From Cytophagales bacterium (GTDB lineage Bacteria > Bacteroidota > Bacteroidia > Cytophagales > Spirosomataceae): a DNA stretch of 60,563 nucleotides. Numbering within the stretch: position 1 is the first letter of the stretch; each line of letters starts with the position of its first letter. The stretch covers positions 1 to 60,563 of the forward strand of contig JAAFKE010000018.1 in NCBI GenBank assembly GCA_013298215.1. The letters are read 5' to 3'. Under the pieces are notes generated by a model. The model was not told where the DNA came from. It saw only the letters and a program-made list of their open reading frames with translations, and ran no database searches. The position numbers and the translations under genes were made by a program. This document shows, piece after piece, positions 1 through 60,563 of the stretch.

Positions 1-99
1 AAAACTTGGAACAAAACCGCCTTTCAGTGGAAATCAATATTATCAGAACTAATGATTACTTTTGGAGATAGAATTCAAATCCAAAAACTGGAAATTTAA
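1..99 (+). CDS. C-terminal end of an unidentified gene (partial)
   Basis: Frame 1 is open from the window edge to a TAA at 97-99 and gives 32 residues ending in FGDRIQIQKLEI. The stretch reads like the end of a normal protein and lies on the same strand as the uppS cluster. It is too short to place in a family, and a chance open frame of this length is possible. Confidence 0.35.
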   Translation, partial: KTWNKTAFQWKSILSELMITFGDRIQIQKLEI

Positions 100-134
100 C
101 CTGACACAGTTTAATGAAGACTCTCTTATTGCTA

Positions 135-165
135 TTGAATAACGACTACAAAGTTTGTACATTTG
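135..165 (+). promoter_or_regulatory. Bacteroidota-type promoter for the uppS-bamA cluster
   Basis: TTG at 135-137 and TACATTTG at 158-165 are separated by 20 bp. This fits the Bacteroidota primary sigma-factor pattern of a -33 TTG and a -7 TAnnTTTG box. It lies 66 bp upstream of the uppS ATG and after the upstream open frame ends, so it probably drives uppS and perhaps the envelope cluster behind it. It is a pattern match only. Confidence 0.55.
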
Positions 166-231
166 CAGTCTTTTTGGGTTAAATTCCCTTTATAACCGAG
201 TACCAAGCCCAATACCGCGTCTAATAAAAGA

Positions 232-984
232 ATGAAACAACAAATTGATCTTGCTCATTTGCCCCAACACGTGGCTGTTATCATGGACGGAAACGGGCGT
301 TGGGCCAAACAACAGGGCCTGGCCGATCGTATTTTTGGCCACCGCAGTGCCATCAAGGCCGTGCGGGAGGTCACCGAGGGCTGTGCCGAGCTGGGTGTTA
401 AGTACCTGACGCTCTACGCGTTTTCGACCGAAAATTGGGGGCGACCACAGTTTGAAGTGGACGCACTCATGCAACTGCTCGTGAAAACGATTCGGGAGGA
501 GGTAAAGACCCTTACCGACAACAACGTGAGCCTGAGTGCCATCGGCGACCTGACTGGGTTGCCCAAAAGCTGCCAACGCGAACTGTCCGAAGCCATTGAG
601 ATGACCCAGCAAAACACGGGTCTGAACTTGATTTTGGCACTAAGCTATAGCGGCAAATGGGACATAGTGCAGGCCGCGCGCCAAATTGCCCAGCAAGTTA
701 AGGATGGACTGCTGGACGTGGATCAGATTAGCGAGGCTGTTTTTGGCCAGCACCTGGCCACCCAAAACCGCCCCGAGGTAGATCTGATGCTTCGAACTGG
801 CGGCGACCACCGCATAAGCAATTTTATGCTCTGGCAACTTGCCTACGCCGAGCTCCACGTTTTCGACGATTTGTTTTGGCCTGATTTTCGGCGGGAGCAC
901 CTGCACGAAGCCATCGTGGGTTTCCAAGGGCGCGAACGGCGATACGGCATGACGAGCGAGCAAGTGAGTAATTTGAAAAAATAA
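232..984 (+). CDS. uppS: Isoprenyl transferase (undecaprenyl diphosphate synthase)
   Basis: Cytoplasmic cis-prenyltransferase that condenses IPP onto farnesyl-PP to make the C55 lipid carrier for peptidoglycan and surface glycans. At 250 aa it has the usual family length. Visible motifs are VIMDGNGRWA with catalytic Asp19, FSTENWGRP (residues 64-72), SYSGKWD (138-144), RTGGDHRISNF (188-198) and AYAELHVFDDLFWPDF (204-219). The E. coli enzyme has Glu where this one has Asp192, a conservative change. The ATG at 232 places the first motif at the expected distance from the N-terminus. It is first in a same-strand cluster with bamA and two ompH genes, an arrangement common in Bacteroidota that links lipid-carrier synthesis with outer-membrane assembly. 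Confidence 0.95.
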   Translation: MKQQIDLAHLPQHVAVIMDGNGRWAKQQGLADRIFGHRSAIKAVREVTEGCAELGVKYLTLYAFSTENWGRPQFEVDALMQLLVKTIREEVKTLTDNNVSLSAIGDLTGLPKSCQRELSEAIEMTQQNTGLNLILALSYSGKWDIVQAARQIAQQVKDGLLDVDQISEAVFGQHLATQNRPEVDLMLRTGGDHRISNFMLWQLAYAELHVFDDLFWPDFRREHLHEAIVGFQGRERRYGMTSEQVSNLKK

Positions 985-1122
985 AAGTAATATTTAAGTT
1001 GAATCTCAGAATTTTACGTGGATTTGCCAGCAACCAAGTTTTGGGGCGACCAACGAAATAAAATTTGAAAAATTCGCGTTATTGAAATTGATAATCTAAC
1101 GAATACAACACACCATTTTGCA

Positions 1123-3855
1123 ATGAGGTATCAGCTATACATATTGAATATATTGTTTTTCGGGATGCTACTGTGGGGGGCTGACAGCGCCCGCGGACAA
1201 GGGCTCATGGGCAACCGCTCGCGCTATGGCCTACCAGCGGCCGTCGCCGCACCGCCGCCCGTACCCACCAACGAGTTGGATCCTGCAAATCCCAAAGAAT
1301 ACGAAATTGCTGAAATTCGGGTGGTGGGCAACCAGTTCTTAGACCCCAACGCGATGGTTTCGATGACTAATTTGAAGGTTGGCGACAAAATCAGGATTCC
1401 GGGTGAGGCCATCAATGGGGCGATAAGAAAACTGATGGATCAGAAAATTTTAGAGTCGGTAGAAATTGATTATACCAAAATTGAGGGCGAAAAAATCTGG
1501 CTCAACGTAGTGGTCAAGGAGCAGCCACGGCTCTTCAAAGTTACTTTTAGCGGCATCCGAAAAGGCGAGCAAGACGCACTAAACGACAAAGTTAAGATTG
1601 CCAAGGGGCGTATTATATCAAATACGATCATTAAAAACACCCAGTTGCTCGTCAAACGACACTTTATCGACAAAGGTTTTTATAACGTCAAAGTGCAGAT
1701 TCAGCAGATACCAGACACTACCCGAGGAAACGCCACGCTCAAAATTGTGGTCGATAAAGGCGACCGTGTGAAGATAAAGAATATGTTGTTTGAGGGGCGA
1801 GAGGCACTGTCGGAAAGCAAGGTGAGACTAAAACTAAAAGCTACCAAGCAAATGCGCTTTGGCCGCTTGTTTACGCCGTCGAAGTTTATTCCCAAAAAAT
1901 TTGATGAGGACAAGGAAAAACTCATCGAGTTTTACAACAAAAACGGCTACCGCGATGCCGTCATTAGGTCGGACTCGATTATCAACAACGGAAAAACGTT
2001 GGACATTGTTTTCAGGATAGACGAAGGCCGTAAGTACTACTACCGCAACATTACCTACCAAGGAAACTATCTCTACAAAACCGAGCTGCTCGAACGTGTG
2101 GTGGGGATCAAAAAGGGGGATGTATACAACCCCGAAGAATTAGACAAAAAATTGAATGGCACGCCTGGCCAAGACCTGAGTTCGGTCTATATGGACGACG
2201 GCTATTTGTACTACAACTGCCGTCCGATCGAAAAATCGGTGGAGGGCGATTCGATCGACATCGAACTTCGGATATTTGAGGGAAAACAAGCCACCATCAA
2301 CAAGATTATTCTGAACGGCAACACCAAAACCTCCGACCACGTGGTGTTGAGGGAGTTGCAAACGCTGCCAGGGCAAAAATTTAGCAAAACTGACCTTATC
2401 AATACCAACCGACAGTTGGGCCAGTTGGGGTATTTTAACCCCGAAAAAATCGGCATGAACCCCGTGCCGCAGCCCGACGGCACGGTAGATATTGAATACA
2501 CGGTCGAAGAGCGGCCTTCGGATCAGATCGAACTGTCGGGAGGTTGGGGTGGTTTTATCGGTTTTGTGGGAACCCTCGGATTGGTTTTTAACAATTTTTC
2601 GATCAAAAATATTCCCAACAAAAAAGCGTGGCGGCCCCTCCCCGCCGGCGACGGCCAGAAGGTAGCCCTGCGTTTCCAGGCCAACGGCAAGCAGTTTCAG
2701 ACCTACTCGCTTTCGTTTACGGAGCCTTGGCTGGGTGGTAAAAAACCAGTTACGTTTTCCGTTAGTTTAACCCACACCCTGTTTCGTCAGTTTGCCCAAA
2801 GTTTTGTTGGTGGCGGCTTCGGAGGTGGTGGCCTTGGCGGCGGTGGTTTTGGCGGTGGCGGCTTTGGCGGCGGCGGTTTCGGTGGGGGTGGCCTTGGCGG
2901 TGGCGGTTTTGGTGGCGGCCAAGCTATACCCAACTTCAACCAAGAGCTGGGGTCATACTCAAACACTGGCTTTGTGATTTCGCTTGGCAAGCGTTTGAAA
3001 GTACCCGATCGGTATTTTCAGCTCAGTACGTCGTTGTCGTACCAACGGTATAGGCTCAATAATTTAGACTTGTTTTATATTAACTACCCCACGGGCACGT
3101 CCAACAACGCCACCGTAAACGTAACGCTGGCGCGTAATAGTTTGGATCAGTTTCAGTTCCCGCGCACGGGTTCGTCCATCACGTTGAGCGGAAACTTTAC
3201 GCCGCCGTACTCTGCGTTCAGAGACCCCAAAACACTCACTGATATTGATAAATACAAGTGGGTAGAATACCATAAATGGATGATTGATGCCAGTTGGTTT
3301 ACGCCAGTGGTGGGCAAACTTATTATAAATGCCCGCGCGCACATGGGCTTCTTAGGTAGTTACAGCAAAAGATCTGAAATCGGCCCCTTTGAGCGTTTCG
3401 TACTTGGCGGGGCGGGTTTGGCGGGGCAGGGGGCCTTTGCGTTGGCGCAAGACATTATTGGTCTGCGGGGCTACTTAGACCGCCAGGTGGTGCCGCTGCG
3501 CAACAACTTGGTGACCACCGACGTGAACACGCAAAGTGTGCTCTCGAGCGCGGGCAGTGCCCTCGGAGGCATAGCCTACAACAAGTACGTCATGGAACTT
3601 CGCTATCCGTTGTCGCTCAATCCGTCGGCCACTATTTTTGCGCTTACCTTTATTGAGGGTGGCAATAACTTCGGTAGTTACAAAGATTTTAATCCATTCG
3701 ACCTCAAACGGTCGGCGGGAGTTGGTGCGCGGATATTTATGCCAGCATTTGGTCTTCTGGGTATCGATTATGCCTACGGGTTCGATCCGCTGCCAGGCCA
3801 AACCAAGGCCAGTGGCGCGCAATTTCACTTTACGATTGGCCAACAGATCAGGTAA
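1123..3855 (+). CDS. bamA: Outer membrane protein assembly factor BamA
   Basis: Omp85-family insertase that folds beta-barrel proteins into the outer membrane. The 910-aa protein has a signal peptide (about residues 1-26), a periplasmic part of about five POTRA repeats (about 59-465; the first starts at EIRVVGNQF) and a C-terminal beta-barrel (about 470-910). The odd feature is residues 563-599, a nearly pure array of GGGG[F/L] pentapeptides early in the barrel, where it would most likely form a flexible surface loop. The C-terminus FHFTIGQQIR resembles the barrel signal but ends in Ile-Arg instead of the usual aromatic residue. The gene is 138 bp after uppS and only 2 bp before the first ompH-like gene, so co-transcription with its chaperones is likely. 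Confidence 0.93.
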   Translation: MRYQLYILNILFFGMLLWGADSARGQGLMGNRSRYGLPAAVAAPPPVPTNELDPANPKEYEIAEIRVVGNQFLDPNAMVSMTNLKVGDKIRIPGEAINGAIRKLMDQKILESVEIDYTKIEGEKIWLNVVVKEQPRLFKVTFSGIRKGEQDALNDKVKIAKGRIISNTIIKNTQLLVKRHFIDKGFYNVKVQIQQIPDTTRGNATLKIVVDKGDRVKIKNMLFEGREALSESKVRLKLKATKQMRFGRLFTPSKFIPKKFDEDKEKLIEFYNKNGYRDAVIRSDSIINNGKTLDIVFRIDEGRKYYYRNITYQGNYLYKTELLERVVGIKKGDVYNPEELDKKLNGTPGQDLSSVYMDDGYLYYNCRPIEKSVEGDSIDIELRIFEGKQATINKIILNGNTKTSDHVVLRELQTLPGQKFSKTDLINTNRQLGQLGYFNPEKIGMNPVPQPDGTVDIEYTVEERPSDQIELSGGWGGFIGFVGTLGLVFNNFSIKNIPNKKAWRPLPAGDGQKVALRFQANGKQFQTYSLSFTEPWLGGKKPVTFSVSLTHTLFRQFAQSFVGGGFGGGGLGGGGFGGGGFGGGGFGGGGLGGGGFGGGQAIPNFNQELGSYSNTGFVISLGKRLKVPDRYFQLSTSLSYQRYRLNNLDLFYINYPTGTSNNATVNVTLARNSLDQFQFPRTGSSITLSGNFTPPYSAFRDPKTLTDIDKYKWVEYHKWMIDASWFTPVVGKLIINARAHMGFLGSYSKRSEIGPFERFVLGGAGLAGQGAFALAQDIIGLRGYLDRQVVPLRNNLVTTDVNTQSVLSSAGSALGGIAYNKYVMELRYPLSLNPSATIFALTFIEGGNNFGSYKDFNPFDLKRSAGVGARIFMPAFGLLGIDYAYGFDPLPGQTKASGAQFHFTIGQQIR
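2806..2919 (+). repeat. In-frame 15-bp Gly-rich repeat array inside bamA
   Basis: About seven tandem 15-bp units encode GGGG followed by Phe or Leu. Units differ mainly in GGT/GGC/GGG choice and in Phe versus Leu. Each unit is a multiple of three, so slippage would change loop length without a frameshift. Confidence 0.85.
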
Positions 3856-3857
3856 TT

Positions 3858-4496
3858 ATGAAAAAAGGTGCGCTTTTATTACTTTTGCATTTTGCACTAA
3901 TAACCACCACGGCCGTGGCTCAGAAGTTTGGCCACGTAGACATGGAATTTGTGGCCTCGAAGATGCCTGAGTTCCAAAAAGCGCAGACTGAATCCGACCG
4001 GTTTTCGGAAAAATGGGCCAAGGATATTCAGGACAAATACACCGAAATAGAGCGAATGCAAAAAGCGTACTTGGCCGAAGAAATATTGCTGACCGACGAC
4101 CTTAAACGCAAACGCCAGAACGAGATAACGGACAAAGAGCGCGAAGCGCGGGAGTACAACAACAAAATATTCGGGTTTGAGGGGTTGTTGTTTCAGAAAA
4201 AAAAGGAGATGATGAAGCCCATTCTCGAAACTGTGGGTAAGGCCATGGAGAAGGTCTGCGCCAAACGTAAGTTAGATTATCTATTTGATAAATCGAGCGA
4301 TTTTGTGATCGTTTACTCAAACCCGCAGCACGACTATACCGACTACGTGTTGGACGAACTTGGCCTCAATAAGGTTGCCAGCAACAATAAACTTGACAAA
4401 ACAGGCGTTAATGCGCCAGCAACCCCGCCGCAAATACCCGACGCGGATGCCAAAGAACCGAAGAATAATTCAAAGACTACCAAACCAAAACAATAA
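3858..4496 (+). CDS. OmpH/Skp family periplasmic chaperone (first copy)
   Basis: Skp-like holdase expected to keep unfolded outer-membrane proteins soluble on their way to BamA. The 212-aa protein has a signal peptide ending near AVAQ (residue 22), a family-typical start FGHVDMEFVASKMPEF, and a long charged helical region (about 45-125) predicted to form the coiled-coil tentacle. The segment after residue 170 is low-complexity, rich in Pro, Lys and Asn. It begins 2 bp after the bamA stop and 24 bp before a second paralogue, a standard Bacteroidota arrangement. Sequence identity in this family is low, so the assignment rests on signal peptide, coiled-coil pattern and context. Confidence 0.85.
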   Translation: MKKGALLLLLHFALITTTAVAQKFGHVDMEFVASKMPEFQKAQTESDRFSEKWAKDIQDKYTEIERMQKAYLAEEILLTDDLKRKRQNEITDKEREAREYNNKIFGFEGLLFQKKKEMMKPILETVGKAMEKVCAKRKLDYLFDKSSDFVIVYSNPQHDYTDYVLDELGLNKVASNNKLDKTGVNAPATPPQIPDADAKEPKNNSKTTKPKQ

Positions 4497-4520
4497 TTTA
4501 AACAACCAATTTAAGTAAAA

Positions 4521-5153
4521 ATGAAAAACAACCTCGTCATAGCTTTAGTGGCTGCATTGGCTCTTTTCGGTGTAAATGCAAACGCACAAACTGCCCCAAA
4601 ATTAGGATTCACCGACGTTGATCTGGTGCTCAATTTTATGCCCGAAAGCAAAAAAATTCAGAACGAGATCGGAATACAACGCCAACAGTACGAAAAAGCG
4701 ATCCAAGACAAAAGCAAAGATTTTGAAGAGCGCGTAAAAGACTACGAAAAAAAGGCCAGCTCTATGCCCGATCTGCTGCGCCAAGACACCGAAAAGCAGT
4801 TGCAGAGTTTGCAGGCTTCGATCCAGGAGCTAAACACCAAGTCGCAGCAAGACCTCCAAAACAAGTACAACGTGCTGCTTGGGCCGGTTATGAACAAAAT
4901 AGACGATGCCATTAAGGCAGTAGGCAAAGAAAACGGTTTTTTGTTTATCTTTAACCTAAACCCAACTGGCCAAACGCCCATTATTCTGTACTCGTCGTCG
5001 GAAGACAACGATGTGACCAAATTGGTTCTCAAAAAGCTGGGTATCGACCCAACGGTGATCGACAAGGCCAAAGAGGCCGCTGCTGCTGCCGCTGCGCCCA
5101 AGGCTGCCGCGCCTGCTGCCGCCGCCCCAGCACCCGCTCCCAAGAAAAACTAA
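4521..5153 (+). CDS. OmpH/Skp family periplasmic chaperone (second copy)
   Basis: Second Skp/OmpH-like periplasmic chaperone, 210 aa, with a signal peptide ending at NANAQ (residue 23) and the family start KLGFTDVDLVLNFMPE. A charged helical region follows (about 50-120), then a small conserved domain (about 120-180). The tail after residue 180 is almost entirely Ala and Pro with a few Lys and is probably disordered. It follows its paralogue by 24 bp, and a strong hairpin after the stop suggests it ends the uppS-bamA-ompH transcript. Confidence 0.87.
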   Translation: MKNNLVIALVAALALFGVNANAQTAPKLGFTDVDLVLNFMPESKKIQNEIGIQRQQYEKAIQDKSKDFEERVKDYEKKASSMPDLLRQDTEKQLQSLQASIQELNTKSQQDLQNKYNVLLGPVMNKIDDAIKAVGKENGFLFIFNLNPTGQTPIILYSSSEDNDVTKLVLKKLGIDPTVIDKAKEAAAAAAAPKAAAPAAAAPAPAPKKN

Positions 5154-5180
5154 GACGTAGTTCCAGAAACGCGTACCCCC

Positions 5181-5210
5181 CACGAAAGCCGCCACCGAGC
5201 GGCTTTCGTG
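5181..5210 (+). terminator. Perfect 12-bp hairpin after the ompH pair
   Basis: CACGAAAGCCGC (5181-5192) pairs perfectly with GCGGCTTTCGTG (5199-5210) around a 6-nt loop, 27 bp after the ompH stop. No T-run follows, so it may stop transcription inefficiently or protect the mRNA 3' end. Confidence 0.6.
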
Positions 5211-5325
5211 CGTTGGCGGTGGCTCAGGCGGCCACAAAATTTCTTGACTTAGTTTTCTGGTTGGTACTCAAAAAAGAAATAATTTCACGTTTTCATTCAT
5301 CAAAACTTTAGAACCAAATTACACC

Positions 5326-7491
5326 ATGGCAATTAATTATGCAGTAAATAATGGCGTGGCGGTTATCAGCTGGAACATGACGACCACGCCGATGAACGTC
5401 TTGAACGACGAGTCGATCCCCGAGTTTGAAGCATCGCTCCAAAAAGCATACGCCGACACCGACGTGAAAGGCATTATTATCACATCGGCCAAGCCCGAGT
5501 TTGTGGTTGGGGCCGACCTCAAAATGTTGCTCAGGCAGTCGAGCCTACCGCCCGCCGAAATGCTCAAAACCTCCCTGACCCTCAATCGGGTGTTTAGGAG
5601 CATCGAAACGTGCGGCAAGCCTGTGGTTGCAGCCATCAACGGCACCGCCCTGGGCGGAGGTTACGAAATATGTTTGGCCAGCCACTACCGAGTGGCGTTA
5701 GACAACCCCAAGACAAAAATCGGCCTGCCCGAAGTAAAAGTAGGGCTGCTGCCTGGTGCTGGCGGTACGCAACGTTTGCCCCGCATGATCGGGATTCAGG
5801 GCGCGTTGCCGCTCATTATAGAAGGAAAAGACCTGGGTGTAAAAGACGCGCTTGGCATGGGCATGATCGACGCCGTAGCCGCTACGCCCGCCGATATGAT
5901 GGAGAAGGCCATGGACTACATTGTGGCCAATCCCAGCCCCGTGAAACCTTGGGATCAGATTGATAAAAAAACGGGTAAGATTGTGGCCAAAGACGGCTAT
6001 AAAATTCCGAACGGAAACGTGCAAAGCCCCATGGGTGTGCAGACTTTCAGCGCGGGAACGGCCATGATGATGGACAAAACGAAGGGCAATTATCCCGCCC
6101 CACTCGAAATAATGAGCTGCGTTTACGAAGGGTTGCAAGTGAACATGGACCGTGCGCTGGTGATTGAATCGCGGCATTTTGTGCGTGTGGCCACCTCGAA
6201 AGTAGCAAAGTCGCTGATTAGAACCATGTTTTTGGGCATGAACGAAGCCAACAAAGGAGCCAGTCGCCCCAAAAACGTACCACCAACCGATGTAAAAAAA
6301 GTGGGTATTTTGGGTGCGGGTATGATGGGCGCGGGCGTAGCCTACGTGAGCGCAGTGGCGGGCATCGAAGCCATTTTGAAAGATGTAACTTTGGAGGCCG
6401 CCGAAAAAGGCAAGGACTACGCACGCGGCCTGTTGAAAAAAGCAGTGGAGCGCGGTAAGATGGATACACTGAAAGCCGACGGTATTTTGGGCCGCATTAA
6501 AACAACCGCCGATGCTGCCGACCTGCAAGGCTGCGAACTGATAATTGAGGCGGTTTTTGAGAACCGCGACCTGAAAGCAACCGTGACCCGAGAGGCCGAA
6601 CCTATGCTGGCTCAAAACGGTGTTTTTGGCTCAAACACCTCCACGCTGCCCATCACGGGGTTGGCGGCGGCCTCGGCCAAGCCCGAAAACTTTGTGGGGA
6701 TTCACTTTTTTAGCCCCGTGGATAAAATGATGCTCGTCGAAATTATTGCGGGCCAGCAAACATCCGACCACGCCATTGCGGTGGCCGTAGATTTTACCCG
6801 TAAGATCAGAAAAACGCCCATCGTTGTCAATGATTCGCGCGGGTTTTATACCTCGCGGTGCTTCGGGACTTATACCTCCGAAGGCATGGAGCTGCTCAAA
6901 GACGGGGTCTCGGCGCAGTTGATCGAAAACGTGGGCAAAAACATAGGAATGCCCGTTGGCCCGCTGGCCGTTACCGACGAGGTGGCGCTCGACTTGGTCT
7001 ATAAAATTGCGGCGCAGGCCGTTAAAGACGGCGTTTTGACCAGCGACGACACGAGCTACAACGTCGGTAAGACGTTCACCGAACTGGGCCGTTTGGGCAA
7101 AAAAGCCAAGGCTGGTTTTTACGACTATCCCGAGGGCGCACCTAAACACCTGTGGGCGGGTTTGAAAGAAATGTATCCCGAGGCGGCAACGCAGCCATCG
7201 GCCGAGGAGGTAAAAAATCGGTTGCTTTACCGCCAAGCCTTAGAAACGGTTCGCTGCTACGAGGAGGGCGTTATCCGAACCAAGTTGGATGCCGACCTGG
7301 GGTCAATCTTGGCGTGGGGGTTTCCGCCCTACACGGGAGGCACGCTGTCGTTCGTCGATTTTGTGGGCATCAGAACGTTCGTGAATACCCTCGATTATTT
7401 GGCCGATACCTACGGTGAGCGTTTCAGACCCACCCAGAAACTCCGCGAAATGGCGGCGGCAAACGAAGGTTTTTTTACAAAAGCAGCTTAG
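5326..7491 (+). CDS. Bifunctional enoyl-CoA hydratase / 3-hydroxyacyl-CoA dehydrogenase
   Basis: FadB/FadJ-type multifunctional beta-oxidation enzyme of 721 aa that hydrates enoyl-CoA and oxidises 3-hydroxyacyl-CoA with NAD+. The crotonase half (about residues 1-190) shows [19 protein letters not shown] and the loop [18 protein letters not shown]. The dehydrogenase half starts with the Rossmann motif [19 protein letters not shown] (about 325-345), followed by SNTSTLPI and [16 protein letters not shown], then C-terminal 3HCDH domains. The ATG at 5326 puts the crotonase fold at the very N-terminus, as expected. No thiolase or acyl-CoA dehydrogenase is adjacent, so it stands as a single transcription unit. 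FadB and FadJ cannot be told apart here. Confidence 0.93.
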
Positions 7492-7608
7492 ATAAGTAAC
7501 CCAGTTAAGTAAGTGTAGTTGAATAATCGACATTTTTTATTTTGTAACTATTTAACTATCAATTACTTATTTGATAATCGCGCGGGCTGCTCCGTCAAAA
7601 CTCAAAAC

Positions 7609-7803
7609 TCAAAATTGTCCGGGTAGTAATTTAATTGGCACAGCTTGCGGCGCGCCCACCGGTTTGGTGGGCGCGTTTGCGTTGCAGCCGCAGCCTTTGG
7701 CGCAGGCGGTTTCGCGCCGAAAAAAGTCGCCGAATACCTTTCGGCCTAAGTAAAAAACGGCCGCTGCAAACAAAATTCCGATGACGATGCTGTCGTAGGT
7801 CAT
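7609..7803 (-). CDS. FeoB-associated Cys-rich small membrane protein (likely)
   Basis: A 64-aa protein starting at MTYDSIVIGILFAAAVFYLG, with one N-terminal membrane segment (about residues 6-21), a basic stretch RKVFGDFFRR and a Cys cluster (CAKGCGC, about 34-40). This layout matches the small Cys-rich membrane proteins often found near feoB, although no feo gene lies in the window. The chosen start makes an ATGA overlap with the stop of the upstream yfiT-like gene, implying coupled translation. A longer open frame extends further upstream inside that gene but has no credible protein signal. The C-terminal tail is Pro-rich and lies over a strong hairpin. Confidence 0.6.
   Translation of the reverse strand: MTYDSIVIGILFAAAVFYLGRKVFGDFFRRETACAKGCGCNANAPTKPVGAPQAVPIKLLPGQF
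7651..7675. other. Perfect 10-bp GC hairpin inside the 3' end of the small Cys-rich gene
   Basis: CGCGCCCACC (7651-7660) and GGTGGGCGCG (7666-7675) form a perfect stem with a 5-nt loop. Three T follow on the plus strand, so it could slow transcription running on from the hydratase/dehydrogenase gene. On the minus strand it lies within coding sequence. Confidence 0.5.
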
Positions 7804-8336
7804 AGCCAGTTTTCTCTGATTTTGAGTTGATAGATATGCGCGTAGTGGTGTTCTGAATGCCACGCATAGAGTGCAACAATTTGCGCGAGCGTAAAATTCT
7901 TTTCTGACTCGGGGTGGTGGTAGGTACGGGCAAAGTCGGCCTCGGTCATGGAGTTGAGCAACACCACCCAGCGCAGGTGCAGGTACTTGAGCATTTGCAG
8001 CGACCAATCTACGGGGGTTGTTTTGCCATCGGCCAGTTGCGCCCACAGGTCTTCTTTGTACGGTTTTATGGTTGGGTTATCTTCGGTCATGGCCAAATGA
8101 AACCGAATGTAGGCGTTGGCGTGCGAGTCGGCCACGTGGTGAACCGTCTGCCTGACCGTCCAACCTTCGGGGCGATAGGGTGTTTCTAACTGGTTTTCGG
8201 TAAGGTCGTTCACCAGGTTGGCCAGCTTGGCGGGCAAGCTGCTGATGGTAAGGATGTTGTGCGTTATTTCGGTCATCGAATAGTGCTCCTCGAAGTGCAT
8301 CCGCCCAATTGGGTATTGAAAATTTTCTAAATCCAT
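7800..8336 (-). CDS. DinB/YfiT-like metal-dependent transferase
   Basis: DinB-superfamily four-helix protein of 178 aa, closest by motif to YfiT, a family that includes bacillithiol S-transferases and was first described as putative metal hydrolases. Visible are the N-terminal YPIGRM (residues 8-13), VHHVADSH (65-72) and WHSEHHYAHI (159-168), whose histidines correspond to the three metal ligands. The likely role is thiol conjugation or detoxification. It is transcribed away from the methylmalonyl-CoA mutase gene and overlaps the next gene by 4 bp. Family assignment is strong, the exact substrate is not. Confidence 0.82.
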   Translation of the reverse strand: MDLENFQYPIGRMHFEEHYSMTEITHNILTISSLPAKLANLVNDLTENQLETPYRPEGWTVRQTVHHVADSHANAYIRFHLAMTEDNPTIKPYKEDLWAQLADGKTTPVDWSLQMLKYLHLRWVVLLNSMTEADFARTYHHPESEKNFTLAQIVALYAWHSEHHYAHIYQLKIRENWL

Positions 8337-8552
8337 GTCGGTATTTTCTCTAATTTAGCATCTCAGTAAATAAACGCACAATATACAACTGCCTTTGTGA
8401 TTTATTGTCGGCAGCTCGGTATTTAACATTGAACGTTTAAACAGAAATAATGGGCAAATGATGTTGTTGAAGACCACTGCTTTTGCCCGTTTATGATTCA
8501 GTTTAGCCATTATTGAGAAGACGGTGCTGGAATATTTTTGAAAGAAAAGAAA

Positions 8553-10688
8553 ATGAAACCAAAATTTACTGGCATCAAGCCCCAAGCGCGTACAGAACAG
8601 TCGGCGGCGTTGCCGACCAAATATTTTGTTACCTCGGAGGGAATAAAAATAAAGCCTTTTTTTTCTAAAGTTGATACAGAAACCGCCCAACACCTGGGTT
8701 TTGGGGCGGGCGTGCCGCCGTATCTGCGCGGGCCATACAGTACCATGTACGTGCAACAACCCTGGACGGTGCGCCAGTACGCGGGTTTTAGCACCGCCGA
8801 AGAGTCGAACGCTTTTTATAAACGAAACTTGGCGGGTGGGCAAAAGGGCCTTTCGGTGGCTTTTGATTTGGCCACCCACCGTGGCTACGATTCCGACCAC
8901 CCGCGCGTGGTGGGCGACGTGGGCAAGGCGGGCGTGGCCATAGACAGCGTGGAGGATATGAAGATACTGTTCGACCAAATTCCGCTCGATCAGATGTCGG
9001 TTTCGATGACCATGAACGGAGCGGTGTTGCCCATTTTGGCATTTTATATTGTGGCTGCCGAGGAGCAGGGCGTGCCGCCCGAAAAGCTCTCTGGCACCAT
9101 TCAGAACGATATTTTGAAGGAGTTTATGGTGCGCAACACCTACATTTACCCACCCGCGCCATCGATGCGAATTATTGGTGATATTTTTGCGTATGCCAGC
9201 AGGTTTATGCCCAAGTTCAACTCGATTAGCATTAGCGGCTACCACATGCACGAGGCAGGTGCGCCCGCCCACTTGGAGCTGGCCTACACCCTGGCCGACG
9301 GTTTGGAGTATATCCGCACTGGGTTGGCGGCGGGGATGGACATCGACGATTTTGCGCCGCGCTTGTCTTTTTTCTGGGGAATCGGCATGAATCACTTCAT
9401 GGAGATCGCCAAGATGCGGGCGGGGCGTTTGCTTTGGGCCAAGATTGTGCGGCAGTTTGCGCCCAAAAATGCCAAATCGCTGGCACTCAGAACCCACTGC
9501 CAAACCTCGGGCTACAGCCTCACCGAGCAAGACCCTTTCAATAACGTGGCCCGAACTTGTATAGAAGGCATGGCGGCGGTGCTGGGCCACACGCAGAGTT
9601 TACACACCAACTCGCTGGACGAGGCCATTGCGCTGCCCACCGATTTTTCGGCCAGAATTGCCCGCAACACCCAGCTTTATCTGCAACACGAAACCGACGT
9701 GTGCCGCGCCGTTGATCCGTGGGGAGGTTCGTATTACGTGGAGTATCTGACCAAAGAACTGGTAGAAAAAGCCTGGCAGCTCATCGAAGAAGTAGAAGAG
9801 CTGGGCGGCATGACCAAGGCCATTGAAACGGGACTACCCAAAATGCGGATCGAAGAGGCCGCCGCCCGAAAGCAGGCTAGGATAGACGGCGGCAAAGACA
9901 TAATTGTGGGCGTGAACAAGTATAAGCCCGATTCTGAGCAGCCCTTAGAGATCAGAGACATTGATAATCAGGTTGTTCGGGAGGCGCAGCTGGCGCGTTT
10001 GGCAAGCGTAAAGGCATCTCGCAATACCAGTGAAGTACAGGTCGCACTGGCCAAACTCGCCGACGCTTGTACCCAAAGCGGGGGTGGCGACATGAGCTCG
10101 AACCTGCTGGTATTGGCCGTAGATGCCGCCCGAAAACGGGCGACACTCGGCGAGATCTCGGACGCTATGGAGGCGCATTTTGGACGCTACAAGGCAGTGA
10201 TCCGATCAATATCGGGCGTTTATAGTGCGGAGGTTTCCGACGATGAGAATTTTGGACTGGCGCGTAAAATGGCCGATCAGTTTGCCGAACTCGAAGGCCG
10301 CCGGCCGCGAATTATGGTGGCTAAAATGGGACAAGACGGCCACGACCGGGGCGCAAAAGTGATTGCAACCAGTTTTGCCGATCTGGGGTTTGACGTGGAC
10401 ATGGGGCCGCTTTTTCAGACACCCCAAGAGGCCGCCCGCCAGGCAGCCGAAAACGATGTTCACATTGTGGGTGCGTCGAGCTTGGCGGCGGGGCACAAAA
10501 CGCTCGTTCCGCAGCTCATCGAAGAACTCAAAAAAATAGGCCGCGACGACATTATGGTCATAGCTGGCGGGGTGATTCCCGCCCAAGACTACCAATACCT
10601 CTACGACGCTGGCGTGAAGGGGGTTTTTGGTCCAGGAACGGTGATCTCGATTGCCGCCCAAAAAATACTAACCGAACTGATGAAATAG
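8553..10688 (+). CDS. mutB: Methylmalonyl-CoA mutase, catalytic large chain
   Basis: Adenosylcobalamin-dependent isomerase converting methylmalonyl-CoA and succinyl-CoA, in propionate, odd-chain fatty acid or branched amino acid metabolism. The protein is 711 aa from the ATG at 8553; an in-frame TTG at 8538 would add five residues, but the ATG follows an A/G-rich stretch. The TIM-barrel substrate domain fills most of the first 500 residues ([32 protein letters not shown]). The C-terminal B12 domain has the base-off motif DGHDRGAKV (about residue 595), then GASSLAAGH and AGGVIP. The usual separate small subunit (mutA) is not adjacent, nor is a meaB chaperone or an epimerase. Confidence 0.93.
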
Positions 10689-10730
10689 CCTCTGTGGTTG
10701 GTCTACAACAATCACTTTTATGACTCAAAG

Positions 10731-10868
10731 ATGAACACTGACGACCAAAATAAAGTAATGGCTTGGCTCAAAAAAGTAGGTTGGGTAGGGTTCTTTTTTT
10801 TTCTAATTAAAGGATTGCTCTGGCTGATTGTGCCCTACCTGATCGCAAAAGGCTTTTGGAAACAGTAA
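10731..10868 (+). CDS. 45-aa single-span membrane miniprotein
   Basis: A short ORF starting with ATG and ending in TAA, 42 bp after the mutase stop. It encodes MNTDDQNKVMAWLKKVGW, then one hydrophobic segment (about residues 17-39) with the pattern GFFFFLIKGLLWLIVPYL, and ends KGFWKQ. Clean start and stop, one membrane helix, charged ends and placement directly behind the mutase argue for a real gene. Short proteins with a KxxGW...FLIKGLxWL pattern are familiar from related Bacteroidota but have no assigned function. No biochemical role can be read from the sequence. Confidence 0.6.
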   Translation: MNTDDQNKVMAWLKKVGWVGFFFFLIKGLLWLIVPYLIAKGFWKQ

Positions 10869-10985
10869 TATTTGGTGGGGAGTGGGTTGTCAGAAAACGA
10901 CCGCTCGGCGCGGAGGTAGGGTAGGAACGCACTGATTTTATCCGCACTTTTGTTGTTTAAGTCAGTCATTCATCACGCAATTACT

Positions 10986-11579
10986 TTGAAACTCACAAAA
11001 CAACTCGTTTTGGCGTCGAACTCCCCGCGCCGACGACAACTAATGGCCGATCTGGGCTTTGATTTTACGGTGGAAGTGCGCCCAACCGACGAACTATTTC
11101 CCGCCGATTTGCTCCCGCACCACGTGCCAGCCTACTTGGCCAGCCAAAAGGCCGATCAATTTTTGGACGACATCGACGGGCGGATTATTGTCTGCGCCGA
11201 CACGGTGGTGATCTGCCAAAACCAAATACTAAACAAGCCCGCCGATGCTGCCCAGGCCGCCGAGATGTTGAATTTTCTGTCGGGCAAATCCCACGAGGTA
11301 GTCACAGCCGTACATATATTGAGCGACGCGGGCCGAGAAACCATTTCGGACTGCGCTACCGTGGTTTTTAGGGAGCTAAACGCCGCCGAAATCGACTACT
11401 ACATCAAAAAATGCCAGCCCTTCGACAAGGCGGGGGCCTACGGCGTTCAGGAGTGGATCGGCATGGTGGGCATTGAGCGCATTGAGGGTTCGTATTACAC
11501 CATTATGGGGCTGCCCGTACATTTAGTTTACACCGAATTATCAAAATTTTGTGACCTAACACCTAACTTTGACTCCTAA
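10986..11579 (+). CDS. maf: Maf family nucleoside triphosphate pyrophosphatase
   Basis: Maf-type pyrophosphatase that hydrolyses non-canonical or modified nucleotides to monophosphates and is linked to septum control. Motifs are LVLASNSPRRRQL near the N-terminus, the catalytic-Asp region CADTVVICQNQILNKP, EVVTAVHI, and FDKAGAYGVQEW, the form seen in dTTP/UTP-specific members. There is no ATG. The TTG at 10986 gives a 197-aa protein whose first motif sits as close to the N-terminus as in relatives. TTG at 10950 or 10953 would add 11-12 residues. It is convergent with nothing and is followed after 67 bp by the secreted amylase-like gene. Confidence 0.88.
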   Translation: MKLTKQLVLASNSPRRRQLMADLGFDFTVEVRPTDELFPADLLPHHVPAYLASQKADQFLDDIDGRIIVCADTVVICQNQILNKPADAAQAAEMLNFLSGKSHEVVTAVHILSDAGRETISDCATVVFRELNAAEIDYYIKKCQPFDKAGAYGVQEWIGMVGIERIEGSYYTIMGLPVHLVYTELSKFCDLTPNFDS

Positions 11580-11646
11580 TAAGTAGTTATGGTAGTAAGT
11601 TAGACACAGACATCAAGCCATTTTAACCTTACAAAATAAAGCCTAC

Positions 11647-13836
11647 ATGAAAAAGCTACTTTTTAGCGGCCTTTTATCCCTAATGTGCGTGTGCTTGCTC
11701 GCCCAACCACCCCAGGTGATTGTCCAAAACTTGCCCGCAGGTATTATAGACGGCGTAAACTATTTGAGCGATACCCGAGTGGTTGTGTCGCTGTTTGCGC
11801 CCCGAAAAGAAAACGTTTACCTACTCGGCGAGTTTAATAATTTTCAGCAAACGCCCCAAAGCCTCATGCGGCGCACGCCCGATGGCAGCCGCTTTTGGCT
11901 GGAAGTCAATGGTTTGGTGGCGGGCCAAGAATATGCCTACCAGTTTTTGGTCGATGGCACAATAACGGCCGCCGACCCGTATGCCGACAAAATTCTTGAT
12001 CCTGACAACGACAGAAACATACCAGCGGCGGTTTTTCCGAGTCTCAAAACCGTTCCTGCCGCCGCCCGTGGCATTGTGTCGGTGTTGCAAACTGGCCAGC
12101 GACCTTTTGTTTTTAGGTCTGCCAAGCCCGCCCAGTTGCCCGACGATCGCTTGATGATTTACCGCGTGCTGCTCCGCGATTTTATTGCCAGTCCCAGCTA
12201 TAAAGCACTTGCTGACTCGGTGGGGTACTTCAAAAAACTGGGTGTGAACGCCATTCAGCTCATGCCCATTTTAGAGTTTGGTGGCAACGGAGGCGAGGCG
12301 CTGAACTACTGGGGCAATAATCCTAATTTTTTCTTTGCCCCCGACAAGGTATATGGCCCCAAAGACGAGCTGAAAGCCTTCGTAGACAAGTGCCACGCCA
12401 ACGGTATTTTTGTGCTTTTAGAAATGCCCTTGGACCAAGTCGATAAAGATTTTCCTTATACCAAGTTGTACGCAAACGGGGCGAGGCCATCGGCCGATAA
12501 CCCGTTTTTGAATGCGCGCTCCGCCCAGGCGTTTAGCGAGCTAAACGACCTAAACCACGAAAGTGCCACTACCCGCGCTTTCATAGACCGGCTGCTCGAA
12601 TATTGGCTCAAAGAGTATAATATTGACGGTTTCAGGCTTTTCAACGCCGCCGGCTACACCCAAACATTTACGGCCAACGACCCGTCGCAGGTGGGCAATG
12701 TCGATGCCAGTCGGCAGGTAAATTTGTCGCGCATACTCAATAAAGTTAAGAGCATAGACCGCCGCGCCGTGGTGATCTCAGACCAGTTTTTCGATCCCCG
12801 CGAGACCATCCCGATTGCCCAAAATGGCATGATGCTGGTGCTGAATATGCACTCACAGTTCAATTTTTTGATGCGTGGCTTGGAAAGTGAGCTCGACTTT
12901 AACCAGATGTCCTTCAAGCGGTTCGGCCTGCAATCGGGGCAGTTTACGGCCTTTATGGAAGACATTGAGGAGCAGTCGCAGATGGGGTCGATGCTCCGCT
13001 TGGGCAACGGAAACGCCACCCACAACCCCCGAAACCTACCCGATGCCCTGGAACGCGCCAAGCTGGCCGCCGCTTTTTTTATTTTGTATCCTGGCTCAAA
13101 AACCTTCTGGCAGTTTCAAGAAATGGGCAACGAGTACTTTTTTGAAGACGAAAAAACGCTCAGAAATCCCCGCCAACCGCAGTGGGACAACTTAAAAAAC
13201 GCGGGCAAGGTCAAACTTCTGAAGGCTTACCAAGAATTGTTGAAACTAAAAAATGCCAACCGCATTTTTACGGACATAAACTATTCGGAGGCCAAAGGCG
13301 AAAAAATGAAGCGGATGACCTTCAACTCGCCCGAGGGGCAGGCGCATCTGATCGGTAATTTTGGCACCGAGCCAGCCTACATTCGCACGGCGTTTCCGCG
13401 CACGGGCAAGTGGTTCGATTTTTTCACGGGCGACGAAATTACCGTGACCGAAACCACGGCGGAGGTGCTTTTGCAGGCGGCTGAGTTTCACGTTTATTTG
13501 GACCAAAAACCTGCTTTTACGCCCGAAAAGGGCATTGTGCCGTGGCAAGGAAAACTCGGTTTGATAACCGCCAGCAGCCCAGAGTTTGAGCGCGGCATTA
13601 TTTTAGCCCCCAATCCATCGCGCGACTTTGTGACCCTAAAACTGCCCGAGGGAACAACTGGCGACGTGACTTTTCAGATTACGGATTTGAGCGGCAGGAG
13701 CGTTTTTGTCGAAAAAATAAGCAGTCTCGGTGCGGAGTCGCACAACATCGACGTTCGGGATTTGGCCAATGGTACCTACCTGTTGGGCATTCAGAGCGAC
13801 AAAAATAGCGCCGTTAAGAAAATTATAAAATACTAA
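11647..13836 (+). CDS. Secreted GH13-like protein with T9SS sorting domain, catalytic residues lost
   Basis: 729 aa: signal peptide (1-20), CBM48-like early-set domain (about 40-105, LGEFNNFQ), GH13-type barrel (about 168-560) and a C-terminal type IX sorting domain (about 650-729, starting near APNPSRDFVTLKLP, ending KKIIKY). Relatives in Bacteroidota are active alpha-amylases. Here the four conserved GH13 regions are recognisable but lack their key residues. Region I, usually DxxxNH, is E259-MPL-D263-Q264. The nucleophile Asp in GFRxD is Phe332 (GFRLF). The acid/base Glu is Asp379 (ISDQF). Region IV His-Asp is Ile440-Glu441. The frame is intact and the fold signature conserved, so this is probably a non-catalytic glycan-binding or structural surface protein. 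A T-rich terminator follows. Confidence 0.85.
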   Translation: MKKLLFSGLLSLMCVCLLAQPPQVIVQNLPAGIIDGVNYLSDTRVVVSLFAPRKENVYLLGEFNNFQQTPQSLMRRTPDGSRFWLEVNGLVAGQEYAYQFLVDGTITAADPYADKILDPDNDRNIPAAVFPSLKTVPAAARGIVSVLQTGQRPFVFRSAKPAQLPDDRLMIYRVLLRDFIASPSYKALADSVGYFKKLGVNAIQLMPILEFGGNGGEALNYWGNNPNFFFAPDKVYGPKDELKAFVDKCHANGIFVLLEMPLDQVDKDFPYTKLYANGARPSADNPFLNARSAQAFSELNDLNHESATTRAFIDRLLEYWLKEYNIDGFRLFNAAGYTQTFTANDPSQVGNVDASRQVNLSRILNKVKSIDRRAVVISDQFFDPRETIPIAQNGMMLVLNMHSQFNFLMRGLESELDFNQMSFKRFGLQSGQFTAFMEDIEEQSQMGSMLRLGNGNATHNPRNLPDALERAKLAAAFFILYPGSKTFWQFQEMGNEYFFEDEKTLRNPRQPQWDNLKNAGKVKLLKAYQELLKLKNANRIFTDINYSEAKGEKMKRMTFNSPEGQAHLIGNFGTEPAYIRTAFPRTGKWFDFFTGDEITVTETTAEVLLQAAEFHVYLDQKPAFTPEKGIVPWQGKLGLITASSPEFERGIILAPNPSRDFVTLKLPEGTTGDVTFQITDLSGRSVFVEKISSLGAESHNIDVRDLANGTYLLGIQSDKNSAVKKIIKY

Positions 13837-13858
13837 CGCGCTGGTTATTAATTAGTTT

Positions 13859-13895
13859 GTTGCAGTCGGTTTCAGCTGACTGCAACATTTTTTTT
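13859..13895 (+). terminator. Rho-independent terminator after the amylase-like gene
   Basis: GTTGCAGTC (13859-13867) pairs with GACTGCAAC (13878-13886) around a 10-nt loop, followed by eight T (13888-13895), 23 bp after the stop codon. Confidence 0.85.
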
Positions 13896-13907
13896 GCCTT
13901 GTTTTCT

Positions 13908-13932
13908 TGTCATGTTGAGGAACGAAACATCC
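13908..13932. repeat. Possible copy of a dispersed intergenic repeat
   Basis: The sequence TGTCATGTTGAGGAACGAAA and its next few bases resemble a short element that is scattered between genes in many Bacteroidota genomes. Only one copy is in this window, so the assignment relies on recollection. The remaining bases up to 14,082 show no gene I would support. Confidence 0.3.
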
Positions 13933-14082
13933 AAAGCCGGGTTGGTTCAGACCCACGCAGGACGGGGTCGGAACAACAACTTACAAGTAGAGTTGGTGAA
14001 AACAGCAGAAATAACCACGTAATTGGCGCGGGCAAAATACAATACCAAAAAGGATTAGACGCGGTAAGATTTAGCCAAAACG

Positions 14083-14712
14083 TTACCTTACAGGAAACTG
14101 AACTTTGCGGTAAATATCTGACATTGGCAGTGGAAACCCCTCAATTTGGAGGCTCTCATTCAGTCCCTTGAAATCTTGATTGAGCCACGTATTGGGCGAG
14201 TCGGTGCGGCTAAAACTCATTATTTTGGGGCGGTCTTGGAATATGTACACAATCTGCTTTACGCTTTCAAAGTCTTTGTATTCTTCCAATTTGTCGGACG
14301 TGTCGAACGAGGAAGTAGAAGGCGAAAGCACCTCGAAAATTAAATAAGGATTGGTAATGAGCGCATTAGAGTTTTCTTTGAACTGCGGGGTGTCTTTTAC
14401 TACCAGCACATCGGGCATATAAAACCCGCCCTCGAACTTGGGTGCGTAAACGCCCGAATTGCTGCCCATTACGAGGTAGTCGTTGTTGCTGATGAGCCTA
14501 TTTTGAAGAATCCAAATAAGGTTGGCAACAATCGTCTCGTGCCAAATAGAAGCAAGTCCCATAGTAATAATTTCGCTTTGGTGGTATTCAATTTTGAAGG
14601 GTAGCTCGGCAATAACGGCCATGTATTCGGCCTCCGAAGCGGGAATTTGTACCAGCGACTGGGTTTTCAATTGCTCCGAAATACTTTTGATGATACTTTC
14701 AGCGGCGACCAT
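14083..14712 (-). CDS. Uma2 family (DUF820) restriction-endonuclease-like protein
   Basis: 209-aa member of the Uma2/DUF820 family, which has a PD-(D/E)XK nuclease fold and no settled biological role. The core shows YMPDVLVV (metal-binding Asp) and LIFEVLSPSTSSFDTSDKLEEY (Glu plus the family signature), with Lys in the conserved DKLEEYK stretch. An upstream ELPFKIEYHQSEIITM matches the usual family opening. It stands alone on the minus strand, convergent with the amylase-like gene and divergent from the DUF4249 gene. Such genes are often multicopy and mobile-looking; nothing mobile flanks it here. Confidence 0.85.
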   Translation of the reverse strand: MVAAESIIKSISEQLKTQSLVQIPASEAEYMAVIAELPFKIEYHQSEIITMGLASIWHETIVANLIWILQNRLISNNDYLVMGSNSGVYAPKFEGGFYMPDVLVVKDTPQFKENSNALITNPYLIFEVLSPSTSSFDTSDKLEEYKDFESVKQIVYIFQDRPKIMSFSRTDSPNTWLNQDFKGLNESLQIEGFPLPMSDIYRKVQFPVR

Positions 14713-14890
14713 GGTTTAGCATTTTTTTATCAAATATACTATTTTTGGTAATAATGCAGCCACCACGAAATGAAATATTTTCTTCCTTTTGCGTTGCATA
14801 TTACGCGTTTTTAACCGTTTTTTAGACTCCCGACTCGCTCAAAACCAGCGGCTTAGGGTAGGTACTAACGCGGTGTTGAATACCTAACAA

Positions 14891-14925
14891 AATCAAGTAC
14901 CTCAGTGTCGCCGAGGTACTTGATT
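14891..14925. promoter_or_regulatory. Perfect 13-bp hairpin just before the DUF4249 gene
   Basis: AATCAAGTACCTC (14891-14903) pairs perfectly with GAGGTACTTGATT (14913-14925) around a 9-nt loop and is followed by seven A. It ends 13 nt before the ATG at 14,939. It could be a leader attenuator, or a terminator left from a lost neighbour. Otherwise the 14,713-14,938 gap shows nothing clear. Confidence 0.5.
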
Positions 14926-14938
14926 AAAAAAATAGAAG

Positions 14939-15793
14939 ATGAGAACATTACGCGCATCGGGAATTGTAGTCACGGCATTGCTTTGCGTTGGCTGCCTACG
15001 AGAAAACCTCATTGTAGACATTGAACTGCCCGACTCTCAGCCTGTGCCTGTGGTTTTTGGGTTGTTCACTCCTATATCCGATAGTTTGCAGATAAATGTA
15101 AGGTGGTCTTTTCCAATTGGTAGCCAAAATCTCCTCACAAAAGATGCGATTAATGACGCACAAATTTGGCTTGTCAATCTTGTCAAAAAAGACAGCGTTC
15201 AATTGCTCTACCGCCGTGGGGGCGTATATGGCCTCCCTCAACGCCAATATCCGCTTCAAGTCGGTGCTTTATACCGCGTTGCGGTAAAAGTGCCTCAACA
15301 AAAATTGCTTACGGCCTATTTTACCATACCTCACAAGAAAGTTCAGTACAGCAGAATTGATTACGGAAAAGCCAAAATACAACCCAGTGGTTCGTGGCGT
15401 AGAGATGTGACAAAATATTGGCAAGATGTTTCTACGCCTTCAAAAAAATATTTTTATTACACTGCCGAAATCGAAAAAGGGCAGTCCAAAGCCTTTCTTG
15501 CCTTCAATGAGTCTGAATTTGTTCAGAGGGCTGATAATATGTTGTACACTTTCAACGACATAAGTTCGAGTACTCAAAATGCGACTATGATTTTCTATCT
15601 TATCAGTTGTGAAAAAACGGTGTATGATTTTCTAAAGTCCTCTCTTTTAGTGAGTGATATTATAAAAGCTAAAAACGTAGATTTGCTCACCTCTTTTAAA
15701 GGAGTGCTACCCGAATATAGTAACGTTGAAAATGGGCTTGGTTTTGTGGGAGGATATACAATGTCAGATACTACCATCTATGTTCGTGATTAA
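14939..15793 (+). CDS. DUF4249 family outer-membrane lipoprotein
   Basis: 284-aa protein with a lipoprotein-type signal ending LLCVGC (Cys19 is the likely lipidated residue; Cys at -3 is atypical). It then reads ENLIVDIELPDSQPVPVVFG, with the ISDSLQINVRWSFPIG and 'DAQIWL' segments typical of DUF4249. Proteins of this family are partners of TonB-dependent receptors and may act as surface lids or ligand-binding lipoproteins; the ligand is unknown. The next gene, a TonB-dependent receptor, starts inside this one (14-bp overlap), so translation is probably coupled. The more common order is receptor first. The coding sequence looks more AT-rich than its neighbours. Confidence 0.78.
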   Translation: MRTLRASGIVVTALLCVGCLRENLIVDIELPDSQPVPVVFGLFTPISDSLQINVRWSFPIGSQNLLTKDAINDAQIWLVNLVKKDSVQLLYRRGGVYGLPQRQYPLQVGALYRVAVKVPQQKLLTAYFTIPHKKVQYSRIDYGKAKIQPSGSWRRDVTKYWQDVSTPSKKYFYYTAEIEKGQSKAFLAFNESEFVQRADNMLYTFNDISSSTQNATMIFYLISCEKTVYDFLKSSLLVSDIIKAKNVDLLTSFKGVLPEYSNVENGLGFVGGYTMSDTTIYVRD

Positions 15794-18110
15794 GCTACTG
15801 ATACCACTACTTCTCTTCTCACTTTTGGCAAAAACACAAGTGAATAGCATATTGGTCGTAGATGCGGAGACCTCTAAGCCTATTGAGCTTGCATCGGTAA
15901 GAGCAAACAACAAAGTCCAGCTTACAAAAGAAGACGGTAAGGTATTTTTTAAATATGACATAGCCAAGGGAACAGTTATCATTGTTAGGCACCTGGCCTA
16001 CAAAACGCTTAAACTTACAATAGAAGAGAAAAATGAGAAGATTTTAACTGTAAGACTTATTCCACAAAGCAATACCCTTTCAGAAGTAGTTATTCGTAAT
16101 GCCAATTTTCAGGGTCGTATTGAAGACACAGATGTGAGCCAACTGCAAATAACTTCCCAGAAACTCAGCGCAGTCCCATCTCTGGGTGGAGAAAAAGACT
16201 TAATAAAAGCCTTAATGCTCATGCCAGGCGTGAAGGCCGTTAGCGAAGGGAGCAATGCGATGTTTGTGAGAGGCGGCGGGGCAGATCAAAATCTGCTGTT
16301 GCTCAACAACGTTCCTATGTATGGCTCTACCCACTTATTTGGACTACTTTCTACCTTTAATAGTGATATTATCGACAAGGCCACACTCATCAAGGGTGGT
16401 TTCCCTGCTTCTTACGGTGGGCGGCTTTCGTCCATATTAGATGTCAGTACCAAAATAGGTAATCTGAACCACTGGCAAGTTCGAGGGGCAATAGGACTAC
16501 TTTCATCAAAACTCACCATTGAGGCACCAATAATCAAAGACCGCCTGTCGGCCGTAGTAGCCGCAAGGCGGAGTTATTGGGACGTATTTATTCAACAAAA
16601 TACCAATCCAGAACAGTCTAATAGTGTTCCTAAGTACTATTATTACGACTTGAATGGAAAACTTTATTTTAAAGCTAATTCCAACAATATATTTTCAGTT
16701 TTTGTGTACGGCGACCAAGACAAAGCGTATGCCAAACAAATAGAAGAAGACAAAATAATGGATAATCGACTTTATTGGCGCAATAGATTGAGTGGACTCA
16801 CGTGGGAAAAATACGTGAGTCCTCGGTTGAGTTTTTCTTCTACACTAAGTCGTTCTTATTATTCTACTAACATTAACACCCAAAAAACAGAAAAAAAGCA
16901 ATATTCGGAGCAAGATTTTACGACTTACATAGAAGACCTAACACTACAAAGTACTGCCACTTACCAGTACCGCTCTACAAAGCTAAAAACTGGACTTTGG
17001 CTAACCCACCGAACGTATCAGCCGGGAATCATCAACTACACCATAGATAGTACCAATTATTCTCTCACCAATTTTAAGAATACACCGCTTATCGATGCTT
17101 CTTTGTTTCAAGAAATGAATCAAAGTTGGTCAAAAAGATTTAAAACAAATGCGGGATTAAGAGTCAATTTTTATCAGACTGCCCCTAAAAATTATGTCTT
17201 TCTTGAACCCCGTCTTCAATTCAACTTCCTGATTGATAGTTCTTTATCAGTAAAAGGCTCTTACAGTCGCATGAACCAATCGGTGCATCTGCTTACCAAC
17301 CCAGGCTTGGGTATTCCGTTGGATTTGTGGGTGCCTTCAACCAATCGCATCAAGCCCCAAACTGCCGACCAACTTACGCTTGGGGTGTTTTATCATCCAA
17401 GTTTTGATAAGTCCTTATTTTTTAGCGTGGAGGCTTACTACAAACGCATGAATAATATTATCTCTTATCTTGACGGCAGAAGCTCATCGGATCTTATCAA
17501 CTATTCGCAAGACCGCAACAACCAGTGGGAAAACGTGGTTGCAAGTGGGCAGGGGCGAGCCTATGGAGTGGAATTTTTGGTAGAACAAAACAAAGGGCCT
17601 TTGACGGGCTGGATAGGCTATACGCTGTCGTGGGTAAGTCATCAGTTTGATGCACTCAACAAGGGGCAGTGGTTTTTTCCAAGGTTTGACCGCAGGCACG
17701 AGCTATCGGTGGTAGGCGCGTATGCCATTAATAAACGTTGGAGCATAAATGTAAGCTGGGTTTATGCAACAGGGCAGCCGATAACCATACCTGTGTTGGC
17801 TTATAATGTGCCTAGGTTTGACTTTGTCAATTTTTCGATTCCTAACAATACTTACCAAATTTATTCGCAAGGCGAGCGAAACGCTTTCAGAATGGTTTCT
17901 TTTCATCGTTTAGACCTTAATTTTCAACGCAAATCTTACCATCGTTGGGGTGAAGGCATTTTTGAATTTGGGTTTTACAATGCGTACAATCGTAAAAATC
18001 CTTACTACTATACATTGGGCGTTACCGCCAACCAGCCTGTCATCAAAAGTGTTTCATTGCTCCCTGTTATCCCCACAGTTTCCTACTCCTTTATTATCAA
18101 CACTAAATGA
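15780..18110 (+). CDS. TonB-dependent receptor with carboxypeptidase-like N-domain
   Basis: Outer-membrane TonB-dependent receptor, 776 aa from the ATG at 15,780. That start gives a clean signal peptide MFVIKLLIPLLLFSLLAKTQ; an upstream in-frame ATG at 15,726 would bury it. Order: CarboxypepD_reg-like beta-sandwich (about 22-105), plug domain (about 110-230, with KALMLMPGVKAV and FVRGGGADQNLLLLN), then a 22-strand-type barrel ending PVIPTVSYSFIINTK. It should import an unknown substrate using TonB energy together with the DUF4249 lipoprotein whose gene it overlaps. It does not look like SusC/RagA and has no SusD partner. The coding sequence is AT-rich relative to genes upstream. Confidence 0.88.
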   Translation: MFVIKLLIPLLLFSLLAKTQVNSILVVDAETSKPIELASVRANNKVQLTKEDGKVFFKYDIAKGTVIIVRHLAYKTLKLTIEEKNEKILTVRLIPQSNTLSEVVIRNANFQGRIEDTDVSQLQITSQKLSAVPSLGGEKDLIKALMLMPGVKAVSEGSNAMFVRGGGADQNLLLLNNVPMYGSTHLFGLLSTFNSDIIDKATLIKGGFPASYGGRLSSILDVSTKIGNLNHWQVRGAIGLLSSKLTIEAPIIKDRLSAVVAARRSYWDVFIQQNTNPEQSNSVPKYYYYDLNGKLYFKANSNNIFSVFVYGDQDKAYAKQIEEDKIMDNRLYWRNRLSGLTWEKYVSPRLSFSSTLSRSYYSTNINTQKTEKKQYSEQDFTTYIEDLTLQSTATYQYRSTKLKTGLWLTHRTYQPGIINYTIDSTNYSLTNFKNTPLIDASLFQEMNQSWSKRFKTNAGLRVNFYQTAPKNYVFLEPRLQFNFLIDSSLSVKGSYSRMNQSVHLLTNPGLGIPLDLWVPSTNRIKPQTADQLTLGVFYHPSFDKSLFFSVEAYYKRMNNIISYLDGRSSSDLINYSQDRNNQWENVVASGQGRAYGVEFLVEQNKGPLTGWIGYTLSWVSHQFDALNKGQWFFPRFDRRHELSVVGAYAINKRWSINVSWVYATGQPITIPVLAYNVPRFDFVNFSIPNNTYQIYSQGERNAFRMVSFHRLDLNFQRKSYHRWGEGIFEFGFYNAYNRKNPYYYTLGVTANQPVIKSVSLLPVIPTVSYSFIINTK

Positions 18111-18411
18111 CCGAATGATTTGTGGCCAGACTTTTAGAGGTTTCATTAAAAAAGCATTGCCTGTGGGTACAAAGGTAACGATATACGTAGGATTCTGCTT
18201 GTCAGTACGGACATTGACAATGATGCCAATCTAATTTAACTTTGTGTCCAAGTATTTATCTGGATATAAACCCTTAAATGATCTCGAAGCCATATTTTGC
18301 CCATAAAGTCTGAGCAACTTTACGAGCAAGATACCATGTACTTTTAAGCAGGATGGTTAAAGGGTTAGGACAACTCTTACTCTTTAACCACTCTAATAAC
18401 TATGGCCTTTT
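18111..18411. other. Intergenic region with an inverted repeat before the GLPGLI gene
   Basis: No gene is supported in these 301 bases. TGGTTAAAGGGT (18,354-18,365) and ACTCTTTAACCA (18,379-18,390) form a 12-bp stem with one G-T pair, ending 21 bp before the next ATG. It could be an operator or leader structure. It lacks a T-run. Confidence 0.4.
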
Positions 18412-19239
18412 ATGAAAACTATAATCACACTCCTTTTTTTAGTTTACACATCGCAGGTAATTTTGCCATCAACTTATCGGGTTAAGTACAGTCTTATTTA
18501 CCAGCCAGATTCGACCAATAGTAAGCGCGTGGCTTCGGAGAATTTTTTTCTTTATTTGCACACGGGCGAGTCGTCCATGTTTGGCCCAGAAGGCCGTTTC
18601 AAGAGCGACTCCGTTAGGGCTTTGATAAAGAAAGGTGTTTTGTCAGAATATGCCCAACTCGATGGCCAAAACAGGTTTAAAACCAATTTTAAATATTTTG
18701 TCTGTAAAGATTATGCAAAAGTAGAAACCATCGTGCACGAATCCATTAGTACCGACAGGTTCACCTACGCTGCGCCAAGTACCTTTAACTGGAAAATTAT
18801 GGCGGAACAAGACAGTGTGGCTGGGTATTTTTGTACAAAAGCAACGGCTAATCACGCTGGCCGAGATTACGAGGCTTGGTTCACAACCGACATTCCTATT
18901 TCAGATGGCCCGCACATATTTAGGGGCCTACCTGGGTTGATTGTAAAACTCTATGATAGCCGCAACCATTACGTTTTTATGTTGCAAAGTTTTCAAGAAT
19001 TTAAAGGAGAAAGAACCTTGAGCCCCACCTACATCAGTGCTACACCCATCCGAATAGACCAAGAAAAAATAATTTCTATCCGAAGTGAGTTTAGAAAAGA
19101 TAGATTAGAATATATGAGCCGCAGAACTGGCGTTGATTTCAAAGGTGGAACCTTCACTACACTAGATGGGGTAACCAAGCCCGCCATGGAGGCCAGGGTG
19201 GATCGTAGCTGGGATAATAACCCGCTGGAGTTGAAATAA
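18412..19239 (+). CDS. GLPGLI family secreted protein
   Basis: 275-aa member of the Bacteroidota GLPGLI family, named for a motif seen here as FRGLPGLIVKLYD (about residues 183-195). It has an N-terminal signal sequence (about 1-20), and the family-typical YRVKYSLIYQPDSTN and HEAWFTTDIPISDGP-like segment (here YEAWFTTDIPISDGP) just before the motif. The function of the family is unknown. These genes commonly sit beside a large outer-membrane receptor-like gene, and here one starts 10 bp downstream, so the two almost certainly form an operon and work together at the outer membrane. Confidence 0.9.
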   Translation: MKTIITLLFLVYTSQVILPSTYRVKYSLIYQPDSTNSKRVASENFFLYLHTGESSMFGPEGRFKSDSVRALIKKGVLSEYAQLDGQNRFKTNFKYFVCKDYAKVETIVHESISTDRFTYAAPSTFNWKIMAEQDSVAGYFCTKATANHAGRDYEAWFTTDIPISDGPHIFRGLPGLIVKLYDSRNHYVFMLQSFQEFKGERTLSPTYISATPIRIDQEKIISIRSEFRKDRLEYMSRRTGVDFKGGTFTTLDGVTKPAMEARVDRSWDNNPLELK

Positions 19240-19249
19240 AAACTACTTT

Positions 19250-21892
19250 ATGAGGTATTGGTCTGTTTTTTTCCTGCTCGCCTCCAACTATGTTTTTAGT
19301 CAATCGATTATAACGGGAAAAATCACAGACCGCCAGCGGGCGGCTGTTTCAAACATAAACGTTACACTGCACCTCCCCAACACTTCGGCTATTTTGGCCT
19401 TTGGTATTACCGACAAGCAAGGCAACTATGCAATTACTTACAAATCTGCTGCCGACTTGCTTGAGATTAGTGCCTTTGGGTTCGGCTATGCCAAGCAGCA
19501 AAAAAGCATTCAAAACAAAACGCAGGACGTTGGTTTTGTTTTGTCCGAACAAAACATAGCACTTAAAGAGGTAATTGTCAAAGAAAAACCCATCACCAGA
19601 AACGGCGATACGCTTTCTTACGCTGTTTCGGCTTTCAAAAATCAAAGCGACCGTTCCATCGGCGACCTAATTAAAAGGCTGCCAGGCTTGGAGGTAGATG
19701 CCAACGGGCGTATTTCTTACCAAGGCAAACCCATCAACAAATACTACATAGAGGGTCTGGACTTGCTCAGTGGCAGGTATAACCTCGCCAACGAAAACTT
19801 GCCCGTAGATGCCGTTACCCACGTTGAAGTACTCGAAAACCACCAGCCCATACGGGTGCTCGATAGTTTGGTGTTTTCTGAAAATGCGGCACTCAATATT
19901 CGTCTCAAAAACAAGGTAACTGCCACTGGTACGGCGCGGCTTGGCGCAGGTGTAGCACCTGCGCTGTGGGATGCCAATGTTACGCCCATGGTGTTTGGCA
20001 AAAGCCAACAGCTGATAGCGTCGTATCAGAGCAATAATTTGGGCAACAATGTGGCCAAGCAAATCAAAGTATTGACGATTGATGATGTCTTGAACCCGTT
20101 TGAGAACGATGATTCAAAAAAAAACTGGGTGAGAATTGTGCCGTTGGCCACACCGTCGTTTTCGGATACGCGCTGGCTCGACAATCAGATTCATTTAGGG
20201 TCGCTCAATTTCTTGCAAAAACTCCCCAAAGGATATGAGCTAAAAGCCAATCTGTCATATCTGCACGACAATCAACGTCAGATAGGAGGTACTCGAACCA
20301 TCAATTATACCCCACAAGACACCATTACTTTTGATGAAACTAAACGCAATAATTACCTTTTTGAAGCAATTGATGCCAGTTTAATTCTCGAAAAAAACGA
20401 CAAAGGCGGGTATCTTAAAAATCAACTTTCGTTCAAAGGCCAATGGGATAAAGAAACGGGGCTTTTGCAACTCAACAACAGCCCCATAAGCCAGCAGGCG
20501 ACAAGCCCGTATTTTTCGCTTACCAATAGTTTGAAGGATATTTTCAAGTTCAAAAATCGAGCCATTACTTTTCAATCATTCATAAACTTCCAGCACAGTC
20601 CGCAATCTCTCAGGGTAGTACCTGGCCCTTTTGCAGGTTTGCTCAACAACAAAATGGCTTTCGATTTGTTGCGCCAAACGACCACTACCCGTAGTTTTTT
20701 TACGCACAATAAAGTGAGTTTTAACCAAAATATCGGGAAGTTTTCGTTGGCTCCCCAAATAGGCTTTCAAGTCGAGAAACAAAGCCTTGGCAGTCAGATG
20801 CAACGTTTTAGCGCGAATGAACTCCCAACTACAATCGGGAACGATTACGCAAACCAGCTGGAGTGGCTCAAAGTGAACGCCTACCTAAAACTACAGACAC
20901 AATACCAAAAAGATAAGTGGCGGCTCACGCTCAATACGCCCGTTAATCATTATTTTTTTAGGGTAGGAGACGAGCCGCTCAAACAACAGCAAAACTTAAA
21001 CAGGCTCACTTTTGAGCCTAAATTCAACGTTAGGTACGACTTAAATCCGTTTTGGGCGTTATCGAGTTCGATCGACAAAAAAAATACTTTTGGCGAGATT
21101 GAGAATCTATTTTATGGTTATCTACTCAAAAATTATCGCACCCTCGAGCGGCGCAATGCCCCACTTCTCGACAATGTTTCGTGGGGAACCAGCTTCAATA
21201 TTCGTTACCGCAATCCGCTAACATCAGTATTTGGGTATGCCATTTATACAACCCGAACCACCAACAATAACCTCATTTATGGCACTCGGATCGCGGCGCA
21301 GGGTGCATCGGAGGGTTTTGCGTTGCCAACGTTCAACAAGTCGTATACCCAATCGGTAATCTTGCAAGTTGGTAAGTTTTTTAGCGCATTGAAAACGCAG
21401 GTGAGTTTAGACTATCAATCAACGTTTTCTGAACAGCAACAGATTATAAATGGGACAACAGTGCCCGTAAAAAACCAGAATAATTCGTTTGGGGTAAAGG
21501 TAAACGGGAAAATAGCCAAATGGGCCGATTTTGATTATAAGTTCAAACGATTTGGGTTTGAGAACCAGGTAAATAACCGCGAAAGTCGGCCTGCGTCACA
21601 ACAAATACATGAGCTAAATTTGAGTTTTTACCCAAGTAAAAGTACATTTGTTGGCCTTAAAAATGAGTACTATACCAATAACTTCACTTCCAGCAGGAGC
21701 CAAAATATTTTTAGTGATTTTATGATTCGCTATACTTTCCGCAAACATAAAATAGACATCGAAACCAACTGGAACAACATTTGGAATACTTCCCAGCTCT
21801 CGTTTATTTCGGCAAATGCCTTTTCGGTCATCGAGTCCAACTATCAGCTTCGGCCCGTGCAGGTGGTTCAAAAAATCAGGTTTTCATTCTAA
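19250..21892 (+). CDS. TonB receptor-like outer-membrane protein paired with GLPGLI
   Basis: 880-aa outer-membrane protein: signal peptide (1-18, ending VFSQ), CarboxypepD_reg-like domain (about 19-105, SIITGKITDRQRAAVSNINV), plug-like region (about 110-220, with GDLIKRLPGLEVDANGRISY and KYYIEGLDLL), then a long beta-barrel ending VQVVQKIRFSF, with the aromatic C-terminus typical of outer-membrane barrels. No clear TonB box is seen, so energy coupling is uncertain. It follows the GLPGLI gene by 10 bp. The substrate is unknown; the partner family is secreted, so import or export of a peptide or of GLPGLI itself are possible readings. Confidence 0.82.
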   Translation: MRYWSVFFLLASNYVFSQSIITGKITDRQRAAVSNINVTLHLPNTSAILAFGITDKQGNYAITYKSAADLLEISAFGFGYAKQQKSIQNKTQDVGFVLSEQNIALKEVIVKEKPITRNGDTLSYAVSAFKNQSDRSIGDLIKRLPGLEVDANGRISYQGKPINKYYIEGLDLLSGRYNLANENLPVDAVTHVEVLENHQPIRVLDSLVFSENAALNIRLKNKVTATGTARLGAGVAPALWDANVTPMVFGKSQQLIASYQSNNLGNNVAKQIKVLTIDDVLNPFENDDSKKNWVRIVPLATPSFSDTRWLDNQIHLGSLNFLQKLPKGYELKANLSYLHDNQRQIGGTRTINYTPQDTITFDETKRNNYLFEAIDASLILEKNDKGGYLKNQLSFKGQWDKETGLLQLNNSPISQQATSPYFSLTNSLKDIFKFKNRAITFQSFINFQHSPQSLRVVPGPFAGLLNNKMAFDLLRQTTTTRSFFTHNKVSFNQNIGKFSLAPQIGFQVEKQSLGSQMQRFSANELPTTIGNDYANQLEWLKVNAYLKLQTQYQKDKWRLTLNTPVNHYFFRVGDEPLKQQQNLNRLTFEPKFNVRYDLNPFWALSSSIDKKNTFGEIENLFYGYLLKNYRTLERRNAPLLDNVSWGTSFNIRYRNPLTSVFGYAIYTTRTTNNNLIYGTRIAAQGASEGFALPTFNKSYTQSVILQVGKFFSALKTQVSLDYQSTFSEQQQIINGTTVPVKNQNNSFGVKVNGKIAKWADFDYKFKRFGFENQVNNRESRPASQQIHELNLSFYPSKSTFVGLKNEYYTNNFTSSRSQNIFSDFMIRYTFRKHKIDIETNWNNIWNTSQLSFISANAFSVIESNYQLRPVQVVQKIRFSF

Positions 21893-21952
21893 TAAAACAC
21901 CAAATTAGGTTCCGTCACAACATTCCTTGCACCAAATTTCCCATCAAACCAA

Positions 21953-22852
21953 ATGACATACAAGCACTTAAGCCTTTTCATTATCATTGCTTCGCTTCGG
22001 GTTTCTGCCCAAACGCCAGATTCGTTTAGGCGACAAATACAAGAGATCATTTCGGCCAAGAACGTCGTTGTGGGCGTTGCCATTGTTGGAAATAACGGCC
22101 AAGACACCCTTTCGATAAACGGCGAAAGGCGTTTTCCGATGCAAAGTGTGTTCAAATTTCATATTGCGTTGGCGGTGTTGTCTCAGATCGACAAGGGCAA
22201 ACTGTCGCTCGATCAAAAAATTAGAATCGATAAAAGAGACCTTTTGCCCTTTCTCTACAGCCCAATGAGGGACGAATACCCCAACGGTGCTACCCTCACC
22301 ATTTCAAGGATATTGCAATACACGGTTTCTGAGAGCGACAACGTTGGTTGCGAAATTTTGCTGGGGCTCATTGGTGGCGCAAAGGTGGTGGAGGATTATT
22401 TTGTCGAGAACGGTTTCAAGGACGTATCAGTCAAACACAACGAACAACAACAGCAGGCCAATTGGGCGTTGCAATTTGACAACTGGACAACCCCCAAATC
22501 GGCGAACGAAATCTTGGCCGCGTTTTTTTACAACAAGAAAAAACTACTCTCGAAGAAAGCGCACGCTTTTATCTGGAAAACAATGAAAGAAACCACAACG
22601 GGGCAAAACAGATTAAAAGGCCGCCTGCCCCAAAATACGGTTGTTGCCCACAAAACGGGTTCTTCGGGCGCAAACAAGGAGGGCATAACGGCGGCGGTAA
22701 ACGACATTGGAATCGTTTTTTTGCCCAACGGACAGCATTATTTTATCAGCGTTTTTGTGGCAAATTCGACCGAAAATGCAGACACCAACGAGCGGGTAAT
22801 TGCAGATATTTCGAGAGCCGCGTGGGATTATTTTATGACCAAACCGAAATAA
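21953..22852 (+). CDS. Class A beta-lactamase, subclass A2 (PER/CfxA-like)
   Basis: 299-aa periplasmic serine beta-lactamase with signal peptide (1-20, ending VSAQ). All catalytic elements are present: S65-V-F-K68, S128-D-N130, the omega-loop Glu164 in NEQQQQAN, and K234-T-G236 preceded by VVAH. The long linker with LPFLYSPMRDEYPNGATLTI and the QFDNWTTPKSA segment match the A2 branch with PER and CfxA enzymes of Bacteroidota. It should hydrolyse penicillins and cephalosporins; the spectrum cannot be read from sequence. It follows the receptor gene by 60 bp on the same strand. No mobile element flanks it, so it looks like an intrinsic chromosomal gene. Confidence 0.92.
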   Translation: MTYKHLSLFIIIASLRVSAQTPDSFRRQIQEIISAKNVVVGVAIVGNNGQDTLSINGERRFPMQSVFKFHIALAVLSQIDKGKLSLDQKIRIDKRDLLPFLYSPMRDEYPNGATLTISRILQYTVSESDNVGCEILLGLIGGAKVVEDYFVENGFKDVSVKHNEQQQQANWALQFDNWTTPKSANEILAAFFYNKKKLLSKKAHAFIWKTMKETTTGQNRLKGRLPQNTVVAHKTGSSGANKEGITAAVNDIGIVFLPNGQHYFISVFVANSTENADTNERVIADISRAAWDYFMTKPK

Positions 22853-22891
22853 AACCGACTTCGCCAGCTGGTTTTTGGAAAATGTACGGCA

Positions 22892-23707
22892 TCAATACGA
22901 CTCCGCTTGGTTGGGAAACTCCCGCGCCTTCACGTCGCTCACGTAGTGCGAAATGGCCTCGTGCATTGTTTGGTGCAGGTCGGCGTAGCGGCGCAAAAAA
23001 CGTGGCTTAAACTCCTTCGTAATGCCCAGCAGGTCGTGCAGCACCAGTATTTGGCCGTCGGCGTGGGGCCCAGCTCCAATGCCCACCGTGGGCACACCCA
23101 CCGCCTCCGACACTTGTTTGGTAAGCACCGACGGGATTTTTTCTAAGACCATCGCAAAGCAACCCACTGCGTCGAGCATCTGCGCGTCTTCGATCAGTTT
23201 CTGGGCTTCGGCCTCTTCTTTGGCGCGAACGGTGTAGGTGCCAAATTTGTAAATAGACTGCGGCGTGAGGCCAAGATGCCCCATAACGGGTACGCCCGCG
23301 CTCAAAATTCGGGTAATCGATTCCTTGATTTCGAGCCCGCCTTCCATCTTTACGGCGTGCGCACCCGACTCTTTCATAATCCTGATGGCCGACCGCAGTG
23401 CCTCTTCTGAGTTGCCTTGGTAGGAGCCAAACGGCAGATCGACAACCACCAACGCCCGCCGCGCGCCTTTGACGACGGCCTGCGCCATAAAAATCATCTG
23501 GTCGAGGGTAATGGGCAGGGTGGTTTCGTGGCCCGCGATCACGTTAGAGGCCGAGTCGCCGACCAAAATTAAATCAACGCCAGCAGCGTCTACAATTTGT
23601 GCCAAAGAAAAATCGTAGGCCGTCAGGCACGATATTTTTTCCTTGCGGAGCTTCATTTCTTGGAGCGTGTGCGTTGTTACGCGTTTTACTTCGGAGTGAG
23701 CAGACAT
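22892..23707 (-). CDS. panB: 3-methyl-2-oxobutanoate hydroxymethyltransferase
   Basis: First enzyme of pantothenate (vitamin B5/CoA) synthesis, transferring a hydroxymethyl group from methylene-THF to alpha-ketoisovalerate. It is 271 aa, the normal length. Motifs are [31 protein letters not shown] with the Mg2+-binding Asp, [14 protein letters not shown] and [10 protein letters not shown]. It is the last gene of a minus-strand series after the EnvC-like gene (25 bp apart), and converges with the beta-lactamase gene. panC and panD are not in the window. Confidence 0.95.
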
Positions 23708-23732
23708 GGAGCGTTTGGTTATAGGTACAGTT

Positions 23733-25100
23733 TTAGCGCGGCGTGAGCCATTTTTCGGGGTTTAGCTTATTGGTGTCTTTCCAGATCTGGAACTGCATCT
23801 CCGAAACACCGTCTTTGTCGGTTGTCACCGTGCCAATGGCGTCGCGGGCTTTTATTTTTTGCCCCTCGCGCACCGACACAGTTCTGAGTTTGGCGTAAAT
23901 GGTATAAAAATCGCCGTGCTGGACGGCCACAATGCTGTTCATGCCCGAAATGTTGGTCACGTCCATCACCACGCCGTCGTACACCGACCGCACGGCCTCA
24001 CCCGCGTTGGTTTGAATATTCACCCCCATGTTTTCGACGGTTGCGCGTTCGAGGGTTGGGTGTTTATGAACCCCAAAATGCCCCGATATAAACCCCGTTC
24101 GCACGGGCCAGGGCAGGTGCGCTTTAGAGGCCGCAAAAGACGATGCCAGCGTAAACTCCTCCTCCGTCATGCCACCCGTCGTGGGTTCTGGTTCGCGTTT
24201 AGGTTCGGCTTTGGGTTCTGGTTCGTCCTTTTTTTCGGCCACGGCGGGTTCCACTTTTTTCTCGGCGCGCTCGCGTTCGCGCTGTTCTTTTTCCTTGGCT
24301 ATTCGGTCGCGTTCAATGCGTTCGCGCACGTCACGTTCGCGTTTTTCGCGTTCGCGGCGCTCGCGAATTTCGCGCTCAATCAACCGAACTATATTGGACT
24401 CCAAACGGTCGTTGGCTCGTTTCACTTCCACCAATTCGCGGCGCAGTTCCGATTCTTTGCCACTTAGTTGTTTTACAACAGTGTTCTGAACGGTTTTTAG
24501 TTTTTGAAGATTTTCGGTCTCGCTCACCCGCGTTGTGAGCGCACTCTGCTGGTCTTTTTTCTTGGTTGTTATGTTTTTTTGCTTCGCCACCAGCATTCCC
24601 TGCACGTTTTTCATCTGACCAATTTGTTTTTGGCGCGCCTTAGAGTACTGCTGCAAATACTTGTACCGAATCGCAAACTGGTTGAAAGTAGGGGCGGCAA
24701 ACAAAAAACTGAGCTGCGTAAGGCTGGTGTTGCGTTTGGAGGCCGCGTAAATCATAGAGGCGTACTCAACTTTGAGCTTCTCCAGCTCTTTGTTCAAAGT
24801 TTTGTTGGCGGCATCCAACTCTTCGAGCTCGTTGCCCATCAAACTCAGGTCATCGTTTAGGAGTTCGATCTTGCGGTTGAGCGTATTGATCTGTTGGTTC
24901 AAGGCGCGTAGCTGCCCCAGACTAACTTTTTTTTGGGACGAAGTTTGTTTCAGAATGGCCCGAATCTCGCCCATCTTGTCCACGTTTTCTTTTTTCTCCT
25001 TTTCGAGCTGTTGCCGCGATTTTTGGGCAAAAACAGGTGCCGAGCAGAAACAAAAAAAAGCCAGCGATGCTAAAATAATGCGTATTTTTTTTTGCGTCAT
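23733..25100 (-). CDS. EnvC-like murein hydrolase activator (degenerate LytM domain)
   Basis: 455-aa exported protein: signal peptide (1-26, ending VFAQ), long coiled coil (about 28-240), a highly charged Arg/Glu stretch (about 240-310), and a C-terminal LytM/M23-like domain (about 345-455). M23 zinc ligands are not preserved: [18 protein letters not shown] has Asn where the metal-binding Asp would be, and the usual HxH is MQFQIW. This matches EnvC, whose LytM domain does not cut peptidoglycan but activates amidases at the division site. It lies 9 bp after the DUF4292 lipoprotein gene and is followed by panB. ftsEX and an amidase are not nearby. Confidence 0.85.
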
Positions 25101-25109
25101 CGTTGTTTG

Positions 25110-25967
25110 CTACTTTCGTTTATAGGTGGCTGGAACCGAAAACTGAAAACCTGGGCTTTGCTCCATGGTCTCCACTTTTTGGTGTTTAATTCTAATCACC
25201 GTTTGGTAGGTTTGTTGGTTAAGGTCTTGTTGGTTGAGCTGAATGAGGCTCGAATACGGAAACACGAAGCTGTTCAATTCCGTAAAATCGTCGTAATCTA
25301 AGGTGAGCGATGTTTTGGTGGGCTGGTCAACGGCCAGCAGTTTTTTGAGCCGCTTATTTTGCTCGCCCACGTAGCTGTCAATCAACACTTTACCTTCTTC
25401 TTGCCGCAGCATAAAAACGTCATTTTCTTTCTTAAAACGCTGGTTTCCGCGTTTGGGAAGGGGCATATTTCCCACAATCAACGACTGCAACAGGTTGTAG
25501 CTCAACGGAAAACCAAACGACGTGCTGAGTGCTTTGAAGTCGTATAGATACACCACCCGGTTGAACTTATCGACCACCTGAATCGAATCCTGCGTGATGA
25601 TGCCGCGCATTACTTCGAGGCCAATTTTAGAAACCGACAGCCAGATCAAGCTGTCCTTGCGCACCCTTATGTTCACGTTGGCGTTGTCGAGGTCGAGCGT
25701 TTTGTTCTTAAACGAAAACTTAGCCTTGGCCGACAAATACTTAAAATCAAACGCAATGGGGTCAAACTTAGCATCCTCCGCTTCGGCAGCCAACTTGATG
25801 GCGGCGGAGTCGGCCTGGTTGGCCATTCTGACCGAGTCTATTTTCTTCACCGCCAGCGTGTCGGCAAAATCTCTGATGCGTGGCTGGTTGCGCGGCCTGT
25901 GGCAAGCGGCTGTCAGTAGGGCGCTCACAGCAAAAAGGAGTAGCAGATTTTTTTTTGGTAAAAACAC
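25110..25967 (-). CDS. DUF4292 family lipoprotein
   Basis: 285-aa lipoprotein with the signal and lipobox LLTAAC (Cys22), a charged linker, then a DUF4292 domain (KAKFSFKNKTLDLDNANVNI, RKDSLIWLSVSKIGLEVMRG, QVVDKFNRVVYLYDF). The fold recalls LolA/LolB-like sheets that bind acyl chains, so a role in lipoprotein or outer-membrane lipid handling is conceivable but not shown. It sits between the TPR gene (46 bp) and the EnvC-like gene (9 bp), a trio that recurs in Bacteroidota, suggesting an envelope function. Confidence 0.82.
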   Translation of the reverse strand: MFLPKKNLLLLFAVSALLTAACHRPRNQPRIRDFADTLAVKKIDSVRMANQADSAAIKLAAEAEDAKFDPIAFDFKYLSAKAKFSFKNKTLDLDNANVNIRVRKDSLIWLSVSKIGLEVMRGIITQDSIQVVDKFNRVVYLYDFKALSTSFGFPLSYNLLQSLIVGNMPLPKRGNQRFKKENDVFMLRQEEGKVLIDSYVGEQNKRLKKLLAVDQPTKTSLTLDYDDFTELNSFVFPYSSLIQLNQQDLNQQTYQTVIRIKHQKVETMEQSPGFQFSVPATYKRK

Positions 25968-26013
25968 AACTTTGGGTGCAGAGGCACAATTAAATAATAA
26001 TGTTGAATTTATT

Positions 26014-27738
26014 TTATTCCACGAGCGTACCCGTAGCTATTTTTTGGTCGATAAACTTGCTATTTTCGCCGATCTGCTTGGCCTTTTTCCACTGTTCAAC
26101 CGCCTTTTGTTTGTCGCCCAGTTGGTACAAAACATCGCCGTAATGCTCCACAATTGTGCCGCTCACGTCTTTGTTGGTTTGGATGGCTTTTTCTAAAAAC
26201 AACTTTGCCTTCTCATATTCTTTGGCCACGTACAGCACCCAGGCGTAGGTGTCTAAGTAGGTGGCACTTTCGGGATTGCGCTCCACCAATTTTTCGGACA
26301 TCTGCTTGGCAATCTCCAGTTTTTCTTTCCTGAGCGACAAATAGTAGCTGTAGTTGTTCAGCACGTGGTCGTTGTTGGGGTCGTCTTTTAGCACCAGTTC
26401 GTAGGCCTCGTCCGACTTTTCGTGTTCTCCCGCACCGTTGTACGCGTCTCCCAATTGGGCGTTGATTGCTTTCACCAAATCGTTGTCGTTCAACAGTTTG
26501 CGCCCTTCCTCGAAGGCATCAATGGCCTTTGGGTAATTGCGTTTAATGAGATTTCCTTGGCCGTTCGAGTACCAAAATAGCCCTTGGTTGGGAAAATACT
26601 CAATGGCTTGTTCGGAGTGTTTGAGCAGGCTGTCGATCTGGTTCAGTTCGCCGTCTATTTGCAAGATGGCTCCCCAAAGTTGGTACACCGATTTGTCGTA
26701 CTGGGCCGCTTTCACGTACAGGTCGCGGGCTTCGGCTTTTTGGTTTTGCTGGGTCAGCAGATCGGCCAGCAAAACGTATGCCTTCGACTCGTTGGGGTGG
26801 AGCTTCACCAACTCTTTGGCCCATTTTAGGCCAGCTTCGCGGGCCTCATCGCCTTTGAGCATCATCAAATATCCCGACAAAACCCGCACTTTGTTGTCCG
26901 ACCCTAACTTGGGGTTATTAAAAACGGCGTTTAGCTCCCGGTTGCAGCCCTCCATGTCGCCCTTTCGGCGATAAACATCTGCCAACAAAACGTGGGCTTG
27001 GCCCGCATCAGGGTCTATTTTTAGGGCGCGTTCCAGGTACTCAATCGCCTGGTCGCCATGCTCGTTGGCAATGAGCAGCTCACCCAGTTCGATGAGGTAG
27101 TCGGGGTCGGAGGGTTCGAAGGCCATCAGTTTTTGGGCTTCTTGCACGGCCTTATCCAATTTTCCCTGCTGCATATAAATGCGTTGCTTCTGGTGGATCA
27201 CGTCTTCGTTCACGCCCGATGCACGCTCCAAATTGTCGTAGGCGCGCAGGGCTTCGTCGAGTTTTCCCTGCGACAACCGCACCGCCGCCAACTCCAAATT
27301 GTAGGGCGCGTTGTCGTCGTTTTGGGCAATCAGGTCTTCGTATAGTTTGGCAGCCTCGCTATATTTGTGGAGGTCTTCGTAGATCTGCGCCAGCTGGAGC
27401 AGGTAGTATTTGTTGTTGGGGTTGGTTTGGTAGGCTTTCTGCGAATAGAGCAGTGCTTGGTCTAATTTTTCTTGTTTTATTCTGATCTCAGCCAGCTGAT
27501 ACTGTGCCGCCGTCAAATTAGGACGTTGCCGAAGTGCTTCGCCAAACGCACTGTCGGCGCGGGCCAGGTCGTCCATGGCCATGAACCGCATTCCGTCGGT
27601 AATGAGTGCTTCCAGCGCGAGCTGCTCTGCTTTTTGCGTCTCGGCATTGCCGCTCAAATCTTTCGATTTGTCTTTCTTGCGCTGCGCCCAAGAATCTCCA
27701 AAAAACAACAAAAAGAAGATGACACTAACTATTTTCAT
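26014..27738 (-). CDS. Exported tetratricopeptide repeat protein
   Basis: 574-aa protein with signal peptide (1-19, ending SWAQ), a charged linker, then TPR repeats from about residue 50 to the end. Typical units read DDLARADSAFGEALRQRPN, KYSEAAKLYEDLIAQNDDN and GDQAIEYLERALKIDPDAG. About a dozen repeats form a protein-binding superhelix in the periplasm. No catalytic domain is visible. It heads the TPR-DUF4292-EnvC set, and a 107-bp gap containing poly-A and poly-T stretches separates it from murA upstream, so it may have its own promoter. Confidence 0.85.
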   Translation of the reverse strand: MKIVSVIFFLLFFGDSWAQRKKDKSKDLSGNAETQKAEQLALEALITDGMRFMAMDDLARADSAFGEALRQRPNLTAAQYQLAEIRIKQEKLDQALLYSQKAYQTNPNNKYYLLQLAQIYEDLHKYSEAAKLYEDLIAQNDDNAPYNLELAAVRLSQGKLDEALRAYDNLERASGVNEDVIHQKQRIYMQQGKLDKAVQEAQKLMAFEPSDPDYLIELGELLIANEHGDQAIEYLERALKIDPDAGQAHVLLADVYRRKGDMEGCNRELNAVFNNPKLGSDNKVRVLSGYLMMLKGDEAREAGLKWAKELVKLHPNESKAYVLLADLLTQQNQKAEARDLYVKAAQYDKSVYQLWGAILQIDGELNQIDSLLKHSEQAIEYFPNQGLFWYSNGQGNLIKRNYPKAIDAFEEGRKLLNDNDLVKAINAQLGDAYNGAGEHEKSDEAYELVLKDDPNNDHVLNNYSYYLSLRKEKLEIAKQMSEKLVERNPESATYLDTYAWVLYVAKEYEKAKLFLEKAIQTNKDVSGTIVEHYGDVLYQLGDKQKAVEQWKKAKQIGENSKFIDQKIATGTLVE

Positions 27739-27845
27739 TGGGCTTTATTTAACTGGTTCGTTTGCAAAACGAAAAAAAAACAAAAAGATTTGGCGCTTGG
27801 CGCATCATAATTGCTGTTGTTTTACTAAAATACTTCCCAGATACA

Positions 27846-29150
27846 CTACAACCTAACGATCTCGGCGCCGATGGCGTTGAGGCGGGTATCGATGTGCTGG
27901 TAGCCACGGTCAATCTGTTCAATGTTGTCGATAATGCTCGTTCCCTGCGCCGACAGTGCCGCAATAAGCAACGAAACCCCCGCCCGAATGTCGGGCGATG
28001 TCATCCTGATACCCTTTAAGTTGAACGCGCGGTCGAGGCCGATGACGGTGGCGCGGTGCGGGTCGCAAAGAATAATCTGTGCGCCCATGTCAATGAGCTT
28101 ATCGACAAAAAACAGGCGACTCTCGAACATTTTTTGGTGTATCAGCACCGTACCCTTGGCCTGAATAGCCGTCACGAGAATAATCGAGATCAGATCGGGC
28201 GTAAAACCAGGCCACGGCGCGTCGTACACCGTCAGGATCGACCCATCTATGAGCGTACTGATTCGGTAATTGTCCTGCGCTGGCACGTGAATATCGTCGC
28301 CCCGGAACTCCATTTCGATCCCCATTTTTTTAAAAACGTCGGGAATAATGCCCAATTCGGGAATCTGGCAATTTTTAATTGTGATGGCCGACTGGGTCAT
28401 GGCGGCCAAACCAATGAACGAACCAATCTCGATCATATCGGGGAGCATGGTATGCTGGCAGCCGCCCATTTGAGTTACGCCCTTAATAATGAGCAAGTTA
28501 GAGCCCACCCCACTTATGTTGGCTCCCATGCTATTGAGCATCTTGCAGAGCTGTTGCAGGTACGGCTCGCAGGCGGCGTTGTAAATGGTGGTTGTGCCTT
28601 CGGCCATTACAGCGGCCATCAGCACGTTTGCCGTGCCCGTCACCGATATCTCGTCCATCCAAACGTATGCCCCCTTCATTCTCGACCCCTCCACGGTATA
28701 AAACGCATCGTTGGGATCATAAATAAACTCGGCACCCAGTTTCTGAAAACCCACAAAGTGCGTGTCTAACGGCCTTCTGCCAATTTTATCTCCTCCTGGG
28801 CGGGGGGCTTTGCCTTTGCCGAAACGCGCCAACATGGGCCCCAGCAACATAATTGAACCGCGCAAAGCCGACGCCTTTTCTTTGTAAGCCTCGGTTTCAA
28901 AAAAGTCAAAATTTACGTCCTCGGCCTGAAACTGATACGTGCCCTCCTTTATTTTCGACCGTCTCACGCCCATGTCCTCCAACAGTTCCATGAGTTTATT
29001 TACGTCTCTGATGTTGGGAATGTTATGGATCGTTACTACTTCTTTTGTCAGCAGCACGGCGCAGAGTATTTGTAGTGCTTCATTTTTTGCGCCCTGCGGC
29101 ACAATTTCGCCGCACAGTTGGCGGCCTCCCGTAATTTTAAATGATGCCAT
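27846..29150 (-). CDS. murA: UDP-N-acetylglucosamine 1-carboxyvinyltransferase (Cys-to-Asp form)
   Basis: First committed step of peptidoglycan synthesis: transfers enolpyruvate from PEP to UDP-GlcNAc. At 434 aa it has the usual length. Lys22 (QGAKNEAL) is the conserved substrate-binding lysine; the TPDLISIILV and DIRAGVSLLIA segments carry the conserved Asp and Arg. The active-site loop reads RPGGDKIGRRPLDTH, so residue 121 is Asp where E. coli has Cys115, the target of fosfomycin. Asp variants are natural and active, and resist fosfomycin in other bacteria. It follows the DUF4290 gene by 38 bp. Confidence 0.95.
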   Translation of the reverse strand: MASFKITGGRQLCGEIVPQGAKNEALQILCAVLLTKEVVTIHNIPNIRDVNKLMELLEDMGVRRSKIKEGTYQFQAEDVNFDFFETEAYKEKASALRGSIMLLGPMLARFGKGKAPRPGGDKIGRRPLDTHFVGFQKLGAEFIYDPNDAFYTVEGSRMKGAYVWMDEISVTGTANVLMAAVMAEGTTTIYNAACEPYLQQLCKMLNSMGANISGVGSNLLIIKGVTQMGGCQHTMLPDMIEIGSFIGLAAMTQSAITIKNCQIPELGIIPDVFKKMGIEMEFRGDDIHVPAQDNYRISTLIDGSILTVYDAPWPGFTPDLISIILVTAIQAKGTVLIHQKMFESRLFFVDKLIDMGAQIILCDPHRATVIGLDRAFNLKGIRMTSPDIRAGVSLLIAALSAQGTSIIDNIEQIDRGYQHIDTRLNAIGAEIVRL

Positions 29151-29188
29151 ATTAAACAGTCGGTCTGGGTCTTACAAATAGCTATTTA

Positions 29189-29947
29189 CTAACGTTTTTT
29201 CTTGAAATTGCGGTTGTTGGGGCCGCCCCCGCCAGGGTTGTTTGGCCGATTTCGGTCGTTGCCAGAAGTAGGGTTGTTGCGGTTGTTTCCCTGAAAATTA
29301 CGGTTCCCTGGCCGTCTATCGCCGCTACTGCGCTCGCCGCGTTCGCGGTCGTTGCTGGTGGTACGCTCGCGGTTGTCGCGGCGGTCGGTAAACCCACGCT
29401 CGCGCGTCACCGACGAACCCCGGTCGCGCGGGGTCGATTCGACCAAACCATTTGTTCGGATGAGCGCAATCTCGTTTTTGAGTTTACCTTTCGACAGCAC
29501 CTCCAAGTGTTCCAAAACGGCGGTGTCGTCGGGGTTGTCGCGCATGCTCACAAAAAATGTTTTCATCAACCGCACCAAGTACGACACAAACGCCATTTTT
29601 TCGTCGTGGTTGGGCGTTGCAATGGCCTTATCAATGAGCAAATTTATGTTGTGGCCGTAGTTTCGGTAGCGCAGATCGTGGTTGTTGTAGGGAACCGTGA
29701 GGGGTTTTTTGCCGATCAGTTCGGGGCCTGGGGGCAGGTATGGGGCATCGACGCTCAACTTAAAATTAGAGATGATGTACAAATCGTCCCACAATTTATT
29801 GGTGTAGTCTTGGCCGTCGCGCATTTGAGGGTGTATTTGGCGCATGAGTTCTACCAAAACGTAGGCAAAGCGGGTGCGCTTTTCGCGGTCTTCTATGCTG
29901 ATGAGATACTCAGCCAATTTTTCTACGTTACTTCCGTATTCTTTCAT
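29189..29947 (-). CDS. DUF4290 protein with Arg/Gly/Asn-rich tail
   Basis: 252-aa cytoplasmic protein. The N-terminal part (about 1-180) matches DUF4290, a helical Bacteroidota family (YGSNVEKLAEYLISIEDREKR, RQIHPQMRDGQDYTNKLWDDL, YGHNINLLIDKA). The last 70 residues are low-complexity: many RG/DR/NR dipeptides and Asn/Gly, ending NNRNFKKKR, like RG-rich tails that bind nucleic acids. Function is unknown. It precedes murA by 38 bp on the same strand, a pairing often seen in the phylum, and is divergent from the MFS gene. Confidence 0.82.
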   Translation of the reverse strand: MKEYGSNVEKLAEYLISIEDREKRTRFAYVLVELMRQIHPQMRDGQDYTNKLWDDLYIISNFKLSVDAPYLPPGPELIGKKPLTVPYNNHDLRYRNYGHNINLLIDKAIATPNHDEKMAFVSYLVRLMKTFFVSMRDNPDDTAVLEHLEVLSKGKLKNEIALIRTNGLVESTPRDRGSSVTRERGFTDRRDNRERTTSNDRERGERSSGDRRPGNRNFQGNNRNNPTSGNDRNRPNNPGGGGPNNRNFKKKR

Positions 29948-30074
29948 TTATTTGCTTTGTAGTAATTATAAAAATGCCGCAGCGGAGTTACCACGGCAAA
30001 GTTAAGAAAATTCGGGTGGAATATGAATTTCAATTTCTTGCGGCCGCCTCATTTAAAGATCGGATATTTTCGAG

Positions 30075-30082
30075 TACTTTTG
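30075..30082 (+). promoter_or_regulatory. -7 promoter box for the MFS gene
   Basis: TACTTTTG matches the Bacteroidota -7 pattern TAnnTTTG and ends 26 bp before the ATG at 30,109. I see no convincing -33 TTG at the usual spacing. Its location within the longer upstream open frame supports the later start codon. Confidence 0.45.
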
Positions 30083-30108
30083 TTGTGTTTCAAAAGCCGA
30101 GCGCCGCC

Positions 30109-31350
30109 ATGCCCCAACCCGCCCTTACTGACCCCTACGCCGCGCTGCGTTTTCGCGAATTTAGGTTCTACATCGTCAATAGTTTTCTGCTCACGGCGGG
30201 GTTGCTCATCCAAGAGGTTATTGTTGGCTACGAAATTTATAAACTCACCAACGACCCACTGTCGCTCGGTTTGGTGGGTTTGGCCGAAGCGCTACCGTAC
30301 ATTTCTATCGCACTTTTTGGCGGTTATCTCGCCGACCGTTTAGACAAACGCCGCGTAATGCAAACGGCGCTGCTGGTTATCATTTCCTGTTCGGTCGTGC
30401 TTTATTTTATTTTTAGGCCCGATGTTTGGACGCTCACCGTGGCCCAAAAACTGACTTTAATCTACGTTATTTTAGTAATTATTGGGGCGGCAAAAGGCTT
30501 TTACTCGCCCGCGTCGTCGTCGATGAAACCCCAGCTCGTTCCGCGCGAGTTGTACGCCAACTCGTCGGCGTGGAGTAGCCAATTTTGGCAAGCGGGTGCC
30601 ATTGGTGGGCCAGCCATTGCGGGTTTTTTGTACGTTGGCATCGGCCTCACCAACACCCTGGCGGTGGTGGTGGCGGCCACGGTGGTGGGCTGGGTGTCGT
30701 TGTCGATGATTAGCCCCAAACCATCTCCTGCCGTCGAAACCAAAGAAAATATTTGGTTCAGCCTGCGCGAGGGCATCAAGTTTGTGTATAATACCAAGAT
30801 CATTTTTTATTCCATTTCGCTCGATCTGATCTCCGTGCTCTTCGGGGGTGTCATTGCTATTTTACCGATTTTTGCCCAGGATATTCTGCACGTTGGCGCC
30901 GAAGGGCTGGGTATTTTGCGCGCCGCCCCGTCGGTAGGGGCAGTTTTGACCATGTTTATACTCACCCGCTACCCACCCACCCGCCACGCGTGGCGCAACA
31001 TGCTCCTGGCGGTGGCTGGTTTTGGCGTTTTCACCCTCGTTTTTGCGCTTTCTACCAACTTTGTGCTGTCCATCGTCGCACTTTTTATGACTGGAGCCTT
31101 CGACAGCGTGAGTGTGCTGGTGCGCCAAACGGTCATGCAGGTGTTCCCGCCCGACCATATGCGCGGCCGCGTAAACTCCGTAAATGGTATCTTTGTGACC
31201 TCTTCCAACGAGCTCGGCGCGTTCGAGTCGGGCTTGGCGGCCAAGCTTTTTGGCACCGTGCCGTCGGTTGTTGGCGGGGGCGTTCTCACGTTGCTCATTG
31301 TGGCGTGGGTATATACGCGCTCCAAAGAACTGTTAAAAATCGAACTCTGA
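30109..31350 (+). CDS. Major facilitator superfamily transporter (EntS/MFS_3-like)
   Basis: 413-aa inner-membrane permease with about 12 membrane segments. The FGGYLADRLDKRRVMQ loop between helices 2 and 3 is the MFS signature. FYSPASSSMKPQLVPRE and SSAWSSQFWQAGAIGGPAIAG are typical of MFS_3/EntS-type exporters. The likely role is efflux of a siderophore, drug or metabolite; the substrate is unknown. The frame extends upstream to 29,974, but the added 45 residues are not membrane-like and contain the -7 box, so the ATG at 30,109 is preferred. It is divergent from the DUF4290 gene. Confidence 0.87.
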   Translation: MPQPALTDPYAALRFREFRFYIVNSFLLTAGLLIQEVIVGYEIYKLTNDPLSLGLVGLAEALPYISIALFGGYLADRLDKRRVMQTALLVIISCSVVLYFIFRPDVWTLTVAQKLTLIYVILVIIGAAKGFYSPASSSMKPQLVPRELYANSSAWSSQFWQAGAIGGPAIAGFLYVGIGLTNTLAVVVAATVVGWVSLSMISPKPSPAVETKENIWFSLREGIKFVYNTKIIFYSISLDLISVLFGGVIAILPIFAQDILHVGAEGLGILRAAPSVGAVLTMFILTRYPPTRHAWRNMLLAVAGFGVFTLVFALSTNFVLSIVALFMTGAFDSVSVLVRQTVMQVFPPDHMRGRVNSVNGIFVTSSNELGAFESGLAAKLFGTVPSVVGGGVLTLLIVAWVYTRSKELLKIEL

Positions 31351-31367
31351 GATGCATAAACGCGCAT

Positions 31368-31398
31368 TTTGATATTTTTCTAAATAAGCGTACTTTTG
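31368..31398 (+). promoter_or_regulatory. Bacteroidota-type promoter for the Fe-S protein gene
   Basis: TTTG at 31,368-31,371 and TACTTTTG at 31,391-31,398 are 19 bp apart, the classic -33/-7 layout of the phylum. The ATG follows 58 bp after the -7 box. Confidence 0.6.
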
Positions 31399-31456
31399 GA
31401 GTATAGCGCAATGTTGCAAGAATAGAGTTTTCATCACATCCTTAAAATACAATATT

Positions 31457-32254
31457 ATGAGTGAAATAACGTACAAAATTCCGACGATGGCCGACATGGC
31501 TGCCAACGGCCAAAGCCCCGAGGTGTTGTTTTGGGTAGGGTGTGCGGGGTCTTTCGACGACCGCTACAAAAAAGTGACCGTCGCTTTCACCAAAATCCTC
31601 AACAAAGTGGGCATCAATTTTGCCGTTCTGGGTACGGAAGAAGGCTGCACTGGCGATCCCGCCCGCCGTGCTGGCAACGAGTTTTTGTTTCAGATGCAAG
31701 CCATGCAAAATATCCAGGTATTGGAGGGCTACGGCATCAAAAAAATCGTGACTGCCTGCCCACACTGCTTCAATACCCTCAAAAACGAGTACCCTGCGCT
31801 GGGCGGTAGCTACGAGGTTTTGCACCATTCTGAGTATTTGCAGCAACTCATCGACGCGGGCAAGGTGCGCGTGCAGGGCGGCGGAGCCTTCAAAGGGCGC
31901 AAAATCACCTTTCACGATTCGTGTTACTTAGGCCGTTCCAACGATGTGTATGATGCCCCGCGCGAAGTGCTACAAGTGCTCGATGCCGAACTGATTGAAA
32001 TGAAACGCTGCCGTACCAAGGGGCTTTGCTGCGGGGCGGGCGGCGGCCAGATGTTTAAAGAACCCGAAGCTGGTAATAAAGACATCAACATTGAGCGCAT
32101 CGAAGAAGCCCTCCAAACTGGTGCCGACACCATTGCGGTGGCCTGCCCGTTTTGCATGGTTATGATGACCGACGGCGTAAAAAACAAGGAGCGCGAAGAG
32201 ACCGTGAAGGTATATGACCTGGCCGAGTTGCTGTTGCAATCAATGGAAAACTAA
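31457..32254 (+). CDS. (Fe-S)-binding protein with two Cys-rich (CCG) domains
   Basis: 265-aa protein related to the Cys-rich subunits of heterodisulfide reductase, GlpC, GlcF and LutA. The first domain has WVGCAGS, EEGCTGDPARR and CPHCFNTL. The second has HDSCYLGR, LCCGAGGG and CPFCMVM. Together they provide cysteines for Fe-S cluster binding and electron transfer. In many Bacteroidota it follows a larger membrane-bound ferredoxin-like subunit; none is adjacent here, so its redox partner is encoded elsewhere or differs. It has its own promoter and a strong terminator, so it is a single-gene unit. Confidence 0.85.
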   Translation: MSEITYKIPTMADMAANGQSPEVLFWVGCAGSFDDRYKKVTVAFTKILNKVGINFAVLGTEEGCTGDPARRAGNEFLFQMQAMQNIQVLEGYGIKKIVTACPHCFNTLKNEYPALGGSYEVLHHSEYLQQLIDAGKVRVQGGGAFKGRKITFHDSCYLGRSNDVYDAPREVLQVLDAELIEMKRCRTKGLCCGAGGGQMFKEPEAGNKDINIERIEEALQTGADTIAVACPFCMVMMTDGVKNKEREETVKVYDLAELLLQSMEN

Positions 32255-32271
32255 CTGAACAGTGGCCGTAG

Positions 32272-32319
32272 AGCCGCCGTTGTACCTGCCCAATGGTGGT
32301 GGTGCAACGGCGGCTTTTT
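32272..32319 (+). terminator. Rho-independent terminator after the Fe-S protein gene
   Basis: AGCCGCCGTTG (32,272-32,282) and CAACGGCGGCT (32,305-32,315) form a perfect 11-bp stem, followed by a T-run to 32,319. It lies between convergent genes and ends 3 bp before the TPR gene's stop. Confidence 0.85.
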
Positions 32320-32321
32320 AT

Positions 32322-33650
32322 TTAGTTGCAATAATCGCTAATTACTTTGTAGGCTTGGGTGTAGCCGAGCTCGCCCGCCTTGCTAAGATCCAAACAGCCC
32401 CCGTTTTCGTCTCCCAGGCTGTGTTTAATAATTCCGCGCACGTAGAAAGCCTCCGCGTACTTTGAATTTAATTTGACCGAACTATTGCAATCTTGAATAG
32501 CTCCTTTTTGGTCGCCGATAATCGATTTTACAAGACCGCGCGTAAAATACGCCTCCGAATAAGTCGGGTTGAACTCAATAGATTTATTGAGGTCTACGAT
32601 TGCGCCCTTGCTGTCGCCCTGCTTATTTTTACTCACTGCACGCACAAAATAGGCTTCTGAGCGCTCGTTCGATATTTCATTTATTTTGTTGCGCTCCTGT
32701 ACCGCGTTGCGAAGCTCGTCGAGCGTAGTTCGGGTAATGGGGCCGCTGTAGAACACTTTCGAGTTGTTGGTGGTGTTGTTCATTTCGATCGCCTTGGTGA
32801 GGTCTATTACTGCGTCTTTTTGGTTGCCCAATTTGGTGTAGCAGAACCCACGTCCGTAGTGTGCGCGGTAGTTTTGGGGGTCGAGTTGCACCGCCCGGTT
32901 GTAATCATTGATGGCATCCTCGAATTTATCAACTTTGCTACGGGCAAAACCACGCTGGTAGAAAGACTCGCTGTCGTCGGGGTTCATTTCGATCGCCTTG
33001 CCGTAGTCAGCGATTGCGCCGTTAAAATCGTTCAACTTCACCTTGGCGTAGCCGCGCCCAGCGTATGCCATCCCGCGCTTTGGGCTCAGGTCGATCACCC
33101 GCGAGAAATCGGTCTGCGCACCCGTAAAGTCTTCTAATTTGAGTTTTACATTGCCGCGTGAGTACAACGCACCCACATTGTTGGCATCGACCTGAACAGC
33201 CTTGTTGAAATCGAGCAAGGCACCACGGTTGTTTTCGATCTTGGCGCGGCTACTTCCCCGGTAAAAATACCCCTGCGGATCGTCGGGGCTCAGTTCGATA
33301 GAACGGGTGAAATCCTGAATGGCCGACCGGTGGTCTTCTTGCCGGCTCTTGCTAATACCCCGGTTGAGGTACGCATCGGCATATTTGGGGTCGATCTCAA
33401 TTGAGCGGTCGAAATCTAAAATCGAACCACGGTTGTCTTTCAACTGTGCCTTGGCCACGCCTCGGTTAAAATAACTCGCCATGTTTTCGGGGCTTAGTAC
33501 GATGGCCTGGTTGAAGGCACCCACGGCGGAGGTAAAATCGCCCGATTTTAACTTAGCAACTCCCTCTTCAAAAAATTCGGCGGCTGTTTTTTGAGAAAAC
33601 GCAACGTTGCCGATTAAAAAAAGAACCATTGGAAGAACGAACTTCTTCAT
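32322..33650 (-). CDS. Exported TPR protein with regular 34-aa repeats
   Basis: 442-aa protein starting MKKFVLPMVLFLIGNVAFSQ, a clear signal peptide; the frame runs further upstream to 33,953 but without protein-like sequence. The mature part is an array of about eleven regular 34-residue TPRs, e.g. ADAYLNRGISKSRQEDHRSA and SESFYQRGFARSKVDKFEDA, with one irregular insertion around RTTLDELRNAVQERNKINE. It ends with a Sel1-like unit (GGCLDLSKAGELGYTQAYKV). It is probably a periplasmic or surface protein-interaction scaffold with no enzymatic domain. It stands alone on the minus strand, downstream of menA. Confidence 0.85.
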   Translation of the reverse strand: MKKFVLPMVLFLIGNVAFSQKTAAEFFEEGVAKLKSGDFTSAVGAFNQAIVLSPENMASYFNRGVAKAQLKDNRGSILDFDRSIEIDPKYADAYLNRGISKSRQEDHRSAIQDFTRSIELSPDDPQGYFYRGSSRAKIENNRGALLDFNKAVQVDANNVGALYSRGNVKLKLEDFTGAQTDFSRVIDLSPKRGMAYAGRGYAKVKLNDFNGAIADYGKAIEMNPDDSESFYQRGFARSKVDKFEDAINDYNRAVQLDPQNYRAHYGRGFCYTKLGNQKDAVIDLTKAIEMNNTTNNSKVFYSGPITRTTLDELRNAVQERNKINEISNERSEAYFVRAVSKNKQGDSKGAIVDLNKSIEFNPTYSEAYFTRGLVKSIIGDQKGAIQDCNSSVKLNSKYAEAFYVRGIIKHSLGDENGGCLDLSKAGELGYTQAYKVISDYCN

Positions 33651-33754
33651 ATTGAACGAGTTAAATAAATGAAAGGCATACGCCATAAGTAGGCGTACTG
33701 CTGCAAAAGTAGAATCTGTTTTCCGAAAAACCAGCATTGGTTTTGAATTAATTC

Positions 33755-34648
33755 TCAGAGGTATGCCTGCCCGAGTCCGAAAAGTACCACAAAGAGCAAG
33801 GTGGTGAGTGCCAATTGTTTGAGATGGGGGTCGAGCGAGGGGCCACTTTTTAGCCACGCCGCGCGGCCGTTGGCGAAAAACAGCGGGGTTGCAAGCAAAA
33901 ATAGCAGGCTGCCCCAGCCGTCGCTTTTTAGCAGAACGTATAAAATCGAACACCCCAGGCCGACCGCCAGCAGGGCACCGTGGTAGTACGCCGCGTTTTG
34001 TTTGCCTATTCTGACTGGAACGGAACGCTTGCCCGTGAGGGTGTCAGACTCGATGTCTCGCATGTTGTTGAGGTTCAGAACGCCAACCGCAAACAGCCCA
34101 CACGAGGTAGCTGGTAGCAAGAGTAGCCAGTCGAATTGTTGGGTGTATAAATAATAGCTACCCAAAACACCCACCCAACCGAAAAAGAGGAGCACTGATA
34201 CATCGCCCAGGCCTGCGTATCCGTATGGATTTTTGCCCGCCGTGTAGGTAATGGCCGCTACGATTGCGGCGATTCCTACGCCCAAAAACACCCAAAAGGT
34301 TTGAGCTGGTGCGTTGTGCAGGGCTTCGTAGAGCAGCCAAAGCCCCGACACCAGCGCCGCTCCCGCCGAAAACGCGATGGCGCGGCGCATCTGAGCCGTG
34401 CTGATTGAGCCAAGCTGTACCTGCCGCTTAGGCCCCACGCGGGCATCGGTGTCTTTTCCGTTTACGGTGTCGCCGTAGTCGTTGGCAAAATTCGAGAGCA
34501 CCTGCAACAGAATGGTGGTTAGGCAGCACAAAGCACACACCAGCGCGTTGAACTGCCCCGCTGCTGCCGCCAAGAAACTACCCATCAAAATGCACGACAG
34601 TGCCAGCGGTAGGGTGCGCGGGCGGGCGGCCTCAATCCAATGTTTCAT
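33755..34648 (-). CDS. menA: 1,4-dihydroxy-2-naphthoate polyprenyltransferase
   Basis: UbiA-superfamily membrane enzyme attaching a polyprenyl chain to DHNA in menaquinone synthesis. 297 aa with about eight to nine membrane segments. Both Asp-rich motifs are present: NFANDYGDTVNGKDTD (about 51-66) and the second around DIESDTLTGKRSVPVRIG. The N-terminus WIEAARPRTLPLALS is typical. It starts 2 bp after the glutathione peroxidase stop, so the two are co-transcribed. Other men genes are not in the window. Menaquinone use fits a Bacteroidota host. Confidence 0.93.
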   Translation of the reverse strand: MKHWIEAARPRTLPLALSCILMGSFLAAAAGQFNALVCALCCLTTILLQVLSNFANDYGDTVNGKDTDARVGPKRQVQLGSISTAQMRRAIAFSAGAALVSGLWLLYEALHNAPAQTFWVFLGVGIAAIVAAITYTAGKNPYGYAGLGDVSVLLFFGWVGVLGSYYLYTQQFDWLLLLPATSCGLFAVGVLNLNNMRDIESDTLTGKRSVPVRIGKQNAAYYHGALLAVGLGCSILYVLLKSDGWGSLLFLLATPLFFANGRAAWLKSGPSLDPHLKQLALTTLLFVVLFGLGQAYL

Positions 34649-34650
34649 GC

Positions 34651-35238
34651 TTAAAGGCCAACCGCTTTCAAAAATTCTTTATCGGTCGGTTTCACTCCCG
34701 ACGCAAAGAAGTTGGTTACTTCGCCATTTTCGTTTACTACGTATTTGCAGAAATTCCAGGTTGGTGCTTTGTCGTTCCAGCCGTTCAGGGCCTTGTCCGA
34801 CAGCCATTTGTAGAGTGGGTGCTGGTCGGCACCGGTCACACTTATTTTAGAAAATAGCTGAAAATTTACGCCGTAGTTTTTTTGGCAAAAGGAGGCAATT
34901 TCTCCGTCGCTACCTGGCTCTTGGCCGCCAAAGTTGTTGGCAGGAAAACCCAAAATGACAACGTCTTTGCCGTGTTGCTCGTGGAAAAGCTCCCAGTCGG
35001 CATACTGCGACGTGTATCCACACTTCGACGCTACGTTGAGCAAAACAACTTTTTTGCCCTTGTATTTGCTAAAATCGATGGTTTCGTTGCCCATCAGAGC
35101 TTTCATTTTAAAGTCATACAGACTTTTAGCGGGGGTGGTGGTCATGGTGGTTGGGCGGGTTTTGGCTTCTTTTTTGTCGGCAAACAAACCAGTAATTAGT
35201 GACATTAACATGATAAAAAATGCTTTGATAGTGGCCAT
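34651..35238 (-). CDS. Exported glutathione peroxidase family protein (Cys type)
   Basis: 195-aa thiol peroxidase of the GPx family. The catalytic tetrad is visible: Cys in NVASKCGYTSQY, Gln in FPANNFGGQEPG, Trp in APTWNFCKYVV, plus the following Asn. It uses Cys instead of selenocysteine, so thioredoxin is the likelier reductant. The ATG at 35,238 gives a hydrophobic leader (MATIKAFFIMLMSLITGLF), suggesting export; an earlier ATG at 35,268 would add ten residues. It reduces hydrogen or lipid peroxides. It precedes menA by 2 bp on the same transcript. Confidence 0.9.
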   Translation of the reverse strand: MATIKAFFIMLMSLITGLFADKKEAKTRPTTMTTTPAKSLYDFKMKALMGNETIDFSKYKGKKVVLLNVASKCGYTSQYADWELFHEQHGKDVVILGFPANNFGGQEPGSDGEIASFCQKNYGVNFQLFSKISVTGADQHPLYKWLSDKALNGWNDKAPTWNFCKYVVNENGEVTNFFASGVKPTDKEFLKAVGL

Positions 35239-35323
35239 GGTCTTGAATCGTGTACAAGATTGTAACACAAATTAACGGAAAATGTTGCAGTTTTGCCCCA
35301 TCATTTTTGTTAAACACCCGTAG

Positions 35324-36079
35324 ATGCTCACCAAACGCATTATTCCCTGTCTGGACATTAAAGACGGGCGCACCGTGAAAGGAACGAATTTTGTGAACCT
35401 CCGAGATGCTGGCGACCCCGTGGAGCTGGGCGCAATTTATGCCGCCGAGGGAGCCGATGAGCTGGTTTTTTTGGACATCACGGCCACCGTCGATAACCGC
35501 AAAACACTCATTGACCTGGTGCGGCAGGTGGCGCGGCGGGTCAATATTCCGTTTACGGTGGGCGGTGGCATTGGCTCGGTGGCCGACGTGTCGGCACTGC
35601 TCAACGCGGGGGCCGACAAGGTTTCTATTAATTCGGCGGCCGTGCGAAACCCCGACTTGATAGACCAACTGGCATTGGCCTTTGGCAGCCAGTGCGTTGT
35701 GGTGGCCATAGACACGCGGCACATTGGCGGCTCCGACGTGGTGCACACCCACGGTGGCCGCACACCCACCGACCTACGAACGGTGGCCTGGGCAAAAGAA
35801 GTCGAAAATCGGGGTGCGGGCGAGCTACTACTAACCTCCATGGACACCGACGGCACCAGAAATGGTTTCGCACTGCCGCTCACGGCTCAGGTTTCGGGCG
35901 CGGCCAACATCCCAATAATAGCCTCGGGCGGGGCGGGTAGCATGGCGCATTTTAGGGATGTTTTTACGGCTGGCAAGGCCGATGCGGCACTGGCGGCCAG
36001 CATATTTCACTTCAAAGAAATCGAGATTCCCGCCCTAAAAAACTACCTCAAAACCCAAGGTCTGTCCGTTCGGATCTGA
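35324..36079 (+). CDS. hisF: Imidazole glycerol phosphate synthase, cyclase subunit
   Basis: TIM-barrel cyclase that with HisH converts PRFAR and ammonia into IGP and AICAR in histidine synthesis. 251 aa. Motifs are [16 protein letters not shown] with catalytic Asp11, [17 protein letters not shown] with the second catalytic Asp, [15 protein letters not shown] and IASGGAGS. It stands alone, divergent from the peroxidase-menA pair and convergent with the helicase gene. hisH and the other his genes are not adjacent; only hisG appears, 20 kb away. Confidence 0.96.
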
Positions 36080-36083
36080 AACC

Positions 36084-36111
36084 AGTGGTGCTTCTGACCT
36101 AACGCGCCACT
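36084..36111. terminator. Weak hairpin between convergent hisF and helicase genes
   Basis: AGTGGTGC (36,084-36,091) and GCGCCACT (36,104-36,111) form an 8-bp stem with one G-T pair, overlapping the helicase stop codon. A short T-rich stretch follows on the plus strand. Confidence 0.3.
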
Positions 36112-37433
36112 TCGATTTTGTACTTTTTGCCCTTCATTTTTTCGTTTTTGATGTTTTCCAGCAGACGCTTAAAAACGCTGCGCCTCACAGCGGCAAACGA
36201 AACGAAATCTTTTACTTCGATCAGTCCTAAATCGCCCTTTTCGAGTTGGCCCTTTTGGGAGAAAAACCCCACAATATCTACTTTGTTGATCTTATTTTTT
36301 TTGCCGCCGCTCACATAAATCGTCACAAATTCGGGCGGGTTTGGTAGGCGGTTGCCAGTGGGAAGTTCCAGCGTTTCGAGCGAATCGTCGAGGTACTGTG
36401 GGCGTGGCTCGTTGCGGTGCAAAATCAGGTAGGCCGTTCCAGAGGCGTGCATCCGGGCGGTGCGTCCGTTTCGGTGCGTAAACTCGTGTTCGTGGATCGG
36501 CAGGTGGTAGTGTACCACGTGTTTCATTTCGGGAATATCCAGCCCCCGTGCTGCTAAGTCGGTGGTAACCAAGTAGTTTACGCTACCGTTTCTGAACCTA
36601 ACTAAGGCCCGCTCGCGGTCGTCTTGCTCCATGCCGCCGTGGTAGAAAGTGGCGTAAACACCCATGTCGTTCAGCAGTTCGCTGGTTCGTTCGGCGGCAT
36701 CGCGGTGGTTGCAAAAAACAAGGGCGGCCTCCGAATTGAGCGAACAGACCAGGTCGAAGAGCGTGTCGGCTTTGTCTTTGGCTTCTGATACTACTATTTT
36801 GACGCTGAGGGCGGATTTTTCTTCGTTTTCGGGCACAAAGTTGAGCCGCGTTGCCGCCCTCAACCCCACAAAGTCAGGAATACTCACGCCCGACGTGGCC
36901 GACACCAGCACCCGCTTGTTGAGCTTGCGCAAGCCTCCGATTATGTACGACATCTGGTCCTGAAAACCCAGGTCCAACGATTTGTCGAACTCATCCAGAA
37001 TGAGCGTTTTGATGCCATCGAGCGCAAAGGTGTTTCGGGTCAGGTGGTCGGCAATGCGCCCTGGCGTGCCAATGAGCAAGGCTGGCGGGCTGCTCAAATT
37101 CTGAATTTCGGTGCTCATCGAATGGCCGCCGTAGCACACGTTCACCTTCAAACCAGTGCCCATGCTCTTCCAAACTTGTTCAATTTGGGCGGCCAACTCG
37201 CGCGATGGCGTGAGGATCAGGCACTGCACGTGGGTTTTGGCGGGGTCGAGCAGTTGGAGTAACGGGAGCAAAAAGGCCAGCGTTTTGCCCGAACCCGTGG
37301 GCGACACCAGCAGGGTGTTGTCGCTCGTTAGAATGGCTTCGTGGGCCGCCGTTTGCATCGGGTTGAGCGACTCAATGCCCATTTTGGCCAACGTTTGCGC
37401 TACCTGCGGGCTATTATTTTCTGTTTGTTTCAT
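36099..37433 (-). CDS. DEAD-box RNA helicase, DbpA-like
   Basis: 444-aa ATP-dependent RNA helicase. Motifs in order: Q-motif region (NPMQTAAHEAIL), SPTGSGKTLAFLLP (motif I), PSRELAAQI, GTPGRIADHL, LILDEFDKSLDLGF (motif II, DEFD in place of DEAD), VSATSG (III), then TDLAARGLDIPEMKHVVHY and HRNGRTARM in the second RecA domain. The last 75 residues (FVTIYVSGGKKNKINKVDIV onward) look like the DbpA RNA-binding domain that targets 23S rRNA, so a role in 50S assembly is likely. The ATG lies 5 nt from a 23-bp perfect hairpin that may control it. Confidence 0.88.
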   Translation of the reverse strand: MKQTENNSPQVAQTLAKMGIESLNPMQTAAHEAILTSDNTLLVSPTGSGKTLAFLLPLLQLLDPAKTHVQCLILTPSRELAAQIEQVWKSMGTGLKVNVCYGGHSMSTEIQNLSSPPALLIGTPGRIADHLTRNTFALDGIKTLILDEFDKSLDLGFQDQMSYIIGGLRKLNKRVLVSATSGVSIPDFVGLRAATRLNFVPENEEKSALSVKIVVSEAKDKADTLFDLVCSLNSEAALVFCNHRDAAERTSELLNDMGVYATFYHGGMEQDDRERALVRFRNGSVNYLVTTDLAARGLDIPEMKHVVHYHLPIHEHEFTHRNGRTARMHASGTAYLILHRNEPRPQYLDDSLETLELPTGNRLPNPPEFVTIYVSGGKKNKINKVDIVGFFSQKGQLEKGDLGLIEVKDFVSFAAVRRSVFKRLLENIKNEKMKGKKYKIEVAR

Positions 37434-37438
37434 TATTT

Positions 37439-37503
37439 AAAAAGCCATTTTAGTGAACAATCGAACGTTGTCGTGCGTAGATTGTTCACTAAAATGGCTT
37501 TTT
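37439..37503. promoter_or_regulatory. 23-bp perfect inverted repeat directly before the helicase start
   Basis: Positions 37,439-37,461 and 37,481-37,503 are perfect reverse complements around a 19-nt loop; the core is AAAGCCATTTTAGTGAACAA. The plus side ends in eight T, the minus side in five. On the minus strand it lies after the GT117 stop at 37,624 and ends 5 nt from the helicase ATG, covering the ribosome-binding region. It may terminate the GT117 transcript, control helicase translation, or both. The rest of the 37,434-37,623 gap holds nothing clear. Confidence 0.75.
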
Positions 37504-37623
37504 TTTGGCAAATATCCTAACAAAAATATTTTTGGGACGATTATTAACTCCAACGTACCCGCCGAGTAGGCGGCAGTTGGTGGTAGTAAATCTACATCAA
37601 AACCCCAAATTATTTGAGCTCAC

Positions 37624-40584
37624 CTACTGCGGTATTCCAGATGCGTATTTGGCAAACATGGCTTCGTATTTCTGGGCGGCGGCTTCTTGTTTGGCCTCGC
37701 GGCAGCTGGTGAGCACCGTCTGTAAATTATAGAGCTGAATGTTGCCGTCTTGGCTGCCCGCCGTGCCCATTCGGGCAATGTAGCCCAGCGTTTGGTCGGC
37801 GCGGGTGGCTATGGTTTCGGCCATTGCCAGGGCGCGTTGGGTTTCGCCAACGTCAAACAAAAACTTCACGTAGTTCGACGAAATCTGATCGTATGAAATC
37901 GGGTCATCGGGCATTGCTTTCAGAATAAAGTCGATGGCCTGCTTGGCTTTGTCTTTTTTGCCCTCTCTGATGAGCTGATCGATGAGCCTAAAAAACGCAA
38001 TGCGCGCCGAAAACACCGGCGACCCCTTAAAGGTGTTGTCGTAGTAGGTGTTTGGGTTGTTCATTTCGCGCCAAAACGATTTTTTCATCAAATTTTCGGC
38101 CATCAGGTCGGTATTCACAAAACCATCGGTGGCTCCCGTTACCTTCACGGGCATGAGCCGGTAGGCGTAGCCCTCCAACTGCATGTATTCTTTGAGGTTC
38201 AGGTAATTTTCGGTCGAGAGCGTCCCCGAAAAATAAATGGGGCGTTTCCAGTCGTTGGTTGCAATGATGTCGAGCATAATAAGGTCAGACTTGTAGAGGT
38301 CTCTTTTCCCCAAACTCCACTGAATGGTGTCTTGGAGGTAAGGCTGCAAATCGGACTTTAAAATGTTCATTTTATTAATTGCCTGCTTGTCGATTGGCAA
38401 AAACAAGCTCGACGACGGCAGCGTTGAGGTCATCTCGCCGCTGGTGAGTGGCACCTGAATGGCTGGGCTGTTTGTTTTTACCAAATTTATGTAGTCTTTT
38501 AGGTTAATTCCGCCCTTCACGTTGGGGTTTTCGTAGAACGGAATAATGTCGTTGCGGCCTTCGGCAAAGTTTTCGTATTCCAACGAAATAGGCAGTTTGT
38601 CGGACTCGTAGGTACGACGTTTCATCTGATCGACGTACCAGTGCGTGCCAAGCAGACTAAGGTTACAAACGCGCACGTCGGTTCTGAAACCCTCCACCTC
38701 CTGCACGTACCAAAGTGGGAATGTATCGTTGTCGCCGCCCGTAAACAAAATGGCGTTGGGAGCGCAGGAGTTCAGTAAGTTTTTGGCAAAATCGACCGAG
38801 TGGTATCGGTTGGCGCGGTTGTGGTTGTCCCATCCTTTGGCCACCATAATCGTTGGCACGGTTAGGCCAATGAGCGTAGCCGCAATGGCGCGGGGCATCT
38901 CGGGTTTTATGACCTTGGCCATGAAGTCGAACAACGCCAAAACGCCCAGGCCAATCCACATGGCAAAAATATAGAACGAACCCACGTAAATATAGTCACG
39001 TTCGCGCGGTTCTACGGGCGGCGAGTTTAGGTACGTGACCAACGCTATGCCCGTGAGTACAAACAACATTCCCAAAACCAGCAAGTCTTTGGGGCGGCGG
39101 AAAAACTGAATAACCACGCCCAACAATCCCAAAATAAAGGGGAGCATATAAAAATTGTCGCGGCCTTTGTTTGTGGCCAGCAGCGTTGGCACACCCTCGT
39201 CGGTGTCGGTGGGTAGCAAGTTGCCCGCCCCTTCGTCGTCGGACTCTCTGCCCACGAAGTTCCACAAAAAATACCGCCAGTACATGTGGCCAATTTGGTA
39301 CTTAAACATGAAGCTGAGGTTTTGACCCATGGTTGGTTTTTGGCCTTCCATCAGGCTGGGTACCCACTTTCGGTACAACGACGGGTGCGGCTCTTGGGTG
39401 CTGTATATGCGGGGCAACAACATTTTTTCGGCGGCATCGTACACGTACTCGGGGCGGTAGTCGGCCACCACGTACTTGCCTTTTTCTTTCCGATAAATGG
39501 GTGCGCCTTGCTCCGACGACGTTGGCCGCGACACGTAGGTGGGGCCGTACAAAAGCGGACGGCTGCCGTATTGCTCGCGTTTGAGGTACGACACAAAGCT
39601 GAGTACATCTTTGGGGTTGTTTTCGTTGATGGGCGGGTTGTAGTTGGCCCTAACCAAGGCCAAAATATACGACGAATAGCCGATCAGAATAAAGGCCAAG
39701 GCCAGCAGCGAGGTGTTCCAGATCACTAAATTATTTTTGGCGGTGTATCGAATGGCAAAAACCAAACCGCTCAAAAACGCCACAATAAAAAAGACAACGC
39801 CAGTGGCGTATGGTAGGCCGAGGGTATTTACAAAAAATATCTCGAACGAGCCCGCCATCGACGGTAGCCCAGGAATGATTCCCGAATTGATGATGACCAA
39901 TATAACCAGTCCTACCAACACCGCCAGCACGCCTTTCCAGAAGGTAGGGTCGTATTTTTTAAAGAAATAGATGAGCGCCAGCGCGGGGATGGTCACTAAG
40001 TTGAGCAAGTGAACGCCAATGGAAAGCCCCGTGAGGTAGGCCGTAAAAATGAGCCAGCGGTTGGCGGCGGCTTCGTCTTCGATGCGCTCCCACTTAAAGG
40101 CCGCCCAAATAACAATGGCCGTAAAAAAAGACGACAGGCCATATACTTCGGCCTCGACCGCCGAAAACCAAAATGAGTCAGACCACGTGTAGGCCAACGC
40201 GCCCACCAGTGCCGAACCCAGCACCAAAAAACCCTCGGCGGAGGTCAGCTGGTGGTCTTTTTTGTCCAAAAACTTACGCCCCAACATGGTGATCGTCCAA
40301 AACAAAAACAGAATCGAGAACGCGCTTCCTGCCACCGAAACCATATTGACCCAGTAAGCCACCCGCGACACATCTCCCAGGGCGAGCATCGAAAACAGGC
40401 GGCCAATCAATAAAAACAACGGCGACCCAGGTGGGTGCGGCACCTGTAATTTAAACGAGCAGGCAATGAACTCGCCGCAGTCCCAAAAACTGGCTGTTCG
40501 CTCCACGGTGGCGGTGTAGGTGGCCAGTGCCACTGCAAACGCTCCCCAGCCAACGAGGTTATTTAAACGATTGAAATTTTTCAT
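37624..40584 (-). CDS. GT117 family (DUF2723) membrane glycosyltransferase
   Basis: 986-aa membrane protein of the DUF2723 family, classed as GT117 and related to protein O-mannosyltransferases (GT-C fold). The N-terminal half has about twelve membrane segments. The first external loop carries WDCGEF (the conserved acidic catalytic motif) and PHPPGSPLFLLIGRLFSM. A soluble domain (about 600-986) follows, including NAILFTGGDNDTFPLWYVQE and a helical TPR-like end. It probably transfers a sugar from a polyprenyl carrier to exported proteins or lipids. It is a single minus-strand gene divergent from pafA. Confidence 0.87.
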   Translation of the reverse strand: MKNFNRLNNLVGWGAFAVALATYTATVERTASFWDCGEFIACSFKLQVPHPPGSPLFLLIGRLFSMLALGDVSRVAYWVNMVSVAGSAFSILFLFWTITMLGRKFLDKKDHQLTSAEGFLVLGSALVGALAYTWSDSFWFSAVEAEVYGLSSFFTAIVIWAAFKWERIEDEAAANRWLIFTAYLTGLSIGVHLLNLVTIPALALIYFFKKYDPTFWKGVLAVLVGLVILVIINSGIIPGLPSMAGSFEIFFVNTLGLPYATGVVFFIVAFLSGLVFAIRYTAKNNLVIWNTSLLALAFILIGYSSYILALVRANYNPPINENNPKDVLSFVSYLKREQYGSRPLLYGPTYVSRPTSSEQGAPIYRKEKGKYVVADYRPEYVYDAAEKMLLPRIYSTQEPHPSLYRKWVPSLMEGQKPTMGQNLSFMFKYQIGHMYWRYFLWNFVGRESDDEGAGNLLPTDTDEGVPTLLATNKGRDNFYMLPFILGLLGVVIQFFRRPKDLLVLGMLFVLTGIALVTYLNSPPVEPRERDYIYVGSFYIFAMWIGLGVLALFDFMAKVIKPEMPRAIAATLIGLTVPTIMVAKGWDNHNRANRYHSVDFAKNLLNSCAPNAILFTGGDNDTFPLWYVQEVEGFRTDVRVCNLSLLGTHWYVDQMKRRTYESDKLPISLEYENFAEGRNDIIPFYENPNVKGGINLKDYINLVKTNSPAIQVPLTSGEMTSTLPSSSLFLPIDKQAINKMNILKSDLQPYLQDTIQWSLGKRDLYKSDLIMLDIIATNDWKRPIYFSGTLSTENYLNLKEYMQLEGYAYRLMPVKVTGATDGFVNTDLMAENLMKKSFWREMNNPNTYYDNTFKGSPVFSARIAFFRLIDQLIREGKKDKAKQAIDFILKAMPDDPISYDQISSNYVKFLFDVGETQRALAMAETIATRADQTLGYIARMGTAGSQDGNIQLYNLQTVLTSCREAKQEAAAQKYEAMFAKYASGIPQ

Positions 40585-40734
40585 TCTGAATTGATTGTTT
40601 ATTTAATGGTTTTGGTAGCAAACCCCACGCGGCGATTGATGGCTCAAAATTAGTAATTTAAGCCCAAAACTGGCCAAAAACGCGTTGTTAAAAAACCTTA
40701 ATCCATTTTCAAGTACCATTTTGGGTTTTTTCCG

Positions 40735-40742
40735 TAGTTTTG
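40735..40742 (+). promoter_or_regulatory. -7 promoter box for the phosphatase gene
   Basis: TAGTTTTG matches TAnnTTTG, 22 bp before the ATG at 40,765. The -33 element is not clear. The remaining bases of this divergent gap (40,585-40,734) show no other feature. Confidence 0.45.
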
Positions 40743-40764
40743 TTGTGAAAAAATAGGGTCAAAA

Positions 40765-42408
40765 ATGAAAAAAAACGCTACCGTCTTATTACTCCTTCTC
40801 TCGGTTTTTGCCCAGGCTCAGACCCGAAAAACTGCGCCCGCACCACTCCAACGTCCTAAGCTGGTGGTTGGCATTGTGGTAGATCAGATGCGCTACGATT
40901 ATTTGTACCGTTTCTACGACAAATACAGCGAAGGTGGTTTCAAGAAAATGATGAACGAGGGCTTCAATTGCCGCAACAACCACTACCACTACGCGGCCAC
41001 CTACACGGGGCCAGGCCACGCGCAGGTTTTCAATGGCTCGTCGCCCGCTTTGAGTGGCATTGTGGGCAACGACTGGTACGACAAAAATTGGGGGCGGATG
41101 CGCTACTGCACCGAAGACACCACCGAGCGGTCGGTTGGAAACACCTCCTCGGCGGGCAAGATGTCGCCGCGCAATATGTGGGTCGATAACATCTGCGACC
41201 AACTAAAAATAGCGTCCGTTGGCCGTTCAAAGGTTGTGGGGATAGCTCTGAAAGACCGGGGGGCAATTTTGCCCGCTGGCCACGCTGCCAACGCCGCCTA
41301 TTGGTTCGACTCGAAAGACGGCAACTGGATTTCGAGCACGTATTATATGCAACAGCTCCCGCAGTGGGTGCAAGATTTCAACGCCCGTAAACTGCCAGCC
41401 CAATACGCCCAACAAACCTGGGAAACACTGTTGCCCATCGATCAGTACGTAGAAAGCGCCCCCGACGACTCGCCGTTTGAGAACGTGTTGCAAGGCGAGA
41501 GCAAACCAGTTTTTCCGCACAGCTTTGTGGCCGCCATGGGCAGTAAATTTGAAGAACTCCGCACCAGTCCCTTCGGCGACCAGCTCACCAAAGAAATGGC
41601 GTTGGCAGCCCTCAAAGGCGAAAATCTTGGTAGGGGCAAAGAAACAGATTTTTTGTGCGTCAGTTTTTCGTCGCCCGATTACATTGGACACCGTTTTGGG
41701 CCGCAGTCGGTGGAGGCGCAAGACGAGTTTTTGCGCCTCGACAAAGTAATGGCCGAGATGCTGACGGCCTTAGACGCGCAAGTGGGCAAGGGAAACTACC
41801 TGGTGTTTTTGTCGGCCGACCACGGCGTGGCCGAAACGCCAGGCTTTGAGCGGTCGTTGCACATACCAGCCTCCAACTACGAATACGGTGAGTTGGTAAA
41901 CGCAACGGTTGAGGCCGCGCTCGACACCGCCTTTGGCCAAGCCAAATGGTTGCAGGTGTATTATAATCAACAAATATACCTGAACCCAGCGGCTTTGGCT
42001 GCCCAAAAAGTGACCACCGAGGCCGCCTACGATGTGGTGCGGGCAGCATTGCTCCGAAAAAAAGGGGTTCTGAACGTCGTAAATTTTCATAACATCAACA
42101 ACACGGTGCTGCCGCTGGGCGTTTTAGACATGATCCGCAACGTGTACCACCCGCAGCGAAGCGGGGATTTTTACGTATTGTTTGAACCAAATTTGTTGGA
42201 GGGCTACAAAAAAGGAGGGTCGTCGCACGGCACCACTTACGCCTACGACACCCACGTGCCGCTGCTGTTTTACGGTTGGGGCATCAAGGCGGGCCAAACG
42301 CTGGGGCGCACCCACATCTCAGACATTGCGCCCACGGTGGCGGCGTTGCTCAAAATACTCGAACCAAACGGCTGCGTCGGAAACCCAATCGAAGCTATTT
42401 TTAAATAA
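40765..42408 (+). CDS. pafA: PafA-like alkaline phosphatase
   Basis: 547-aa periplasmic phosphomonoesterase of the alkaline phosphatase superfamily, with a signal peptide (1-19, ending AQAQ). Metal and catalytic positions match the phosphate-irrepressible PafA type: Asp40 (GIVVDQMRYD), nucleophile Thr81 (ATYTGPGHA), Asn102 (GNDWYD), the Lys-x-Arg of ALKDRGAIL, Asp/His of SSPDYIGHRFGP, Asp-His of SADHGVAE, and a late His in HGTTYAYDTHVP. It releases phosphate from many organic monoesters. The next gene, a secreted protein, starts 16 bp downstream. Confidence 0.92.
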   Translation: MKKNATVLLLLLSVFAQAQTRKTAPAPLQRPKLVVGIVVDQMRYDYLYRFYDKYSEGGFKKMMNEGFNCRNNHYHYAATYTGPGHAQVFNGSSPALSGIVGNDWYDKNWGRMRYCTEDTTERSVGNTSSAGKMSPRNMWVDNICDQLKIASVGRSKVVGIALKDRGAILPAGHAANAAYWFDSKDGNWISSTYYMQQLPQWVQDFNARKLPAQYAQQTWETLLPIDQYVESAPDDSPFENVLQGESKPVFPHSFVAAMGSKFEELRTSPFGDQLTKEMALAALKGENLGRGKETDFLCVSFSSPDYIGHRFGPQSVEAQDEFLRLDKVMAEMLTALDAQVGKGNYLVFLSADHGVAETPGFERSLHIPASNYEYGELVNATVEAALDTAFGQAKWLQVYYNQQIYLNPAALAAQKVTTEAAYDVVRAALLRKKGVLNVVNFHNINNTVLPLGVLDMIRNVYHPQRSGDFYVLFEPNLLEGYKKGGSSHGTTYAYDTHVPLLFYGWGIKAGQTLGRTHISDIAPTVAALLKILEPNGCVGNPIEAIFK

Positions 42409-42424
42409 AAAAAACTCGGAAACC

Positions 42425-43144
42425 ATGAAAAGTATTGCCTTTGTAGTGATAATACTGCTTTCTGGAATACAAGTTGCGGCCCAAGAACTCACCGAGCGGG
42501 TTTTTGAGGGAACAATAAACGGTAAAATACCAGTTAAGCTGACCCTTGTTTCCGACGGGGAGGTGGCGTATGGCAGCGTAGTTTACACCAAAAAAGGCGT
42601 GCCGATTAGCGTTGTGGGAACGTTGGAGAATGGAAATTTTTTCTTGAACGAACTCCTCCCCAACGGCCAAGTGTCGGGTGTTTATTCGGGCACAACGAAG
42701 GCCGATTCTATGGTCGGAATGTGGTCTACGCCAAAGACAGACGCCAAAGAGCTGCCGTTAGACCTGCGCTTGTTGCAGCAAAAAAGCGTGAAGCGCCCAG
42801 CACTCAAAAACGTTGCTGGTACGTACTTCTACGCTTTTGGCAAAGACGGCGGAGTAGGCAATATGCGCGTGGCCCAGCCAAAGCCTGGCCAAATATCGGT
42901 CAGTTTTGACAACGTGACTGGTGCACCCGCCCGCAACCAGGCCACCATCGGCAAAACGACGCTAAAACTGGTTAATAATCAAGCCGTTTATAGCAGCTCG
43001 GAGTTTGGTAAATGCAAATTCACGATCACCTTTTTGGAGAACGGCGCACGCGTGAGCTACACCGACGAAGCCTATCAATGCGGCTTTGGCAACGCCGCCA
43101 CCGTGACGGGCAACTACATCCGAACCAAAACCAACGGCCGCTAA
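42425..43144 (+). CDS. Secreted protein of unknown function
   Basis: 239-aa protein with a signal peptide (1-20, ending VAAQ). The mature part is beta-rich: FEGTINGKIPVKLTLVSDGE, then GTLENGNFFLNELLPNGQVS, in the style of small beta-sandwich or lipocalin-like domains repeated twice. Two Cys near the C-terminus (FGKCKF and YQCGFG) could form a disulfide. I do not recognise the family. The ATG at 42,425 follows pafA by 16 bp, and the response-regulator gene starts 5 bp after its stop, so the three genes look like one operon. Confidence 0.8.
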   Translation: MKSIAFVVIILLSGIQVAAQELTERVFEGTINGKIPVKLTLVSDGEVAYGSVVYTKKGVPISVVGTLENGNFFLNELLPNGQVSGVYSGTTKADSMVGMWSTPKTDAKELPLDLRLLQQKSVKRPALKNVAGTYFYAFGKDGGVGNMRVAQPKPGQISVSFDNVTGAPARNQATIGKTTLKLVNNQAVYSSSEFGKCKFTITFLENGARVSYTDEAYQCGFGNAATVTGNYIRTKTNGR

Positions 43145-43149
43145 GGTAC

Positions 43150-43851
43150 ATGAGAGCAAAAATCCTATACGTTGAAGACGATATAAATTTGGGTTTTGTG
43201 ACCAAAGACAACCTCGAACTCAACCATTTTGGGATTGTGCATTGTACCGACGGCGCGGCGGCTTGGGAGACTTTCCAGCGCGGGGCGTTCGACCTGTGTA
43301 TTTTGGACGTGATGTTGCCGCAGCTCGACGGTTTTTCGCTCGCCCAGCTTATTCGCGGCCACGATGCCCACGTGCCCATTTTGTTTTTGAGTGCCCGCGC
43401 CCAAAAAGAAGACCGCATTCACGGGCTCAAATTAGGGGCCGACGACTACCTCACCAAGCCGTTTAGCATGGAGGAACTGGTGCTGAAAATAGGCGTTTTT
43501 TTGCGCCGAAGCCAAGGTATTCCCAACAACAGTGTCGAGCAAACGCCAGCTGGGTGCGTTGAGGTGGGTCGTTATCTATTTATGTTCGACCGCTTGCAGC
43601 TTCATTTTGGCGATTCCGTGCAGGAAATAACCCACCGCGAAGCCGAAGTTTTGCGCCACCTGGCCGCCCGAAGCGGGCAAATAGTGCGGCGCGAAGACTT
43701 ACTGAGGGCCATCTGGGGCGACGATGATTATTTTATGGGGCGCAGCCTGGACGTGTTCATCTCGCGGCTCCGCAAGCACCTCAGCCTCGACCCCTCCGTT
43801 CGGATCGAGAACATCCACAAGATTGGTTTTAGATTGGTTTTGCCGCATTAG
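43150..43851 (+). CDS. OmpR-family response regulator without a partner kinase
   Basis: 233-aa two-component regulator. The receiver (1-120) has Glu9-Asp10-Asp11, phosphoacceptor Asp53 (ILDVMLP), a signalling region LFLSARA and Lys in LTKPF. The C-terminal winged-helix domain (about 140-233) reads ITHREAEVLRHLAAR, VRREDLLRAIWGDDD and SRLRKHL. The ATG at 43,150 puts MRAKILYVEDD at the N-terminus; the frame extends upstream inside the previous gene. No histidine kinase is nearby, so it is an orphan or pairs with a distant kinase. Its place 5 bp behind a secreted-protein gene and pafA suggests it may act on phosphate or envelope signals. Confidence 0.9.
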   Translation: MRAKILYVEDDINLGFVTKDNLELNHFGIVHCTDGAAAWETFQRGAFDLCILDVMLPQLDGFSLAQLIRGHDAHVPILFLSARAQKEDRIHGLKLGADDYLTKPFSMEELVLKIGVFLRRSQGIPNNSVEQTPAGCVEVGRYLFMFDRLQLHFGDSVQEITHREAEVLRHLAARSGQIVRREDLLRAIWGDDDYFMGRSLDVFISRLRKHLSLDPSVRIENIHKIGFRLVLPH

Positions 43852-43876
43852 GAATGAGTTTTGAATTATAAGTGGT

Positions 43877-43934
43877 TGAGTGGTTGGATAATGATTGATA
43901 ATCAGATATTTATATTTTAAAATCCAACTACTCA
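43877..43934 (+). terminator. Inverted repeat after the response regulator
   Basis: TGAGTGGTTGGAT (43,877-43,889) and ATCCAACTACTCA (43,922-43,934) form a 13-bp stem with one G-T pair around a 32-nt AT-rich loop, 25 bp after the stop. Confidence 0.4.
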
Positions 43935-43980
43935 TTTATTTCACGCTCCTTAAAATGGCCGTTCCTCCAATTTTTTAGCC

Positions 43981-43988
43981 TATTTTTG
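43981..43988 (+). promoter_or_regulatory. -7 promoter box for purB
   Basis: TATTTTTG matches TAnnTTTG and ends 20 bp before the purB ATG. No clear -33 TTG is seen. Confidence 0.45.
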
Positions 43989-44008
43989 TTGTTTCAATCA
44001 CCGCCCCC

Positions 44009-45349
44009 ATGACACTAAATGCACTCACGGCCATATCTCCGATCGACGGCCGCTACCGCCAAAACGTAGAAACGTTGGCCCCCTATTTTTCAGAATTTGC
44101 GCTCATTCAGTACCGCGTTCGCATCGAAATTGAGTATTTTGTGGCACTTTGCGAGTTGCCCCTGCCGCAACTCGCCAGTTTCGACAAATCGCTTTTCCCT
44201 AATTTACGCGCACTCTACCAGCAATTTGGCCACGCCGACGCGCTGCGCGTCAAAGAAATAGAACGTACCACCAACCACGACGTGAAGGCGGTGGAGTATT
44301 TCATCAAAGAAAAACTGAAAGACCTCAACCTCGATGTTTATTTGGAGTTCATACACTTTGGGCTCACGTCGCAGGACATAAACAACACCGCCATTCCGCT
44401 GCTGCTCAAAGAAGCCACCGAGGCCGTCGTTGTGCCGTTGTATGTGCAGGTAGTGGCCCAGCTACAAGCCCGAGCCGATGCTTGGGCGAGCGTACCGATG
44501 CTGGCCCGCACGCACGGCCAGCCCGCCACGCCCACGCGCCTGGGAAAAGAAATGATGGTTTTTGTGGAAAGACTCCAAAATCAGCTCAAAATGTTGCCGA
44601 ATGTTCCGCAATCGGCCAAGTTTGGGGGAGCAACTGGCAATTTCAACGCCCACCGCGTGGCCTATCCCGCCATAGATTGGGTGACGTTTGCCAATGTATT
44701 TGTGGGCTCTTTGGGGCTGTCGAGAAGCCAGTTTACTACCCAGATTGAGCACTACGACAACCTGGCGGCGTTGCTCGACAACTTTAAACGACTCAATACC
44801 ATTGTTTTAGACCTCGACCGCGACTTGTGGACATACGTGTCGATGGAGTACTTCAAGCAGCGAATCAAGGCGGGCGAAGTGGGGTCGTCGGCCATGCCGC
44901 ACAAAGTGAACCCGATAGATTTTGAAAATTCGGAGGGCAACCTGGGCATTGCCAACGCAATTTTTGAACATTTGGCGGCCAAGTTGCCCGTGTCGCGGTT
45001 GCAGCGCGACCTCACCGACTCTACCGTGCTGCGAAACATTGGCGTGCCTTTTGCGCACACCGTCATTGCGTTGCGGTCGTTGCTCAAAGGATTAGAAAAA
45101 CTCGAACTCAACGAAGCGGCCATCCGTGCCGATTTAGAAAACAACTGGGCGGTGGTGGCCGAGGCCATCCAAACTATTCTGCGCCGCGAAGCCTTCCCCC
45201 AGCCCTACGAAGCCCTCAAAAACTTGACCCGCACCAACGAAAAGATAACCGCCAGCAGCATTGCCAATTTTATTGAAACTTTAGACGTTTCGGAGGCCAT
45301 AAAATCAGAACTATGCACCATTTCTCCCTTCAATTACGTAGGTGTCTGA
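44009..45349 (+). CDS. purB: Adenylosuccinate lyase
   Basis: Fumarase-superfamily enzyme of purine synthesis, cleaving SAICAR and adenylosuccinate with release of fumarate. 446 aa. Typical motifs are ISPIDGRYR at the N-terminus, TNHDVKAVEYFIKEKL, FGLTSQDINNTA with the catalytic His region, MLARTHGQPATPT, and the flexible signature loop SSAMPHKVNPIDFENSEG. The DFENSEGNLGI ending and length match the E. coli-type PurB. It stands as a single gene with its own -7 box; other pur genes are not in the window. Confidence 0.96.
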   Translation: MTLNALTAISPIDGRYRQNVETLAPYFSEFALIQYRVRIEIEYFVALCELPLPQLASFDKSLFPNLRALYQQFGHADALRVKEIERTTNHDVKAVEYFIKEKLKDLNLDVYLEFIHFGLTSQDINNTAIPLLLKEATEAVVVPLYVQVVAQLQARADAWASVPMLARTHGQPATPTRLGKEMMVFVERLQNQLKMLPNVPQSAKFGGATGNFNAHRVAYPAIDWVTFANVFVGSLGLSRSQFTTQIEHYDNLAALLDNFKRLNTIVLDLDRDLWTYVSMEYFKQRIKAGEVGSSAMPHKVNPIDFENSEGNLGIANAIFEHLAAKLPVSRLQRDLTDSTVLRNIGVPFAHTVIALRSLLKGLEKLELNEAAIRADLENNWAVVAEAIQTILRREAFPQPYEALKNLTRTNEKITASSIANFIETLDVSEAIKSELCTISPFNYVGV

Positions 45350-45650
45350 TTTTAGTATTGCATTATTTTGCTATTTTGTACAACGATTAAAATTTTACTA
45401 TTCCCATTTTTGTTGTATTATTTAAAGAATATTCACTTTTTTTGAAAAATAAAATGGGATTATGCGCCTATGAACTGTTACTATTAAAGCCAAAAACTGT
45501 ATTTTTTGTATTATTTCAATAAGTTCTTAAATTGTAGTATATAAACATTCGTAGAGGTGTTTTTTGACCCTTTTTTTTCTCGATTCGACCCGCAACCTTT
45601 GCATCGTCAAAGCAAGACTGTTGCGGATGTACATTAAATCTGAACAAAAA
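45350..45650. other. AT-rich intergenic region
   Basis: No gene is supported. The stretch is very AT-rich, with many T-runs. A 9-bp inverted repeat (45,402-45,410 with 45,451-45,459) is too widely spaced to call a terminator. AACCTTTG at 45,594-45,601 loosely resembles a -7 box 50 bp before the next ATG. Confidence 0.4.
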
Positions 45651-46250
45651 ATGAAAAAAAACACAATGATCTCAGCGGCCTTAGTAGCCGTCATGTTGGC
45701 CAGTACGGTAGGTACTTTCGCCAACGTCCACCGCGTAAAATCAACAATAAGTGCAGCCACCGTTGAAGGAAAAAAACTCAATGTGGTAGCAAACCGTCCC
45801 GAGGCTTCGGCCGTTCGGGTCGAGATTAGGGATGCCGACGGCATTGCCCAGTACGACGGCACAGAAAACTCTGGCCAATTCAAGAAGCAATACAACCTGG
45901 CTGCGTTGGCCGAGGGCAATTATACCCTCACGTTATCGACCGACCAGTGGGTGAGCGTTCAGCCGTTTAGCATAGCGGGTGCCAACGTGCTGCTCAGTAC
46001 TGCCAACTACCAAGAGGTGGTTAAAGTAGCGGTTGCTCAATTGGCAAACAACAATTTTGTGGTGCAAGCCAACACCAAAAACGTGCCACTTTTGGGCGTG
46101 AGTTTGGTCAATAGCTACGGCGAGGTTGTGCATACCGACACCGTTACGGAGGCCAAACAGTTCAACTTGAACAAGTTGCCAAAGGGAAAATATACCTTTG
46201 TGGTGAGCCTGGGAAACAAGGAGATCACTCAAAACGTGGTTGTAAAATAA
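45651..46250 (+). CDS. Secreted Ig-like protein of unknown function
   Basis: 199-aa protein with signal peptide (1-25, ending GTFAN) and a mature part of two similar beta-sandwich modules. KKLNVVANRPEASAVRVEIR with AEGNYTLTLS in the first mirrors NNNFVVQANTKNVPLLGVSL with PKGKYTFVVSL in the second. These resemble Ig-like or DUF3244-type domains of secreted Bacteroidota proteins. The ATG at 45,651 is preferred over upstream in-frame starts because it begins MKKNTMISAALVAVM, a clean signal peptide. It is a single gene with a strong terminator, which fits a well-expressed small secreted protein. Confidence 0.8.
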   Translation: MKKNTMISAALVAVMLASTVGTFANVHRVKSTISAATVEGKKLNVVANRPEASAVRVEIRDADGIAQYDGTENSGQFKKQYNLAALAEGNYTLTLSTDQWVSVQPFSIAGANVLLSTANYQEVVKVAVAQLANNNFVVQANTKNVPLLGVSLVNSYGEVVHTDTVTEAKQFNLNKLPKGKYTFVVSLGNKEITQNVVVK

Positions 46251-46307
46251 TGATTCACTCAAACAGAACAAAACTTTAACCACATCCTGACTAACAATTT
46301 TGCTGAC

Positions 46308-46336
46308 AAGCCCGTCCGAAAAGACGGGCTTTTTGT
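46308..46336 (+). terminator. Rho-independent terminator after the Ig-like gene
   Basis: AAGCCCGTC (46,308-46,316) and GACGGGCTT (46,323-46,331) form a 9-bp GC-rich stem with a 6-nt loop, followed by TTTG and TTTAT. Confidence 0.85.
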
Positions 46337-46375
46337 TTATTTTTGGTTTTTGATCGAAATTTTACCGAATATACA

Positions 46376-47164
46376 ATGCCCAAAGCACTTCTATCCATTG
46401 ACATTGGCAATACTGACACCGTTTTTGGACTGTACATGGATGGCGCGTGGCGGCCACACCTGCGCATGCGTTCGCTGGTTGAGGATGCCTCGGTGCACTA
46501 CGAAGCAAAGTTACGCCTGCATTTGCTCGAACTGAGCTTAAACCTTAGCGACGTAAAAACGGTTGTGTTAAGTAGTGTGGTGCCACCGCTTACGTCGATT
46601 GTGGGCCAAATGGCCGAGCGTTTGTTTGGAAGCCCGCCCATTGTGGTTGGCCCCACAACTTTTGCTGGGCTTACCGTCGAGATCGACCGCCCCCACGAGA
46701 TCGGTAGCGACCTGGTGGCCAATGCGGTGGCAGCCTGGACAAAATACGGCCGCAATTGCGTAGTGGTGGACTTCGGTACGGCCCTGACTTTCACGACGGT
46801 GTCTGAACGCGGCCAAATACTGGGCGTGGCCATTGCACCAGGCTTGCGAACGGCCGTGAAGGCGCTTTTTGCCAACACCGCGCAGCTACCCGAAGTGCCA
46901 CTAAAACTACCCGAATCGGCAATTGGAAAAAATACCGTTCAGGCTATTCAGGCGGGTATTTTGCTGGGCTACGAGAGTTTGGTACGGGGCATGATTACGC
47001 GCATTAGACGCGAGCTCGGCGGCGACTGCGTGGCAGTGGCTACGGGCGGGTTGTCGTCTATTATTGATACTTTGCACGGTGAGTTCGTCGAAATAAACAT
47101 AAATTTAACGCTCGATGGCCTGCTTGCCATCGGCCAAGCCCACGAAAAAAACCTGTCTGAATAA
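46376..47164 (+). CDS. coaX: Type III pantothenate kinase
   Basis: Phosphorylates pantothenate in the first step of CoA synthesis; the type III form is insensitive to CoA feedback. 262 aa from ATG 46,376, which puts the nucleotide-binding motif SIDIGNTDTVFGLY at the N-terminus as in relatives; an earlier in-frame start would add 11 residues. The second ASKHA motifs are VVVDFGTALTFTTV and GVAIAPGLRTAVKALFANTA, and the third is VAVATGGLSSII. It precedes lhgO by 10 bp. panB lies 23 kb away, so the pathway is dispersed. Confidence 0.92.
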   Translation: MPKALLSIDIGNTDTVFGLYMDGAWRPHLRMRSLVEDASVHYEAKLRLHLLELSLNLSDVKTVVLSSVVPPLTSIVGQMAERLFGSPPIVVGPTTFAGLTVEIDRPHEIGSDLVANAVAAWTKYGRNCVVVDFGTALTFTTVSERGQILGVAIAPGLRTAVKALFANTAQLPEVPLKLPESAIGKNTVQAIQAGILLGYESLVRGMITRIRRELGGDCVAVATGGLSSIIDTLHGEFVEININLTLDGLLAIGQAHEKNLSE

Positions 47165-47174
47165 ACCTAATTGT

Positions 47175-48371
47175 ATGCAAGATGTAGTAGTAATTGGGGG
47201 TGGAATTGTTGGCCTGGCCACCGCCCTAAAAATTAAAGAACGGCAGCCGTCGCTCAGGGTGGTTGTATTAGAGAAAGAAAACGAAGTAGCCAAGCACCAA
47301 ACTGGCCACAACAGCGGCGTGATTCACTCGGGGCTGTACTACAAACCAGGCAGTTTGAAAGCCATAAACTGCATCAAAGGCTACCAGATGCTCATCGATT
47401 TTGCCAACGAGGAGGACATACCCTACGATTTGTGCGGCAAAATTGTGGTGGCCACCAAAAAAAATCAGGTTCCTATCTTAGACGGATTGTACGAGCGCGG
47501 AGCCGAAAACGGCCTGCTGGGGTTTAAAAAATTAAACCTCGAGCAAATGCGCGAAATTGAACCCCACGTGACGGGCGTAGCTGGTTTTTTTGTGCCGCAA
47601 ACGGGCATTATTGACTACAAACTGGTGTGCGAAAAATACGCCGAAAGGCTCCAAAAAATAGGCGGGCAGGTGGTGCTGGGCCAGAAAGTAATTGAGATTA
47701 AAAGCACTGGAAAGACATCGACGGTGATAACCCAAACGGGCTTTTATGAAACAAAATTGGTGGTGAATTGCGCGGGTTTGTACTCCGACAAAATGGCGCA
47801 GCTCACCCAAGACGAAAAAATTCATTTGCGAATTATCCCCTTCCGAGGCGAGTATTTTGAGCTAAAGCCCGAGCGTCAGTATTTGGTTAAAAACCTAATT
47901 TACCCCGTTCCAGACCCTAATTTCCCGTTTTTGGGCGTGCATTTTACCCGCATGATCCAGGGTGGGGTAGAAGCTGGCCCCAACGCAGTGCTGGCTTTTG
48001 GGCGCGAGAGCTACGAAAAATTAGACATCAATGCCAAAGAACTTTGGGAGACGCTTACCTGGCCAGGCTTTCAGAAAGTGGCCACCAAATACTGGCAAAC
48101 TGGCCTCGGCGAAATGTACCGCTCTTTCTCGAAGGCGGCTTTCACGCGGGCGTTGCAAGAGCTTATTCCCGACATTACAGCCAGCGACCTCACCCCAGGC
48201 GGGGCGGGGGTACGTGCCCAAGCCTGCGACCGCGACGGAGGGCTTTTAGACGATTTTAGCATCATAGAACGCCCCAATGCGATTAATATTTGCAACGCGC
48301 CGTCGCCAGCGGCCACGTCGTCGTTGGCCATTGGCGAGGCTGTTTCGGAGTTAGTTTTGCAACGGTTTTAG
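47175..48371 (+). CDS. lhgO: L-2-hydroxyglutarate oxidase
   Basis: FAD-dependent oxidoreductase that oxidises L-2-hydroxyglutarate to 2-oxoglutarate. 398 aa. Rossmann motif VVVIGGGIVGLATALKIKE at the N-terminus, then KHQTGHNSGVIHSGLYYKPG, which is characteristic of LhgO/YgaF, and near the end GAGVRAQACDRDGGLLDDF with the FAD-binding C-terminus NAPSPAATSSLAIGE. The start at 47,175 fits because it begins directly with the FAD motif. It follows coaX by 10 bp and is followed by the PAP2 gene after 3 bp, so the genes are probably co-transcribed. Confidence 0.92.
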   Translation: MQDVVVIGGGIVGLATALKIKERQPSLRVVVLEKENEVAKHQTGHNSGVIHSGLYYKPGSLKAINCIKGYQMLIDFANEEDIPYDLCGKIVVATKKNQVPILDGLYERGAENGLLGFKKLNLEQMREIEPHVTGVAGFFVPQTGIIDYKLVCEKYAERLQKIGGQVVLGQKVIEIKSTGKTSTVITQTGFYETKLVVNCAGLYSDKMAQLTQDEKIHLRIIPFRGEYFELKPERQYLVKNLIYPVPDPNFPFLGVHFTRMIQGGVEAGPNAVLAFGRESYEKLDINAKELWETLTWPGFQKVATKYWQTGLGEMYRSFSKAAFTRALQELIPDITASDLTPGGAGVRAQACDRDGGLLDDFSIIERPNAINICNAPSPAATSSLAIGEAVSELVLQRF

Positions 48372-48374
48372 CGC

Positions 48375-49049
48375 GTGGATGCCAAGCGGACAGCACCCAC
48401 TTTTTATCAGTTGGCGCAAAAAAACAGCTCGTTCTTAGTTCCTTTTTTGCTCCTGCTTTTGGCGGTTGGCGTGGTGCAAATTTTGTACCGCCAGGGCATT
48501 GTTTTGCTGTGGGTCAATCAAAGAAACAGCCCGTTTGCCGATGAGTTTTTTCGGTACGCCACCCACCTTGGCGACGGCCGATGGTGGGTTTTAGCGGGCC
48601 TTTTGCTGTTGTTCAGATCGTACCGAAACGGTATCTTGATGCTTGCCATTTACGCCGTCTCGGGCATTTTGTCTTCGATCCTAAAATCACTTTTCGACGT
48701 ACCGCGCCCCGCCGCGTATTTTGAAAAATCGCTCATTTTTCTGCACCGTGTGAGCGGCATCGACTGGTACTACGCCCACAGTTTTCCGTCGGGGCATACC
48801 ACCACGGCGTTTGCGCTCTTTTTTTTGCTGGCGGTGTGGTCGGAGAGCCACCTCGCCAAGTTTGCCTGGCTGCTGCCAGCGGTGGTGGTGGGCTACTCGA
48901 GAATGTATTTGCTACAACATTTTTTAATAGACGTAACTTTCGGTGCGCTGCTTGGCACCGTGATTAGTTTTTTGGTTTATTGGCGGGTAGAAAAATACTG
49001 GCAACAAAACCCCAGGCGGTGGTTGAACAAAAGTATTTTGAACCGATGA
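48375..49049 (+). CDS. PAP2-family membrane phosphatase
   Basis: 224-aa integral membrane phosphatase of the PAP2 superfamily with about six membrane segments. All three catalytic signatures are visible: KSLFDVPRP (KxxxxxxRP), FPSGHTTTAFA (PSGH) and GYSRMYLLQHFLIDV (SRxxxxxHxxxD). Substrates of the family include undecaprenyl diphosphate and phosphatidic acid. A GTG at 48,375 is used, 3 bp after lhgO; no in-frame ATG lies near. Its stop overlaps the next gene's ATG (ATGA). With glycosyltransferases downstream, recycling of the lipid carrier is a reasonable guess. Confidence 0.9.
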   Translation: MDAKRTAPTFYQLAQKNSSFLVPFLLLLLAVGVVQILYRQGIVLLWVNQRNSPFADEFFRYATHLGDGRWWVLAGLLLLFRSYRNGILMLAIYAVSGILSSILKSLFDVPRPAAYFEKSLIFLHRVSGIDWYYAHSFPSGHTTTAFALFFLLAVWSESHLAKFAWLLPAVVVGYSRMYLLQHFLIDVTFGALLGTVISFLVYWRVEKYWQQNPRRWLNKSILNR

Positions 49050-49618
49050 GGCCCTTTGGACTGGTACTTTGTGGTGGCGAAAGCACCCGAATGGGGCGAG
49101 ACAAAAGTTTGATTGACTACCACGGTAAGCCCCAACGCGGTCATTTGACCGACCTACTCAGCCCGTTTTGTGCGCGGGTACTTTGGTCGATTAACGATGC
49201 GCAGTTTGAACAAATGATACGAATAGACCAAAATACGGAACACGTTTTGCGGGACGAATACCCCCAAGAAGGGCCGCTGGGAGGGATTATGACCGCTTTT
49301 AGAAAATACCCAGCCGTGCCGTGGCTCATTGTCTCGTGCGATTTGCCCCGCCTAACCGCCACTACGATTGACTATCTGCTGCAAAACCGAAACCCAAATG
49401 CCGATGCTACGCTTTTTGCCGATCCGCGCCCGTATCCGTTTGTAAGTATTTGGGAGCCAGCTATTTTTGATGCCTTGCAATCGTACTGGGCGCAAGGACT
49501 ACGCTCTCCCGTTGGTTTGATGGGGTCGGCCGATGTCCATTTTTTGACCATACCCAACCCCCAAGAATTTTTAGACGTAAACGACCATGAAACCTACCAA
49601 TCTGTTAAAAAATCTTGA
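49046..49618 (+). CDS. MobA-like nucleotidyltransferase
   Basis: 190-aa protein of the MobA/NTP_transf_3 family. The N-terminal GLVLCGGESTRMGRDKSLIDY is the nucleotide-binding signature, and VSCDLPRLTA carries the metal-binding Asp. MobA attaches GMP to molybdopterin, but related proteins transfer other nucleotides, and no other molybdenum cofactor gene is in the window. The ATG at 49,046 overlaps the PAP2 stop by 4 bp; the frame extends upstream inside that gene. It overlaps the next gene, a GT39 protein, by 32 bp. Confidence 0.82.
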   Translation: MRPFGLVLCGGESTRMGRDKSLIDYHGKPQRGHLTDLLSPFCARVLWSINDAQFEQMIRIDQNTEHVLRDEYPQEGPLGGIMTAFRKYPAVPWLIVSCDLPRLTATTIDYLLQNRNPNADATLFADPRPYPFVSIWEPAIFDALQSYWAQGLRSPVGLMGSADVHFLTIPNPQEFLDVNDHETYQSVKKS

Positions 49619-51224
49619 CCCGCTCTGGCTGGTACTGCTGGGCGCGTTTTTTTTTCTGCCCAACTTGGGAAGCATTCACCTGTTCGATTGGGACGAAATA
49701 AACTTCGCCGAGTCGGCGCGGGAGATGATCTTGACGGGCAATTACGCCCAGGTTCAAATTGACTTTCAGCCGTTTTGGGAAAAACCACCGCTGTTTTTTT
49801 GGCTACAGGTGTTGGCCATGAAAGCGTTTGGGATCAACGAATTTGCGGCGCGGCTTCCCAACGCCATCGCAGGGATTGTGACCTTGCTCACCTTTTTTTT
49901 TGTGGGTAAACGCCTCTACGACAGGCAGTTTGGTTTCTTGTGGGCATTGGCTTATCTGGGGTCAGTTACGCCGCACCTGTATTTCAAGTCGGGAATCATC
50001 GACCCAATTTTCAATTATTTTATGTTCCTGTCCATCGTTTTTTTGACCCGAAAACAGTTTTTGCTGGCGGGGCTTTTGGCTGGTTTGGCCGTCTGGACCA
50101 AAGGCCCAGTGGGGGCGGGCATTCCGCTGCTCACCCTCGGCGCGGTGTGGGCCATCAATCGGTTTAAGCCCGTGTTGCGCCTAAAAGACTTGTTCGTTTT
50201 CGGGCTCACGGCCGCCGCCTTGGGCGCGGGTTGGGTTGGTTTTGTGGCCTCCACGAGTGGGTTTGGGGTGGTACAAGATTTTTTTGCGTACCTGTTGCGC
50301 CTGCTGGCCACCTCGGAGGCGGGGCACGGCCAGCCGTTTTATTACCATTTTGTGGTGGTGCTCATTGGCGCGTTTCCAATTTCGATTATTGCCATTCGTT
50401 TCCTGAAAATACCAGCGGCAACCGCCAGCCAGCCCGATTTTAAGGCGTGGATGGTCGCACTATTTTGGGTGGTTATGGTTGTTTTTTCGGTTGTCAAAAC
50501 CAAAATTGTTCATTATTCGTCGATGACGTACTTTCCGCTCTCGTTTTTGGCGGCTTACCACCTTTATTTGTGGCAAAAAGGTGAAATTGTTTGGAAAAAA
50601 TCGTTCACCGTGCTGCTCATTCTGATTGGCTTTCTGCTATCTTTTTTGCTTGCGGCCGTTCCACTGGTCGGAATGTACGCCCGCCGACTTGCCCCCTATA
50701 TCAACGATAAATTTGCTGTCGCAAACCTGAAAGCCCCCGTGCCGTGGAGCGGCTACGAATGGCTTTTTGGGGTAGTTTATTTTGGCGCCATTTGTTTGGT
50801 TGTTTTTCTGCTGAACCGCCGCAAGGCCTTGGCGATCCGAGTACTGTTCTTTGCAACGGCGGCGCTCATGTTTGGTTACTCGGCAGTTGTTGTTCCAAAA
50901 ATAGAGGGTTATTCGCAGCGCACCGTCATTGATTTTTACGAGTCGAAAGCCTACCAAAACGTGTATGTTCAGCCGCTGGGTTTTAAGTCATACGCGCACC
51001 TGTACTACGGACGCAAGCAGCCTCCGACCAATCCAAAAAGTTACGACGAAAACTGGTTGCTCAATGGAGAAGTAGATAGGTCCGTTTTTTTTGTGGCCCG
51101 AATAGACCGTTACCAACAATACAAATCAAATCCCAATTTGGAGTTTATCAAAGAAGAAAACGGTTTTGTGTTCTTGCGCCGAAAGCCTGATTATAAGCGC
51201 ATTAACGAATCTTTGCTGCGATGA
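49587..51224 (+). CDS. GT39-like (ArnT-type) membrane glycosyltransferase
   Basis: 545-aa GT-C glycosyltransferase with about a dozen membrane segments. The first external loop has FDWDEINFAESAREM, the acidic catalytic motif of ArnT/PMT proteins, followed by FWEKPPLFFWLQVLAMKAFG. It transfers a sugar from a polyprenyl-phosphate donor to lipid A, a glycan or protein; the acceptor is unknown. It starts inside the MobA-like gene and its stop overlaps the GT4 start (ATGA), which points to tight translational coupling across PAP2, MobA-like, GT39 and GT4. Confidence 0.88.
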   Translation: MKPTNLLKNLDPLWLVLLGAFFFLPNLGSIHLFDWDEINFAESAREMILTGNYAQVQIDFQPFWEKPPLFFWLQVLAMKAFGINEFAARLPNAIAGIVTLLTFFFVGKRLYDRQFGFLWALAYLGSVTPHLYFKSGIIDPIFNYFMFLSIVFLTRKQFLLAGLLAGLAVWTKGPVGAGIPLLTLGAVWAINRFKPVLRLKDLFVFGLTAAALGAGWVGFVASTSGFGVVQDFFAYLLRLLATSEAGHGQPFYYHFVVVLIGAFPISIIAIRFLKIPAATASQPDFKAWMVALFWVVMVVFSVVKTKIVHYSSMTYFPLSFLAAYHLYLWQKGEIVWKKSFTVLLILIGFLLSFLLAAVPLVGMYARRLAPYINDKFAVANLKAPVPWSGYEWLFGVVYFGAICLVVFLLNRRKALAIRVLFFATAALMFGYSAVVVPKIEGYSQRTVIDFYESKAYQNVYVQPLGFKSYAHLYYGRKQPPTNPKSYDENWLLNGEVDRSVFFVARIDRYQQYKSNPNLEFIKEENGFVFLRRKPDYKRINESLLR

Positions 51225-52393
51225 GCCCGGCCAGAATACGCGTGCTAAGAATGGTGACAGTACCAATTACCTTTGAAACCATTTTAGCGGGGCAAATGCG
51301 ATTTTTGAACGAAAACGGCTACAATGTCACCATGGTTAGTGCCAATTCGACGGGAATCGGTGCACTAACAACGCGAGAAGGTTGCCCGCATCGGGTTGTC
51401 AATTTTCGTCGGCAGATCAGCATTTGGTACGATTGCCTGGCGTTGGTCGAGACCCTGAAACTGATCCGACAACTACGTCCTGATGTAGTACACACCCAAA
51501 CGCCCAAAGCGGGATTTGTGGGTATGCTGGCGGCTTGGTTGCTGGGTGTGCCCGTGCGTTTGCACACCGTGGGCGGCTTGCCACTTTTAGAAAAGACGGG
51601 CTTGATGCGCTGGTTTTTGGTTCAAATAGAACGGATCACCTACGCGCTAACCACGCGGGTTTTTGTTAATTCGTTCGGGCTCAAACAGTACATTGAACGT
51701 CATATTGGTGGCTTTAACACCAAACTTTTTGTTATCGGAAATGGGAGTACCAACGGCGTTGATGGGGCTTATTTTAAGCGTTCGGCGGCGTTGGAGAGCC
51801 AGGCGCGTGCGCTGCGCATGCAATGGAAATACGCTCACGCCGATTTTGTGTGGATTTACGTTGGCAGAATCACCCGCGACAAGGGTATCGACGAACTTAT
51901 TGCGGCTTTTGTGGCGTTGGAAGCGCGTCAGCCAAACGCCAAATTGCTCATTTTGGGCGGCTTCGATGCCGAAAGTGATTCCATTTTGCCGCTGACCAAG
52001 CACGCTATCGCCAGCCACCAGGCCATTAAACACATTGATTTTCAGGTCGATGTACGCCCTTATCTCATGGCGGCCAACGCTTTTGTTTTTCCAAGCTACC
52101 GCGAAGGGCTGCCGAATGCGCTCATGGAGGCGGCCTGCATGGAAATGCCCATTGTGACAACCAACGTGCTGGGCTGCAACGAGGTCATTACAAACAACGA
52201 AAACGGACTGCTCGTGCCTCCCAAAGATGCTGTTTTGCTGGCCAATGCCATGCACCGCGTGCAAACTGTCCCGTTGTTGCGCCAGCAGTTGAGCCAACGA
52301 GTGCGGCTGTCGGTTTGTACTCGGTACGAACGGGGGCCGCTGTTGGACGCTATTTTGGCGGCTTACCAAAACGCAATGAATCATAAAATGTAG
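51221..52393 (+). CDS. GT4-family glycosyltransferase
   Basis: 390-aa cytoplasmic GT-B glycosyltransferase. The N-terminal acceptor domain contains PDVVHTQTPKAGFVGMLAAW. The C-terminal donor domain has YVGRITRDKGIDELIAAF and FPSYREGLPNALMEAACMEM with the conserved E-x7-E motif, then EVITNNENGLLVPPKD. It resembles transferases of capsule or exopolysaccharide synthesis that act on lipid-linked sugars. It overlaps the GT39 stop by 4 bp and ends the run. Confidence 0.9.
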   Translation: MSPARIRVLRMVTVPITFETILAGQMRFLNENGYNVTMVSANSTGIGALTTREGCPHRVVNFRRQISIWYDCLALVETLKLIRQLRPDVVHTQTPKAGFVGMLAAWLLGVPVRLHTVGGLPLLEKTGLMRWFLVQIERITYALTTRVFVNSFGLKQYIERHIGGFNTKLFVIGNGSTNGVDGAYFKRSAALESQARALRMQWKYAHADFVWIYVGRITRDKGIDELIAAFVALEARQPNAKLLILGGFDAESDSILPLTKHAIASHQAIKHIDFQVDVRPYLMAANAFVFPSYREGLPNALMEAACMEMPIVTTNVLGCNEVITNNENGLLVPPKDAVLLANAMHRVQTVPLLRQQLSQRVRLSVCTRYERGPLLDAILAAYQNAMNHKM

Positions 52394-52414
52394 GGGGCAA
52401 CAAACAGAATTTCG

Positions 52415-52422
52415 TAAGTTTG
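52415..52422 (+). promoter_or_regulatory. -7 promoter box for argG
   Basis: TAAGTTTG matches TAnnTTTG exactly and is followed by C, 69 bp before the argG ATG. No clear -33 TTG is seen. Confidence 0.45.
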
Positions 52423-52491
52423 CGGTTGGGTTTGCGCAGCACGATTGCGGGCCAACGGTAAATCCTGAAAAACAAACAAGTAGTAAATGCA

Positions 52492-53697
52492 ATGTCAGAT
52501 CAAAAAAAAGTTGTTTTAGCGTTTAGTGGCGGCTTAGATACGTCGTTTTGTGTAAAATATTTGGGCGAAGACCTCGGTTACGAGATTCACTCGGTGCTGG
52601 TTGATACGGGTGGTTTTTCGGACGACGAACTCCAGACAATTGAGGCCAACGCCTACGCCTTGGGCGTAAAAAACCACGTGACGGTCAATAAAACGGAGTC
52701 GTACTACGGTGATTGTCTCAAATACCTGGTTTTTGGCAATGTACTCAAAAACAATACCTACCCACTTTCGGTAAGTGCCGAGCGGATTTTTCAGGCCGTG
52801 GCCGTGGCCGAATACGCCAAAGAAATTGGTGCCGATGCCATTGCGCACGGCAGCACGGGCGCGGGCAACGACCAGGTGCGGTTCGACATGGCGTTCAGGA
52901 TTATTATGCCCCAGGCCGAGATTATTACCCCGATCAGAGACCTGAAACTGTCGCGCGAGGCCGAAATTGACTACCTCACCAAAAAAGGGGTCGATCGGGC
53001 TTGGCACAAAGCAGCTTACAGCATTAATAAAGGACTCTGGGGGACATCGGTGGGCGGCAAAGAAACGCTGACATCGCACCAGTACTTGCCCGAAGAGGCT
53101 TGGCCAACGCAAATTACCAAGACCGACCCCGAAACCATAACGCTCATTTTTGAAAAAGGCGAGCTGGTGGGTTTGAGCGGCCACGATTGTAAAAATCCAG
53201 TTGATGCTATTCAAAAACTGGCGGCCATTGCCCAACCTTTTGGCATTGGGCGCGACATCCACGTGGGCGACACCATCATTGGCATAAAAGGCCGCGTGGG
53301 CTTCGAGGCCGCCGCGCCAATCATTATTATAAAGGCCCACCACGCCCTCGAAAAACACGTGCTGACCGAACAACAGCTGTACTGGAAAGAACAACTGGCC
53401 AATTCATACGGCACTTTGCTCCATAAAGGTCAGTTTACCGAACCAGTCATGCGCAACATCGAAGCCTTCCTGGCCGACACCCAAGCCCACGTTACGGGGC
53501 AAGTGTACGTACACTTGGCCCCCCACAGGTTCACAATACTTGGCATCGAGTCGCCCTTCGACCTGATGTCGTCGGTTTTTGGGAGCTACGGCGAGATGAA
53601 CAACGCCTGGACGGGCGACGACGTGCGCGGGTTCTCGAAAGTGGCATCTAACCAAGTGATGATTTATCAAAAGGTGGCGGCGGCGGCGGCTGAGTAA
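52492..53697 (+). CDS. argG: Argininosuccinate synthase
   Basis: ATP-dependent ligase joining citrulline and aspartate in arginine synthesis. 401 aa. N-terminal PP-loop VLAFSGGLDTSFCVKYL, then AHGSTGAGNDQVRFD (the citrulline/aspartate-binding segment), KKGVDRAWHKAAYSINKGLW, and a C-terminal KGRVGFEAAAPIIIIKAHHA. The other arginine genes are not in the window. It lies between the GT4 gene and a second GT-C gene, metabolically unrelated, and has its own -7 box. Confidence 0.96.
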   Translation: MSDQKKVVLAFSGGLDTSFCVKYLGEDLGYEIHSVLVDTGGFSDDELQTIEANAYALGVKNHVTVNKTESYYGDCLKYLVFGNVLKNNTYPLSVSAERIFQAVAVAEYAKEIGADAIAHGSTGAGNDQVRFDMAFRIIMPQAEIITPIRDLKLSREAEIDYLTKKGVDRAWHKAAYSINKGLWGTSVGGKETLTSHQYLPEEAWPTQITKTDPETITLIFEKGELVGLSGHDCKNPVDAIQKLAAIAQPFGIGRDIHVGDTIIGIKGRVGFEAAAPIIIIKAHHALEKHVLTEQQLYWKEQLANSYGTLLHKGQFTEPVMRNIEAFLADTQAHVTGQVYVHLAPHRFTILGIESPFDLMSSVFGSYGEMNNAWTGDDVRGFSKVASNQVMIYQKVAAAAAE

Positions 53698-53735
53698 ATT
53701 ATGCACCGACCCACCACCCTTTTCAAACACCAAGC

Positions 53736-55403
53736 ATGGACGCTTTCTTGAAGTTCTTGAAAAAAATACCAATTTTAGACTGGGTAAGTCTCGGAGTTCT
53801 GTTGCTGGCTGGCTACGTGCTTTGCAGCCACCTAAACCAGATTTCTGACTTAGAATTCGGTGATGAAGCCTACTACGGGTACATTGCCAATCACTTTTTT
53901 CCTGAGCGGCCTATTCGAGGAGATTGGGGGCCAGTGTATTCGTTTTGGTACTTGTTTCTGCGCATTTTTGAGCAAGATTCGGTGCGGCTTTATTTTTTAA
54001 ACATGGTGGTGCTCTCCACGCTCGCGCCGCTGGCGTTGTACGTGGGGCTGCGGTCGGCGGGGCAACCGTGGTGGCTGGCACTTTATTTTGGGCTGGTGCT
54101 GGTCTTTTCGCCGCTCAATGTTCCAATTGGCGTAAAAATCAGCGTCCTGATTTTTATCCTGACCATGTTGATGATTTTTATAGCCCGCTACAAGAACCTG
54201 TTGGCCGCCGACTCGCTGGCGTTGCTGACGGTCTTTGCCACTTTTTTTTCTTATATGCGTCCCGAAAATATCTTGGTGGTGGGTGGCGCAGTGGTGGTTG
54301 GGGTGGGGTTGAGGTTTTACCAAAAGCGCACTTTTTTACCCGTTTTTTATAGCCTGTTGCCGCTTTTAGTGCTGGTTTTGTGCATCGGCCTGCCCGTGTC
54401 CGACAAAGCCACGCTCACTTTCCAGCAAGATTTTTCGGCCAATTACGCAGTCATGTATCCCGAAAAAGTCAAAAACCTCAATGGGTGGATCGATTACGAT
54501 CAAATAGTGCAGATTGCCTTTGGGCAAAAGGTGGCGAGTGTTCCCGAGGCGTTGAAGATAAACCCTGGTTTGTATTTCGATGCCCACATTGTGGCAAACC
54601 ACCGTGGTATTGTAGACAACATCAAAACTATTTTTTTCGACCTATTTTCGCCAATTACGCCCCTGGCGGCGGGTGTGCCCCACAAAACCAAGGCGTTGTT
54701 GCTGCTCGTGGTGCTTTTTGTAGTGTCCATCGATCCCCGCAAGGTTATTAAAAGTGCCGAAACTGTTTGGCAATCGGCGGGGCGGCCGTTGCTGTTTCTG
54801 ATGGTTATTATAGCGGGTGTGGCGGCGGCTTCGTACTATTCGAGTGGTTTTAAAATTCGGTACTGGGTGCTTTGTTATTCCCTGCTACCACTGCTGGTGG
54901 GTATGGTATGGCAGTTTTGGCAGTTGAGTTCGCGGCAGTTTGCAGTTGGCAACGCGCTCCAAAAAGCACTGAAAATAACCGCTTGCGTACTGTTTTTGGG
55001 TTGGATTGCCGTTTATTTATGGGAGCAAAATCAAAAATTGGGTGCGCAGACGAAGCTCCAAACGAGCGTGGCCAGGGTTAGGTACTACCAAAAACTGGTT
55101 GCTTCGCTCAAAAACAACCGTGATATAGTAGCTTTTGATCCGCCCGACCAATTGGGTACGCACGTGAACTGGAAGTGCGTGACGTGGTCGGACTATAAAC
55201 GAGACGGTACTTTTCCACAATTTTTGGCCGACCGAAAAATCACCTTTCTGTATTTTCATAAGTTCGCCCGCGACTATTACAGTTCCGACAGTAGTTTTAG
55301 GGCGTTCATCAAGCAGCCGCCCGCCAACTTTGCAAAAATATACAACGCCCCTGACGACGAGTACATCTTCATCGACGTAACTCATTTGCCAGCCGGAAAG
55401 TAA
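53736..55403 (+). CDS. GT-C type membrane protein, putative glycosyltransferase
   Basis: 555-aa integral membrane protein with about ten to twelve segments. Early loop ISDLEFGDEAYYGYIAN carries the acidic D-E of GT39/GT-C enzymes, followed by GPVYSFWYLFLRIFEQDS. The C-terminal region (about 440-555) is soluble and ends EYIFIDVTHLPAGK. It is likely a polyprenyl-sugar-dependent glycosyltransferase, more divergent than the GT39 gene at 49.6 kb. It starts 38 bp after argG on the same strand and converges with hisG. Confidence 0.75.
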   Translation: MDAFLKFLKKIPILDWVSLGVLLLAGYVLCSHLNQISDLEFGDEAYYGYIANHFFPERPIRGDWGPVYSFWYLFLRIFEQDSVRLYFLNMVVLSTLAPLALYVGLRSAGQPWWLALYFGLVLVFSPLNVPIGVKISVLIFILTMLMIFIARYKNLLAADSLALLTVFATFFSYMRPENILVVGGAVVVGVGLRFYQKRTFLPVFYSLLPLLVLVLCIGLPVSDKATLTFQQDFSANYAVMYPEKVKNLNGWIDYDQIVQIAFGQKVASVPEALKINPGLYFDAHIVANHRGIVDNIKTIFFDLFSPITPLAAGVPHKTKALLLLVVLFVVSIDPRKVIKSAETVWQSAGRPLLFLMVIIAGVAAASYYSSGFKIRYWVLCYSLLPLLVGMVWQFWQLSSRQFAVGNALQKALKITACVLFLGWIAVYLWEQNQKLGAQTKLQTSVARVRYYQKLVASLKNNRDIVAFDPPDQLGTHVNWKCVTWSDYKRDGTFPQFLADRKITFLYFHKFARDYYSSDSSFRAFIKQPPANFAKIYNAPDDEYIFIDVTHLPAGK

Positions 55404-55439
55404 TTTGTAGACGGGAAAGTTTTGGTGGTTTTGCGGAAA

Positions 55440-56300
55440 CTAATGCACCATTTTTTCGATTGGTATTATCAAAATTCCTTGCGCACCAGCCGCTCTGATG
55501 GCCTCGATGTTGTTCCAGAAGTCGTTTTCTTCGATCACCGAGTGCACCGAACTCCACCCGCCCGCCGCCAGTGGCAACACCGTGGGGCTTTTCATGCCTG
55601 GTATCAGTCCGATAATCTCGTTGAGTTTGTCGTTTGGGGCATTCAGCAGAATATATTTGTAGTTTTGGGCAGTTTGAACGGCGTTGATTCTGAACAATAA
55701 TTTGGCGAGAATCGCCCGTTTTTCGTCGCTCAATGTGGGGTTGCCCACCAACACTGCCTCCGAACGAAAAATCACCTCTACTTCTTTGAGGCCGTTGCTC
55801 AGTAGGGTGCTTCCCGAACTCACAATGTCGCAAACGGCATCGGCCAACCCGATGCTGGGGGCAATCTCGACCGATCCTGATATAACGTGTATGTTTGCCT
55901 GTATGTCTTTGGCCGCCAGGTATTTACCCAATAAGTTTGGGTACGAAGTGGCAATGCTTTTGCCCTCAAAATTGTTGATATTACCGTAGGTTTCGCCGCG
56001 CGGAATGGCAATTGACAGGCGACACTTAGAAAACCCGAGTCGGTGAACCACGTCTAACTGATGGTTGCTTTCGACGTACACGTTTTCGCCCACTATGCCC
56101 AGGTCGGCTACCCCGTCGGCCACGTACCCCGAAATATCATCGTCCCTCAGAAACAAAAACTCGGCAGCAAAATTGCTCGAAACCGACCGAAGTTTACCCG
56201 ACGAACCCGCCTCGAACTTGATTCCACATTCTTTAAAAAGTTGGATCGAATCCTCACTCAACCGCCCCGATTTCTGAAGCGCAATACGAATACTGGTCAT
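55440..56300 (-). CDS. hisG: ATP phosphoribosyltransferase, long form
   Basis: First enzyme of histidine synthesis, joining ATP and PRPP. 286 aa from ATG 56,300 (MTSIRIALQKSGRLSEDSI); an upstream start would add 14 residues. The catalytic domain has DLGIVGENVYVE and the PRPP loop DAVCDIVSSGSTLLSNGL. The C-terminal part, with LPLAAGGWSSVHSVIEENDF, is the ACT-like regulatory domain of the long form, which allows histidine feedback inhibition. It is a single minus-strand gene, not next to hisD or other his genes. Confidence 0.95.
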   Translation of the reverse strand: MTSIRIALQKSGRLSEDSIQLFKECGIKFEAGSSGKLRSVSSNFAAEFLFLRDDDISGYVADGVADLGIVGENVYVESNHQLDVVHRLGFSKCRLSIAIPRGETYGNINNFEGKSIATSYPNLLGKYLAAKDIQANIHVISGSVEIAPSIGLADAVCDIVSSGSTLLSNGLKEVEVIFRSEAVLVGNPTLSDEKRAILAKLLFRINAVQTAQNYKYILLNAPNDKLNEIIGLIPGMKSPTVLPLAAGGWSSVHSVIEENDFWNNIEAIRAAGAQGILIIPIEKMVH

Positions 56301-57221
56301 GTGTATTTTTTTATGATAAAGCGGGCCAAGATGGCCTGCCACTGGATAACTAAGTGTAAAAATAGTTAGAAAACTTCAGGTTCTTCTCCTCTTTTAGTGG
56401 GGATCAGTATATTCAGTTTAGCATTGGGACTTCAATCACCATTAATGATTAGTTCCGTTGATTTTAAATAGGTTTCAGACAAGCAAGAGTTGCACATAGA
56501 AGTTGGCCATAAGAAGGAGGTAAGTTTTTAGTACGACGGTCGAAGATATAGTCTGTATGGCGGGGAAGAGAAATTAAGGAGACAGCAGATATATTAATTT
56601 GTTTGATAATTTAAGGGAAGCAAAGCAGTTTGGTACGATGTTTGTAACAAATGAAATTGCAGATGTACGTACTACGACAAGTTACGTTTGCTACCCCATG
56701 AGTTTTTTTTATTTGCCTATATGTCTAAATTGAGCCAATAGCGGCTCCTTTTTTGATCTTAGCAAGATATTTGCTGCACTTTACTTGATAGAAGCCCAAT
56801 GTCTTAATTGAACACATTGGTTTCACTATCCAATTACTTTTCATCTTTTTAGTAATTATATCACTACAATGGAGTATTGTTTTACCTCGTTGGTTATCTG
56901 GTCCTACCGGTCTCACAGGCTGCTTTGCGTTATGTTGATGGTAGTTTTGCTGACTTCTCCAACTACCAATGCCCACATGAACAAAACGATTTTTCGCAAC
57001 CCCACGAAGATCGACTTATTCAGGGTTCCGGTTCAATCTTTTTACAGCTCGATCCCGCCAATTGGATATCCCAAAATGGCCAATGCTGCGGGAGCTTGTG
57101 CATCTGTTATATAGGAGGCATTTCAACTATTACTCCTGTCTACTTAAAATACGTTACTCTACATCTCACAAGAAAATTAAATTCAGGCATTAACAACCAA
57201 ACCATTTAATACCCCGCAATC
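56301..57221. other. 921-bp AT-rich region without a supported gene
   Basis: Open frames of 80-110 codons exist on both strands (for example 56,869-57,114 plus and 56,725-56,976 minus), but none shows a recognisable domain or signal peptide. TACGTTTG at 56,683-56,690 fits a -7 box, with TTG at 56,657 somewhat too far upstream. It may hold the promoter and long leader of the giant gene, or a decayed gene. Confidence 0.45.
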
Positions 57222-60200
57222 ATGAAAAATTATACCACGCTCAGACACGTCGGCCTATTTCGCTTCGCGTTTTTCGCTCTGTTGTGTCTTTTTAGTCTAA
57301 CGGTATCGCATGCCCAAACCCTTTCTGGTACAGTATACCGCGATTACAATGCCAATGGTGTGCTAAACGCCAACGAAGAAGGAGCTGCGGGGGTGTCGGT
57401 ACGGGCATTTGACGCTTCAGGTTCCCAAATAGGGCCAACTGCTATTTCGGGTACCAATGGAACTTGGTCTATCTTTACGGGTACTTCGGCTCGACTTAGG
57501 ATCCAGTTTTCGCTCCCTAACACAAATATAAATCCTGCTGGCGCGCGGGCAGGGATTGACTTTGAAGCGGCAGTTTCCTCAACGGGTACTAACGTTCAGT
57601 TTTTTACGGGCGGCTCTTCGGGGGTTAATTTCGGCATCAACCTCCCCAGTGATTATTGCCAGCCTAATCCCAACTTGGTTATTCCGTGTTATGAAAATGG
57701 AAATGCAGCCCCCAATACCAACAAGGGGATTGTGTCGACTCCTTATAATAATTCGGGCAGTAGTTTAACGGGTATCAGTGGCGTAGCCAATATAAATCAA
57801 GTCGGTTCAGTTTGGGGCATGGGCTGGTCGGCGCAATCAAAAAGGATGTTTGCTTCAGCCGTGCTGAAACGGCACGTTGGTTTGGGACCCCAGGGAATGG
57901 GCGGTGTTTATGTCATGGATATGTTCAGCTCACCTGGCAACGTAGCCACCAGTTTTACTTTGCAGGGCATTAGTCCCGTAAATGGTGGACCATCCATTGA
58001 TTTGGGCTCGGTAAACCGCAGTGGCTCTTCGGATTTTATCCTTCCCAACAGTACGACAGCCGATAGCCGCGACATTGATGCATTACTTAAAGTAGGAACC
58101 GTTGGTTACGGCGACGCCGAGGTGACGGAAGATGGTAAATCACTCTGGTTGGTGAACCTCAACCAGCGGGCGCTGATTAAAGTAGACATCAGTGCGCCGT
58201 CCACCTATCCGCCCTCATCAAGTGCGCCAGTTAGCCAATATTCTATTTTAGGAATGGCGGGGGCACCTTCTTGCCCAAATGGCAGCTTTAGACCTTGGGC
58301 ATTAAAGTTTCACCGAGGAGTGGGCTACTTGGGAGTTGTCTGCAACGCCTCGCTTGGTACTGTCTCAGACTTATTGGTTACTATTTATTCGTTTGATCCA
58401 AATAATCCTGTTGCATTAACTCAACTAAAACAATTTTCGATGGCTTATCCCCGCGAGAAAGCACGTGATTTCGGGCCGTTCGGTAACACTGAGAATGGTG
58501 GTTGGAAGCCTTGGATAACAGCTTGGCCTCTTGGTCCCTTTGAAGGAACAAGCAATGCTGGCGTTCCTTATGAGAGAGCGTGGCCGCAGCCCATGTTGAC
58601 CGATATTGAATTTACGCAACAGGGAAAAATGGTCCTCGGCATAGCTGACCGTTGGGGATTTCAAACGGGCTTTCAGAACAGACTGGCAATTTCGGGTTCA
58701 AATTTACTCATTTCAGGAGTTAATGCGGGCGACATTCTCCAGCTTTGCAATGTCAACGGCACTTGGTTGTGGGAAGGTCAGACGGGTGGTTGCCCCGTAA
58801 ACGACAACAGCGCTGGCGTTACGAGTACTTCTATCACCGATAGTCCAAACGGATCAGGGGAGTTTTTCTACCAAGATTCGTTCAACGATACTGATTATGC
58901 GCCCACGTGGAATCACGACGAAACTGCTTTGGGTGGATTAGCCGTTTTAAAGGGGTCCAATGAAGTAGTAGCAGGACACTACAATCCCATTAATGGCAAA
59001 GGACTCAATAACTCGGGCCTTAGCACTGCTTTTACTTCTGGGCTTTTGTTTCACAATACTGCAACAGGGGCTCGTTCTGATGAACTGCTGATTATTCCAA
59101 GTTCATACACTACAACCGCTGGGCTTGCTTCTCAAGGAAAAGCGACCAGTCTGGGAGATATGGAGCTGACGTGTAATCCGCCTCCAATCATGATCGGTAA
59201 CCGCGTATGGGAAGATATTGATAATGATGGTATCCAAGATGCCGACGAACTTGGTATTCCTGGCGTCCAAGTAGTTTTGAGAGGCCCTGGTCTTCCGAGT
59301 TCTGGGGTGTCGGTAACTACCAATAGCAATGGTGAATACTATTTTACCGATGCACCAGGGTCAAATACGACGGGCTTTGTTTACAACTTGGCTTTGGCAA
59401 ACCTCAACAACTACACGCTCACCTTCCCAACGGTGGTCAGTACCCTGTCAATTAGTACTCTACCAAACGCTGGTTCTGACAATACTATAAATTCGAAGCC
59501 AGCAGCTAATACGGGTGTTGTGTCCTTCACACTGGGTGACAAAGGTCAAAATAATTATATTTTCGATGCAGGTTATTACGGTTGTCCCTTGGTAACTCCA
59601 CCCGTGGGCACTGACCGCGCGATTTGTCAAGGCGCGGCGATCCCAGCCTTGACGGCAACAGTAGGCACAGGCGAGACCGTTGATTGGTACAGTGCAGCCA
59701 GTGGCGGCACGGCCATTGCGACGGGCAGTTTGAGCTACACGCCATCGGGTGCTGGCACGTTCTACGCCGAAACGCGGAACATCGCCACCAACTGTAAATC
59801 ATCAACTCGGACGGCCGTAACCTTGACGATCAACCCACTGCCAACGCTAACGTTGGTAGGCAGCGCAGTATGTTCGGTTGATTTATTGACCTATTCAGCT
59901 ACATTTACTTCTAACGGCACCGTAACGGCGAGTGCAGGTACGATCAGCGGCAACACCGTAACGGGCGTACCGATCGGCAGCAGCCTAACGCTGACCGCCA
60001 CCAGCACGCCAGGTTGCGTAACCACCTTAGTCGTGACACCTCCCGTGTGTACTTGTCCAGCGGTGACGCCACCCGTGGGAACGAACCGCGTGATTTGCCA
60101 AGGTGCGGCGATCCCCGCCTTGACGGCAACAGTAGGCACAGGCGAGACCGTTGATTGGTACAGTGCAGCCACTGGCGGCACGGCCATTGCGACGGGCAGT

Positions 60201-60563
60201 TTGAGCTACACGCCATCGGGTGCGGGTACTTTCTACGCCGAAACGCGGAACATTGCCACCAACTGTAAATCATCAACTCGGACGGCGGTAACCTTGACAG
60301 TGAATCCACTACCGACGCTTTCTTTAACGGCTAGTGCGGCCTGCGCGGTTAATTTATTGACTTATTCGGTTGGTTTTACTTCCAACGGCACCGTAACGGC
60401 GAGTGCAGGCACAATCAGCGGCAACACCGTAACGGGCGTACCGATTGGCAGCAACGTAACGCTGACTGCCACCAGCACGCCTGGATGCGTGACGACCTTA
60501 GTCGTGACACCTCCCGTGTGTACCTGTCCAGCGGTGACCCCACCCGTGGGCACGAACCGCGTG
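57222..60563 (+). CDS. Giant secreted SdrD-B / Ig-like repeat protein (5' part, runs off window)
   Basis: Open from ATG 57,222 to the window end with no stop: at least 1114 codons. Signal peptide about 1-32 (ending VSHAQ). A first SdrD-B-like beta-sandwich (about 33-140) starts SGTVYRDYNANGVLNANEEG. A middle region (about 150-650) contains GDAEVTEDGKSLWLVNLNQR and resembles beta-propeller-like contact regions. A second SdrD-B domain (about 657-790) starts IGNRVWEDIDNDGIQDADE, with Ca2+-type Asp-rich loop. From residue 793, 157-residue repeats each hold an Ig_7-like unit (TVDWYSAA.GGTAIATGS) and a Cys-containing second half. The architecture is that of a large surface adhesin or matrix protein. 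A T9SS sorting domain would be expected at the unseen C-terminus. Confidence 0.88.
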   Translation, partial: MKNYTTLRHVGLFRFAFFALLCLFSLTVSHAQTLSGTVYRDYNANGVLNANEEGAAGVSVRAFDASGSQIGPTAISGTNGTWSIFTGTSARLRIQFSLPNTNINPAGARAGIDFEAAVSSTGTNVQFFTGGSSGVNFGINLPSDYCQPNPNLVIPCYENGNAAPNTNKGIVSTPYNNSGSSLTGISGVANINQVGSVWGMGWSAQSKRMFASAVLKRHVGLGPQGMGGVYVMDMFSSPGNVATSFTLQGISPVNGGPSIDLGSVNRSGSSDFILPNSTTADSRDIDALLKVGTVGYGDAEVTEDGKSLWLVNLNQRALIKVDISAPSTYPPSSSAPVSQYSILGMAGAPSCPNGSFRPWALKFHRGVGYLGVVCNASLGTVSDLLVTIYSFDPNNPVALTQLKQFSMAYPREKARDFGPFGNTENGGWKPWITAWPLGPFEGTSNAGVPYERAWPQPMLTDIEFTQQGKMVLGIADRWGFQTGFQNRLAISGSNLLISGVNAGDILQLCNVNGTWLWEGQTGGCPVNDNSAGVTSTSITDSPNGSGEFFYQDSFNDTDYAPTWNHDETALGGLAVLKGSNEVVAGHYNPINGKGLNNSGLSTAFTSGLLFHNTATGARSDELLIIPSSYTTTAGLASQGKATSLGDMELTCNPPPIMIGNRVWEDIDNDGIQDADELGIPGVQVVLRGPGLPSSGVSVTTNSNGEYYFTDAPGSNTTGFVYNLALANLNNYTLTFPTVVSTLSISTLPNAGSDNTINSKPAANTGVVSFTLGDKGQNNYIFDAGYYGCPLVTPPVGTDRAICQGAAIPALTATVGTGETVDWYSAASGGTAIATGSLSYTPSGAGTFYAETRNIATNCKSSTRTAVTLTINPLPTLTLVGSAVCSVDLLTYSATFTSNGTVTASAGTISGNTVTGVPIGSSLTLTATSTPGCVTTLVVTPPVCTCPAVTPPVGTNRVICQGAAIPALTATVGTGETVDWYSAATGGTAIATGSLSYTPSGAGTFYAETRNIATNCKSSTRTAVTLTVNPLPTLSLTASAACAVNLLTYSVGFTSNGTVTASAGTISGNTVTGVPIGSNVTLTATSTPGCVTTLVVTPPVCTCPAVTPPVGTNRV
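59598..60068 (+). repeat. 471-bp tandem repeat, unit 1 (157 aa)
   Basis: The unit starts at CCACCCGTGGGC and encodes PPVGTDRAICQGAAIP, an Ig_7-like domain, and a second half ending PPVCTCPAVT. It is followed directly by unit 2 in the same frame. Confidence 0.92.
60069..60539 (+). repeat. 471-bp tandem repeat, unit 2
   Basis: Same length as unit 1 and near-identical at the DNA level. Differences are scattered, with a cluster in the second half (SAVCSVDLL in unit 1 against SAACAVNLL here). Unit 3 starts at 60,540 and is cut by the window end after 24 bp. Confidence 0.92.

What the first reader, a model, noticed from the sequence alone, without database searches (positions are those of the whole stretch)
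11647..13836. Secreted amylase homologue in which all four GH13 catalytic regions are degenerate
The sequence shows an intact 729-aa frame with signal peptide, CBM48-like domain, GH13 barrel and T9SS sorting domain. Every catalytic position I can align is changed: nucleophile Asp to Phe332, acid/base Glu to Asp379, region I Asp/Asn-His to Glu259/Asp263-Gln264, region IV His-Asp to Ile440-Glu441. Established GH13 knowledge says the nucleophile loss alone should abolish hydrolysis. Because the frame and fold motifs are kept, selection may have turned it into a glycan-binding or structural surface protein.
Basis: partly seen in the sequence, partly recalled or inferred. Interest (0 to 1): 0.7.

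Follow-up and report, generated by a model that had tools for sequence, protein, structure and literature searches.

The report
Secreted amylase relative without catalytic residues
A bacterium keeps an intact gene for a secreted starch-enzyme relative whose cutting residues have all changed, while a normal copy sits elsewhere in its genome; the changed protein most likely holds sugar chains on the cell surface instead of cutting them.

Summary
Window 11647-13836 is an intact 729-aa frame: signal peptide (by eye), CBM48, GH13_47-type barrel, T9SS sorting domain. The nucleophile (F332), acid/base (D379), region-IV His-Asp (I440-E441) and region-I Asp/Asn (E259/D263) positions are all changed. 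In 119 of 119 other homologues examined, the 259, 332, 379, 440 and 441 positions hold Asp, Asp, Glu, His, Asp. Gln264 is not a loss: 78 of 119 have Gln there.
The gene starts 67 bases behind maf, where 36 of 72 judged same-family genomes carry their GH13_47 gene (27 of 63 counting only long flanks). The same genome holds an intact copy elsewhere.
Divergence is concentrated in the barrel, most in its catalytic part; CBM48 and the sorting domain diverge ordinarily. Simulated neutral drift of this size never left the frame open. So it is very probably a selected non-catalytic protein made from the resident maf-linked gene. Surface alpha-glucan binding is the likeliest job and is untested. No second genome with the same losses was found; it stands as a single case.

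The parts
11647..13836 (+). 729-aa non-catalytic GH13_47-type protein
   Evidence: frame; domains; best solved relatives 8xx9/8xxa, E about 1e-116
11647..11706 (+). probable signal peptide, about aa 1-20
   Evidence: By eye; no predictor was run
11752..11985 (+). CBM48 module, aa 36-113
   Evidence: Pfam PF02922, 28.0 bits, cut-off 22.4; segment 30-113 has mean identity 0.536 to 77 relatives against 0.585 among them, 8 of 77 lower
12142..13251 (+). GH13 (beta/alpha)8-barrel region, about aa 166-535, strongly diverged
   Evidence: segment divergence
12289..12303 (+). insertion of about 5 residues (about aa 215-219) before the WGY motif, not seen in relatives
   Evidence: Gap of 5 columns in 4 of 4 relatives; column 216 is a gap in 119 of 119 homologues
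12316..12318 (+). N224, Tyr of the WGY motif in relatives
   Evidence: 118 of 118 references have Tyr
12421..12435 (+). region I: E259 (Asp in 119 of 119) and D263 (Asn in 118 of 119)
12640..12642 (+). F332 at the nucleophile position (end of model strand 328-332), codon TTC
   Evidence: (Asp in 119 of 119)
12781..12783 (+). D379 at the acid/base position (end of model strand 375-379)
   Evidence: (Glu in 119 of 119)
12838..12840 (+). V398, Trp in relatives
   Evidence: 118 of 118 references have Trp
12964..12969 (+). I440-E441 at the His-Asp of region IV
   Evidence: His and Asp in 119 of 119
13609..13827 (+). T9SS type A C-terminal sorting domain, aa 655-727
   Evidence: Pfam PF18962, 49.3 bits; NCBIfam TIGR04183, 41.8 bits
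10950..11579 (+). maf (Maf-like nucleotide pyrophosphatase), upstream neighbour of GH13_47 genes in many relatives
   Evidence: synteny

Best explanation
It is a secreted pseudoenzyme derived from a GH13_47 alpha-amylase. The resident maf-linked gene lost the roughly 200-280 N-terminal residues that relatives carry and its catalytic centre, while an intact copy elsewhere in the genome keeps the amylase job (the order of these events is inferred). The product is probably exported by the type IX system and held at the surface (shown: sorting domain and SprA translocon gene; inferred: export). It most likely binds alpha-glucan with its CBM48 and the altered barrel groove without cutting (inferred).
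For: Catalytic residues changed in the window and in 0 of 119 homologues. The 24 lost near-invariant columns are enriched in catalytic regions I-IV (9 of 24 lost against 5 of 58 kept, Fisher p 0.003; 12 against 6, p 0.0002, with wider borders plus W398; borders set by me after seeing the losses). Segment 328-445 has half the identity expected, while CBM48 and the sorting domain look ordinary. Neutral simulation to 42% identity gave 18 to 20 stops on average and at least 10 in each of 90 runs; simulating only the estimated excess barrel changes gave 0 of 400 runs without a stop. Intact copy L002 at C2:58673-60784. maf linkage in 36 of 72 judged same-family genomes, 27 of 63 if only upstream flanks over 1500 bases count. 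33 sorting-domain matches (31 over the cut-off) and one SprA in the genome. G+C and third-position G+C are close to those of maf and of the active copy.
Against: No orthologue with the same losses was found, so selection on the dead form cannot be measured directly. Binding is not shown, and W66 of CBM48 is Phe here (Trp in 113 of 116 references). Besides the barrel, the linker 114-165 is also more diverged than in any of 77 relatives. Three of the changed acids are still acidic (E259, D379, E441). The tree cannot place the long window branch, and a window plus L002 pair is not rejected (p-AU 0.374), so the duplication history is unsure. The structure model is only moderate (mean pLDDT 67.3, pTM 0.60, several active-site loops under 50).
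Confidence: 0.55

Rival explanations
1. A non-catalytic partner subunit of the active copy L002 (or of another surface amylase), working like plant ISA2 with ISA1: its value lies in complex assembly or substrate placing, not in independent glucan binding.
For: An intact paralogue with a sorting domain lies in the same genome. ISA2 is a GH13 paralogue that lost the nucleophile and acts in a complex (PMC12510319, passages).
Against: The two genes lie on different contigs and none of their compared neighbours is shared (neighbours of L002); no evidence of contact exists.
Confidence: 0.2
2. A decaying pseudogene that still happens to be open.
For: Single case; end branch 1.07 against a median of 0.12, 1.6 against 0.2 under the mixture model; the barrel and the linker are relaxed.
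Against: Simulated neutral drift of this size left no run without stops (substitutions only, starting from the own active copy); CBM48 and the sorting domain diverge ordinarily.
Confidence: 0.17
3. An enzyme with rebuilt catalysis (for example an inverting hydrolase using D379 and E441) or another substrate.
For: Three acids remain acidic with swapped identity; a new insertion and other changes lie near the catalytic motifs.
Against: No carboxylate at the nucleophile; the Tyr, Lys, Trp and Arg that are invariant in 118 references are also gone; Asp/Glu swaps are one-base changes expected under relaxation.
Confidence: 0.07

Closest known systems
RmGH13_47A, Rhodothermus marinus alpha-amylase (8xx9, 8xxa), GH13_47
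   Same: CBM48-A-B-C layout (entry title), 36% identity, VIA Z 29.8 over 525 residues at rmsd 9.1
   Different: 8xx9 keeps the catalytic Asp, Glu and His-Asp; the window keeps none of them
BoGH13ASus, Bacteroides ovatus, GH13_47 (8dge, 8dl1, 8dl2)
   Same: Related by sequence (E 2e-64) and fold (Z 29.8 over 502 residues at rmsd 9.6)
   Different: Active extracellular alpha-amylase (PMC11633381, passages); 27% identity in the structural alignment
Own-genome active copy L002 (G000:C2:58673-60784)
   Same: 42% identity, barrel and T9SS sorting domain
   Different: 965-aa open frame with an extra N-terminal region, catalytic residues intact, other neighbours, no Pfam CBM48 match listed
Plant isoamylase 2 (ISA2)
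   Same: GH13 paralogue with nucleophile and other catalytic residues changed, beside an active paralogue (PMC12510319, passages)
   Different: Plant isoamylase (relatives in GH13_11 in that paper), losses conserved across a whole lineage
rBAT and 4F2hc
   Same: Non-enzymatic GH13 relatives (PMC11239784 passages; PMC8537225 abstract)
   Different: Membrane heavy subunits of vertebrate amino-acid transporters
BmaN1 (GH13_45) and GH13_48 proteins lacking catalytic residues
   Same: Bacterial GH13 proteins with changed catalytic residues (PMC5347038 abstract; PMC11239784 passage)
   Different: BmaN1 changes only the transition-state Asp (to His) and is active; the window also lacks the nucleophile

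Membership tests
GH13 (alpha-amylase family, catalytic) | (beta/alpha)8-barrel | tested here: met
   Model strands and PDB matches, Z up to 29.8; model of moderate confidence
GH13 (alpha-amylase family, catalytic) | Triad Asp, Glu, Asp at strands beta-4, beta-5, beta-7 (criteria in PMC11239784) | tested here: not met
   Phe, Asp, Glu
GH13 (alpha-amylase family, catalytic) | Retaining cleavage of alpha-glucosidic bonds | not testable with these tools
   Needs an assay; not expected without a nucleophile
GH13_47 subfamily (descent) | Closest sequence and structure relatives are GH13_47 enzymes with CBM48-A-B-C layout | tested here: met
   subfamily of the two enzymes from PMC11239784 (passage) and the entry titles. 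No CAZy subfamily profile was at hand
CBM48 | Profile match over the curated cut-off | tested here: met
   28.0 bits against 22.4
CBM48 | Binding of alpha-glucan | not testable with these tools
   W66 is Phe
T9SS type A cargo | C-terminal sorting domain | tested here: met
   49.3 bits PF18962, 41.8 bits TIGR04183
T9SS type A cargo | T9SS translocon gene in the genome | tested here: met
   SprA 2281 bits
T9SS type A cargo | Signal peptide | not tested
   Typical by eye only
Established GH13 pseudoenzyme lineage (as ISA2) | Loss shared by a clade of homologues | tested here: inconclusive
   None found in the 222 family, 390 order, 395 phylum and 395 class genomes searched, which overlap (reporting limits E 1e-20, 1e-50, 1e-130, 1e-165). 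No other genome of genus code g1 is among the 95 matching rows

The most novel reading that the evidence does not exclude
The catalytic pocket was not simply lost but rebuilt: nucleophile to Phe, WGY to WGN, a new insertion, and three acids kept as acids with Asp/Glu swapped, giving a surface glycan receptor with a new ligand or a non-classical hydrolase made from a retaining amylase.
Probability: 0.08. Interest if true: 0.7.

Novelty: new variant of a known kind. Interest (0 to 1): 0.42.

Why it matters
The amylase-family pseudoenzymes with a described role that I met in the papers are eukaryotic (ISA2, rBAT, 4F2hc); for bacteria I met only GH13_48 sequences said to lack catalytic residues. 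This is a clean bacterial, secreted case. An intact sister copy in the same genome, a recognisable place behind maf, and a sharp contrast between a changed catalytic half and ordinarily diverging binding and export modules make it a usable natural experiment on how an enzyme becomes a binding protein. It also warns that a domain match alone would label it an alpha-amylase.

Tried and rejected
Misalignment or local frameshift as a cause of the odd residues was rejected: the flanking motifs align in frame on both sides. Foreign origin of the gene is not supported, as G+C and third-position G+C are close to maf and the active copy.

Looking for orthologues with the same losses in family, order, phylum and class gave none. 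The draws overlap; mostly five candidates per genome were scored in the family search and two in the wider ones, and the wider searches listed only strong matches. The genome-contig scan used exact 8-residue patterns and gave 5 relatives: four were read and keep their catalytic residues, the fifth (L041) is a partial match and was not examined.

The placing of the window branch on the tree failed; a sister relation to L002 is neither shown nor rejected. Split genes in G127 and G201 were looked at as possible parallel decay and set aside: the motifs next to the break are intact; one break holds N letters and the other is a frame change. Literature searches, judged by their listings, gave no report of a dead GH13_47 or of a T9SS GH13 pseudoenzyme; the library is open-access only, the BoGH13ASus paper was not held and no held paper contains the name RmGH13_47A.

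The first motif table mistranslated minus-strand loci and was redone. Rows dropped before the count: of 149 matching frames, 4 partial ones, 24 duplicates and 1 substring were set aside, leaving the window and 119 other homologues; many places listed were not fetched. L148, a distant row, was left out of the 118-row column count. The maf count takes genomes with short flanks as judged only when maf was seen, which favours the link; the 27 of 63 figure, counted by me from the rows, avoids this. The 36 genomes without maf include more distant paralogues.

Full report
WHAT IS THERE. The frame at 11647-13836 (+) is 729 aa. Pfam finds CBM_48 at aa 36-113 (28.0 bits), Alpha-amylase (50 bits, best stretch 295-499) and Por_Secre_tail at 655-727 (49.3 bits), all above cut-off. 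Of the 25 NCBIfam models shown, none of the amylase type reaches its cut-off; the sorting domain TIGR04183 does. The nearest solved proteins are the alpha-amylase 8xx9/8xxa (E about 1e-116) and 8dge/8dl1 (about 2e-64). The entry titles name these RmGH13_47A of Rhodothermus marinus and BoGH13ASus of Bacteroides ovatus, and PMC11239784 puts the B. ovatus and R. marinus alpha-amylases in subfamily GH13_47 (passage). I take the protein as a GH13_47 descendant.

CATALYTIC POSITIONS. In the alignment with 8xx9/8xxa, F332 stands on the nucleophile (Asp in 8xx9, Ala in 8xxa), D379 on the Glu acid/base, I440-E441 on His-Asp, E259 on the region-I Asp and D263 on Asn. I collected homologous frames from loci of the family, order and phylum searches and from genome contigs. 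Among 119 distinct homologues covering the region, the Asp259, Asp332, Glu379, His440 and Asp441 equivalents are present in 119 of 119; Asn263 in 118 of 119 (one Ala). Position 264 is Gln in 78 and His in 41. Over 82 columns that are at least 97% conserved in 118 references, the window keeps 58 and loses 24; the references lose a median of 0 and at most 4. Lost columns include Y224, D259, V261, N263, D332, K335, E379, W398, H440, D441 and R444. F332 (TTC) and I440 (ATT) need two base changes each from Asp or His codons (codons).

STRUCTURE. An AlphaFold2 model from the window protein and four relatives is of moderate confidence (mean pLDDT 67.3, pTM 0.60; segments under 50 include 209-223, 264-304, 334-352 and 490-517). 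It has strands 328-332 and 375-379, ending at F332 and D379, and a strand 433-437 just before 440-441, where GH13 carries its triad. VIA-align, a second look at Foldseek's own matches, gives Z 29.8 to 8xxa (525 residues, rmsd 9.1, so the domains are not placed alike over the whole length) and Z 26.7 to TVAII 1g1y (363 residues, rmsd 3.0). No other carboxylate lies within two residues of F332 in the sequence. I had no coordinates, so a side-chain overlay was not made.

SURROUNDINGS AND HISTORY. The window is the whole of contig C10 of its genome. The gene begins 67 bases behind maf. Among same-family genomes, 36 of 72 judged carry their GH13_47 gene within 2 kb behind maf on the same strand, 36 do not, and 12 had too short a flank; counting only flanks over 1500 bases it is 27 of 63. 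The link occurs in several genus codes (g3, g5, g9, g11, g33 among them), so I take it as old in this family. The window gene sits at that place. The own genome holds an intact copy, L002, on contig C2 (42% identity, GYRFD/ILEHF/ESHDE intact), beside a rhamnosidase-like gene and efflux-type genes; in the short flanks compared, none of these neighbours matched beside other genomes' GH13_47 genes except an ABC-transporter-like match in one locus (L132). A third, 35% relative (L003) keeps its catalytic residues. Most fetched relatives have stop-to-stop frames of roughly 920-1000 aa in which the match to window residue 22 starts at about 230-300, so they carry some 200-280 more N-terminal residues. 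Of four scanned, DUF4961 is over cut-off in one and below it in two, and CBM48 is over cut-off in one (L037, 23.3 bits), below it in L003 and not listed for L002 and L008; the window's CBM48 match is the strongest of these. In the tree the window falls inside the Gln264-bearing clade of same-family and same-order rows, on an end branch of 1.07 against a median of 0.12 or 1.6 against 0.2 with a mixture model; its exact place is open, and a pair with L002 is not rejected (p-AU 0.374). The order, Cytophagales, is inferred: named Pontibacter and Hymenobacter relatives match or group with same-order genomes; the order's name is recalled.

IS IT KEPT? Mean identity to the Gln264 relatives by segment, window against relatives: CBM48 0.536 against 0.585 (8 of 77 relatives lower); linker 114-165 0.447 against 0.586 (0 of 77); 166-327 0.512 against 0.718 (0 of 78); 328-445 0.297 against 0.618 (0 of 78); 446-535 0.375 against 0.595 (0 of 78); domain C 0.308 against 0.402 (1 of 78); sorting domain 0.281 against 0.307 (20 of 75). 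So divergence is concentrated in the barrel, most of all in its catalytic part. Drifting the active copy without selection to 42% identity gives 18 to 20 stops on average and at least 10 in each of 90 runs. Drifting it only until the barrel has 60 or 91 changes (91 is my hand estimate of the excess from the means) gives 5 to 8 stops on average, no run of 400 without a stop, and 13 to 20 changes in CBM48 on average, where the excess seen is about 4. The simulations have substitutions only and start from the own active copy. The frame and the end modules were thus kept by selection while catalysis was released. This argument is indirect; without an orthologue dN/dS cannot be measured.

EXPORT. 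The genome has 33 matches to the T9SS sorting domain (31 over cut-off) and one SprA. Export of the window protein is inferred.

FUNCTION. Shown: changed catalytic residues, kept frame, kept CBM48 and sorting domain, intact copy elsewhere. Inferred: no hydrolysis, surface location, alpha-glucan binding. Precedents: ISA2, a GH13 paralogue with at least 4 of 5 conserved catalytic residues changed in every protein examined there, binds ISA1 (PMC12510319, passages); rBAT and 4F2hc are non-enzymatic GH13 members (PMC11239784 passages; PMC8537225 abstract); some GH13_48 proteins lack catalytic residues. A caution is BmaN1, active despite Asp to His at the stabiliser, but it keeps the other two catalytic residues (PMC5347038 abstract). 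I found no report of a non-catalytic GH13_47 protein (listings).

VERDICT. It is a variant of a known kind, GH13 pseudoenzymes, and so far a single case.

Noticed in passing
window 14000-22000: G+C falls from about 0.50-0.52 to about 0.40-0.46 just downstream of the gene, over Uma2, DUF4249, TonB-receptor and GLPGLI genes; possibly an acquired segment.
   Followed up: no
window 57222-60563: An open frame of at least 1114 aa runs off the contig end; repeat-rich surface-protein character by eye, with a 471-base tandem repeat (59591-60563, 2.1 copies, 88% matches). No Rfam match in 56000-60563.
   Followed up: partly
L143 (G201) and L138 (G127): GH13_47 genes split into two frames near the same point (query 345-364); the catalytic motifs next to the break are intact, and L138 holds N letters at the break.
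   Followed up: partly
L134, L140, L141, L142 (G103, G099, G106, G105): A sub-clade of shortened, maf-linked GH13_47 frames (579-592 aa) that keep their catalytic residues; the match in G099 runs on through one TAA.
   Followed up: no
window 45564-46250: A short frame with a weak T9SS sorting domain (27 bits).
   Followed up: no
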